This document shows, piece after piece, positions 1 through 39,597 of a stretch of DNA of 39,597 bases. This DNA comes from Rhodospirillales bacterium (lineage in GTDB: Bacteria > Pseudomonadota > Alphaproteobacteria > ATCC43930 > CGMCC-115725). The position numbers were made by a program, and so were the translations under genes. The first letter of the stretch is position 1. Each line of letters begins with the position of its first letter. Location: assembly GCA_027315365.1 (NCBI GenBank), contig DAHUYF010000111.1, positions 1-39,597 of the forward strand, in the 5' to 3' direction. The notes beneath the pieces are model-generated. The model did not search any database. It had not been told where the DNA came from and saw nothing but the letters and a program-made list of their open reading frames with translations.

Positions 1-82
1 TAGAGTCCCAATATGTTTTCTGGCCCGTCGGCGGCGGTTTCAGCTTCTGAACGGCGATGTCGGTCAGGTGGGTCTTAGGCAC
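1..82 (-). CDS. Tyrosine-type integrase, N-terminal fragment (DUF4102 family)
   Basis: Only the first 27 codons are inside the window. The start is a GTG at 82-80 and the reading frame is open to the window edge. The translation begins MPKTHLTDIAVQKLKPPPTG and continues QKTYWDS. This is the typical opening of the DUF4102/arm-binding domain of P4-like tyrosine recombinases, which cut and join the element into tRNA genes. The catalytic domain lies outside the window. A weak purine-rich AGAGA stretch precedes the GTG. The gene points away from the tRNA-Leu fragment at 211-253, as expected for the integrase of an element inserted there. The family is fairly sure; activity cannot be judged. Confidence 0.8.
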   Translation of the reverse strand, partial: MPKTHLTDIAVQKLKPPPTGQKTYWDS

Positions 83-223
83 TTTTAGTCTCTTTTATGA
101 GGCGCGTAAGGGCATTTTCCGATGTGTAGCTATGTACACCCGGAGTGCCAGAAATGCAATGAAAATGGGGTTTTCTGCGATGCTATGTTATGCGGCGAGA
201 AAATGACTTGGGAGATTTTGAGT
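1..223 (-). mobile_element. End of an integrated element at tRNA-Leu(CAA)
   Basis: This is the right-hand end of a tRNA-targeting integrative element that continues out of the window to the left. The integrase gene begins at 82 and reads away from the tRNA. The bases between it and the tRNA fragment are clearly more AT-rich than the rest of the window. The host-element crossover is probably inside 213-223, which reads ACTCAAAATCT on the minus strand (the tRNA anticodon loop). Beyond it the sequence stops following a tRNA-Leu. The element type (prophage, ICE or genomic island) cannot be told from this end alone. Confidence 0.7.
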
Positions 224-253
224 CTGCCGCGTCTACCGTTCCGCCACAGGGGC
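211..253 (-). tRNA. 5' half of a split tRNA-Leu(CAA)
   Basis: Read on the minus strand from 253, the sequence follows a tRNA-Leu: a 7-nt acceptor strand GCCCCTG, then TG, a D arm GCG-GAACGGTAGA-CGC, a G, the anticodon stem GCAGA and the loop CTCAAAA with anticodon CAA. The returning anticodon stem should be TCTGC but reads TCTCC. No variable arm, T arm (GGTTCRA), acceptor 3' strand or CCA follows in the next 130 bases. So only the 5' half is here, ending at the integrase-bearing element. A group I intron in the anticodon arm is a less likely alternative because an integrase gene follows. Confidence 0.75.
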
Positions 254-283
254 TTTCCCGGCCCTCTTGGACCAAGCGCGGCG

Positions 284-312
284 ATCATTGGAGACCGGCT
301 GCCGGCCGTCAA
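284..312 (-). promoter_or_regulatory. Sigma-70-like promoter of the tRNA-Leu gene
   Basis: On the minus strand there is a -35 box TTGACG (312-307), a 17-bp spacer and a -10 box AATGAT (289-284). Transcription would begin about 24 bases before the tRNA 5' end at 253. The promoter appears intact although the tRNA is split, so its transcript would now run into the integrase gene at 82. Confidence 0.5.
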
Positions 313-387
313 GTGCATCGCTTTTAAGCAAAATTTAAAGCGCCTTGTGCTGTTCTATCCAGCGATGGTTGAGTAGGTCGGGGACTC

Positions 388-1641
388 ATGCTCACCTTTC
401 GGGCGCTTTTTGGCAGGAAACGCGAGCTGGCCGCGCTGCGTGAGACGGCAGGCCGGCTGCAGGAATGGTTCGATTCCGCCATGGTGATGGTGGACAACAT
501 GCCGCTGGGCGTCGCCTGGAGCGATCCCGGGCGCGATTTCTTCATCACCTACATGAACGAGACCGGCAAGGCGATGCTCAACCCGGTGGTCCAGGGCGGC
601 GCCGCGGCGCTCGACGGCAAGGCGTTGCACGCCGTGTTCCCGGGGCTCGCCGAACGACGCGGCGAGCTCTCCGATCCCGCGCGGATGCCGCTGCGCGCCG
701 AGATCGCGCTGGGCGCGCTGGTGATCGATCTGCGCGTCGTCGCCATCAAGAACGCACAAGGCGCCTATACCGGCGCGATGGCGGTGTGGTCGGACGTGAC
801 GCAACGCGCCCAGCTCGCCCGCGCCTTCGAGACCAATGTCACCACTGCGGCAGAGGAGGTGGCGTCCGCGGTGACCCGGATGGAAGCCTCGACGCGATCG
901 ATGGCGGCGCTGACCGAGCAGGCGACGCAGCGCTCGAGCGCCGTCGCCTCGGCCGCCACCCAGGCAAGCGGCGAAGTGCAGAGCGCCGCCGCAGCGGCCG
1001 ACACGCTCAGCGCATCGCTCTCGGGCATCGCCGCCCAGGTCGCCGAAGCCTCCTCGGTCGCCGACCGGGCGGTGGCGGAGGTGAAACACACCGACGAGAC
1101 GATGCGCAGCCTGGCGACGGCGGCGCAGCAGATCGGCGAGGTGGTGGATCTCATCCAGGCGGTCGCCGGCCAGACCAATCTCCTCGCCCTCAACGCCACC
1201 ATCGAGGCGGCGCGCGCCGGCGAGGCGGGCAAGGGCTTCGCCGTGGTCGCCTCGGAGGTCAAGAGCCTCGCCTCGCAGACCGCGCATGCGACCGACCAGA
1301 TCCGCACGCAGATCGAGGCGGTGCGGCGCGCCGCGGCGGAAGCGGTCGAGGCGATGCAGCGCATCGGCGCGACCATCGCCCAGGTCGGTACCGCCGCCGG
1401 CACCATCTCCGCCGCGGTCGGGCAGCAGGGGGCGGCGACGCAGCAGATGGCCGGCACCATGGGCCATGCCGTGGCCGGGACGAGCGGCGTCTCCTCGGAC
1501 ATCACCGCGGTGATGAGCACCTCGAGCGAGGCCGGCGCCGCGGCGGCGGCGATGCTCGCCTCGGTCTGCGCCTTGTCGCAGCAATCGGCACAGCTGCGCG
1601 GCCAGGTTGCGGAGTTCCTGACGACGATCCGCGTCGCCTAG
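388..1641 (+). CDS. Soluble PAS-domain methyl-accepting chemotaxis protein
   Basis: The 417-residue product is a cytoplasmic chemoreceptor. It has no signal peptide or membrane segment and no evident HAMP domain. Residues about 20-140 resemble a PAS sensor (opening [15 protein letters not shown]). The rest is a long Ala-rich coiled coil with the MCP hairpin tip at about 252-290, including the conserved [19 protein letters not shown] and [15 protein letters not shown] segments. Such proteins control a CheA/CheW kinase complex. The short length of the helical bundle places it among short cytoplasmic MCPs. No che genes are nearby, so it would have to plug into arrays encoded elsewhere. The start ATG follows a GGGG ribosome-binding stretch. 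The sensed signal is unknown. Confidence 0.9.
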
Positions 1642-1671
1642 CGGCAAATTTGCGGCAGCGAATTTGTCCGC
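1641..1671 (+). terminator. Strong hairpin after the MCP gene
   Basis: Immediately behind the MCP stop, arms 1645-1653 (CAAATTTGC) and 1658-1666 (GCGAATTTG) pair over a GGCA tetraloop. The stem extends by GCGG/CCGC (1641-1644 with 1668-1671) past one bulged T. There is no T tract, so terminator function is inferred from position. Confidence 0.5.
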
Positions 1672-1681
1672 GGCGGCGGTA

Positions 1682-1795
1682 GCGGTTGCACCGGCAACCG
1701 CGAGAACTCTTTGAGTTTGCTGGCGTTCCGACTCCAACGCGGGGGAACCAAGCGTTGGGGTCGGAGCGCCAGCCGCTCCCGCGCTTGCGCGCGGG
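1682..1795. other. Cluster of three inverted repeats in an intergenic spacer
   Basis: Three further hairpins fill the gap between the MCP and MaoC genes. The first is 1682-1701 (8-bp perfect stem GCGGTTGC/GCAACCGC, loop ACCG). The second is 1720-1772 (21-bp stem with two G-U pairs, 11-nt loop). The third is 1778-1795 (7-bp stem CCCGCGC/GCGCGGG, loop TTGC). The central one is by far the longest stem I noticed in the window. Together with 1641-1671 they suggest a structured 3' UTR or small RNA, or a dispersed palindromic repeat family. No known RNA family was recognised. Confidence 0.6.
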
Positions 1796-1842
1796 CGCGG
1801 CTTCGCGCTAGACCCGCGCGCCGGCAACGGGCAGGACGGGTC

Positions 1843-2295
1843 ATGGCGCTGCGCTATTTCGAGGATTTCCGCGTCGGCGAGGTGCTGGCGCTGGGCAGCC
1901 GGCAGGTGAGCGAGGCGGAGATCATCGACTTCGCCCGCCAGTTCGACCCGCAGCCCTTCCACACCGATCCCGAGCGCGCGCGCCGCAGCGTCTTCGGCGG
2001 CCTCGTCGCCAGCGGCTGGCACACCGCGTCGCTCTACATGCGCCTGCTCGTCGACGGCTTCGTCGGCACGATGGCGGAAAGCATGGGCTCGCCCGGCATC
2101 GACAAGATCGAATGGCTGAAGCCGGTGCGCCCCGGCGACACGCTCACCGGCCGGCTCACCATCCTCGATCTCGTCCCGTCCAAGAGCCGGCCCGACCGCG
2201 GCACGATCAAGTGCCTCGGCGAGATGCTGAACCAGCGCGGCGAGACGGTCATGGCGATCCACAGCGTCGGCTTCTTCGGCCGCCGGCCCGGCTGA
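1843..2295 (+). CDS. MaoC-family dehydratase (hotdog fold)
   Basis: The 150-residue protein matches single-domain MaoC/R-hydratase proteins, which hydrate enoyl-CoA or act on related acyl-CoA substrates. It starts [15 protein letters not shown]. The family signature lies at about residues 29-55: [18 protein letters not shown], where the Asp-Pro...His cluster is the hydratase active-site region, followed by [15 protein letters not shown]. The frame is open further upstream, but the ATG at 1843 is preceded by GGACGGG and gives the usual family length. The next gene follows after 9 bp, so the two are probably co-transcribed. The substrate is unknown; a role beside the acyl-CoA genes downstream is possible. 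Confidence 0.88.
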
Positions 2296-2304
2296 GGCGC
2301 GCCG

Positions 2305-2883
2305 GTGCTGCGTCCCGCCTACGATTGGATCATGCGGCTTGCCGGCGGGCCCAACGCCGTCTGGGCGCTCGCCGGCGTCGCCTTCGTCGAGAGCTCGGTC
2401 TTTCCCATCCCGCCGGACGTGCTGCTGATCCCGATGATCATCGCCGCGCCGCGGCGCGCCTGGCGCTACGCCGCGATCGCGACGCTGGCCTCGGTGGTGG
2501 GCGGATATCTCGGATATGCCATCGGCTATTTCGCGTTCGCCACGATCGGCCGCGCCGTGCTCGAGTTCTACCACGCCATGCCGGCCTATGAGCGCTTCGC
2601 GGCGGCGGCGGCGGAGTGGGGCGCCTGGGTCATCATCCTCAAGGGCATGACGCCGATCCCCTACAAGCTCGTCACGATTGCCAGCGGCTTCGTCAGATTC
2701 GATCTCCTCACCTTCACCATCGCCTCGCTGATCTCGCGCAGCCTGCGCTTCTTCCTGGTGGCGGCGCTGCTCTACTGGTTCGGCGAGCCGATCCGCCGCT
2801 TCATCGAGGGCCGGCTGATGCTGGTCACCAGCGCCTTCGCCGTGTCGCTGGTGGGCGGCTTCATCATCCTGCACTATCTCTGA
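2305..2883 (+). CDS. YqaA/DedA-family inner membrane protein
   Basis: The 192-residue protein is of the YqaA branch of the DedA/VTT superfamily, integral membrane proteins linked to lipid flipping and membrane homeostasis. The family motifs are present: ESSVFPIPPDVLLIPM at about 31-46 and KGMTPIPYKLVTIASGFV at about 113-130, the latter normally RGFTPIPYK. Several long hydrophobic helices follow, including one at the C terminus. I chose the GTG at 2305, nine bases after the MaoC stop, because MLRPAYDWIMRLAG fits the N terminus of homologues. An ATG at 2332 would cut this off. dsbB follows after 4 bp, so the genes form a run. Confidence 0.88.
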   Translation: MLRPAYDWIMRLAGGPNAVWALAGVAFVESSVFPIPPDVLLIPMIIAAPRRAWRYAAIATLASVVGGYLGYAIGYFAFATIGRAVLEFYHAMPAYERFAAAAAEWGAWVIILKGMTPIPYKLVTIASGFVRFDLLTFTIASLISRSLRFFLVAALLYWFGEPIRRFIEGRLMLVTSAFAVSLVGGFIILHYL

Positions 2884-2887
2884 CGCC

Positions 2888-3376
2888 ATGACCGCTCCGC
2901 GCCTCGCACCCCTGCTGCTGCTGATCGCCGGCGCCGCGGTGCTGGGCGGCGCCTGGGGCTTCCAGATCGTCGGCGGCCTGGCGCCCTGCGAGCTCTGCCT
3001 CCTGGAACGCTGGCCCTATTACGCGGTGGTCGCCGCGGCGCTGGCGGCGCTCGTCGCCGGCCGCCGCGGCGCCACGCAGGCGCTGCTCGCCTGTGCTGCG
3101 CTGGCGTTCCTCGCCGGCGCCGGCCTCGCGCTCTATCATGTCGGCGTCGAGCAGCACTGGATCGCCGGCCCCTCCGCCTGCACCGGCGGCGGCCCCGCCG
3201 GCAGCATCGAGGAGCTGCGGCGGCGACTGCTCGCGCAGCAGGTGGTACAGTGCGACGAGGTGCAATGGTCGCTGTTCGGCCTGTCGCTCGCCGCCTGGAA
3301 CGTCGCGATCTCGCTGGCGCTGGCGCTCGCCTCGCTGACCGGGCTGCGCCGATCGATGCCAAGGAGGCGTGGATGA
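2888..3376 (+). CDS. dsbB: Disulfide bond formation protein B
   Basis: The 162-residue membrane protein re-oxidises periplasmic DsbA and passes the electrons to quinone. It has four hydrophobic segments. Both redox pairs are present: Cys34-Cys37 in the first periplasmic loop (APCELC) and Cys98/Cys122 in the second (SACTGG and VQCDEV). These are the four cysteines used by the family. Its stop overlaps the start of coq7 as ATGA (3373-3376), so the two are translationally coupled. The pairing of a quinone-dependent oxidase with a ubiquinone biosynthesis gene is functionally sensible. Confidence 0.93.
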   Translation: MTAPRLAPLLLLIAGAAVLGGAWGFQIVGGLAPCELCLLERWPYYAVVAAALAALVAGRRGATQALLACAALAFLAGAGLALYHVGVEQHWIAGPSACTGGGPAGSIEELRRRLLAQQVVQCDEVQWSLFGLSLAAWNVAISLALALASLTGLRRSMPRRRG

Positions 3377-3921
3377 GCGAATTTCCCCGCCGGCTTCCCG
3401 GCGACCCCGCGCGCCCGGCGCTGGTCGAGCGCATGATCCGCGTCGACCAGGCCGGCGAATACGGCGCCAAGCGCATCTATGACGGCCAGCTCGCCGTGCT
3501 CGGCCGCAGCCGGGTCGCGCCGGAGATCCGCCGCATGGCCGAGCAGGAGCGGCGCCATCTCGCCGCCTTCGACGCGCTCGTCGTCGAGCGCCGGGTGCGC
3601 CCGACCGTGCTGTCGCCGCTGTGGCACGCCGCGGGCTTCGCGCTCGGCGCCGCCACCGCGCTCATGGGCGAGCGCGCCGCCATGGCCTGCACCGTCGCGG
3701 TCGAGGAGGTGATCGACGAGCATTACCGGCGCCAGAGCGAGGCGCTGGGCGACACCGAGCCGGCGCTCAAATCGGCGATCGAGGAGTTCCGCCGCGACGA
3801 GACCGAGCACCGCGAGGTGGCGCTCGCCCATGGCGCGGAAGAGGCGCCGGCCTATCCCGCGCTCAGCGCCGCCATCAAGGCCGGCTCGCGCCTCGCCATC
3901 TGGCTCTCGACGCGGCTTTAG
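3373..3921 (+). CDS. coq7: Coq7-type demethoxyubiquinone hydroxylase
   Basis: The 182-residue protein is the diiron monooxygenase that hydroxylates demethoxyubiquinone in the penultimate step of ubiquinone synthesis. The ferritin-like ligand set is visible: Glu29 (QAGEYGA), Glu59-x-x-His62 (ERRH), Glu111 (VAVEEVIDEHY), and Glu143-x-x-His146 (ETEH). The ATG at 3373 follows AAGGAGG and overlaps the dsbB stop. Its length equals the short bacterial form without extensions. It is the last gene of the plus-strand run and converges with ecm. Confidence 0.94.
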   Translation: MSEFPRRLPGDPARPALVERMIRVDQAGEYGAKRIYDGQLAVLGRSRVAPEIRRMAEQERRHLAAFDALVVERRVRPTVLSPLWHAAGFALGAATALMGERAAMACTVAVEEVIDEHYRRQSEALGDTEPALKSAIEEFRRDETEHREVALAHGAEEAPAYPALSAAIKAGSRLAIWLSTRL

Positions 3922-3923
3922 CG

Positions 3924-3974
3924 CGACGCGAAGCGTCGTCGCTGGCGGGCGTCAGCGATTGCTCGTGCAATCGC
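3924..3974. terminator. Two hairpins between convergent coq7 and ecm
   Basis: CGACGC/GCGTCG pair over GAA at 3924-3938, and GCGATTGC/GCAATCGC pair perfectly over TCGT at 3955-3974. They lie in the 113-bp gap between two convergent genes and could stop transcription from either side. Neither has a clear T tract. Confidence 0.45.
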
Positions 3975-4034
3975 GAGAGCCCGCACAGGAGGGCGACGCG
4001 CGCATCGTCGCCGTCCCGCCGACGCTGCGCGCTC

Positions 4035-6026
4035 TCACGCCGCCAGCAGCGGCTCGCTCGCCACCACCTCGACGATGTCGCGGATGATGGCGGTGAGGTC
4101 GTAATCCTTGGGCGTGTAGACGCGCGCCACGCCGAGGCGCTTCAGCGCCGCCTCGTCCTCGGGCGGGATGATGCCGCCGACCACCACCGGAACATGGCCG
4201 AGTCCGGCCGCGGCGAGCCCGGCCAGCACCTCGCTGACCAGCGGCCCGTGGCTGCCGGAGAGGATCGAGAGCCCCACCACATGCACGCCCTCCTCGAGCG
4301 CGGCGTTGACGATTTGCGCCGGGGTGAGCCGGATGCCCTCATAGACCACCTCGAAGCCGGCATCGCGCGCCTTCAGCGCGATCTGCTCGGCGCCGTTGGA
4401 ATGGCCGTCGAGGCCGGGCTTGCCGACCAGCATCTTGAGCCGGCGCCCGAGGCGGCCGGAGAGCTCGCCGACGCGCTTGCGGATCTCGGCGAGATCGTCG
4501 CCGCCGCGCGAGGACGCGGCCTGGGCGATGCCGGTGGGGGCGCGGTATTCGCCATAGACCTGGCGCAGGCTCTCGGCCCATTCGCCGGTGGTGACGCCGG
4601 CGCGCGCGCAGTCGATCGAGGGCGGCATGATGTTGCCGCCTTCCGCCGCGACGCGCCTGAGATCCGCCAGCGCCGCCGCCGCCGCGCCGGCGTCGCGATC
4701 GCGGCGCCAGACGGCAAGCCGCGCCGCCTGCTCTTGCTCGGCGGCGGCATCGGGCACGAGATATCCCGCCTCGCCGGCGGCGAGCAGCGGCGAGGGCGCG
4801 CTCTCGGCATAGCGGTTGACGCCGACGACGATCTGCTCGCCGCGCTCGATCGCGGCCAGCCGCCGCGCGTTGCTCTCGACCAGGCGCTGCTTCATCGCGC
4901 CGCTTTCGACCGCCGCCACCGCGCCGCCGAGATCGCGGATGCGCTCCAGCTCGGCGGCGATGTCGCGCTTCAGCGCGTCCACCTTGCGCGCGATCTCGGC
5001 CGAGCCGTCGAAGATGTCGGCGTATTCCAGCAGGTCGGTCTCATAGGCGACGATCTGCTGCAGGCGCAGGCTCCATTGCTGGTCCCAGGGCCGCGGCAGG
5101 CCCAGCGCCTCGTTCCAGGCCGGCAGCTGCACGGCGCGCGCGCGCGCGTTCTTCGACAGCACCACCGCCAGCATCTCCAGCAGGATGCGATAGACGTTGT
5201 TCTCGGGCTGCTGCTCGGTGAGGCCGAGCGAGTTGACCTGCACGCCGTAGCGGAAGCGACGGTACTTCTCCTCGGCGACGCCGTAGCGTTCGCGCGTCAG
5301 ATCGTCCCACAGCTCGGCGAAGGCGCGCATCTTGCACATCTCGGTGATGAAGCGGATGCCGGCATTGACGAAGAAGCTCAGCCGTCCCACCACCTGCGGA
5401 AAATCCGCGTCCGGCACCTGGCCCGAGCGCCGCACCGCGTCGAGCACCGCCTCCGCCGTGGCGAGCGCATAGGCCACCTCCTGCACCGGCGTGGCGCCCG
5501 CCTCCTGCAGATGGTAGGAGCAGACGTTCATCGGGTTCCACTTCGGCAGCTCGCGATAGGTGAAGGCGATGACGTCGGCGGTGAGCTTGAGGCTCGGCGC
5601 CGGCGGGAAGATGTAGGTGCCGCGCGAGAGATATTCCTTGATGACGTCGTTCTGCGTCGTGCCGGCGAGATCGCGCCGCGCCGCGCCCTGCGCCTCGGCG
5701 GCGGCGATGTAGAGCGACAGCAGCCAGGGCGCGGTGGCGTTGATGGTCATCGAGGTGTTCATCCGCGCCAGCGGAATGCCGTCGAAGAGCGCGCGCATGT
5801 CGCCCAGATGCGCCACCGGCACGCCGACCTTGCCGACCTCGCCCTTGGCGAGCGGGTGGTCGCCGTCGTAGCCGGTCTGCGTCGGCAGGTCGAAGGCGAC
5901 CGAGAGCCCGGTCTGGCCGCGCTGCAGATTGGTGCGGTAGAGCGCGTTCGAGGCGGCGGCCGAGGAATGGCCGGAATAGGTCCGGATCAGCCAGGGCTCG
6001 TCGCGCGCGGTCGTGCTCGTGCTCAT
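4035..6026 (-). CDS. ecm: Ethylmalonyl-CoA mutase
   Basis: The 663-residue enzyme is a coenzyme-B12-dependent mutase that turns (2R)-ethylmalonyl-CoA into (2S)-methylsuccinyl-CoA. The large catalytic TIM-barrel part covers about residues 1-500, with family-typical stretches such as GQTGLSVAFDLPTQTGYD, GTTQNDVIKEYLSRGTYIFP and WNPMNVCSYHLQEAG. The B12 domain follows in the same chain. It has the base-off motif Asp540-x-His542-x-x-Gly545 (DGHSNG), LSILSGSH and VVVGGIIPP. The overall match is closer to Ecm than to methylmalonyl-CoA mutase. I take the ATG at 6026, with AAGGA about 7 bases upstream, rather than one 20 codons earlier. It diverges from ccr. Confidence 0.93.
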   Translation of the reverse strand: MSTSTTARDEPWLIRTYSGHSSAAASNALYRTNLQRGQTGLSVAFDLPTQTGYDGDHPLAKGEVGKVGVPVAHLGDMRALFDGIPLARMNTSMTINATAPWLLSLYIAAAEAQGAARRDLAGTTQNDVIKEYLSRGTYIFPPAPSLKLTADVIAFTYRELPKWNPMNVCSYHLQEAGATPVQEVAYALATAEAVLDAVRRSGQVPDADFPQVVGRLSFFVNAGIRFITEMCKMRAFAELWDDLTRERYGVAEEKYRRFRYGVQVNSLGLTEQQPENNVYRILLEMLAVVLSKNARARAVQLPAWNEALGLPRPWDQQWSLRLQQIVAYETDLLEYADIFDGSAEIARKVDALKRDIAAELERIRDLGGAVAAVESGAMKQRLVESNARRLAAIERGEQIVVGVNRYAESAPSPLLAAGEAGYLVPDAAAEQEQAARLAVWRRDRDAGAAAAALADLRRVAAEGGNIMPPSIDCARAGVTTGEWAESLRQVYGEYRAPTGIAQAASSRGGDDLAEIRKRVGELSGRLGRRLKMLVGKPGLDGHSNGAEQIALKARDAGFEVVYEGIRLTPAQIVNAALEEGVHVVGLSILSGSHGPLVSEVLAGLAAAGLGHVPVVVGGIIPPEDEAALKRLGVARVYTPKDYDLTAIIRDIVEVVASEPLLAA

Positions 6027-6149
6027 CGCTCGGTCCTTCGCCCTCTGTTGCGGCGCACAAGGGATCGCGCCGGCCGCCGAGGCCAACCCCCCGGTTGGCC
6101 GGTGAACGGTGCTTTCGCCCCATCCGCCCCGTCGAGGAGAAATATTGAA

Positions 6150-6238
6150 ATAATATGTCTTGTCAATTCAAAAATCAGACCGAAAACAACTTTGTGCGTT
6201 GCGGCGGAATTGACATCTCGTCTACACAGACGTTTACG
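6150..6238. promoter_or_regulatory. Divergent ecm/ccr promoter region with inverted repeat
   Basis: The AT-rich 257-bp gap between the divergent genes holds a perfect 9-bp inverted repeat, TGTCAATTC (6161-6169) and GAATTGACA (6207-6215). Each arm contains a consensus TTGACA -35 hexamer pointing outward. Towards ccr the -35 at 6210-6215 is followed after 17 bp by TTTACG (6233-6238). In that spacer lies a second inverted repeat, CGTCT-ACAC-AGACG (6219-6232), which could be an operator. Towards ecm a TATTAT box sits at 6155-6150, but its spacing to TTGACA is too short, so TATTTC (6144-6139) is the better-spaced -10. Confidence 0.5.
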
Positions 6239-6283
6239 CTAATGCTGCGCCGCACGCAAAGCGGTTTCGATGGAGAACCTGCC

Positions 6284-7579
6284 ATGAGCGAACCCGCCCA
6301 AATCCTGCCCTTCGCGCCGTCCGCGGCCGGAGCCCGCCCGGTCAAGGATCTCTACGAGGTCGGCGAGATCCCGCCGCTCGGCCATGTGCCGCGGCGGATG
6401 TATGCCTGGGCGATCCGCCGCGAGCGCCACGGCGCGCCGGACACGGCGATGCAGGTCGAGGTGGTGCCGACGCCGGAGCTGGCACCCGACGAGGTGCTGG
6501 TCATGGTGATGGCCGCCGGGGTCAATTACAACGGCGTCTGGGCGGCGCTGGGCCAGCCGATCTCGCCCTTCGACGTGCACAAGGCGGAGTTCCACGTCGC
6601 CGGCTCCGACGCCGCCGGCGTGGTCTGGGCGGTCGGATCCAAGGTCAAGCGCTGGAAGGTCGGCGACGAGGTCGTCGTCCACTGCAACCAGGATGACGGC
6701 GACGACGAGGAGTGCAACGGCGGCGATCCCATGTTCTCGCCGAGCCAGCGCATCTGGGGCTACGAGACGCCGGACGGCTCCTTCGCCCAGTTCGCGCGCG
6801 TGCAGGGCCGCCAGCTGATGGAGCGGCCGAAGCACCTGACCTGGGAAGAGAGCGGCTGCTACGTGCTGACGCTGGCCACCGCCTACCGCATGCTGTTCGG
6901 CCATCGCCCGCATGTGCTGCGCCCCGGCCAGTACGTGCTGGTCTGGGGCGCCGCGGGCGGACTCGGCTCGATGGCGATCCAGCTCATCGCCACCGCCGGC
7001 GCGCATGCCATCGCCGTCATCTCCGAGGACGACAAGCGCGACTTCGTGCTGTCGCTCGGCGCCAAGGGCGTCGTCAACCGCAAGAAGTTCAATTGCTGGG
7101 GCCGGCTGCCCGACGTCAACAGCGCCGGCGGCTATGGCGACTACATGAAGAAGGTGCGCGAGTTCGGCAAGGCGATCTGGGAATTCACCGGCAAGGGCAA
7201 CGACGTCGATTTCGTCTTCGAGCACCCCGGCGAGCAGACCTTCCCGGTCTCGTGCTTCGTGGTGAAGCGCGGCGGCATGGTCGTGTTCTGCGCCGGCACC
7301 ACCGGCTACAACCTCACCTTCGACGCGCGCTTCGTGTGGATGCGCCAGAAGCGCATCCAGGGCAGCCATTTCGCCAACCTGCTGCAGGCGAGTCAGGCCA
7401 ACCGCCTCGTCGTCGAGCGCCGCATCGATCCCTGCATGTCCGAGGTGTTCTCCTGGGACGACATCCCGCGCGCGCATATGAAGATGTGGCGCAACGAGCA
7501 CAAGCCCGGGAACATGGCGGTGCTGGTCCAGGCGAAGCGCCCCGGCCTGCGCGGCCTGGAGGAAGCGGCACAGGCTTAA
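6284..7579 (+). CDS. ccr: Crotonyl-CoA carboxylase/reductase
   Basis: The 431-residue enzyme reduces crotonyl-CoA with NADPH while fixing CO2, giving (2S)-ethylmalonyl-CoA; it is the key step of the ethylmalonyl-CoA pathway. It is a medium-chain dehydrogenase with long Ccr-specific inserts. Markers are AGVNYNGVWAALGQP, FHVAGSDAAGVVWAVG, HCNQDDGDDEECNGGDPMFS, WGYETPDGSFAQF, the nucleotide-binding loop GAAGGLGSMAIQL near residue 222, and KRIQGSHFANL with the His found in the CO2 pocket of the family. The frame is open 43 codons further upstream, but ATG 6284 has GGAGA seven bases before it and gives the usual length. mcd follows after 74 bp. Confidence 0.95.
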   Translation: MSEPAQILPFAPSAAGARPVKDLYEVGEIPPLGHVPRRMYAWAIRRERHGAPDTAMQVEVVPTPELAPDEVLVMVMAAGVNYNGVWAALGQPISPFDVHKAEFHVAGSDAAGVVWAVGSKVKRWKVGDEVVVHCNQDDGDDEECNGGDPMFSPSQRIWGYETPDGSFAQFARVQGRQLMERPKHLTWEESGCYVLTLATAYRMLFGHRPHVLRPGQYVLVWGAAGGLGSMAIQLIATAGAHAIAVISEDDKRDFVLSLGAKGVVNRKKFNCWGRLPDVNSAGGYGDYMKKVREFGKAIWEFTGKGNDVDFVFEHPGEQTFPVSCFVVKRGGMVVFCAGTTGYNLTFDARFVWMRQKRIQGSHFANLLQASQANRLVVERRIDPCMSEVFSWDDIPRAHMKMWRNEHKPGNMAVLVQAKRPGLRGLEEAAQA

Positions 7580-7636
7580 GCGCGCCGCCGCGGGCGCGTT
7601 TGTTCTTGCGCTCCGGGACGGAGAAGGACTTTGAGC

Positions 7637-7663
7637 ATGTCGAGGATGGAGCCATGGCATTGA
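7637..7663 (+). promoter_or_regulatory. Eight-codon leader ORF overlapping the mcd start
   Basis: An ATG at 7637 is preceded by a good ribosome-binding site (AGAAGGA, about 9 bases upstream) and opens an 8-codon frame, M-S-R-M-E-P-W-H, that ends with TGA at 7661-7663. It overlaps the first codons of mcd, which starts at 7654 in another frame. Ribosomes stopping here could re-start on mcd. This is a reading of the sequence only; whether it is translated is unknown. Confidence 0.35.
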
Positions 7664-9351
7664 CGGCGAGCGCTCGCGCGGCCGAGACCGGTCCGCTGCT
7701 TCCCGATCTCCCGGGCACCGCCGGGCGCGCGCTGGCCGCCGCGGAGGGGCTGCTGGCGACGGCGAAGCGGCGGCTGCTGGCGGCGGTGGCGCCGGGCGGG
7801 GCGATCGAGCCGGCGCTGCTCGAGACGCGGCAGTTCGCGGTCCATGGCTATGCCTGGATGGCGACCTATGTCGAGGCGCTGCGGCGCATGCTGCTCTGGG
7901 CGGAAGGGCTCGAGGGCGCCGGGCGGCTGCGCGAGCTCGACGCGCTGATGCTGCAGATGGCGTTCGGCGAATATCTCGGCCAGCTCGGCGGCGGCATCGC
8001 GCTCAGCCAGGGCGAGGTGGTGCGGCCGCACGATCTCGGCCTCGAGGATGACGATCTCCACGCCTTCCGCCGGCCGGAGGTGGCGCTGCTGGCGCGGCTC
8101 GGCAATACCGAGGCGGCGCGGGCGCGGCTCGCGGCGCTCATCGAGCTGTCGCTCGACAGCGGCGATTTCGGCCAGCTCGCGCTCGGCGAGGAGGCGCTCG
8201 ACATGGTGCGCGAGCAGTTCCGCCGCTTTGGCGCCGAGCGTGTCCAGCCCTTCGCCCATGGCTGGCATCTCGCCGACCAGCTCATCCCGCTGCCGGTAAT
8301 CGCCGAGATGGCGGAGCTCGGCGTCTTCGGCCTCACCGTGCCCGAGAGCTTCGGCGGCCTCGGCCTCGGCAAGCTCTCGATGTGCATCGTCTCCGAGGAG
8401 CTGTCGCGCGCCTATATCGGCGTGGGCTCGCTGGGCACGCGCTCGGAGATCGCCGCCGAGCTGATCCGGCTGGGCGGCACGCCGCAGCAGAAGGAAAAGT
8501 ACCTGCCGCGGATCGCCGCCGGCGAGATCCTGCCCACCGCGGTGTTCACCGAGCCCAACACCGGCTCCGATCTGGGCGCGCTCAGGACGCGGGCGGTGCG
8601 CGAGGGCGGCCAGTACCGGATCTACGGCGCCAAGACCTGGATCACCCACGCGGCGCGCAGCGATCTCATGACGCTGCTGGTGCGCACCGATCCCGCGACC
8701 AGCGACTATCGCGGCCTCAGCATGTTCCTGGCGGAGAAGCCGCGCGGCAGCGAATCCCGGCCGTTTCCGGCGCCGGGCATGAGCGGCGGCGAGATCCGCG
8801 TGCTGGGCTATCGCGGCATGAAGGAATACGAGATCGGCTTCGACGGCTTCGCCGTGCCGGCGGAGAACCTGCTCGGCGGCATCGAGGGGCAGGGGTTCAA
8901 GCAGCTCATGGCGACCTTCGAGAGCGCGCGCATCCAGACCGCGTCGCGCGCCGTCGGCGTGGCGCAGTGTGCGCTCGAGCTGGGGCTGCGCTACGCCCGC
9001 GACCGCCGGCAATTCGGCAAGCCGATCTACGCCTTCCCGCGCGTCCACGGCAAGCTCGCCTGGATGGCGGTGGAGACGATGATCGCGCGCCAGTTGACAT
9101 ATTTCGCCGCGCGCGAGAAGGACGGCGACCGGCGCTGCGACATCGAGGCCGGCATGGCCAAGCTGCTCGCCGCGCGCACCGCCTGGGCCAATGCCGACAA
9201 CGCGCTGCAGATCCATGGCGGCAACGGCTACGCGCTGGAATACCCGATCAGCCGCGTGCTGTGCGACGCGCGCATCCTCAACATCTTCGAGGGCGCGGCC
9301 GAGATCCAGGCGCAGGTCATCGCCCGCGGCCTGCTCTCCGGCCGCAACTGA
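7654..9351 (+). CDS. mcd: (2S)-Methylsuccinyl-CoA dehydrogenase (acyl-CoA dehydrogenase family)
   Basis: The 565-residue flavoprotein is expected to oxidise (2S)-methylsuccinyl-CoA to mesaconyl-CoA, the step after ethylmalonyl-CoA mutase. It has an N-terminal helical extension of about 170 residues typical of Mcd and absent from short acyl-CoA dehydrogenases. The canonical domains follow: TEPNTGSDLGALRTRAVREG, YGAKTWITHAARSDLMTLLV, the C-terminal FAD helix region YARDRRQFGKPIYAF, and the catalytic Glu546 in IFEGAAEIQ. The ATG at 7654 has GGAG very close upstream. Placement next to ccr and ecm supports Mcd over another acyl-CoA dehydrogenase. Mesaconyl-CoA hydratase and the lyase are not in the window. 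Confidence 0.9.
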   Translation: MALTASARAAETGPLLPDLPGTAGRALAAAEGLLATAKRRLLAAVAPGGAIEPALLETRQFAVHGYAWMATYVEALRRMLLWAEGLEGAGRLRELDALMLQMAFGEYLGQLGGGIALSQGEVVRPHDLGLEDDDLHAFRRPEVALLARLGNTEAARARLAALIELSLDSGDFGQLALGEEALDMVREQFRRFGAERVQPFAHGWHLADQLIPLPVIAEMAELGVFGLTVPESFGGLGLGKLSMCIVSEELSRAYIGVGSLGTRSEIAAELIRLGGTPQQKEKYLPRIAAGEILPTAVFTEPNTGSDLGALRTRAVREGGQYRIYGAKTWITHAARSDLMTLLVRTDPATSDYRGLSMFLAEKPRGSESRPFPAPGMSGGEIRVLGYRGMKEYEIGFDGFAVPAENLLGGIEGQGFKQLMATFESARIQTASRAVGVAQCALELGLRYARDRRQFGKPIYAFPRVHGKLAWMAVETMIARQLTYFAAREKDGDRRCDIEAGMAKLLAARTAWANADNALQIHGGNGYALEYPISRVLCDARILNIFEGAAEIQAQVIARGLLSGRN

Positions 9352-9359
9352 GCCTTTCG

Positions 9360-9379
9360 CGCTCACAGATCGCTCACAG
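9360..9379 (+). promoter_or_regulatory. Tandem CGCTCACAG direct repeats
   Basis: CGCTCACAG occurs at 9360-9368 and 9371-9379, an 11-bp period equal to about one helical turn. It lies in the short gap before the small ORF at 9438. Two same-face copies suggest a regulator-binding site; no regulator is named by the sequence. Confidence 0.35.
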
Positions 9380-9437
9380 GTCCGGCGCGTACTCCGTCCT
9401 AAGGTGCGGCGGGGACGCTTCTGCCCGGGGGAAGGCG

Positions 9438-9650
9438 ATGGCGCAGCAATGGGAGGCGGAGTGGCAGGCGCTGCTGCGCTGGCGCGACGACGCGGTGGCG
9501 CGCAGCTGCGAAATCCAGGCCGAGATCACCGCTGCGATCCGGCGCCGGCAGCCCTTGCCGATGCACCTGCTGCGCGCCGCCGAGATGGCGGAAGGCGAAC
9601 TCGCCCAGGCCAAGGCCCGCCTCAGGCAGTTCCTGCACCATCTCGGCTGA
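9438..9650 (+). CDS. Small helical protein of unknown function
   Basis: A 70-residue product starting MAQQWEAEWQALLRWRD. It is almost wholly predicted helix, with heptad-like spacing of Leu/Ala and many charged residues. It has no signal peptide, cysteine or membrane segment. A strong ribosome-binding site (GGGGGAAGG) precedes the ATG, the best reason to call it a gene. Paired repeats lie about 60-80 bases upstream. I do not recognise the family. It resembles small coiled-coil proteins that form dimers, but no function follows from that. Confidence 0.7.
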   Translation: MAQQWEAEWQALLRWRDDAVARSCEIQAEITAAIRRRQPLPMHLLRAAEMAEGELAQAKARLRQFLHHLG

Positions 9651-9692
9651 GCAGTTCCGTCTTGCGCCGGACCGGCAGAACAGGCGATTCTC

Positions 9693-9734
9693 CCTGTCCT
9701 TGAAGCAACCATGACAGGCGCGCCATGCCGGTAA
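9693..9734 (+). promoter_or_regulatory. RBS-covering hairpin and mini-ORF before the MgtC-like gene
   Basis: CCTGTC (9693-9698) can pair with GACAGG (9713-9718), which contains the likely ribosome-binding AGG for the start at 9725. An ATG at 9711 opens a 7-codon ORF (M-T-G-A-P-C-R, stop 9732-9734) overlapping that start. Leader peptides and leader hairpins are known before mgtC in Salmonella, but similarity here is only by arrangement. Confidence 0.3.
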
Positions 9735-11005
9735 CGCCGCTGACCGGTTTCGCCCTGACGCTGGGCTTGTCGTTCTTCTTCGGCCTCGCCTTCGAGGATT
9801 TCTACGCCCGCAGCGGCGAAGCCCGGCCGGGCGGCATCCGCACCTTCCCGCTGCTGGCGCTGACCGGCGGCGGGCTCTATCTGCTCGACACCGTCCGGCT
9901 GCTGCCGCTGGTGGCCGGATTGCTGCTGCTGGGCGCCTGGCTCGCCGTCTACTACCACGACCGCATCCGCAGGGTGGACGCGACCGGCGCGCCGTCGGCC
10001 GGGCTGATGGTCCCGGTGTGCAATCTCCTGGCCTATCTCCTCGGGCCGATGTCGCTGACCCAGCCGCCCTGGCTCGCCATCGGCGTCACCGTGGCCGCCG
10101 TGCTGCTGCTGACCGCGCGCGAGCGCCTGCACGATCTCGCGCGCCGGCTCGAGCTGCGCGAGATCGTCACCGCCGGCCAATTCCTGATCCTCACCGGCCT
10201 GGTGCTGCCGCTGCTGCCCGACCGGCCGGTGACGGCGCTCACCGCGATCACGCCCTACAACGCATGGCTGGCGCTGCTGGCGGTCTGCACCATCTCCTAT
10301 GCCAGCTATCTGCTGCGTCGCTATGTTGCGCCGCCGGGCGGCGACATCTGGGTCGCGGCGCTGGGCGGGCTCTATTCCTCGACCGCCACTACCGTGGTGC
10401 TCGCGCGTCGCGCGGCGGCCGACCGAGCGGCGCAGCCGCGCGCGCGCGCGGGGATCGTGCTCGCCACCGCGCTGATGTATCCGCGCATCCTGGCGGTGAT
10501 CGCCTTCTTCGACCGGCCGCTCGCCGCCGCGCTGGCGCCGAGCCTCCTGACGCTCATGGCGCTCGGCCTGGCGATCGCCTTCTGGCAGTATCGCCGCGCC
10601 GGTCCGGTGCTCGCCGACGCACAGCCCGACACGACCCCGCGCAACCCGCTCGAGCTCAACGCGGCCGCGGCCTTCGCCGTGCTGTTCGTCGTCATCTCGA
10701 TCGCTTCGAGCTGGGTCAAGAGCCGCTTCGGCGAGACCGGCATCGACGTGCTGGCCGCCATCGTCGGCGTCACCGACATCAATCCCTTCGTGCTCAGCAT
10801 CGCCCAGGGGGGCGCCGCGCCGCTCTCGGCTGCGGCCGCAGCGGGCGCGGTGCTGATCGCCGTCGCGTCCAACAATCTGGTCAATGCCGGCTACGCCGCA
10901 GCCCTCGCCGGCGTGCGCGCGAGCCTGCCGGCGGCCCGCGCGCTCGTCGTCCTGGCGCTGTGCGGCCTCGCCGCCGCCCTGTGGCTGATCGTGAATGGAC
11001 CCTGA
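9725..11005 (+). CDS. MgtC/SapB-DUF4010 family membrane protein
   Basis: The 426-residue protein has about a dozen hydrophobic helices. The N-terminal part (about 1-150) resembles the MgtC/SapB membrane domain, and the C-terminal part (about 185-410) the DUF4010 domain with GLYSSTATTVVLARRAA and GVTDINPFVLSIAQGG. Two-domain MgtC-DUF4010 proteins are widespread and little studied; MgtC itself modulates ATP synthase and phosphate/Mg2+ balance in Salmonella. A polyphosphate kinase gene begins 11 bp after the stop, which fits an ion- or phosphate-homeostasis unit. The transported ion, if any, is unknown. Confidence 0.85.
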   Translation: MPVTPLTGFALTLGLSFFFGLAFEDFYARSGEARPGGIRTFPLLALTGGGLYLLDTVRLLPLVAGLLLLGAWLAVYYHDRIRRVDATGAPSAGLMVPVCNLLAYLLGPMSLTQPPWLAIGVTVAAVLLLTARERLHDLARRLELREIVTAGQFLILTGLVLPLLPDRPVTALTAITPYNAWLALLAVCTISYASYLLRRYVAPPGGDIWVAALGGLYSSTATTVVLARRAAADRAAQPRARAGIVLATALMYPRILAVIAFFDRPLAAALAPSLLTLMALGLAIAFWQYRRAGPVLADAQPDTTPRNPLELNAAAAFAVLFVVISIASSWVKSRFGETGIDVLAAIVGVTDINPFVLSIAQGGAAPLSAAAAAGAVLIAVASNNLVNAGYAAALAGVRASLPAARALVVLALCGLAAALWLIVNGP

Positions 11006-11016
11006 GGGAGGGAAGA

Positions 11017-11787
11017 ATGGCGCGCGAAGCTGCCAGGGGTAACGACGAGCGGGCGCTGGTCAAGTTGCAGATCGAGCTGGTGAAGCTGCAGCGCGAGCTG
11101 ATCGCCGGCCGCGACCGCATCCTCGTCCTGATCGAGGGCCGCGACGCGGCCGGCAAGGACGGTGCCATCAAGCACGTGGTCGAGCATCTGAGCCCGCGCG
11201 AGACGCGCGTCGTCGCACTCGGTCCGCCGTCGGATCGCGAGCGCCACTCCTGGTATTTCCAGCGCTATGTCCGCTACCTCCCGACCGCGGGCGAGATGGT
11301 GCTGTTCAATCGCAGCTGGTACAACCGCGCCGGCGTCGAGCCGGTGATGGGCTTTTGCACGCGGCGGGAGACGCGCGAGTTCCTCGAGGCCGCGCCGGAT
11401 TTCGAGCGGATGCTGGTGCGTTCCGGCATCAAGCTCTTCAAGTATTACCTCGACATCGCGAAGAAGGAGCAGAAGCACCGGCTGGCGGAGCGGCGCCACG
11501 ATCCGCTGAAGCAGTGGAAGCTCAGTCCGGTCGATGCCAAGGCGCAGAAGCTCTGGCGCGAGTACAGCAAGGCGCGCAACACCATGTTCGAGCGCACCCA
11601 CACCGCAGACGCGCCGTGGACGGTGGTGCGCGCCGACGACAAGCATCAGGCGCGGCTCAACCTCATCCGCGACCTGCTGTCGCGGCTCGACTACCGCGAT
11701 CGCGATGCGCGGCTGGTCGTGCCCGACCGCACCATCGTCTTTCCCTTCGATCCCGCCCGCCTCGTCGACGGGACGATCTGCCGGTGA
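11017..11787 (+). CDS. ppk2: Polyphosphate kinase 2
   Basis: The 256-residue single-domain PPK2 transfers phosphate between polyphosphate and nucleoside (di)phosphates. It has the Walker A loop GRDAAGKDG at 41-49, PSDRERHSWYFQRYVRYLP, the Walker B region MVLFNRSWYNRAGVE, and lid residues KKEQKHRLAERRHDPLKQWK. The length and the single domain put it with class I or II short enzymes that favour nucleoside diphosphate phosphorylation; I cannot assign the class surely. GGGAGGGAAGA precedes the ATG, 11 bp after the DUF4010 gene, so the two are surely co-transcribed. Confidence 0.93.
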   Translation: MAREAARGNDERALVKLQIELVKLQRELIAGRDRILVLIEGRDAAGKDGAIKHVVEHLSPRETRVVALGPPSDRERHSWYFQRYVRYLPTAGEMVLFNRSWYNRAGVEPVMGFCTRRETREFLEAAPDFERMLVRSGIKLFKYYLDIAKKEQKHRLAERRHDPLKQWKLSPVDAKAQKLWREYSKARNTMFERTHTADAPWTVVRADDKHQARLNLIRDLLSRLDYRDRDARLVVPDRTIVFPFDPARLVDGTICR

Positions 11788-11822
11788 CGGCGGCCGATTA
11801 GAATGGGCGGGGAGGACAGGCC

Positions 11823-12890
11823 ATGAGCGTCCGCGTCTTCGGGGCGCCGCCGCGCTACATCCAGGGCGCCGGCGCGCTGGCGCAGCTGGTGCCGCTGCTC
11901 GCCGGATACGGCGCGCGGCCGTTCGTCGTCATCGACGCCGCGCTCGCCGAGCCGTTGCGCCAGGAGATCGAGCGGCAGCTCAAGGCGTCGACCGGCCGCG
12001 TCGTCTTCGGCCTCGCCGGCGCCTGCAGCGAGGCCGAGATCGAGCGCTTCGCCGAGACCGCGCGCATGCTCGATGCCGATGTCCTGGCGGGGCTGGGCGG
12101 CGGTACCGCGATCGGCGTCGCCAAGGGGCTGTGCGTGGCGACCGGCCTGCCGCTCGTCACCATCCCGACCGTGCCCTGCTGCCACGCGCCGGTGAGCCGC
12201 ATCGTCGAGCTCGAGGGCGAGGGCGGTCGCCTCGCCGCAACCCGGGCGATGCGGCTGCCGCCGGACCTCGTGTTGGTGGACACGGCGGTGCTCGCCGCGG
12301 CGCCGTCGCGCGTCTTCATCGCCGGGCTCGGCGACGCGCTGGCGCGCCGCTTCGAGGTCGAGCAGAGCGCCGCCGCCGGCGCGCTCAACCTGCTCGAGGG
12401 CCGCCCGACCGGGCTCGCTGCCGCGATCGGCGAGGCGGCCTGGAGCGCGGTGCGCGACCATGCCGGTGCGGCGCTGGCGCTGCGCACGCGGCACAGCGGC
12501 GGCGAGGCGCTGGAGCGCGTCTGCGAGGCGATGGTGCTGCTCGCCGGCATCGCCCATGAGAGCGGCGGCCCGTCGATCGCACATGCGCTGGCGCGGGGGT
12601 TTGCCGGACTTCCGGCCTGCCGCACCGCGCTTCACGGCGAGCTGGTCGCGGTGGCACTCCTGGCGCAGCTCGTCTTCGAGGCGCGTCCGGCCGGGCTGCT
12701 GGCGGAGCTGGTGGCGCTCTACCGCTCGCTCGGGCTGCCGGTGCGGCTCGCCGAGATCGGCATCGTCGCCGACCGGGCCGCGGCGGCCGAGGCGGCGGCG
12801 CGGCGCGCCGGCGAGGCTTGGTTGGTGCCGGTCGACGCCAAGCGCCTGGCGCAGGCGATCCTCGGCGTCGACACGCTCGTCGCCGGCTGA
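11823..12890 (+). CDS. Glycerol-dehydrogenase-like iron/zinc alcohol dehydrogenase
   Basis: The 355-residue protein is of the GldA branch of the iron-containing alcohol dehydrogenases. The NAD-binding GLGGGTAIGVAKG lies at 90-102. The three metal ligands line up exactly with those of GldA: Asp171 (GLGDALARRFE), His254 (SIAHALARG) and His271 (LHGELVA). The substrate-side residue that is Asp121 in GldA is His121 here (VPCCHAPVSR), so the alcohol substrate may not be glycerol. GGGGAGGACAGG precedes the ATG and a TTAGAAT box is about 20 bases upstream. It follows ppk2 by 35 bp and converges with the next gene. Confidence 0.87.
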   Translation: MSVRVFGAPPRYIQGAGALAQLVPLLAGYGARPFVVIDAALAEPLRQEIERQLKASTGRVVFGLAGACSEAEIERFAETARMLDADVLAGLGGGTAIGVAKGLCVATGLPLVTIPTVPCCHAPVSRIVELEGEGGRLAATRAMRLPPDLVLVDTAVLAAAPSRVFIAGLGDALARRFEVEQSAAAGALNLLEGRPTGLAAAIGEAAWSAVRDHAGAALALRTRHSGGEALERVCEAMVLLAGIAHESGGPSIAHALARGFAGLPACRTALHGELVAVALLAQLVFEARPAGLLAELVALYRSLGLPVRLAEIGIVADRAAAAEAAARRAGEAWLVPVDAKRLAQAILGVDTLVAG

Positions 12891-12898
12891 CGGCCGGC
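12882..12898. terminator. Convergent-end hairpin with stop codon in the loop
   Basis: GCCGGC (12882-12887) and GCCGGC (12893-12898) pair over TGACG, whose first three bases are the stop codon of the plus-strand gene. The stop of the minus-strand gene begins at the next base. It is placed to end transcription in both directions. Confidence 0.5.
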
Positions 12899-13912
12899 TC
12901 AGAAGGCGATGCAGATCTTGCCGAAATGCCGGCCTTCGGCGATGGCGCGGATGGCGTCCGCGGCGGTATCGAAGGCGTAGCGCTGCTCGTCGACCGGCGG
13001 CCTGGCGCCGAGCAGGTCGATGGCGCGCACCATCGCCTCGAAGGCGTCGCGGTTGCCGAGCGTGACGCCCTGCAGCCGCACGTTCTGCGTCACCACGCGG
13101 CCGAGATTGAGCGCCGCGGTGGCGCCCGACAGCACGCCGATCATGGCGAGCGTGCCGCTGGTGCGGACGGCGCGCAGCGACTGGTCGAGCGTCTCGGCGC
13201 CGCCGAGCTCGAGGACGAGGTCGGCGCCGCGCCCGCCCAGCGCCTTGCGCACCTCGCGGCTCCATTCCGGATGCGTCTTGTAGTTGATGCCGAGAGCGGC
13301 GCCGAAATCGCGGGCGCGCTCCAGCTTGGCGTCGCTCGATGAGGTCACGATCGCGCGCGCGCCCTGCATGCGGGCGAACATCGCCGCGAACAGCGAGACG
13401 CCGCCGGTGCCTTGCGTCACCACCACGTCGCCGGCCTTGATGCCGGCGCCGATCACCGCGCTCCAGGCGGTGAGCGCGGCGCACGGCAAGGTCGCCGCCT
13501 CGAGCGCGCTCCAGCCTTTCGGCGCCCTCACGATGCCCTGCTGCGACAGCAGCATGTATTCCTGCAGCACGCCGTCGAGCGGGCCGCCGAGCATGCCGGT
13601 GCGATGCTCCTCCTTCATCGGCCCGCTGAACCAGGTCTGCGGGAAGGTCGGGCAGACGAGATCGCCCACCGCGACGCGGGTGACGCCGGGACCGATCTTC
13701 GCCACCGTGCCGGCGCCGTCGGAGAGCGGGATGAGCGGCAGCTGCCCGGCATGGCTGCCATAGCCGCGCCGGGTCATGACGAAGTCGCGGAAATTGACCG
13801 AGGCGGCCGCCATCTTGATCAGCACCTCGCCGGGACCGGGATCGCGCTCCGGCCTGGTGCCGGGCTTGATGTGCTCGAGCCCCCAATCGTCGCGCATCTC
13901 CATGACCTTCAC
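12899..13912 (-). CDS. Zinc-independent MDR oxidoreductase (quinone oxidoreductase-like)
   Basis: The 337-residue protein is a medium-chain NAD(P)H dehydrogenase/reductase. The N-terminal GroES-like domain ([35 protein letters not shown]) is followed by the Rossmann fold with [15 protein letters not shown] at 166-180. The catalytic and structural zinc signatures (GHE and a Cys cluster) are absent, which points to the zinc-free quinone/enoyl reductase side of the family. The GTG at 13912 is chosen because GGAGG lies eight bases before it; an internal ATG at codon 4 is possible. It diverges from msrA and converges with the GldA-like gene. The substrate is unknown. Confidence 0.86.
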
Positions 13913-13980
13913 GGGCGCGGTCCTCCTTCATTCGCTGCGGCGGCTCGCCTAGCCTGCGCTCACATCTGCGTCAATGGCGG

Positions 13981-14009
13981 TTGCGGGCGGGGGGAGCCGC
14001 CCCTAGATT
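13981..14009 (+). promoter_or_regulatory. Candidate msrA promoter
   Basis: TTGCGG (13981-13986), a 17-bp spacer and TAGATT (14004-14009) form a plausible sigma-70-type promoter 32 bases before the msrA start. The spacer holds GGCGG/CCGCC as an inverted repeat. Confidence 0.4.
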
Positions 14010-14040
14010 TTGCCGGGTAGCGACGCGAGGGAGGCGAGCC

Positions 14041-14697
14041 ATGTGGATGCTGCGCAGCAAGGCGGCGGGTTTGCCGAAGGCGGGCGAGGCGCTGCCCGGG
14101 CGCACCGCCAGGATGCCGGTGCCGGAGGCGCATGAGGTCAACGGCCATCGCCTGACGCCGCCCTTCCCGGCGGGGCTCGAGACGGCGGTCTTCGGCCTCG
14201 GCTGCTTCTGGGGCGCCGAGCGCTGCTTCTGGCGGCTGCCCGGCGTCTACTCCACCGCGGTGGGCTATGCCGGCGGCCAGACCCCCAACCCGACCTACGA
14301 GGAGGTCTGCTCCGGCATGACCGGGCATACCGAGGCCGTGCTGGTGGTCTTCGACCCCACCCAGGTGAGCTACGACCGCCTGCTCAAGACCTTCTGGGAG
14401 AGCCACGACCCCACCCAGGGCATGCGCCAGGGCAACGACCTCGGCACGCAGTATCGCTCGGCGATCTATGCCACCACGCCGGAGCAGAAGCGCCAGGCCG
14501 AGGCGTCGCGCGCGCTCTTTCAGAAGGCGCTCGCCGCCGCCGGCCGCGGCGCCATCACCACCGAGATCGCCGAGGCCGGCGCGTTCTACTACGCCGAGGA
14601 TTACCACCAGCAATACCTGGCGAAGAATCCCAACGGCTATTGCGGCCTGGGCGGCACCGGCGTGAGTTGTCCCGCGCCTGCGGCGGCGGCCGGCTGA
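14041..14697 (+). CDS. msrA: Peptide methionine sulfoxide reductase MsrA
   Basis: The 218-residue enzyme reduces methionine-S-sulfoxide in damaged proteins. The catalytic Cys55 sits in GCFWGAE. The resolving cysteines Cys201 and Cys210 lie in the C-terminal [13 protein letters not shown], matching the three-cysteine form found in E. coli. The N-terminal 45 residues also match the longer E. coli-type protein. No Sec signal is evident, so it should be cytoplasmic. GAGGGAGGCG precedes the ATG. It diverges from the MDR gene, and its stop codon lies in the loop of a hairpin shared with the convergent crotonase gene. Confidence 0.95.
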
Positions 14698-14707
14698 GCC
14701 GGCCGCC
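14685..14707. terminator. Perfect 10-bp hairpin with the msrA stop as its loop
   Basis: GGCGGCCGGC (14685-14694) and GCCGGCCGCC (14698-14707) are exact inverse complements. The three loop bases are TGA, the stop codon of msrA. The convergent crotonase gene ends 7 bases further on. Confidence 0.6.
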
Positions 14708-14713
14708 GAGCGC

Positions 14714-15508
14714 TCATTTCCCGGCGAACACCGGCTTGCGCTTCTCCATGAAGGCGCGGCGGCCCTCGATGTAGTCCTGGCTGTCGAAGCAGCGCGCGAC
14801 CAGCGCCTCGCAATGGCCGCGGTCGATCTGCGGACCGGGCTTGGCGAGTTCGCCCACCACGCCCTTCACCGCCTCCATGGTCAGCGGCGCGTTCTCCGCG
14901 ATGAGCGCGCAGTAGTTGCGCACATAGGCTTCGATCTCGGCGTCGGGCAGCGCCCGGTTGATCAGCCCCATGCCGAGCGCCTCGGCGGCGGAGAACTGCC
15001 GGGCGGTGAAGAAGATCTCCTTGGCGAAGCTGGGGCCGACGAGGTCGACCAGCTTCTTCACCCCGGCCCAGCGATAGCCCAGGCCGAGCCGCGCCGCCGG
15101 CACGGCGAAGCGCGCATTGTCGGCGGCGATGCGCAGGTCGCACTGCAAGGCGACGCCGACGCCGCCGCCGATGCAGAAGCCGTGGATCATGGCGATGGTC
15201 GGCTTGCGGATGTCCTGCAGCTTGGCGTTCGCCGCCTCGGCGATGGCGTCGTATTGCGCGACGCTCTCGGGCGAGGAGCGCTGCTGCTCGAATTGCGAGA
15301 TGTCGGCGCCCGAGATGAACGCCTTGTCGCCGGCGCCCTTGAGCACGATCACCCGCACCTCGGGGTCGCGCTCGAAATGCTCGAGGATCACCGGCATCGC
15401 CTGCCACATGTCGAGCGACAGCGCGTTGCGCCGCCCGGGGTTGTTGAAGATCATCCAGCCGATCGCGCCGTCCTTTTGCGCGATCATCCGCTCGCTCGGG
15501 GAAATCAT
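14714..15508 (-). CDS. Crotonase-fold protein (enoyl-CoA hydratase family), catalytic Glu missing
   Basis: The 264-residue protein has the crotonase fold, with the CoA-binding/oxyanion regions [12 protein letters not shown] (62-73) and [21 protein letters not shown] (from 110). In enoyl-CoA hydratases two glutamates activate water: one two residues after GGG and one in the QPE motif. Here these positions are Gly118 and Ala138 ([10 protein letters not shown]). It therefore should not act as an ordinary hydratase; an isomerase, hydrolase, decarboxylase or other crotonase reaction is more likely. It follows the CaiB-type gene by 10 bp on the same strand, so the two probably act on one CoA thioester. 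Confidence 0.85.
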
Positions 15509-15518
15509 CTGCTCCTCC

Positions 15519-16691
15519 TCAAATCACGCGCCGGGCGCGGAACCCGGCAATGGTTTCGTCGTCATAACCCAGCTCGCGCAGCACGGCCTCGGTATGCTCG
15601 CCGCGCTCCGGCGTCGGCATCCGCATCGCCGACGGCGTGCGGCTCAAGGTCACCGCCTGGCCGACCATGTCGATCGGACCGAGCACGGGATGCGCGACTT
15701 TCTGCGCGATGCCGAGATGCTTCACCTGCGGGTCGGCGAAGACCTCGTCCATCTTGTAGATCGGGCCGCAGGGCACGCCGGCGGTGTTGATCAGCGCGAT
15801 CCAGTCGGCCGAGCTTCGCGTGCGGGTGATCTCCTCGAGCGCGGCGTTGAGTGGGTCGCGGTGGCGCGAGCGCAGCTTGTCGGTGACGTAATCGGGGTGG
15901 TCGGCGAGGCTCTCCGCGCCCAGCGCCTTGCACAGCCGCCGATACATGTCGTCGCCGGCGGCGGCGATGTTGATGTGACCGTCCGCGGTCTTGAACACGC
16001 CGGTGGGGATGCTGGTCGGATGGTTGTTGCCGGCCTGGCCCGGCACCTCCTTGCCGATGAGCCAGCGCGCCGCCTGGAAGTCGAGCATGGCGATCTGCGA
16101 CGACAGCAGCGAGGACTCGACCCACTGTCCCTCGCCCGAGACCTCGCGCTCCAGCAGTGCCACCAGAATGCCCATGGCGCAGAAGATGCCGGCGGTGAGA
16201 TCGGCGACGGGAATGCCGACGCGCACCGGCCCCTGGCCCGGCAGGCCGGTGATCGACATCAGCCCGCCCATGCCCTGCGCGATCTGGTCGAAGCCCGGCC
16301 GGTCGCGATAGGGGCCGTCCTGGCCGAAGCCCGAGATGCTGCCATAGACGAGGCGCGGATTGAGCGGCTTGAGGCTCTCGTAATCGACCTTCAGCCGGTA
16401 CTTCACGTCGGGCCGATAGTTCTCCACCAGGACGTCGGCGTCCTTGACCAGGCGCTTCAGGATCTCGAGCCCGTCGGGCTGCTTCAGGTCGAGCGTCATG
16501 CTGCGCTTGTTGCGGTGCAGGTTCTGGAAGTCGGGACCGTGGCGCGACCCGCCCAGGCCGCCATCGCCCTCGACCGCCTCCACCTTGATGACCTCCGCCC
16601 CCCAATCGGCGAGCTGGCGCACGCAGGTCGGCCCGGCGCGCACGCGGGTGAGGTCGATGACCTTGAAGCGGGAGAGGGGGAGCTTGCTCAT
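15519..16691 (-). CDS. CaiB/BaiF family CoA transferase
   Basis: The 390-residue protein is a class III CoA transferase, which moves CoA between organic acids through an aspartyl-CoA intermediate. The catalytic Asp164 is in GIPVADLTAGIF. Other family marks are the N-terminal VIDLTRVRAGPTCVRQLADW, the segment LHRNKRSMTLDLKQPDG, and DVLVENYRPD. It is the first gene of a two-gene unit with the crotonase-fold protein. Together they suggest activation and conversion of an unknown carboxylic acid. The acid cannot be named from sequence. Confidence 0.9.
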   Translation of the reverse strand: MSKLPLSRFKVIDLTRVRAGPTCVRQLADWGAEVIKVEAVEGDGGLGGSRHGPDFQNLHRNKRSMTLDLKQPDGLEILKRLVKDADVLVENYRPDVKYRLKVDYESLKPLNPRLVYGSISGFGQDGPYRDRPGFDQIAQGMGGLMSITGLPGQGPVRVGIPVADLTAGIFCAMGILVALLEREVSGEGQWVESSLLSSQIAMLDFQAARWLIGKEVPGQAGNNHPTSIPTGVFKTADGHINIAAAGDDMYRRLCKALGAESLADHPDYVTDKLRSRHRDPLNAALEEITRTRSSADWIALINTAGVPCGPIYKMDEVFADPQVKHLGIAQKVAHPVLGPIDMVGQAVTLSRTPSAMRMPTPERGEHTEAVLRELGYDDETIAGFRARRVI

Positions 16692-16941
16692 GGTTCCTCG
16701 CTATCGGCGCGGGCGCGCTACCATATCGCCCCGATGCTCGCCGAGATAGGCCCGGCCGGCAACGCGCTCCGCTTCATGCCGGTCGTGCATGCCGCCGTCG
16801 GGCCGCCGGCGTCTCGCACCGCAGCAAGGCCCGTCGCCGGGCGCAGATCCCGGCATTTTCGCAAAGATTTAATCGATATTCACCGATCCTTAAGCCCGCT
16901 GTGGTGACCTAGCGCGCGACAGATGGCGTCCCGTGTCGGGG

Positions 16942-17024
16942 CGGCATCGCGAAACGGCAAACCCGGGGCGACCCGGCGACGCAAAGCCTCCGGTCTCTTT
17001 CGAGAGATAGCGGGGCTTCCGAAC
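16942..17024 (+). promoter_or_regulatory. Cyclic-di-GMP-I (GEMM) riboswitch
   Basis: The conserved GEMM-I pattern is present in order: GGCAAACC (16956-16963); P2 stem CGGG/CCCG over a GCGA tetraloop (16964-16975); GACGCAAAGCCTCCGG (16978-16993); P3 hairpin TCTC/GAGA over TTTC (16994-17005); and TAGCGGGG (17008-17015). The GNRA tetraloop and the GCAAAGCC core are its most diagnostic parts. Downstream, GGGGCTT (17012-17018) can instead pair with AGGCCCC (17026-17032), hiding the GAGG ribosome-binding site of the gene at 17035. Ligand binding would hold the GGGG in the aptamer and free the site, so I infer an ON switch acting on translation. The rest of the 343-bp gap (16692-16941) shows an AT-rich stretch near 16855-16895 that may hold the promoter. 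Confidence 0.88.
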
Positions 17025-17034
17025 GAGGCCCCCG

Positions 17035-17748
17035 ATGCGGTTCCTGCGCCCCCTGGCTCTGCTCCCCCTCCTGGTTCTGCCGGGCGCTGCTGTCGCGGCG
17101 AATCATCAGACGCATGCCTCGCCCGCGCTCTTCGGCGCAGGCGAGGTGTTCTCGTCCGACAGTTCCGCCTTCTTCAAGTGGCATGGCATGCTCCAGCGCT
17201 TCGCCGCCGAGCGCCGCTTCGAGCCGGCCTGCGCGCCGGGCGTCGCGGCGCCCTGCGCGCCCGCGGAGTGGCGTGCCCTGGTGGCGTCGCTCGACGGACT
17301 CGATCTCCGCGCCAAGCTCGACCGCGTCAATGCCGCGATCAACCGCCATCCCTACATCCCCTCTTTCGTCAACTGGCACGAAAGCAACCATTGGGAGACG
17401 CCGTTCGAGTTCCTGCGCAAGGGCGGCCAGTGCCAGGACTATGCGATCGCCAAATACCTGCTGCTGCGCGCCTCCGGCGTCCCGGCAGCGAGCCTGCGCC
17501 TCGTCGTGCTGCGCGACACCCGTCTCGGCCTCGACCACGCCGTCACCGTGGCCTTCGTCGACGGCCAGGCGCTGGTGCTCGACAATCAGCAGAAAACCGT
17601 CATGCCGGCGTCCAGCCTCGGCTATTACCGCCCCTACTACTCGATCAACGAGCAGGGCTGGTGGCTCCATCGCGGAGGCAATGCGCGCTATGCGGCTGCC
17701 GATCGCGCGGTCTCTCCGGCGGGCGACGCCGCGGCAGAGAGAAATTGA
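17035..17748 (+). CDS. LapG-like transglutaminase-type cysteine protease (BTLCP)
   Basis: The 237-residue protein has a Sec signal peptide (hydrophobic core 5-20, cleavage near AVAA-NH) and a bacterial transglutaminase-like cysteine protease domain. The triad is visible: Cys133 in GGQCQDYAIAKY, His168 in LGLDHAV, and Asp183 in LVLDNQQKT. The nearest studied relative, LapG, is a periplasmic protease that releases large adhesins from the outer membrane and is held in check by LapD when c-di-GMP is high. No lapD or large adhesin gene is adjacent. The gene lies directly behind a c-di-GMP riboswitch, so its synthesis should follow the same second messenger. Confidence 0.92.
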   Translation: MRFLRPLALLPLLVLPGAAVAANHQTHASPALFGAGEVFSSDSSAFFKWHGMLQRFAAERRFEPACAPGVAAPCAPAEWRALVASLDGLDLRAKLDRVNAAINRHPYIPSFVNWHESNHWETPFEFLRKGGQCQDYAIAKYLLLRASGVPAASLRLVVLRDTRLGLDHAVTVAFVDGQALVLDNQQKTVMPASSLGYYRPYYSINEQGWWLHRGGNARYAAADRAVSPAGDAAAERN

Positions 17749-17930
17749 CGGCCGCCATGCTCGCTGACAGGGAGGCGGGAGTGCCGCCACATCGGCGACG
17801 CGGCGGCGCCGAACCGCCGCCGCCGGCAGCCGCGGCCGGGAGCGCGTCATTCTCGACTCGACCTTGCTCGCCCGAAGCGCGTAAATTCCTCCACCCGTTA
17901 AGGAAAAAACGGCAGAGGGCGCGCCGGCAG

Positions 17931-18638
17931 TTGCTATCCACGCTTTGGTCCAATCGACTGCGCCTCTCCGGCGCCACCCTTCTCCTCGCCGCGGGCGCGG
18001 CGCTGATCTGGTGGCTGGGCGGCATCATGCGCGAAGCCGACGTGCCGCGCCTCATCCATCAATACGGCGTCTGGTTCTATCTGCTGACCTTCGGCTGGAC
18101 CTTCGTCGAGGGCGAGACCTTCGTCCTGGTCGCGGGCTTCTTCGCCGCCGAGGGCCTGCTCAACGCGCCGCTGCTCCTGCTCGCCGCCTGGCTCGGGAGC
18201 TTCGCCGGCGACCAATGCTATTTCTGGATCGGCCGGCGCTACGGCTTGCGGCTGCTGTCGCATCGGCCGCACTGGCGCTCGCCGGTCGACGCCGCGCTCG
18301 CCTGGGTCAAGCGCTTCGACGCGTGGTTCATCCTGAGCTTCCGCTTCATCTATGGCGTGCGCAACTTCTCCTCCTTCGCGCTCGGCATCAGCGGCATCTC
18401 CTGGCGGCGCTTCATGTCGCTCAACTGTCTCGCGGCCTTTCTCTGGGCGGTGGTCTTCGTCGGCAGCGGCTATTTCTGCGGTCGCGCGCTGGAGCGCATG
18501 CTGGGCGAGATCGCCGACAAGTTCAGCATGCTGGCGCTTGCCGCCTTCATCGTCGGCGTCCTGGCCATCGCCGTCATCCACCGCCTGCACCGACGCCGGC
18601 GCCGGCGTGCCGCCGCGGCGGCGTCGCCTGCCGCCTGA
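17931..18638 (+). CDS. DedA-family membrane protein
   Basis: This is a DedA/VTT-type inner membrane protein, a family tied to phospholipid scrambling and envelope homeostasis. Motifs are FVEGETFVLVAGFFAAEG, GSFAGDQCYFWIGRRYG, and the conserved SFRFIYGVRNFSSFALG before the C-terminal helices. The start is uncertain. TTG at 17931 (AGAGGG 11 bases before) gives a basic N terminus plus one extra membrane helix. ATG 18027 would give the bare DedA core. GTG 17781 (with GGGAGG upstream) or ATG 17757, 9 bp after the protease stop, would add a disordered basic tail. The ATG and GTG options would imply coupling with the protease gene. Confidence 0.82.
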   Translation: MLSTLWSNRLRLSGATLLLAAGAALIWWLGGIMREADVPRLIHQYGVWFYLLTFGWTFVEGETFVLVAGFFAAEGLLNAPLLLLAAWLGSFAGDQCYFWIGRRYGLRLLSHRPHWRSPVDAALAWVKRFDAWFILSFRFIYGVRNFSSFALGISGISWRRFMSLNCLAAFLWAVVFVGSGYFCGRALERMLGEIADKFSMLALAAFIVGVLAIAVIHRLHRRRRRRAAAAASPAA

Positions 18639-18772
18639 TCGCGCCGGACGCGCGCAATACCGATAAAATTCGCCGCGTCATTGGATGGCAAATCTGTGAC
18701 GCCGCACGAGAAAATTGAACATCGACCGCGGACGCGGCATCATCCTCGCTTGGTGCTTAGTGAGGTGGGGAG

Positions 18773-19222
18773 ATGATCAAGCTTGCAACCGCTCTGGCTC
18801 TGCTGATCGGTTCGGCCGCGTCGGTCGCCGCTGCGACGCCGCAATGCATGCGCCCGAACGACGCCGAGGCCGAGCAGGCGATCCGCTTCCAGACCGAGCT
18901 GATGGTGGTGAGCGACACCTGCGGGGCGCCGACCTACACGCTCTTCGCGCGCCGCAACCGCACAGCGCTGATGGATTATCAGCATCAGGTGATCGAGCGC
19001 TTCCGCCGCAGCGGAGCCGGCCACGCCGAGGCGCGCTTCGATTCCTATCTGACGCGGCTCGCCAACGAGGTGTCGCTGCGCCTCGGTGCGCAGCCGGTGG
19101 CGGCGGTGTGCCGCGACGCCCAGAACCTCCTTGCCATGGCGGACACGCTCGCCGGCGACCGCTTCCGCCGCTACGTCGCCGAGCAGGCCGCCCACAGCAG
19201 CACCCGTCGCTGCCCTGACTAG
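18773..19222 (+). CDS. Secreted protein of unknown function
   Basis: The 149-residue product starts with a clear Sec signal (MIKLATALALLIGSAASVAA, cleavage after AAA near residue 21). The mature part is mostly helical with four cysteines (PQCMR, SDTCG, AVCRD, RRCPD), which could form two disulfides in the periplasm. No enzyme motif is recognised. The ATG follows GAGGTGGGGAG, a strong ribosome-binding site. Its stop overlaps the start region of the next gene. The family is unknown to me. Confidence 0.82.
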   Translation: MIKLATALALLIGSAASVAAATPQCMRPNDAEAEQAIRFQTELMVVSDTCGAPTYTLFARRNRTALMDYQHQVIERFRRSGAGHAEARFDSYLTRLANEVSLRLGAQPVAAVCRDAQNLLAMADTLAGDRFRRYVAEQAAHSSTRRCPD

Positions 19223-20222
19223 GATAGGACGCCGGACGCTGCTGGCGGCGGCGCTGGCGCTTGCCGCGCCGGCGCAGGCGGCCGAGACGCTGCGCGTCGG
19301 CGTGCTGAAGCTCGCATCGTCGGGGCCGGTCTTCATCGCCGCCGCGCGCGGCTATTTCGCCGCCGAGGGCATCGACGCCGAGCTGCGCTTCTTCGACGCG
19401 GCGCAGCCGATTGCCGTCGCCGCCGTCGCGGGCGGGGTCGATATCGGCGTCACCGGCCTCACCGCCGGCTTCTACAATCTCGCCGGCAAAGGCGCGCTGC
19501 GCATCATCGGCGCGCAGAGCCGCGAGGAGCCGGGCTATCACCTCGTCGCCTATGTCGCGTCCAACCGGGCCTTCGCCGGCGGCCTTGCGGTGCTTGCCGA
19601 TCTCCCCGGCCATTCCGTGGCGGTCACCCAGGTCGGCTCGACCTTCCACTACAGCCTGGGGCTGCTGGCGGCGAAGCTGGGCTTTCCGCTCGCGCGCGTG
19701 CGGCTCGTGCCGCTGCAATCGCTCGGCAACATGGTGGCCGCGGTGAAGGGCGGCCAAGTCGATGCCGCGCTCATTCCCGCCACGCTGGCGGTGCCGCTGG
19801 CGGCGCGCGGCGACGGGCATCTCCTCGGCTGGGTCGGAGACGAGACGCCCTGGCAGGTCGGCGCGATCTTCGCGCGCGCCCCCCTGCTGCACGAGCGCCG
19901 CGCCGCGGTCGCGGGCTTCCTGCGCGCCTATCGCCGCGGCGCGCGCGATTTCTACGCCGCCTTCCTGGCCAAGGGCGCCGACGGCCGGCCGCAGGACGGC
20001 AAGGATGCGGCGGCGTGCCTGGCGATCATCGCCGGCGCCACCGGCCAGGCGCCGGATCAGATCCGCAACGGCATTCCCTATGTCGATCCCGACGCGGCGC
20101 TGGCGGCGAGCGACATCCGGCGCCAGGTGGCGTGGTATCAGAGCCAGGGGCTGGTCGACCGATCCGTCGATCCCGACAGCCTGCTCGATCTCTCCCTCAT
20201 CGGCGGGCCAGCGCCGCGGTGA
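19215..20222 (+). CDS. ABC transporter substrate-binding protein (NMT1/TauA-like)
   Basis: About 335 residues. A signal peptide GRRTLLAAALALAAPAQA (Tat-like twin Arg) is followed by a type-2 periplasmic binding domain: LRVGVLKLASSGPVFIAAARGYFAAEGID, then a NMT1-type pattern with DIGVTGLTAGFYNLAGKG and PGHSVAVTQVGSTFHYSLG. Such proteins bind nitrate, taurine, aromatic acids or thiamine precursors. No canonical start codon fits: between a TTG inside the upstream gene (near 19129) and the mature domain there is no ATG, GTG or TTG. I use CTG 19215, which overlaps the upstream stop by 8 bases; this is a guess. No permease or ATPase gene is adjacent. Confidence 0.83.
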   Translation: MTRIGRRTLLAAALALAAPAQAAETLRVGVLKLASSGPVFIAAARGYFAAEGIDAELRFFDAAQPIAVAAVAGGVDIGVTGLTAGFYNLAGKGALRIIGAQSREEPGYHLVAYVASNRAFAGGLAVLADLPGHSVAVTQVGSTFHYSLGLLAAKLGFPLARVRLVPLQSLGNMVAAVKGGQVDAALIPATLAVPLAARGDGHLLGWVGDETPWQVGAIFARAPLLHERRAAVAGFLRAYRRGARDFYAAFLAKGADGRPQDGKDAAACLAIIAGATGQAPDQIRNGIPYVDPDAALAASDIRRQVAWYQSQGLVDRSVDPDSLLDLSLIGGPAPR

Positions 20223-20297
20223 GGCCGCCGGTCGATGGCGATGCCGGACCGGCGCTGCTAGAGTGGCGGCTCGGTCCACCGAGCGGGCAGCGGCGCG

Positions 20298-21842
20298 ATG
20301 GGATGGCAGGTACGGTTTGCGGCGCTGGCATTGGCGAGCGCCGGGCTCTTGGTGTCGGCGGGCGCCGGCGCTGAGCCGCCGGGCCTCGACGCGATCGAGA
20401 CCGTCGTCGTGATCTATGCCGAGAATCGCAGCTTCGACAATCTCTACGGCTATTTTCCCGGCGCGAATGGCTTGCGGCATCTCGCGCCCGCACTCTACGT
20501 GCAGCGCGATCGCGACGGCGCGGTGCTGAAGGAGCTGCCGCCGATCTGGGGCGGGCTCACCGCCAAGGGCGTCGTCCCGCCGATCGCCGAGGACGAGACC
20601 CGGCACCTGCCCAACCGGCCCTTTGCGATCGACGACCCCAAGGGGTTCAACGCGCCGCTCGCGGTCGTCACCCGGGACCTCTGGCATCTCTTCTACGAGA
20701 ACCAGATGCAGATCGACGGCGGCCGCAACGACAACTTCGTCGCCTACGCCAATTCAGGCGCGCTGGTGATGGGCCACTACCAGGGCGACGCCGCCAAGCT
20801 GCCGCTGTGGCGCATCGCGCAGCGCTACACGCTCGCCGACAACTTCTTCATGGGCGCCTTCGGCGGCTCCTTCCTCAATCATTTCTGGCTGATCTGCGCC
20901 TGCACGCCGACCTATCCGCATGCCGACCAAAGTCCGGCCAGGGACCGCATCGCGGTCGTCGAGAGCAATGGCGTCCGCCTGAAGCTCGCCGCGGACTCGC
21001 CGCGCTCGGCGCTCGACGGCATCCCGAAATTCGTCCGCGACGGCAGCCTCACGCCCGATTTCTATGCCGTCAACACCATGGAGCCGCCGTATCAGCCGAG
21101 CGCCAACCCGCCGCCGCCGGGCGGCGACCCTGCGCTCGCCGATCCCGATGCCCCGACGACGCTGCCGCCGCAGACCGAGCAAACGATCGGCGACCTGCTC
21201 TCGGCCAAGGGGATATCCTGGGCCTGGTATGCCGGCGCCTGGCAGGCGGCGCTCGATGGCAGGAACACGCGGCCGGTGCCGAACTTCCAATATCACCACC
21301 AGCCCTTCAATTATTTCGCCGATCTGGCGCCGGGAACCGCGGCGCGCGCCGAGCATCTCAGGGATGGCGGGCTCGCAGGCGCGGCCTTCATCAAGGCGAT
21401 CGATGACGGTGCGCTGCCGCACGTCGCCTTCTACAAGCCCGAGGGCAATCTCGACGAGCATCCCGGCTATGCGCCGGTGCTTGCCGGCGACGCGCACATT
21501 GCCGAGATCATCGACCATCTGCGCAGGAGCCGGCAATGGCCGCACATGCTGGTGATCGTCACCTATGACGAGAATGGCGGTTTCTGGGATCATGTCGCGC
21601 CGCCCAAGGGCGATCGGTGGGGGCCGGGCTCGCGCGTGCCGGCGATCATCGTCTCGCCCTTCGCCAGGCGCGGCCAGGTCGATCATACGCCGTACGACAC
21701 GACCTCGATCCTGCGCTTCATCACCCGGCGCTTCGACCTGCCGCTGCTGCCGGGCCTCGCGGCACGCGATGCCGCGCTCGGCGCGCATGGCGCCAGGCCG
21801 ATGGGGGATCTCACCAATGCGCTCGATCTGGCGCGCGGCTGA
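20298..21842 (+). CDS. Phospholipase C / acid phosphatase family protein
   Basis: The 514-residue secreted enzyme has a signal peptide (residues 1-25) and the phosphoesterase domain of the PLC/AcpA family within the alkaline phosphatase superfamily. Metal and catalytic motifs are AENRSFDNLYGYFPG near 41-55, DNFVAYANSGALVMGHYQ, the DNFF/GGSFLNHFWLICAC region, and VTYDENGGFWDHVAPP with SRVPAIIVSPFARRG near the C terminus. The family includes bacterial phosphatidylcholine phospholipases C and acid phosphatases; which activity this has cannot be read off. A GCTCGG/CCGAGC hairpin (20269-20284) precedes the ATG. The gene converges with the GTPase gene with only 2 bp between stops. Confidence 0.88.
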   Translation: MGWQVRFAALALASAGLLVSAGAGAEPPGLDAIETVVVIYAENRSFDNLYGYFPGANGLRHLAPALYVQRDRDGAVLKELPPIWGGLTAKGVVPPIAEDETRHLPNRPFAIDDPKGFNAPLAVVTRDLWHLFYENQMQIDGGRNDNFVAYANSGALVMGHYQGDAAKLPLWRIAQRYTLADNFFMGAFGGSFLNHFWLICACTPTYPHADQSPARDRIAVVESNGVRLKLAADSPRSALDGIPKFVRDGSLTPDFYAVNTMEPPYQPSANPPPPGGDPALADPDAPTTLPPQTEQTIGDLLSAKGISWAWYAGAWQAALDGRNTRPVPNFQYHHQPFNYFADLAPGTAARAEHLRDGGLAGAAFIKAIDDGALPHVAFYKPEGNLDEHPGYAPVLAGDAHIAEIIDHLRRSRQWPHMLVIVTYDENGGFWDHVAPPKGDRWGPGSRVPAIIVSPFARRGQVDHTPYDTTSILRFITRRFDLPLLPGLAARDAALGAHGARPMGDLTNALDLARG

Positions 21843-21854
21843 TCTCAGGCCGCG
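21834..21854. terminator. Convergent-end hairpin with both stop codons in the loop
   Basis: CGCGGC (21834-21839) and GCCGCG (21849-21854) enclose TGATCTCAG. The first three loop bases are the stop of the plus gene, and TCA at 21845-21847 is the stop of the minus gene. A compact bidirectional terminator is the likely role. Confidence 0.5.
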
Positions 21855-22768
21855 GTGACCACCGAGCGCTGATCGCGCAGCGCGGCGGCGAGCAGGCGGC
21901 GCGCCAGCATCTCCGGCGTGAGCGACCTCAGCCCGAAAGCGAAATGCGGCGTGGTGCCCGAGGCGGGCAGGCCGAGCCGTCCGGCATCGGCCGCGGCCAG
22001 CACGCCGCCGAGGCGGTGCACGAGGTCGAGCCGTGTCGGCAGCAGGTGGTCGGCGCCGAGCGGTGCGAAGAAACGCACCATGGCGACGGCTTCCTCGGCG
22101 GCGATGTCGGCCGGCGCCACCAGAACCGGCGTGGCGCGGCTGGCCGCGAGCAAGGCCGCCAGCGCGTCACGCGCCGCAATGTCGCCGGTGGCCACCCCCG
22201 CCGTGTCGATCACCACGCTGCGTCCCTCGGCGTCGGCGAGCAGAAGCCGAAGCGCGGCGGCGTCCTCGACCGCGGTCGAGGCGAGGCCGAGCACGCCGGC
22301 GTATTCCGCGAGCTGCGCCAACCCGCCGGCGCGCCCGCTATCGGTGCTGAGCAGCAGCACTTGTCGCTCGCCCAGGTGCGCGGCGAGCTTGGCTGCGAGC
22401 GTCGTCTTGCCGGCGCCGGGCGGCCCGATCAGCAGCAGCACCCGGTGGCGCAGCAGCGAGTCGAGCTCGGTGAAATGGAACTGATCGGCGAGCGCCGCGC
22501 TCAGCCGCTCCAGCAGCAGCGTATTGAGCGGCAGTGCCGCGGCCGCCCGCGACAGCCGCCGGATCAGCGCCGCGGGCAGGTTGTGCGCCTCCAGCACCGC
22601 GGTCAGGAAGGCGATGTCGTTGCCGGGCCAGGGCCGCGCCGGCATGCCGGCCTCGCCGGCGCTGCGCGCCGCCACCGCCAAAAGATTGAACTCGGGCTCG
22701 ACGCCCTCGCGGCTGCGCCGGGCGGCGCGTCGGGCGCGGCGCTGTGGTGCCTGCAATCGCCGGGTCAT
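21845..22768 (-). CDS. FlhF/SRP54-like GTPase
   Basis: The 307-residue protein has an Arg-rich N terminus and the NG core of the SRP GTPases. G1 is GPPGAGKTTLAAKLA at 115-129. The SIMIBI-type STDSGRAGGLAQLAEYAGVLG follows, then G3 DTAG (188-191). G4 is TRLD instead of the usual TKLD, with the closing GGVL. It is closest in plan to FlhF, which places polar flagella, but no flagellar gene is present in the window and no methionine-rich M domain exists. The ATG at 22768 is preceded by AAGGGGGA. The MFS gene upstream on the same strand ends 41 bp before, so they may be co-transcribed. Confidence 0.83.
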   Translation of the reverse strand: MTRRLQAPQRRARRAARRSREGVEPEFNLLAVAARSAGEAGMPARPWPGNDIAFLTAVLEAHNLPAALIRRLSRAAAALPLNTLLLERLSAALADQFHFTELDSLLRHRVLLLIGPPGAGKTTLAAKLAAHLGERQVLLLSTDSGRAGGLAQLAEYAGVLGLASTAVEDAAALRLLLADAEGRSVVIDTAGVATGDIAARDALAALLAASRATPVLVAPADIAAEEAVAMVRFFAPLGADHLLPTRLDLVHRLGGVLAAADAGRLGLPASGTTPHFAFGLRSLTPEMLARRLLAAALRDQRSVVTAA

Positions 22769-22809
22769 GCAGCGTGGTCCCCCTTCGGGCCGAGTGTGGT
22801 GCCAAAGGC

Positions 22810-23928
22810 TTAAGAATTGGTGGCTGCCGGCAGCAACGCCAGCGCGGCGCCGGCCGCGGCGGCCATGGCGAGAAAGGCGAGCCCGCCCAGCGCGCCGTAA
22901 AGCGCGCCCGCCAGCAGCATCAGCAGCCCCTGGCCGATGCCCACCGCCGTGGCATAGAGCGACTGTGCGGTCGCCGCCTGCCCCGCCGGCAGGTTGCGCA
23001 CGAGAAAATGCATGGCGCCCAGATGCGCCGCGCCGAAGGTGAAGGCGTGCAGCAGTTGCAGCAGCGCCAGCGCCGGCACTCCGCTGGCAAAGGCGGTCAG
23101 CGTCCAGCGCAGCACGCCGGCGCCGCCGCCCAGCGCCAGCAGCCCCCGCGGCCCGAGCCGGCGCAGCAGCGGCGCGTTCCAGTAGAACAGCAGGACCTCG
23201 GCGACGACGCCCTCGGCCCAGAGCAGCGCGATGGTGCCGTCGCCGATGCCGAGATGCTGCCAATAAAGCGTACCGAAGCCGTAATAGACCGCGTGGCTGC
23301 CCTGGATGAGGGAAGCGGCGGCGAGGAAGGCGAGGAAGGACGGTCGCGCCAGGCCCCGCCAGGACGGACGGTGCAGCGCTGGCCCGCCGCCGCGCGCCGC
23401 CGGCAGGCCGGCGCAGGCGAGCACGATCAGCACCGCCGTCGCGACCAGCAGCGGCGCCACCGACGCGGCGCCGCGCGCCGCGATCAGCCGGCCGGCGAGC
23501 AAGGTGGCAAGGATGAAGCCCAGCGACCCCCACAGCCGGACGCGGCCGTAATCGAGCCGGCCGGCGGCGGCGGCGGCGAGCGCCACATGATCGCCCAGCG
23601 GCTGCAGCGCCGACAGGCAGGCAGCGGTGAGCGTGCCCAGCAGCAGCAGGGCGGTGAAGCCCTGTGCCGGCAGCAGCAGGGCATAGCCGGCGGCGGCGCC
23701 GAGGCTGAGCGCCAGCATCACCCGCTGAGGCGCGGCATGACGGTCGGCGGCGGCGCCGGCGAGCGGGTTGGCGACGAGCTTGATCCATTGGCCCAGCGCG
23801 AGCACGGCGCCGATCTCGCCGGCGGCGAGGCCGCGGCCGGCGAGCCACGCCGGCCAGAACGGCAGCTGCACGCCGCCCAGCGAGAACATCGCGGCGTAAT
23901 AGAAGGCGAGGCGGAACGGCACCGGCAT
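22810..23928 (-). CDS. MFS transporter (phenylpropionate permease-like, MFS_1)
   Basis: The 372-residue protein has 12 hydrophobic helices and fits the small phenylpropionate-permease (HcaT/PPP)-like group of the major facilitator superfamily. Typical are the opening MPVPFRLAFYYAAMFSLGGV, GQWIKLVANPLAGAAADRH between helices 2 and 3, and LYWQHLGIGDGTIALLWAEGVVAEVLLF in the second half. The substrate is not evident. I start at ATG 23928, since the upstream open frame lacks membrane character and lies over the promoter of the divergent porin gene. The ribosome-binding site is weak. Confidence 0.88.
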   Translation of the reverse strand: MPVPFRLAFYYAAMFSLGGVQLPFWPAWLAGRGLAAGEIGAVLALGQWIKLVANPLAGAAADRHAAPQRVMLALSLGAAAGYALLLPAQGFTALLLLGTLTAACLSALQPLGDHVALAAAAAGRLDYGRVRLWGSLGFILATLLAGRLIAARGAASVAPLLVATAVLIVLACAGLPAARGGGPALHRPSWRGLARPSFLAFLAAASLIQGSHAVYYGFGTLYWQHLGIGDGTIALLWAEGVVAEVLLFYWNAPLLRRLGPRGLLALGGGAGVLRWTLTAFASGVPALALLQLLHAFTFGAAHLGAMHFLVRNLPAGQAATAQSLYATAVGIGQGLLMLLAGALYGALGGLAFLAMAAAAGAALALLPAATNS

Positions 23929-23991
23929 CGGAGCGCAGTCTGCGGTCCCGTCGCCAGAGGCGCAACCGCGCTGCGCCGCTCCCGCGCGCGA

Positions 23992-24020
23992 TTGACTTCG
24001 CGCGCGCGGAACGGTTAAAG
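23992..24020 (+). promoter_or_regulatory. Candidate promoter of the OmpA-family gene
   Basis: TTGACT (23992-23997), a 17-bp spacer and TTAAAG (24015-24020) lie 58 bases before the ATG at 24079. The -35 box is embedded between inverted CG tracts, CCGCGCGCG at 23982-23990 and CGCGCGCGG at 24001-24009, which could form a hairpin or left-handed DNA. Confidence 0.45.
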
Positions 24021-24078
24021 GCGCCCCACGGGGGTGGAGCGGCGCGGCACCGATGGGCGCGCCGATCAAGGAGGGGTC

Positions 24079-25191
24079 ATGCGATTGCGCGGCGCCGTTG
24101 TGACGGCCGCAGCGGCAGCCATGCTTGCCGCGCTGCCGGCGCGCGCCGATCAGCCCGGCTGGTATGTCGGCGCCGGCGGCGGCTGGTCAAAGCTCGCCGG
24201 CGTCGGCACCGCCGACAGCAGCCTCAATTTCACCTCGACGGAAACCCACGGCTTTGGCGTCATCGGCTTTGGCGGCTACGATTTCAACGGCCTGTTCCGC
24301 GCCGAAGGCGAGGTGGGATATCACCGGCACGACGTGAAGTCGCTCAGCGTCGTCAATGACGGCGGCCTCGGCTCGAGCCTCGGCGTCGGCTCGCTCACCG
24401 GCGCCAGCGGCAATCCCGCCGGCGGCATCTCGGCGCTGTCCTTCATGATGAACGGCATCGTCAATCTGCTGCCGAGCTGGCGCGTCTCGCCTTATGTCGG
24501 CGCGGGCGTCGGCGGCGCCGACGTCGCGCTGAACGGCCTGAGCGTCGCCGGCACCACCATCGCCAACGATTCCACCCTCGTCGGCGCCGCCCAGGGCATC
24601 GCCGGCATCGGCGGCCAAATCTCGCCGCATGTCTCGCTGGCCCTCGACTACCGCTATTTCGTCACCATGGATCCCAACTTCAGGGATACGGCGGCAGCGA
24701 GCTTCCGCTCGAAATATCGCGAGCAGAACCTGCTGCTGAGCGTCACCTATCACTTCGGCGTGCCGTCGCACCCGGCCGCGCCGCCGGCATTGCCGGTGGC
24801 CGCGCCGCCGCCGCCGGCGCCGATGCCGATGGCGCAGCCGGCGCCGTCTGCCGCGCCGCCGCCGCGGCTCTTCCTGGTCTATTTCGATTTCGACAGGGCG
24901 ACGCTCACGCCCTTCGGGCAGGATGTTCTCGAGCAGGCGGCGGCGGCCTACCGCGCCGGCGGCGCGGCGCGCCTCGACGTCACCGGCTACACCGATCTCG
25001 CCGGTCCGGCCGCCTACAATCTCAAGCTGTCGCGCCGGCGCGCCGACGCGGTGCGCGCCCGCCTTATCGAGCTCGGCGTGCCGGAAGCGGCGATCGTCGA
25101 GGCGGCACGCGGCGAGGCGGATCCGCGCGTTCCCACCGCGCAGGGCGTGCGCGAGCCGAAGAATCGCCGCGTCGAGATCATGCTGCCCTGA
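24079..25191 (+). CDS. OmpA-family outer membrane protein
   Basis: The 370-residue protein has a signal peptide (1-23), an eight-strand-like beta-barrel (WYVGAGGGWSKLAGV to LSVTYHFGV, about 27-230), a Pro/Ala-rich linker (about 233-268), and a C-terminal OmpA peptidoglycan-binding domain. The last has VYFDFDRATLTPFGQDVL and DVTGYTDLAGPAAYNLKLSRRRA, in which the Asp and Arg that bind diaminopimelate are present. It anchors the outer membrane to the cell wall. A strong AAGGAGGGG site precedes the ATG. The EcfG-like sigma gene follows on the same strand. Confidence 0.92.
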   Translation: MRLRGAVVTAAAAAMLAALPARADQPGWYVGAGGGWSKLAGVGTADSSLNFTSTETHGFGVIGFGGYDFNGLFRAEGEVGYHRHDVKSLSVVNDGGLGSSLGVGSLTGASGNPAGGISALSFMMNGIVNLLPSWRVSPYVGAGVGGADVALNGLSVAGTTIANDSTLVGAAQGIAGIGGQISPHVSLALDYRYFVTMDPNFRDTAAASFRSKYREQNLLLSVTYHFGVPSHPAAPPALPVAAPPPPAPMPMAQPAPSAAPPPRLFLVYFDFDRATLTPFGQDVLEQAAAAYRAGGAARLDVTGYTDLAGPAAYNLKLSRRRADAVRARLIELGVPEAAIVEAARGEADPRVPTAQGVREPKNRRVEIMLP

Positions 25192-25351
25192 TCCGCGCCG
25201 CCGCGCCGCACGGCCGTGCGCGCGTTTTTCCCGGGCGTTGCCGCCCGAACCGCAGGTACATGCCCGCTGCCCGATTTTTCACACAGGGCGCGCTTGCCGC
25301 CGGCGCACTAGCGTGGGCGTATACGACCAGGGCAGCGAGGCAACCGTCGAT

Positions 25352-26158
25352 ATGGCATGGCGCGAGGGACGGCATGGGGCGGCGATCGCGACAGCGCGCG
25401 CGAGCGGCGAGGACCCTCCCGCGACGCTCGAACCGGCGCTGGCCGGCCAGATGGCGTCGTTGCGCCGCTACGCCCGCCGGCTGCTTGCCAATCCTTGCGA
25501 CGCGGAGGATCTCGTGCAGGATTGCCTCGCGCGGGCGCTGTCGCGCGCGCATCTCTGGCGGCCCGGCAGCAATCTCCGCGCCTGGCTTTTCACCATCCTG
25601 CACAACATCCACGTCAACAACCTGCGCGGCCGGGCTCCGCCGGCGGCCGAGGCGGCGGCGGGCGAGGCTGCCGCGGGGCCGCCCGACCAGGAGGTGCGGC
25701 TCGAGCTGCGCGATCTCGCACGCGCTTTGGACGAGGTGCCGCGCGAACAGCGCCAGGCGCTGCTGCTCGTCGGCCTCCAGGGGTTGAGCTATGCCGAGGC
25801 GGCGCAGGTCCAGGGCGTGCCGGTCGGCACCGTCATGTCGCGGCTGGCGCGCGGCCGCTGTGCGCTGCGCCGGCACTGCCCGCGGTCAGGCCGCGTAGCG
25901 GTTGGCGAGAAAGATGCCGAGAAAGATCAACGCCGCGCCGGCGAGGTGAAAAGCCGCGATCTGCTCGCCGAGAAAGGCGTAGGCGAGCATCGCCGAGAAC
26001 AGCGGCATGAGATGGGCGAAGAGACTCGCCCGCGCGGCGCCCAGCGTCGCCACGCCGCGATTCCACCCGAAAAACGCGATCACCGCCGGAAACAGCCCGA
26101 CGTAAAGATAGCCGCCGATCGCCGCGCCGGTCTGCGGCAGCGGGCGGCCCAGCGCTGA
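25352..26158 (+). CDS. EcfG-like ECF sigma factor with a long antisense-encoded tail
   Basis: The sigma-70 region 2 is at about residues 30-95 (SLRRYARRLLANPCDAEDLVQD, then WRPGSNLRAWLFTILHNIHVN). Region 4 is at about 117-170 (LDEVPREQRQALLLVGLQGLSYAEAAQVQGVPVGTVMSRLARGR). It is nearest the EcfG group that drives the general stress response in Alphaproteobacteria; no phyR or nepR is adjacent. A normal member would end near 25885. Here the frame stays open to 26158, adding about 90 residues that are simply the antisense of the convergent DMT gene. The stop was probably lost. The start (ATG 25352, GAGG 11 bases before) is uncertain; GTG 25313 is possible. Confidence 0.8.
   Translation: MAWREGRHGAAIATARASGEDPPATLEPALAGQMASLRRYARRLLANPCDAEDLVQDCLARALSRAHLWRPGSNLRAWLFTILHNIHVNNLRGRAPPAAEAAAGEAAAGPPDQEVRLELRDLARALDEVPREQRQALLLVGLQGLSYAEAAQVQGVPVGTVMSRLARGRCALRRHCPRSGRVAVGEKDAEKDQRRAGEVKSRDLLAEKGVGEHRREQRHEMGEETRPRGAQRRHAAIPPEKRDHRRKQPDVKIAADRRAGLRQRAAQR
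25881..25895. terminator. Hairpin around the DMT stop codon
   Basis: CGCGG (25881-25885) and CCGCG (25891-25895) pair over TCAGG, which holds the stop codon of the minus-strand DMT gene. By comparison with the other convergent ends of this window, the sigma gene's own stop would be expected here but is absent. Confidence 0.4.
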
Positions 26159-26818
26159 CTCCGCGAGATGGAGCGGCAGGACGGTGACGCTGCCGATGGC
26201 GAAGAGCACCCAGAGCAGCGCCACCGGCGACAGCTCGCGCGGCGCGCGGCGCAGCAGCACGGTATAGACCGACCAGGCGGCGACGCCGGCGAGGATCGCG
26301 GCGTCGCCGCGGTTGATCGCGAGATGGAGCAGCCCGCCGATATCGCCGCGCAACACGATGACGAGCACGCCCGCCAGCGACACGGCGACGCCGGCGATCT
26401 GCAGCGGTGCGGCGCGCTCGCGATGGAGGGCGAAGGCGGCGAGGAGGGTCAGCATCGGACCCGCCGAGTTGAGCAGCCCGGCATTGATCGCCGTGGTCCA
26501 TTGCAGGCCGAGATATCCCAGGCTGTTGCAGATGGTGAGGCCGAGCAGGCCCAGTGTCAGCAGGAAGCGCCAATGGGCGAGGATGATCGCGCGCTTGGCG
26601 GCGACCTCGGAGATCGCGAAGGGCGCCACCACGACGCAGGCGATGGTCCAGCGCATCAGGCTGAGGCCGAAGGGCGGCACGATGCCGGCAAGCGCGCGGC
26701 CGACCACCGCGTTTCCCGCCCAGGAGAGCATGGCGACCGTCAGCAGCAGGTAGGCGCTTGCCGCGCCCGCCGGCACCGGTTCCCCCGCACTCGCCGCCCG
26801 CTCGACCATGACGCGCAT
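25886..26818 (-). CDS. DMT-superfamily permease (EamA family)
   Basis: The 310-residue protein has ten hydrophobic helices arranged as two EamA repeats (about 22-150 and 170-305), the plan of drug/metabolite exporters such as YdcZ/RhaT-like and amino-acid metabolite exporters. Typical segments are MLSWAGNAVVGRALAG, GLQWTTAINAGLLNSAGPMLT, and GWNRGVATLGAARASLFAHLMPLFSAMLAYAFLGE. GGGAGAGA abuts the ATG at 26818; a second ATG three codons later is also possible. The substrate is unknown. Its 3' end lies across the sigma gene's extended frame. Confidence 0.92.
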   Translation of the reverse strand: MRVMVERAASAGEPVPAGAASAYLLLTVAMLSWAGNAVVGRALAGIVPPFGLSLMRWTIACVVVAPFAISEVAAKRAIILAHWRFLLTLGLLGLTICNSLGYLGLQWTTAINAGLLNSAGPMLTLLAAFALHRERAAPLQIAGVAVSLAGVLVIVLRGDIGGLLHLAINRGDAAILAGVAAWSVYTVLLRRAPRELSPVALLWVLFAIGSVTVLPLHLAESALGRPLPQTGAAIGGYLYVGLFPAVIAFFGWNRGVATLGAARASLFAHLMPLFSAMLAYAFLGEQIAAFHLAGAALIFLGIFLANRYAA

Positions 26819-26859
26819 TCTCTCCCGGCGGGCGGACGCGCGCCAGCGCCGCCTGGCGC

Positions 26860-28620
26860 TCAGGCGGCGCCGGCGAACTGCGTGTTGTAGAGCTCGGCGA
26901 AGATGCCGCCGCGGTGCAGCAGCTCGGCGAAGCCGCCCTGCTCGGCGATGGCGCCGTCGCGCAGCACCAGGATGAGATCGGCGCTCCGCACGGTGGAGAG
27001 CCGGTGGGCGATGATGAAGGTGGTGCGGCCCTGCGTCAGGCGCGCGATGCCTTCCATGACCAGCGCCTCGGTCTCGACATCGAGCGCCGAGGTCGGCTCG
27101 TCCAGGATCAGGATCGGCGCGTTGCGCAGCATGGCGCGGGCGATGGTGAGGCGCTGCTTCTCGCCTTCCGACAGCGTCGCGCCGTCGCCGAGCACGGTCG
27201 CGTAGCCCTGCGGCAGCGAGGTGATCAGGTCATGGACCCGCGCCAGCCGCGCCGCCTGCTCGATCTCGGCGTCGCTCGCCTCCGGCCGGCCGTAGGCGAT
27301 GTTGTCGCGCACCGAGATCGGGAAGACCAGCGGCGGTTGCAGCACCATGGCGATCTGCCGGCGCAGCGATTTGAGGCGGTAGTCGCGGAGGTCGGCGCCG
27401 TCGATGTGGACGCTGCCGGCGGTGGGATCGAAGAAGCGCGGCAACAATCCCAGCAGCGTCGACTTGCCCGCGCCGGTGGCGCCGACCACCGCGACCTTCG
27501 TGCCCGGCGCGATGGCGAGGTCGATCTGGCGCAGCACCGGCATGTCCGGGCGATAGCGGAAGCTGACTTTGCGCCACTCGACCGCGCCGCGCGCCCCCGC
27601 CGGCGGGAAGTCGCGCGTGCCGTCCTTGAGATCCGCCTCGGTCTCCAGGATCTCGAAGCAGCGCGCGGCGCCGATGCGCGCGCCGGCGATCAACCCCCAG
27701 CTCTGGGTGATCTGGTTCACCGGCACGTAGAGCTGCGCCAGGTAGGAGATGAAGACGACGAGCTGGCCGAGCGAGATCTCGCCGCTGATCACCGAGCGCG
27801 CGCCGGAATAGACCACCAGCGCGGTGCCCAGCGCGATCAGCGTGTTGACCGCGGCGGAATAGACCGTCTGCCAGCTGTAGAGGCGCAGCGTCGCCTTGAG
27901 GCTGGCGCGGCTGGCGCCGATGAAGCGGCCGTATTCCTCTTCCTCCTTGGTGAAGGCCTGCACCACCTTCACCGAGCTCATCGCCCACTGCACCAGCGTG
28001 TAGACCGCGCTCTCGCGCTCGCGCACCTCGCCGGCGATGGCGGTGATGCGGCGGTTGAACACCGCGATCAGCACGAAGAGCGCCGGCACGATGGTGAGCG
28101 ACAGGGCGGTCAGCCACGGGTCCATCGGCAGCAGCACCGCCAGCATGCCGGCGAGCAGCACCAGCGCCGACAGGATCGGCAGCAGCCCGTTCATGATCAT
28201 GGTCTGGACGGCGAAGCTGTCGGCGGTGATCCGGTACATCAGGTCGCCCACCTTCTGCCGGCTGTGGAAGGCGAGCGACAGGCGCTGCAGATGGCCGTAG
28301 AGCGCGCCGCGCAGGTCGTTGACCATGCGCTGGCCGACGCCGATCGTGGTGTAGTTGTGCAGCAGCGCCGTCAGCCCCGAGCCGAGGGTGACGGCGACCA
28401 GGCCGATGCAGGCCGCGACCAGCAGCGGTCCGGCGGCGAGTTGCGACAGGACCGGCGCGTCCACCGGCTTGCCGCCGAGCACATGGTCGATGACGAGCTG
28501 CAGTGGCCAGGGCTTGAGCAGGTCGAAGCCGGCGATGAGAAAGACCTGCAGCAGCGCCCAGGCGAAGCGCCAGCGATAGGGCCGGAGGTAGGGCAGGAAC
28601 TTCCACGCCGAGGCGCCCAT
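26860..28620 (-). CDS. ABC exporter, fused membrane and ATPase domains
   Basis: The 586-residue half-transporter has six membrane helices (about 15-310) and a nucleotide-binding domain: Walker A GATGAGKST, Q-loop MVLQPPLVFP, signature LSEGEKQ (usual LSGGQ), Walker B ILILDEPTSALD, and H-loop AHRL. It would work as a homodimer. The family contains MsbA-type lipid flippases and NdvA-type glucan exporters. It begins 17 bp after the glycosyltransferase gene on the same strand, so its cargo is probably the product of that enzyme. The GAAGG ribosome-binding site is about 10 bases upstream. Confidence 0.93.
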   Translation of the reverse strand: MGASAWKFLPYLRPYRWRFAWALLQVFLIAGFDLLKPWPLQLVIDHVLGGKPVDAPVLSQLAAGPLLVAACIGLVAVTLGSGLTALLHNYTTIGVGQRMVNDLRGALYGHLQRLSLAFHSRQKVGDLMYRITADSFAVQTMIMNGLLPILSALVLLAGMLAVLLPMDPWLTALSLTIVPALFVLIAVFNRRITAIAGEVRERESAVYTLVQWAMSSVKVVQAFTKEEEEYGRFIGASRASLKATLRLYSWQTVYSAAVNTLIALGTALVVYSGARSVISGEISLGQLVVFISYLAQLYVPVNQITQSWGLIAGARIGAARCFEILETEADLKDGTRDFPPAGARGAVEWRKVSFRYRPDMPVLRQIDLAIAPGTKVAVVGATGAGKSTLLGLLPRFFDPTAGSVHIDGADLRDYRLKSLRRQIAMVLQPPLVFPISVRDNIAYGRPEASDAEIEQAARLARVHDLITSLPQGYATVLGDGATLSEGEKQRLTIARAMLRNAPILILDEPTSALDVETEALVMEGIARLTQGRTTFIIAHRLSTVRSADLILVLRDGAIAEQGGFAELLHRGGIFAELYNTQFAGAA

Positions 28621-28637
28621 GGACCGAGCCTTCGTGC

Positions 28638-31229
28638 TCAGGCGGCGCGCGGCAGGTCGGCCGGCGGCGCCGTCTCCGGCGTCGGCGCGACCGGGGTCAC
28701 GCCCTGGCTCTTCGCCACCGTCTCGATGATGCCGTGCATCAGCCGGCCGAATTCGAGCGTGCGGTAGGCGACCAGCGCGCTCTGCAGCAGCCCGATGACG
28801 CCGATCGCCGCCGCCGCCGCCGGTGCGTCGAGGATCAGCGCGGCGGCGGTGGCGACGGCATATCCGCGCAGGATGAAGGCCGAGAGGCGCGACAGCCGCA
28901 TGGTGCAGCGTACGCGCAGCAGCCGCTTCATGCCGCCGTGATTCTCGGTGCAGACCAGCACGAAGGCGCGGCTCCACAGGCCGCGCGCGATCTTGAGATC
29001 CCAGTCGTTCCAGCCCTGATCGGTGACGATGAAGTATTTCTGCGGCGTCAGGAAGCGCATCAGGCCGCCCAGCAGCAGCTCCTTCTCGTCGCCGCGCTCG
29101 CTCCAGTAGGAGAGATAGAAGGCGCGGTCGCGCCAGTCGAGCCGCGCCTTCTGCCGCGCGGCAGGGATCGCGTCGGGCGCGTGCCGATGCGTCCGCATCT
29201 CGCGCAGGCGCCATTTGAGCCGCTCCCAGCCGCGCAGGATCGGGCCGAGATAGATCAGCAGCGCCACCAGCGACCGCGCCTTGAGGCCGGTGAAGCGCTT
29301 GTCGATCGGCGCCTTGAGCGCGCCGTTGATGCACAGCACCCAGGTGGTCAGCAGCGGCACGGTGAGCAGCCACGCCCAGCCGCCGGCGACGATGCCGCCC
29401 AGCGCCAGCAGGATGGCGATGACGTTCCATTCGAAGGAGAGCGGCAGGAAGGCGGCGAGCGAGGAGGACGGCTCGTACATGGTCTGGAACAGGCCGCGGC
29501 CGAAGACGCCGGAATAGATCAGCGGCTTGCGCGACAGCAGCAGCGCCGCCGACAGGTCGCCGTAGATCCGGCCCAGCCATTTCGCCTGGCCGAACAGGTT
29601 GAAGCGGAACGGGTGCTTGGAATAGACCAGCGCCTCCGCCTTGCCGTAGCCGCGCTGCTGGCCGATATAGGCCTTCACCGTGTTGCGGCGGAAATGCCAG
29701 ACCACCGCCGCCGGGCTGAAGCCGATGGTGTAGCCGGCATCCTGGAAACGCCAGCAGATGTCGACATCGTCGCCGGCGGCGCGATAGACCGGATCGAATC
29801 CGCCCATGCGCAGCAGCACGTCGCGGCGGAACGCCATGTTGCAGCCGGCGATGTGCTCGGCCACGTCGTCGGAGAGCAGCACATGGGTCGGGCCGCCCGG
29901 CGACACCGCCACCGCGGCCGGCACCAGGCTGTCCTCGGGCGGCGGGAAATTGGGGCCGCCGCAGGCCATCAGCTGCGCCGTCTCCATCTTGGCGACGAGA
30001 TATGTCAACCAGTCGGGGTCGGCGACGCAGTCGCTGTCGGTATAGGCCACGATCTCGCCGGTGGCGGCGTCGGCGCCGACATTGCGCGCCACCGACAGGC
30101 CCTTGTTGGGCTGGCTGATGATGCGGCAGTAGGCAAAGCGCTGCGAGATCTCCAGCGTGCGGTCGGTCGAGCCGTCATTGACGACGACCACCTCGTAATC
30201 GGGATAGTTGAGCTTTTCCAGCGAGGCGAGGCAGGCCGCCATGGTGCGCTCGGCATTGTAGGCGCACACCACCACCGAGACGCGCGGATAGCGCGCGAGA
30301 GGCGGCGGGATCGGCCCCTGGTAGCGCTCGCGCACCGCGGCGAAGGCCGGCTTGGGGGCGCGCTCGCGGTCGACCAGGCCGAAGGCCCAGTCCTCGACCA
30401 GATGCCCGCCGGTGAACCATTCGTCGGTCCAGGCGAAGACGAAGGCGCCGGCCACGCCCATCTCGAAGGCGGTACGCAGCTGCCAGGACAGGATCCTGGC
30501 CTGCTCCCCGGTGCCCTCGCGCAGCGAGTCGATGCCGAACTCGGTCAGCACCAGCGGCCGGTCGACGGCGAGATTGTGCAGCCGCGAGAGATAGCGGCGG
30601 AAGGCGGGCTCGTCGTGCAGGTAGACGTTGAAGCAGAGGAAATCGGTGAAGTCGATGGTGAGGTATTCGGTCGAGGGAAAGTTGGCGTAGCTGACCAGGC
30701 CTTCGGGATGGATCTCCTTGATCGCGCCGACCAGCTTCTTGAGGAAGGCGCGCACCCGTTCCGGCCCGTGCCAGCGCACCATGTCCGGCGGAATCTCGTT
30801 GCCGACGAGATAGGCCAGGATCGCGGGATGGCGGCCGAGCCCGCGCACCGCCTCGACCACGGTGCGGATGATCTCGGTCTGCACCGGCGCACTGTCGAGA
30901 AAGGTGATGTGCTGCGACCAGGGGATGCCGGCCAGCACCTTGAGCCCCGCCGCCGCGGCGAGGTCGAGCAGCCAGACCGGCGGCACGGTGAAGACGCGCA
31001 GCGTGTTGGCGCCCATCTCGGCCATCAGCCGGAAGTCGCGGGTCACGGTCTCGCGCCCGGGGAACTGCGTGCCGTCCGGGCCGGGCGGGAAGGGGCCGTA
31101 GGTCACGCCCTTGATGAAGAACTTGGCCTCTCCGGCGAAGAAGAACTTGCCCTGGACGCGCAGCGCCGCGCTCTCCGCGCCCGCAGACATTGGCTGGCGT
31201 ACCGCGATGGCGGTCTCGACCGGCTGCAT
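28638..31229 (-). CDS. Glycoside hydrolase-GT2 glycosyltransferase fusion
   Basis: The 863-residue protein has two enzyme halves. Residues about 25-305 form a TIM-barrel glycosidase of GH5/GH2-C type with both catalytic glutamates: Glu145 in LVGNEIPP (acid/base) and Glu230 in VLTEFGIDS (nucleophile). Residues about 314-560 are a family 2 glycosyltransferase: VVCAYNAERTM, VVNDGSTDRT, the DxD-like TDSDC (398-400), AAGDDVDICWR, and QQRGYGKAEAL. Hydrophobic helices follow near 585-660 and 785-820. There is no signal peptide, and no membrane segment between the halves, so the glycosidase should face the cytoplasm and act on the growing or released glycan. The ABC exporter follows after 17 bp. The glycan is unknown. 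Confidence 0.9.
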   Translation of the reverse strand: MQPVETAIAVRQPMSAGAESAALRVQGKFFFAGEAKFFIKGVTYGPFPPGPDGTQFPGRETVTRDFRLMAEMGANTLRVFTVPPVWLLDLAAAAGLKVLAGIPWSQHITFLDSAPVQTEIIRTVVEAVRGLGRHPAILAYLVGNEIPPDMVRWHGPERVRAFLKKLVGAIKEIHPEGLVSYANFPSTEYLTIDFTDFLCFNVYLHDEPAFRRYLSRLHNLAVDRPLVLTEFGIDSLREGTGEQARILSWQLRTAFEMGVAGAFVFAWTDEWFTGGHLVEDWAFGLVDRERAPKPAFAAVRERYQGPIPPPLARYPRVSVVVCAYNAERTMAACLASLEKLNYPDYEVVVVNDGSTDRTLEISQRFAYCRIISQPNKGLSVARNVGADAATGEIVAYTDSDCVADPDWLTYLVAKMETAQLMACGGPNFPPPEDSLVPAAVAVSPGGPTHVLLSDDVAEHIAGCNMAFRRDVLLRMGGFDPVYRAAGDDVDICWRFQDAGYTIGFSPAAVVWHFRRNTVKAYIGQQRGYGKAEALVYSKHPFRFNLFGQAKWLGRIYGDLSAALLLSRKPLIYSGVFGRGLFQTMYEPSSSLAAFLPLSFEWNVIAILLALGGIVAGGWAWLLTVPLLTTWVLCINGALKAPIDKRFTGLKARSLVALLIYLGPILRGWERLKWRLREMRTHRHAPDAIPAARQKARLDWRDRAFYLSYWSERGDEKELLLGGLMRFLTPQKYFIVTDQGWNDWDLKIARGLWSRAFVLVCTENHGGMKRLLRVRCTMRLSRLSAFILRGYAVATAAALILDAPAAAAAIGVIGLLQSALVAYRTLEFGRLMHGIIETVAKSQGVTPVAPTPETAPPADLPRAA

Positions 31230-31400
31230 AATCCCGCTCGACTCCCGTGACGTCTGAGGCTGATGACGACCCGTCCGACCGCGTGAGGGTCGGCCCCCGG
31301 GCGGGCCCGTCGGCTCGCTGCCGGTAGCAGCAGAACGTTGCCTTGGCGCGCCCTATTCCGCGGCCGGGATAGCGCCGCAGAAAGCCCTGGCTGTCAAGCG
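31230..31400 (-). promoter_or_regulatory. Leader between galE and the GH-GT2 gene
   Basis: The 171-bp gap holds a perfect TTGACA at 31397-31392 on the minus strand, but only weak -10 candidates (CGCTAT at 31374-31369). It also has a hairpin CCGACC/GGTCGG (31275-31293) and a GC-rich GGGCCCG/CCCGGG cluster. It may give the GH-GT2/ABC pair its own start of transcription with a structured 5' leader. Confidence 0.3.
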
Positions 31401-32396
31401 TCAGCCGTCGGCCGCCGCGCCGCGGCGGCGATGCCAGGCCCAGGCCGTGGCGATGATGCTGTCGAGGTCGGAGCGGCGGGGGGTCCAGCCCAGCGCCGCC
31501 CGGGCGCGCGCGGCGTCGGCCACCAGCGCCGGCGGGTCGCCGGCCCGCCGCGGCGCCTCGCGCCGAGGGACGCGGCGGCCGGTGATGCGCTCGGCCGCGG
31601 CGATGACCTCGCGCACGGAATGGCCCTCGCCGGTGGCGAGGTTGAGCGCGAGGCTGTCGCCGCCGCGCTCGAGATGGCCGAGCGCCAGCACATGCGCCGC
31701 GGCGAGGTCGTCGACATGGATGTAGTCGCGTATGGCGCTGCCGTCGGGTGTCGGATAATCGGTGCCGTAGATGTCGATCTGCGCCCGCCGGCCCAGCGCC
31801 GCATCGAGGATCAGCGGGATGAGATGCGTCTCGGGATCGTGCGCCTCGCCGATCTCGCCTTCGGCATCGGCGCCGGCGGCGTTGAAATAGCGCAGCGAGA
31901 CATGCCGCAGCCCGTGCGCCACGCCCTCCCAGTGGAGCAGACGCTCGACCATCAGCTTGCTCTCGCCATAGGGATTGACCGGGCGCTGCGGCATGTCCTC
32001 GCGGATCGGCACGCTCTCCGGCACGCCATAGGTGGCGCAGGTCGAGGAGAAGACCAGCCGGCGCACCCCGGTTTCGCGCATGGCGTCGAGGAGCGCGAGG
32101 CTGTTAACCACGTTGTTGGCGAAATAGCGCTCGGGGGCGGTCATGGACTCCCCGACATAGGCGAAGGCGGCGAAATGCATCACCGCCTCGACGGCAAAGC
32201 GCCGCAGCGTCGCCGCCACCAGCGTCCGGTCGCCGACATCGCCCTCGACCAGCGGCCCCCAGCGCACCGCCTCGCGATGGCCGTAGACCAGGTTGTCGAG
32301 GACCACCGGGGCATAGCCCGCCCGGGCGAGCGCCTTGGCGGCATGGCTGCCGATATAGCCGGCGCCGCCGGTCACTAGGATGGTGGCGTGTTTCAT
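31401..32396 (-). CDS. galE: UDP-glucose 4-epimerase
   Basis: The 331-residue extended short-chain dehydrogenase interconverts UDP-glucose and UDP-galactose. TGGAGYIGSHAAKAL (9-23) binds NAD. The catalytic SSTCATYG and NPYGESK (Tyr and Lys) are present, and LRYFNAAGAD, IRDYIHVDDLAAAH and NLATGEG are GalE hallmarks. The start is ATG 32396. No Shine-Dalgarno sequence is visible before it, which is unusual next to its neighbours and lies exactly where base composition changes. Being upstream of the GH-GT2 and ABC genes on the same strand, it may supply UDP-galactose to that module. Confidence 0.93.
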   Translation of the reverse strand: MKHATILVTGGAGYIGSHAAKALARAGYAPVVLDNLVYGHREAVRWGPLVEGDVGDRTLVAATLRRFAVEAVMHFAAFAYVGESMTAPERYFANNVVNSLALLDAMRETGVRRLVFSSTCATYGVPESVPIREDMPQRPVNPYGESKLMVERLLHWEGVAHGLRHVSLRYFNAAGADAEGEIGEAHDPETHLIPLILDAALGRRAQIDIYGTDYPTPDGSAIRDYIHVDDLAAAHVLALGHLERGGDSLALNLATGEGHSVREVIAAAERITGRRVPRREAPRRAGDPPALVADAARARAALGWTPRRSDLDSIIATAWAWHRRRGAAADG

Positions 32397-32478
32397 GCAA
32401 AATGGGGGTACGTTGAGGTGGGAGGAATGGCAGCGCAAGAGCTGGCCGGCGATGATAAACAAAACGAGGAGCAGCCAC
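32397..32478. other. Gap at the compositional boundary
   Basis: This 82-bp gap separates the divergent galE and srkA genes. Left of it glycine is coded mostly by GGC; right of it GGG is about as common. It has no clear promoter for galE and no tRNA, integrase or repeat that would mark a natural insertion. The srkA ribosome-binding site (GAGGAG) is its only clear element. Confidence 0.5.
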
Positions 32479-33471
32479 GTGACGCCTTTGGCGCCTGGGG
32501 AGCAGCCCTTCGCCGGGCTCTCGCCCGAGCGGGTGCTCGATGCGGCGAGCTTCGCCGGGCTCGAGCCCGACGGGCGCCTCTTCGCCCTGAACAGCTACGA
32601 GAACCGCGTCTACCAGCTCGGGGGCGCTCAGGGGATGCTCGTCCTGAAGTTCTACCGTCCGGCGCGCTGGAGCGATGCGCAGATCCTCGAGGAGCACCGC
32701 TTCGCCGCCGAGCTCGCCGCCGCCGAGCTGCAGGTGGCCGCCCCCCTGGCGATCGGCGGTGAGACGCTGCTGAAGCACCGGGAGTTTCGCTTCGCGGCCT
32801 TTCCGTACCTGCGCGGCTCGGCCCCGGAGCTCGATGCGCCCGAGGCCCGGGAGATGCTCGGGCGGGCCCTCGCGCGGGTGCATCAGGTGGGCGCGCGGCG
32901 CTCGTTCGAGCATCGGCCGCAGATCGGGATCGAGCGGCTCGGGGCCGAGGCGCGCTCGCAGGTGCTCGCGGCGGATCTTCTGCCGCAGGCGCTGAAGGAG
33001 CAGTACGCGCGGGTGAGCGGCCAGCTCCTCGAGCGCATCCGGCGCGCCTACCACGAGGCGGGCCCGCACGGGCGCGTGCGCCTGCACGGGGACTGCCACC
33101 TCGGCAACCTCCTCTGGAACGAGCATGGACCGATCTTCGTCGATCTGGACGACTGCGCGCTGGGTCCCCGTATCCAGGACCTGTGGATGCTGCTGTCCGG
33201 TCCGCCCGCGGATCAGCAGGCCCAGTGGGCGGCGCTCTCAAGCGGCTATCAGCAGTTCGCCGACCTCGATTTTCACGAGCTGCTCCTGATCGAGCCGCTG
33301 CGGGGGCTGCGGATGCTGCACCACGCGGCCTGGGTGTGTCACCGGTGGGCGGATCCGGCGTTCCCGAGAGCCTTTCCCTGGTTCGGCGAGGGGCGTTACT
33401 GGGAGGGCTACCTCGGGGACCTGCGCGAGCAGATGGCGGCGATCGATGAGCCGCCGCTGCTCACGAGGTGA
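32479..33471 (+). CDS. srkA: SrkA-type stress response serine/threonine kinase
   Basis: The 330-residue protein belongs to the aminoglycoside-phosphotransferase-fold kinases of the YihE/RdoA/SrkA group, which in E. coli counters MazF-linked cell death under stress. Conserved parts are FALNSYENRVYQLGG and VLKFYRPARWSDAQILEEH (nucleotide lobe with catalytic Lys), the catalytic loop VRLHGDCHLGNLLW, the metal site IFVDLDDCALGPRIQDLWM, and RWADPAFPRAFPWF near the end. The frame is open further upstream. I take GTG 32479, with CGAGGAG seven bases before it, since the length then equals the E. coli protein (328). It opens the second compositional block. Confidence 0.92.
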   Translation: MTPLAPGEQPFAGLSPERVLDAASFAGLEPDGRLFALNSYENRVYQLGGAQGMLVLKFYRPARWSDAQILEEHRFAAELAAAELQVAAPLAIGGETLLKHREFRFAAFPYLRGSAPELDAPEAREMLGRALARVHQVGARRSFEHRPQIGIERLGAEARSQVLAADLLPQALKEQYARVSGQLLERIRRAYHEAGPHGRVRLHGDCHLGNLLWNEHGPIFVDLDDCALGPRIQDLWMLLSGPPADQQAQWAALSSGYQQFADLDFHELLLIEPLRGLRMLHHAAWVCHRWADPAFPRAFPWFGEGRYWEGYLGDLREQMAAIDEPPLLTR

Positions 33472-33573
33472 CGGGCGCCCCTTGCGCCGGGGGTCACGAA
33501 AATCCATAAGTTCCGATGCGCGGCGGCCACTGCCGCGCTATTGTCAAAGAATCAGTCGCTTGTGTGCGCAACG

Positions 33574-34164
33574 ATGCGGACATCCAGAATAATTTCCGTG
33601 CCGCGCGGGGGGGTATCCCGGGGGGTCCGGCCCCTCGCGAGGGGGCTTCCCGCCGCGGCCGCGTGCCTGCTCGCCGGCTGTGGCTTTGGCGGCGCCAAGC
33701 ACCCCGGGGCGGCGGCGCACGCCCCACCCAAGGTACAGGCCGTCCATGAGGAGAGCCCCGCCGAGAAGGCCCTTGCCGCCATGGTGGATGCCGTGGGGCC
33801 GAGCCGCAGCGATGCCCCGGTCAACCTCAAGTTCAGCATCCGGGACAAGCCCGTGGTCGATCAGGACGATGAGATCAAATTCGCCGTGATTCCCCAGGCG
33901 CATGGACTTACGAGCGTGAGGGTGGGCTTCGGCGCGCTCGAGGGCCTGACGGTCGTGAGTCACGGTCCCGCGATCAATGCGGTAAAGCCTGCGAGCGGCG
34001 TGCCGATCTTTGGCTCGGTGATCGTCAGGCCCGTCAAAGCGGGCCTCTTCACGCTGACGGCCGCGGTGGCCGTGGAGTCCGCGGGCCAGTCGGTCATGTG
34101 GAACTTCAACATCCCGGTGATCGCCGGGCAGGGGGCGCCGCAGACGGCCGCCGGCCATCCGTAG
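33574..34164 (+). CDS. Predicted lipoprotein of unknown function
   Basis: The 196-residue product has a basic N terminus, a hydrophobic stretch and a lipobox LLAGC near residue 33, so it is likely lipidated and held in the outer or inner membrane. A low-complexity spacer (HPGAAAHAPPK) leads to a beta-rich domain of about 100 residues (VNLKFSIRDKPVVDQDDEIKF onward) resembling a small Ig-like sandwich. No family is recognised. Starts are ATG 33574 or TTG 33541; neither has a good ribosome-binding site. It ends 10 bp before the GGDEF-EAL gene, so the two may be coupled in function. Confidence 0.72.
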   Translation: MRTSRIISVPRGGVSRGVRPLARGLPAAAACLLAGCGFGGAKHPGAAAHAPPKVQAVHEESPAEKALAAMVDAVGPSRSDAPVNLKFSIRDKPVVDQDDEIKFAVIPQAHGLTSVRVGFGALEGLTVVSHGPAINAVKPASGVPIFGSVIVRPVKAGLFTLTAAVAVESAGQSVMWNFNIPVIAGQGAPQTAAGHP

Positions 34165-34174
34165 CCCAGGAATT

Positions 34175-37114
34175 ATGTCAACCGTCCAGACAGCCGTGCC
34201 GTCGCCCGAGGAAACCCAGCCGAGTACCACGGCGACGACGACCCTGGTGCGGGCGCTGCCTGGGCTCGCGACTCCAGATCTGCACCCGCAGGTGCGCGCC
34301 ATCCTCAGGGAGGCGGCGCTGCGCACGGGGCTCGCGGAGCCGGACTTCGGGCTGCTGCTGAGCCTGGTGAGCGTGCAGTTCGAGGCGATGGACGCGGAGC
34401 GCCGCGGCATCGTGCAGTCGATGCGCCTGATGGCCGATGAGGCGGCGGAGCTCGCCTACCGCGCGCGCGAATCGGAGCTCACCGAGCGCGTCGCGCTCGC
34501 CGAGCGCGCCGTGCTCGAGCAGCTGACGGGCAGCGCGCCGCTCGCGGACATCCTGGCCTCCATCACCCGCTTCATCGAGACGGTGGGCGTCGGCACGGTC
34601 TGCTCCATCGCGGTGCTGGCCGCCACTGGCGCGGGGTTCTCCTATCTGGTCTCCCCGCGGTTGCCGGCGAAGATGCGCGCAGCGCTCGAGCGCTGCGCGG
34701 TCGACATCCGTAACGGCTCCTGCGCCGCCTCCGTGTATCTGGGGCGCCAGGTGCTCGTGGCCGACATCGGCACCGACCCCTTCTGGGAGCAGCCGCGCGC
34801 CCATGCCATGGAGGCGGGACTGAAGGCGGCCTGGTCGACCCCCATCAAGGCGGCCGACGGCAAGGTCCTCGGGGCGCTGGGCGTGTACCACTCGGCCTCG
34901 GGCCTGCCGGGACAGCGGGAGCTTCGCATCATGGATCATGCGGCGCAGATCGCGGGCATCGCGATCGGCCGGCGCCTCGCCGAGGAGGCGCTGCGCGCGA
35001 GCGAGGCGAAGTACCGGGGCCTGTTCGAGACCATCATCGAGGGGGTCTACCAGAGCGGCCGCGATGGGCGGCTGCACTCGGTCAACCCCGCCTTCGTGGC
35101 GATCCTGGGCTATGGCAGTGCCGAGGAACTGTACGCCCTGCCAAGCGTTGCAACGCTTTATTGGAACCCGACCGATCGCGCCGAATTCATCCGCCACGTG
35201 GAGTCCGAGGGGGCGATCCGCAACGCGGAATTCCTGATGCGCCGCCGCGATGGGGAGCAGGTCGTCATACTCGAGAACGCACGTGCCGTCCGCGATGAAG
35301 CCAACCGGGTCACGCATTACGAGGGGACGATCGCCGACATCACCGAGCGCAAGCGGGCCGAGCAGGCGGTATTCGCCGAGAAGGAGCGGGCGCAAGTGAC
35401 CTTGCAGTCGATCGGCGATGCGGTCATCAGCACCGATGCGGATGGACGCATCGAGTACATCAATCCCGTCGCCGAGACCCTCACCGCCTGGACGCTCGAG
35501 GAGGCCCGCGGCCGGCCCATCGGGGAGGTGCTGAGGCTCGTCAACGAGATCACCCGCGAGCCGATCGAGAATCCGCTGCTGTGCGTGCTCGGAGGCGGGC
35601 AGACCAGCGCTCCCGCCGACCACTCGGTGCTCATCACCCGCGCCGGCCACGAGGTCGCCATCCAGGAGTCGGCGGCCCCCATCTGCGACCGCCAGGGACG
35701 GGTGATCGGCGCCGTCATCGTCTTCCACGATGTGACGAAGGAGCGGCGGCTGAAGCGCGCGCTCTCCTACCAGGCGAGCCACGATGCGCTGACCGGCCTC
35801 ATCAACCGGCGCGAATTCGACAACCGCCTGCACGCGGCGGTGCTGAGCGCGCAGCGCGGGGAGGGCAACTACGCGCTCCTTTACATCGATCTCGACCAGT
35901 TCAAGGTCGTGAACGACACCTGCGGCCACCAGGCGGGCGACCGGCTGCTGCGCGATGTCACGGGCCTGCTGCAGTCGCGGGTGCGGGCGTCCGACACGAT
36001 CGCGCGGCTCGGCGGCGATGAGTTCGGAGTGCTGCTGGAAGGCTGCACGGTGGAGCAGTCGACGCGCATCGCCGAGGGTGTCCGCCAGGCCATCCGCGAC
36101 TACCGCTTCGTCTGGGGAGCCTCGACGCTCTCGGTGGGCGCGAGCGTCGGCGTCGTGCAGATCACGGCGGAGACGGAAAGCGTCGCCAACGTGATGAGCG
36201 CCGCCGACATCGCCTGCTACGCGGCGAAAGACGAGGGCCGCAACCGCGTGCACCTCTACGAGTCCGACGGCGTCTCCCACCCCCGCCATCGCGAGATGCA
36301 CTGGGTCGCGCGCGTGACGCGCGCCGCGGAGGAGAACCGGCTGGAGCTGTACTTCCAGCCCATCCGCCCGATCGCCCGCCCCGGCGCGACGGCGTTTCAC
36401 GAGCTGACGGTGCGCCTGCGCGATGAGGACGGGCGCCTCATCGCCCCGGGGGAGTTCATCCCGGCGGCCGAGCGCTACAACATCATGTCGGTCATCGACC
36501 GCTGGGTGGTGCAGCGGGCCATCGAGCGCCTCAAGGACTGGGCCGAGCGCGCGGACCTCAAGGTAGCCGTCAATGCCGGGCCGCGCACGGCCGCACGGTC
36601 CGCGGCCGAGCGCCAGGGGAGGGTGGCTTTGCCGCTGCTCGCGGTCAATCTCTCCGGCACCTCGCTCAACGAGCAGTCGTTCATCGACTTCGTGATGCAG
36701 CAGGTGGGCGATCCGATGCTGGCGCAGGCGCTGTGCTTCGAGATCACCGAGACCGCCGCGGTCACGAACCTCTCGAATGCGACCTTCGTCATGCGCGAGC
36801 TGAAGGCCCGCGGCTGCAAGTTCGCGCTCGATGACTTCGGCACCGGCCTTTCCTCCTTCATGTACCTGAAGACCCTGCCGGTCGATTACCTGAAGATCGA
36901 CGGCCAGTTCATCAGCCACGTCGCCGATGATCCCGTGGACCGCAGCATGGTGGAGGCGATCTGCAAGGTCGGGCGGACCCTCGGCATCGAGACGGTGGCG
37001 GAGTGCGTGGAATCACAGGCCGTGCTCGATGAGCTCGAGCGCATCGGCATCGACTATGCGCAGGGCTATTTCCTCGCCCGGCCCGAGCCGATCGGCAAGC
37101 TCGTGCTCATTTGA
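34175..37114 (+). CDS. GAF-PAS-PAS-GGDEF-EAL cyclic-di-GMP enzyme
   Basis: The 979-residue cytoplasmic protein has a helical N terminus, a GAF domain (about 110-265), two PAS domains (about 275-395 and 405-525), GGDEF (about 530-700) and EAL (about 705-975). The synthase motif GGDEF is intact, and RASD five residues before it is the product-inhibition site. In the phosphodiesterase half the EAL motif reads ELT (AFHELTVRL), but the acid residue is kept, as are LAVNLSG, FEITETA, DDFGTGLSS, DYLKID, AECVE and AQGYFLARP. Both activities are thus possible. A segment of about 20 residues (GPRTAARSAAERQG and neighbours) is inserted before LAVNLSG. CAGGAA precedes the ATG. Confidence 0.93.
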   Translation: MSTVQTAVPSPEETQPSTTATTTLVRALPGLATPDLHPQVRAILREAALRTGLAEPDFGLLLSLVSVQFEAMDAERRGIVQSMRLMADEAAELAYRARESELTERVALAERAVLEQLTGSAPLADILASITRFIETVGVGTVCSIAVLAATGAGFSYLVSPRLPAKMRAALERCAVDIRNGSCAASVYLGRQVLVADIGTDPFWEQPRAHAMEAGLKAAWSTPIKAADGKVLGALGVYHSASGLPGQRELRIMDHAAQIAGIAIGRRLAEEALRASEAKYRGLFETIIEGVYQSGRDGRLHSVNPAFVAILGYGSAEELYALPSVATLYWNPTDRAEFIRHVESEGAIRNAEFLMRRRDGEQVVILENARAVRDEANRVTHYEGTIADITERKRAEQAVFAEKERAQVTLQSIGDAVISTDADGRIEYINPVAETLTAWTLEEARGRPIGEVLRLVNEITREPIENPLLCVLGGGQTSAPADHSVLITRAGHEVAIQESAAPICDRQGRVIGAVIVFHDVTKERRLKRALSYQASHDALTGLINRREFDNRLHAAVLSAQRGEGNYALLYIDLDQFKVVNDTCGHQAGDRLLRDVTGLLQSRVRASDTIARLGGDEFGVLLEGCTVEQSTRIAEGVRQAIRDYRFVWGASTLSVGASVGVVQITAETESVANVMSAADIACYAAKDEGRNRVHLYESDGVSHPRHREMHWVARVTRAAEENRLELYFQPIRPIARPGATAFHELTVRLRDEDGRLIAPGEFIPAAERYNIMSVIDRWVVQRAIERLKDWAERADLKVAVNAGPRTAARSAAERQGRVALPLLAVNLSGTSLNEQSFIDFVMQQVGDPMLAQALCFEITETAAVTNLSNATFVMRELKARGCKFALDDFGTGLSSFMYLKTLPVDYLKIDGQFISHVADDPVDRSMVEAICKVGRTLGIETVAECVESQAVLDELERIGIDYAQGYFLARPEPIGKLVLI

Positions 37115-37124
37115 GGCGCTGGAT

Positions 37125-37166
37125 CCGGGCATTGCGCGGCGCAGCCCCTGCTGCGCGCAAGCCCGG
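37125..37166 (+). terminator. Long hairpin after the GGDEF-EAL gene
   Basis: CCGGGC plus TTGCGCG (37125-37138, one bulged A) pair with CGCGCAA plus GCCCGG (37154-37166), a 13-bp stem starting 10 bases past the stop codon. There is no T tract, but the position suggests a terminator. Confidence 0.5.
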
Positions 37167-37188
37167 GGCGACCCATCCATGGCCACCC

Positions 37189-37208
37189 GTGCGACGCATG
37201 CGTCGCAC
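37189..37208. repeat. Perfect 20-bp palindrome
   Basis: GTGCGACGCATGCGTCGCAC is identical to its own reverse complement over all 20 bases. It lies in the 234-bp gap before the YbdK-type gene, 141 bases before its start. It may be a regulator's operator or the core of a cruciform; no regulator gene is near. Confidence 0.6.
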
Positions 37209-37348
37209 CCTGCCCGGCCCAGCGCGGCTTTGGGCAAAAAGCGCGGTTTGTGCCCCAAGCTGCGCCCCCTTCGGCGGCGGGACACATCCGGGTGCCTACC
37301 TCTGAGCTACACTACGGCTCTGGGGTTAGAACCCGAGGGTGTCGTGTC

Positions 37349-38503
37349 ATGAGCAGCTCTGCGCCGCCCTTCTCGGTCGGCATCGAAGAAGAATACCTGC
37401 TCGTCAACCTCGACTCGCGCGATGTCGACGAGAACCCTCCCGCGCCGCTCCTCGAGGAGTGCACCCGCCGCTCGGCAGGCCAGGTGAACCCCAGGTTCCT
37501 GCGCAGTCAGCTCGAGGCGAGCACACGGCCCTGCGCCTCGGTGGGGCAGGCCCGGGCGGATCTCGCGCGCCTTCGCGCCATCATCTGCGAGGTGGCCGGC
37601 CGCCACGGCTGCGCCCCGATCGCCGCCTCCACGCACCCTTTCGCCAAATCGACTCGGCAGATCACCACCGAGCGCGAGCAGTACTTCGCGCTCGCGAATG
37701 AGATGCAGGGGGCGGCGCGGCGCCTGATGGTCTGCGGCATGCACGTGCACGTCGGCATCGTCGACGATGACCTGCGCGTCGATCTGATGAACCAGCTGTC
37801 CTACTTCGTGCCCCATCTGCTCGCGCTCTCGTGCTCCTCGCCGTTCTGGGAGGGGGAGCGCACGGGCCTCATGTCGTTTCGGATGACGCTCTTCAACTCC
37901 CTGCCGCGCACGGGACTGCCCGAGCGGTTCACGAGCTTCGCGGAGTTGAAGCGCCATCTGGACATGCTGATCAGGAACGGGGTGATCGAGGATGCGGGCA
38001 AGATGTGGTGGGACGTGCGCCCGAACCCGCACCACCCGGCGCTCGAGGTGCGGGTGATGGACAGCTGCACCAGCATCGATGATGCGGCCTGCCTCGCGGC
38101 GCTCATCGTCTCGCTGGCGCGGCGCCTGTATCGCCTGAAGCTCGAGAACCGTACCTGGCGGCTTTATCCGAACATGCTCATCGCCGAGAACCGCTGGCGC
38201 GCCATGCGCTATGGCGTGGAAGGGGAGCTGCTGGACCTCGCGCACGGGCAGCTCGTCGCCTTTCCGCAGCTCGTGAAGGAGTTGATCGAGCTCGTGCGCG
38301 AGGATGCCGCCGAGCTCGGCTGCCTGCGCGAGCTCGAGCACTTGGACACCATCCTCCTTCACGGCACGAGCGCCCACCGGCAGATCAGGATGTACGAGGA
38401 GGCGCGCGCCGCCGGCGCGAGCGCCCGGGAGGCGCTGCAGGCGGTCGTCGACTTCCTCATCCGGGAGACGCAGGCGCACCTCGCTGGCGCGGCGCCGGAG
38501 TAG
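37349..38503 (+). CDS. ybdK: YbdK-type carboxylate-amine ligase (GCS2 family)
   Basis: The 384-residue enzyme belongs to glutamate-cysteine ligase family 2. E. coli YbdK has weak gamma-glutamylcysteine ligase activity, and its true substrate is unknown. Family signs are the N-terminal FSVGIEEEYLLVN (ATP/Mg site), FLRSQLEASTRPCASV, MVCGMHVHVGI, the central GKMWWDVRPNPHHPALEVRVMDSCTS, and LYPNMLIAENRWRAMRYG. Its length is near that of E. coli YbdK (372). ATG 37349 has GAGGG about 10 bases upstream. It converges with the potassium channel gene. Confidence 0.9.
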   Translation: MSSSAPPFSVGIEEEYLLVNLDSRDVDENPPAPLLEECTRRSAGQVNPRFLRSQLEASTRPCASVGQARADLARLRAIICEVAGRHGCAPIAASTHPFAKSTRQITTEREQYFALANEMQGAARRLMVCGMHVHVGIVDDDLRVDLMNQLSYFVPHLLALSCSSPFWEGERTGLMSFRMTLFNSLPRTGLPERFTSFAELKRHLDMLIRNGVIEDAGKMWWDVRPNPHHPALEVRVMDSCTSIDDAACLAALIVSLARRLYRLKLENRTWRLYPNMLIAENRWRAMRYGVEGELLDLAHGQLVAFPQLVKELIELVREDAAELGCLRELEHLDTILLHGTSAHRQIRMYEEARAAGASAREALQAVVDFLIRETQAHLAGAAPE

Positions 38504-38610
38504 GCGCGGGCGCACGGGGCCAGGGGCGCCCGGCGGCGGGCGGTATCACCCCTGCCGCCGGAAGCCGTCGGCAGTGGGCGGCCAACGGCAGGGCAAACGG
38601 CGGGCGCGGC

Positions 38611-39522
38611 TCAGCTTGCGCGCGCGGCGGCGGTGTCGCTCGGCAGATCCGGCAGGGGCTGCACGTCGTGGAACTTCGAGTAGTCGAAGCGATCGATGCC
38701 GTCCTCGCCCGACATGAAGATGTCCGCAAAGGTGTGGTTCCAGCGGATCGCGGCGGCGTGATACTCCTGGCGCGACATCAGCATCTGGCCGGTCGTCTCA
38801 TCGATCCCGCCGATGGTCAGGAGCAGGAACGCTCGGCTCGCCTGAAGGGACTCGAAGGTGGCGCCGGAGAAGGGACTCGCCTCATCGATGACGTGCATCA
38901 GGCTCCAGCCGAAGAGGAACACGGGCTGCTCGCTGCGGCGCAGCGGCAGGTCGTAGATGCGCCGGATCCGATAACCCTCCACCGTCTGCTCATCGCGGAT
39001 GAAGCGCAGCTGCGCCGAAGCCTCCATGATGACGTTCTGCCGCTCGTTGGCGGCGCGCAGCATCAGCGTCGGCCTGCCGTCGAACTGCCTGATCACCGCG
39101 TGCCGGGCGAAGAGGATGCGCGCGGTCGGCCGCGAGAAGCGCGCGAACATCATGCCGGTGATGAGCGCGAGGCTCATCATCCCGGTGAAGATCTCCACCG
39201 AGGCGATCAGGTGCGCGTAGACCGTCTGCGGGTGCATGTCCCCATAGCCCACCGTCGCCAGCGTCTCCACGCTGAAGAAGAACCGGCCCCAGTAGCCGGC
39301 GGGATTGAGGTTGGCGATGTCCCCGGCCTGAAGCTGGTAGGCCGCCGCGAAGAGCAGGTTGAAGAGCACGAAGAAGCCGGCATAGCTCAGGAACAGCCGC
39401 GGCCAGGTCAGGGTCATGAAGAGGTGATACAGATCGCGCCACGTGCGCCGCGGCAGGCCCTGGGTGAGCACCTGGCGGCCGTTCAGGGTGGAGCGGCGGA
39501 TGAAGGGACGGTTGCTGGGCAC
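38611..39522 (-). CDS. KirBac-type inward-rectifier potassium channel
   Basis: The 303-residue protein has two membrane helices flanking the pore with selectivity filter TVGYGD, then a beta-rich cytoplasmic domain of the Kir type (SRPTARILFARHAVIRQFDGRPTLMLRAANER, IYDLPLRRSEQPVFLFGWSLMHVID, RQEYHAAAIRWNHTFADIF). Four subunits form a K+ channel in the inner membrane, gated by ligands or lipids. The start is uncertain: GTG 39522 gives an N terminus like KirBac proteins, while TTG 39564 adds 14 residues; neither has a clear ribosome-binding site. The remaining bases to the window end show nothing else. Confidence 0.88.
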   Translation of the reverse strand: MPSNRPFIRRSTLNGRQVLTQGLPRRTWRDLYHLFMTLTWPRLFLSYAGFFVLFNLLFAAAYQLQAGDIANLNPAGYWGRFFFSVETLATVGYGDMHPQTVYAHLIASVEIFTGMMSLALITGMMFARFSRPTARILFARHAVIRQFDGRPTLMLRAANERQNVIMEASAQLRFIRDEQTVEGYRIRRIYDLPLRRSEQPVFLFGWSLMHVIDEASPFSGATFESLQASRAFLLLTIGGIDETTGQMLMSRQEYHAAAIRWNHTFADIFMSGEDGIDRFDYSKFHDVQPLPDLPSDTAAARAS

Positions 39523-39597
39523 GGGAGGCAGTTTAGCCGGTGGCCGGATCAGTGCGCCGGGCAATGATGTGGGAAGCCCGGCATGTGCGTCCGGTGA

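Follow-up and report, generated by a model that had tools for sequence, protein, structure and literature searches.

The soluble domains of cyclic beta-1,2-glucan synthase are reported to face the cytoplasm, and the transporter Cgt to export its product (PMC10901819, PMC11842490). For pseudomonad NdvB, a GH17-GT2 protein, transglycosylation and cyclisation have been proposed; its GH17 domain has a signal peptide and was modelled in the periplasm, with membrane helices before a BcsA-like GT2 (PMC10237404, available text). MftF, a protein of 470 amino acids with a single predicted membrane helix, is reported to be responsible for the oligo-beta-1,4-glucose on mycofactocin, a small molecule (PMC7491314, in part), and a GH157 enzyme to act on linear beta-1,3-glucan (PMC10229575, in part). 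No description of the GH-GT2 fusion system presented below, or of its product, was found in the open-access literature, in agreement with an earlier note on this DNA, which had called the module a candidate for an undescribed glycan system.

The stretch of DNA analysed here (the window, 39,597 nt) contains three consecutive genes, all on the minus strand, which encode GalE, a fusion of a glycosidase (GH) with a GT2 glycosyltransferase, and a half-size ABC exporter. The features of the locus are as follows:

31401..32396, minus strand: galE, UDP-glucose 4-epimerase, 331 aa (TIGR01179)
28638..31229, minus strand: GH-GT2 fusion gene, 863 aa, the core of the finding (Pfam and homologues)
30294..31178, minus strand: GH domain, approximately residues 18-312, clan GH-A-type TIM barrel (Pfam; model pLDDT 93.8)
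30795..30797, minus strand: Glu145 codon, acid/base by homology (motif NE145)
30540..30542, minus strand: Glu230 codon, nucleophile by homology (motif TE230)
29595..30293, minus strand: GT2 domain, residues 313-545 (D352, D398/D400, D487/D488, QQxxYG 524-529)
29313..29435, minus strand: first predicted membrane hairpin, residues 599-639 (hydropathy and model)
28878..29156, minus strand: small alpha/beta domain, residues 692-784 (model; among relatives, in this fusion only)
26860..28620, minus strand: half-size type IV ABC exporter, 586 aa (Pfam and NCBIfam profiles, adjacency, motifs)
25886..26818, minus strand: EamA-family transporter (Pfam), outside the counted conserved unit

The ABC exporter gene starts with an ATG at 28620, 17 bases past the fusion stop, exactly as the earlier note had it. 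The gap between the end of galE and the start of the fusion is 171 bases, which suggests tight coupling for the fusion and the ABC gene only. The proposal that the three same-strand genes form a unit is correct in order and strand, but the interval given for it (28638-32396) omits the ABC gene, and galE is not tightly coupled. The EamA transporter is a fourth gene on the same strand, starting 41 bases past the ABC stop; among the other loci of the first homologue scan, an EamA neighbour scoring above 60 bits was present only in L007. The region 25800-32600 contains no sigma-70-like promoters (0.4 expected) and four terminator-like sites (1.8 expected), none of them in the gaps between galE, the fusion and the ABC gene. 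A chance neighbourhood was ruled out, since the gene order recurs across phyla.

The GH domain of the fusion matches the Pfam profile GH2_C (27.4 bits, cut-off 21). This profile also matched 64 of 64 homologue rows, and GH72 matched 56 of the 64 (E ≤ 1e-3). GH5 (Pfam cellulase) gave no match in the fusion at E ≤ 0.1 or in the 64 rows at E ≤ 1e-3, so from the assignment to a GH5/GH2-C type in the earlier note only the second half was retained. Among the Pfam matches of the fusion and the 64 rows, GH17 was absent, with GH2_C and GH72 found instead. The nearest solved relative of the domain is LaGH157 (E 6e-22; fold Z 32.3), a member of an endo-beta-1,3-glucanase family, with GH2 enzymes next; by fold score there is little to choose between GH157 (Z 30-32) and the GH2 enzymes (Z ~30-31). 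The domain is a clan GH-A-type barrel nearest to the GH157 and GH2 barrels. In GH2 galacturonidases and glucuronidases, an NxK stretch binds the uronate. In our alignment, the lysine of the galacturonidase N-N-K-G stretch faces F283 of the fusion, which is Phe in 109/109 rows. The Pfam matches of the fusion include no GH2 accessory domains (N-terminal sugar-binding or immunoglobulin-like), and the barrel starts near residue 20. A usual GH2 glucuronidase was ruled out on these two grounds.

The catalytic glutamates named earlier, Glu145 and Glu230, are at their predicted places and invariant in all homologue rows that have a letter there (106/106 rows for Glu145, with 5 of 111 gapped, and 108/108 for Glu230, with 3 of 111 gapped). 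Glu230 aligns with E224 of LaGH157, the residue mutated in PDB 9g4n. An inactive, binding-only barrel was ruled out by this invariance, which is explained by hydrolysis as well as by transfer. Enzymes of GH157 and GH2 usually hydrolyse their substrates, and the domain might only hydrolyse stalled or wrong chains in quality control or turnover, leaving the product shape unaffected; invariant glutamates are expected in this case too. However, conservation of the fusion in several phyla and the absence from the class sample (see below) of any complete member lacking a long frame suggest action on every chain. A role confined to such quality control or turnover appears very unlikely.

In the fusion protein, the TIM barrel is followed by a short linker, the GT2 domain, membrane helices and the small C-terminal domain, and its Pfam matches at E ≤ 0.1 are GT2-type, GT21, GT7C and GH2_C/GH72 only. 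The GT2 aspartates are as fixed as the GH glutamates in the 111-locus alignment, and Q524-Q525 and Y528-G529 are present in 108/108 rows with a letter. QxxRW is the motif of BcsA-type processive GT2 enzymes; it was not found in the fusion, which has QQxxYG at 524-529. The best NCBIfam match of the GT2 domain is MftF (TIGR03965), a profile that matched 25/25 GT2 rows (E ≤ 1e-10). All seven matches in plasmid records cover the GT2 domain only, without GH, and two of the seven are annotated as mftF. These matches would suit small-molecule glycosylation, with the MftF-like GT2 building an oligosaccharide on an aglycone, the GH domain trimming it and the ABC protein exporting the conjugate. We consider this very unlikely, as the MftF score of the fusion is 159.2 bits against a cut-off of 280 and the scanned neighbour genes are without any match to a peptide-maturase family.

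The hydropathy plot first peaks within the membrane range at residue ~597, past GT2. A marginal peak (1.51-1.59) at residues 82-102 is located inside the folded barrel, and the GH/GT2 junction was modelled with high confidence (pLDDT 96-97, residues 301-320). Because the GH-GT2 boundary has no hydrophobic segment, the GH domain is predicted to be cytosolic. This agrees with the earlier placement of the glycosidase in the compartment where synthesis takes place, for neither hydropathy nor the model gives a sign of an outside position; a periplasmic GH domain was rejected on these two alone. The model has approximately four membrane helices, which together with the absence of QxxRW argues against a self-made export channel. 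The C-terminal domain (residues 692-784) gave 19 matches in 41 related genomes, one each in 19, all at the places of the fusion. In fold searches with the full model, the matches listed were mostly GH-domain enzymes and some GT2 enzymes.

One homologue scan revealed at least 79 distinct loci encoding relatives of the fusion (best 80 of 115 matches); it used patterns from the window's fusion protein and hence leans to its kin. The fusion arrangement was found again in a second sample, to which one class and three phyla contributed evenly. The class sample yielded 13 complete GH matches (E ≤ 1e-20), every one in a frame of 858-1213 aa, and two further matches that are pieces on two contigs of G065. 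Dropping the repeats L141 and L143 reduced 113 loci to 111. Taxonomic groups were assigned by hand, on the basis of the record title or of the taxon around which a search was centred, and fragments of the same gene within one assembly were counted apart (e.g. L050 and L065 from isolate RYN_450). Two matches were left out of the neighbour counts: L163, a distant unfused relative with a 561-aa frame (E 8.6e-22), and G781, which is incomplete and has two stops.

The exporter contains ABC_membrane and ABC_tran domains with Walker A, signature and Walker B motifs, consistent with a half-size type IV protein; of 65 neighbour ABC proteins, 5 have a gap at the signature and 6 at Walker B. An ABC exporter is located directly downstream of the fusion in 67 of 97 testable loci (≥ 1 kb downstream), including 39/39 alphaproteobacterial, 12/12 delta/desulfobacterial and 9/11 acidobacterial loci. 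The neighbourhood survey suggested in the earlier note thus revealed a partner conserved in several groups, but not an obligatory one, since it is beside the fusion in only 4/28 verrucomicrobial loci (24 without) and in neither of the two cyanobacterial loci, both of which show only 1.3-1.5 kb downstream. The evenly drawn sample gave 9/9 alphaproteobacterial, 3/3 desulfobacterial, 8/10 acidobacterial and 4/8 verrucomicrobial testable loci. In verrucomicrobial, acidobacterial and cyanobacterial loci without an adjacent ABC gene, export may be absent or performed by another pump. Distances between exporters and between fusions are correlated (Mantel r 0.93, 65 pairs, 0/999 permutations as high), and this correlation equally follows from shared vertical inheritance. 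L077 was scored as lacking ABC by the gap rule despite an overlapping ABC frame and was set to ABC for the tree, a quick build with several long branches.

In NCBIfam, the exporter scores best with MsbA_rel (451 of the 780 bits required) and MsbA (421 of 602), and the NdvA/ChvA glucan exporter models were not reached (NF010178, 375.3 vs 733; TIGR01192, 292.9 vs 585.4). NdvA is another name for Cgt, the exporter paired with Cgs/NdvB. The two top matches, both under their cut-offs, together with the few membrane helices of the fusion, are compatible with a glycolipid system, in which GT2 would act on a lipid or polyprenyl phosphate, the GH domain would edit lipid-bound glycans at the inner leaflet or transfer sugars between them, with the ABC protein as a flippase of the MsbA/PglK kind. 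In two ABC-less verrucomicrobial loci, the next gene downstream encodes a GT87-like glycosyltransferase (one of the two matches passes the cut-off, the other falls just short of it). Against this, the Pfam search revealed no lipid-binding domain, ABC exporters of this class transport very varied cargo, and a barrel whose nearest relatives cut glucans and glycosides suits a chain at least as well. Overall, a glycolipid system seems rather unlikely.

The galE product scored 433.1 bits with TIGR01179 (cut-off 262.3), in line with its annotation as GalE, and the second-best GalE match in the same genome is 35% identical. A galE gene is beside the fusion in 36/36 testable alphaproteobacterial loci and in 4/60 elsewhere. 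Consequently, galE is mainly an alphaproteobacterial partner, and the earlier idea of galE as a general member of the unit was abandoned. These figures and the ABC total above are from a strict recount; a looser one included L026 (< 1 kb downstream, ABC visible) and three loci with < 1.2 kb upstream and galE visible. Among loci with ≥ 5 kb upstream, UDP-xylose synthase (UXS) was found in the fetched stretch of 13/25 alphaproteobacterial loci (12 also with UDP-glucose dehydrogenase, UGD), 3/7 delta/desulfobacterial (none with both), 1/3 other (one with both), 0/8 acidobacterial, 0/20 verrucomicrobial and 0/2 cyanobacterial loci. When shorter loci with the gene seen are included, the UXS counts rise to 16/29 (alphaproteobacterial), 4/8 (delta/desulfobacterial), 2/4 (other) and 1/9 (acidobacterial). 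This patchy occurrence rules out UGD and UXS as general parts; the best matches in the source genome are only 34% (UGD) and 36% (UXS) identical. In L147, the order UXS-galE-fusion-ABC-ABC-GT2-GT2 occurs in one row.

We give about even chances to a cytosolic system that builds, remodels and exports a glycan, analogous to cyclic beta-1,2-glucan synthase and its exporter and assembled from unrelated parts. In such a system, the membrane-bound GT2 would use a UDP-sugar to build a short beta-linked chain at the inner membrane face. The fused retaining-type barrel, located on the same side, would either transglycosylate this chain (cyclising, re-linking or branching it) or trim it while it is still inside the cell, and the ABC exporter would then carry the finished oligosaccharide out. 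Donors would come from galE, and in some other genomes also from UGD and UXS, depending on the lineage. The fusion, its two conserved active sites, the predicted topology and the conserved adjacency of the exporter are computed results. We infer that GT2 and the barrel share a substrate, as well as the direction of transport and the nature of the product.

In weighing the build-remodel-export reading, we counted for it the invariant active sites, the cytosolic prediction for the GH domain, the ABC adjacency, the nearness of LaGH157, the GH72 glucanosyltransferase profile and the Cgs precedent. Counted against it were the near-tie between GH157 and GH2, the loci without ABC, an exporter far below the glucan-exporter cut-offs and a GT2 nearest to MftF.

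A fusion found in several phyla, frequently with an adjacent exporter, suggests that some uncharacterised sugar chain is assembled and remodelled ahead of its export. A glycosidase with an intact site in the chain-making compartment, fused to a glycosyltransferase and often encoded before an exporter gene, implies processing prior to export. If this is true, the system would handle the same task as cyclic beta-1,2-glucan synthase in a second, unrelated way, and it would predict an exported glycan so far not known. Among the named carriers, Solidesulfovibrio aerotolerans DSM 16695 has the ABC gene and Chthoniobacter flavus Ellin428 has none beside the fusion; such species make this testable beyond metagenomes.

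Compared with described enzymes, the GH domain has its top sequence and fold match in LaGH157 (PDB 9fz9, 9g5g, 9g4n), but identity is ~22% and the 537-residue chain is matched by the GH domain only. The GH2 beta-glucuronidases and beta-galacturonidases share the TIM barrel at an about equal fold score, but the Pfam search gave none of their accessory domains for the fusion, and F283 stands in place of the NxK lysine. Of the named families, MftF comes closest to the GT2 domain, yet the match is under the curated cut-off. Pseudomonad NdvB ('Orphan') also has a GH barrel ahead of GT2 in a single chain, but it proved a poor relative, contrary to the earlier note: its barrel is from another family, GH17, and was modelled as periplasmic (PMC10237404), whereas the GH2_C/GH72 barrel of the fusion is predicted to be cytosolic. 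The words 'ABC transporter', 'NdvA' and 'export' are absent from the available text of PMC10237404. Like the fusion, Cgs/NdvB of the Rhizobiaceae is a membrane protein that unites a glycosyltransferase with domains for glycan remodelling and has a partner ABC exporter. However, Cgs contains GT84, a GH189-type cyclase and GH94, none of which (phosphorylase profile included) matched the fusion at E ≤ 0.1, whereas the 863-aa fusion has a GH2_C/GH72-like barrel first and then GT2. We regard as rather unlikely the narrower proposal that the fusion is an independently evolved counterpart of cyclic glucan synthase, in which a clan GH-A transglycosylase and an MftF-like GT2 would carry out the whole synthesis of a cyclised or re-linked oligosaccharide inside the cytosol, with a co-inherited ABC exporter to receive it. 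The product would then be a periplasmic or secreted glycan, widespread in several phyla and not known to have been isolated. The general plan of Cgs, with a cytosolic GH and a glycosyltransferase in one chain and a partner ABC exporter, is present in this locus, its topology as predicted.

The fusion, an 863-aa protein with a GH barrel (residues 18-312), a GT2 domain (313-545) and membrane helices, is encoded by the second of four consecutive same-strand genes, listed below in transcription order and followed by a domain of the fusion and by other genes of the window.

32396-31401, minus strand: galE, first gene
31229-28638, minus strand: GH-GT2 fusion gene, second
28620-26860, minus strand: ABC exporter gene, third, after the fusion
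26818-25886, minus strand: EamA transporter gene, fourth, after the ABC exporter
28878-29156, minus strand: small alpha/beta domain of the fusion (residues 692-784), modelled between membrane hairpins
32455-33468, plus strand: APH-family kinase, divergent from galE
37250-38500, plus strand: glutamate-cysteine ligase family 2 (GCS2) protein
38614-39564, minus strand: inward-rectifier potassium channel (IRK_C and Ion_trans_2 matches)

The intergenic gaps are 171 (galE-fusion), 17 (fusion-ABC) and 41 bases (ABC-EamA). The earlier note had proposed a three-gene same-strand unit, which stands, but its boundaries do not, as the ABC gene falls outside them. The source assembly (4.97 Mb, 215 contigs) was judged 99% complete, and the most similar titled fusions, among the best 80 of 115 matches, come from uncultured Alphaproteobacteria and Rhodospirillales. 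The exporter signature is LSEGEKQR, not LSGGQ, and 28 of 65 neighbouring exporters carry the identical form.

The GH2-C type proposed for the barrel is upheld by Pfam profiles (residues 1-240: GH2_C 27.4 bits, cut-off 21; GH72 27.1, cut-off 25.9), and scanning homologues row by row found GH2_C in 64/64 and GH72 in 56/64. AlphaFold2 modelled the GH domain alone with pLDDT 93.8 and the whole chain with pLDDT 85.8 and pTM 0.80, with a well-defined GH-GT2 junction. The best solved structures for the GH domain are LaGH157 chains (Foldseek E 3e-17), the top one aligning over 290 residues with Z 32.3 and rmsd 2.4. Other LaGH157 entries (Z 30.2-30.3) overlap with GH2 galacturonidase and glucuronidases (Z 30-31), so fold alone hardly discriminates. 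Profile searches ranked GH157 first (6e-22), followed by galacturonidase (4e-15) and other GH2 enzymes; lower down, at about 1e-8 to 1e-7, come GH158 and the beta-1,3-glucanosyltransferases of GH72 (Gas2 and its relatives). Beta-1,3-glucan is a substrate common to GH157 and GH72 and is also attacked by GH158, which makes it a reasonable, if unproven, guess here. In one acidobacterial-sample genome (G775), a 561-aa frame (L163:7670-9352, minus strand) is a distant GH-domain relative lacking GT2, had no Pfam match at E <= 1e-4, and is possibly an unfused cousin of the barrel.

Both glutamates named as catalytic in the earlier note proved real and invariant over 111 fusion loci, counting only rows with a letter in the column (E145 in 106/106, E230 in 108/108); E230 aligns with LaGH157 E224, the residue mutated in entry 9g4n. 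The GT2 aspartates are equally fixed (D352 109/109; D398 and D400 111/111; D487 and D488 109/109 rows); thus, both catalytic centres are under strong constraint. In a profile alignment to galacturonidase 6ncw, F283 (phenylalanine in 109/109 rows) is paired with the lysine of an N-N-K-G stretch of that enzyme; should this stretch be the uronate-binding NxK motif, the fusion family would lack the motif. Pfam GT2 profiles start at residue 315, and the domain has QQxxYG in place of the QxxRW typical of BcsA-like synthases. Among named families MftF comes closest to the GT2 (159 bits versus a cut-off of 280), and solved relatives of the domain include chondroitin synthase.

Membrane-range hydropathy peaks begin near residue 597, with a lone marginal exception at 82-102 within the barrel, and six further family members show none before about 576. 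The modelled helices span 599-615, 617-639, 781-799 and 803-841, and a long helix (649-680) may run along the membrane. On these predictions the barrel and GT2 should lie on the same, cytosolic side, which favours the cytosolic placement of the glycosidase half suggested previously over a periplasmic one. The small domain at 692-784 had no Pfam match; its 19 matches in 41 related genomes all lie within fusions, and its alignment (25 rows) contains invariant D, E and R columns.

At E <= 1e-60 the window protein has matches in 31 of 61 genomes, and these 31 all belong to the 37 genomes of its family. Evenly drawn samples of the class and of the phyla of chosen centre genomes (centres counted in, phyla named from titles of centre loci) gave GH-domain matches (E <= 1e-20) in 14/385 genomes of the class and in 5/198 desulfobacterial, 14/199 acidobacterial (including weak matches in G775 and G781), 9/145 verrucomicrobial and 1/146 cyanobacterial genomes, the last being the centre itself. 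The 13 complete class matches all belong to reading frames 858-1213 aa long; the other (G065) is split into two pieces on two contigs.

Among the 97 loci whose sequence extends 1 kb or more past the fusion, the strict count places an ABC exporter directly downstream in 67 (68/98 by a looser count, with which galE and UXS/UGD counts shift slightly). The adjacency is conserved in alphaproteobacterial (39/39), delta/desulfobacterial (12/12) and mostly in acidobacterial loci (9/11), but not in most verrucomicrobial (4/28) or in cyanobacterial ones (0/2); other loci gave 3/5, or 4/5 with L077 taken as ABC-bearing. The evenly drawn sample alone, leaving out centre genomes (one of them without ABC), gave 9/9 alphaproteobacterial (two repeating L025 and L035), 3/3 desulfobacterial, 8/10 acidobacterial and 4/8 verrucomicrobial testable loci. 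Mapped on a quickly built tree, presence of the ABC gene takes 8 changes versus 29.1 with shuffled labels, and fusion and exporter distances correlate (r 0.93); both are compatible with long co-inheritance, without proving interaction. In a Synechococcus locus (L039), the 1.5 kb of sequence available downstream of the fusion contain no ABC gene. The locus carries a divergent sugar epimerase/dehydratase gene and an acyltransferase gene (8782-9909, minus; 12622-13719, plus), so the glycan there may be acylated.

A galE gene lies upstream of the fusion in all alphaproteobacterial loci with at least 1.2 kb upstream (36/36) but seldom in the other groups (delta/desulfobacterial 2/12, acidobacterial 1/11, other 1/5, verrucomicrobial 0/30, cyanobacterial 0/2). 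Since the next galE-like match in the window genome is 35% identical, the window galE may also serve other pathways. Among alphaproteobacterial loci with 5 kb upstream, UDP-xylose synthase (UXS; E 3e-124 against UDP-glucuronate decarboxylase 2b69) is near the fusion in 13/25 and accompanied by UDP-glucose dehydrogenase (UGD) in 12/25; both also occur, in other gene orders, in L076, L079 and L081. In the same-genus locus L026, UGD and UXS diverge from galE in the place of the APH-family kinase, so donor genes beside the unit vary within the genus. This limited distribution, and a search of the window genome that found no close copy of UGD or UXS, suggest that a pentose or uronate probably decorates the glycan in some lineages and does not form its core. 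The fullest cluster seen, L147 (whole, 17.5 kb), reads UXS-galE-fusion-ABC-ABC-GT2-GT2 on one strand and looks like a biosynthesis-and-export cluster, whose ABC pair may form a two-gene (heterodimeric) exporter.

In the proposed mechanism, the GT2 domain would synthesise a glycan, the barrel would then process it, and the ABC protein would finally export the processed product. We give a system releasing a free oligosaccharide about an even chance, and one making a glycolipid seems rather unlikely. For the free oligosaccharide, analogy makes remodelling by transglycosylation somewhat likelier than trimming. Searches of an open-access library, in which subscription journals are largely absent, brought up no recognisable description of the fusion or operon and no characterised product, in agreement with the earlier note. 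In pseudomonad NdvB, the GH17 domain was modelled outside (PMC10237404), which distinguishes it from the fusion. The closest working analogy to the fusion and its exporter is cyclic beta-1,2-glucan synthase, in which every soluble domain is cytoplasmic and the product is exported via Cgt (PMC10901819, PMC11842490). However, their modules are unrelated, and the fusion is not a member of that family.
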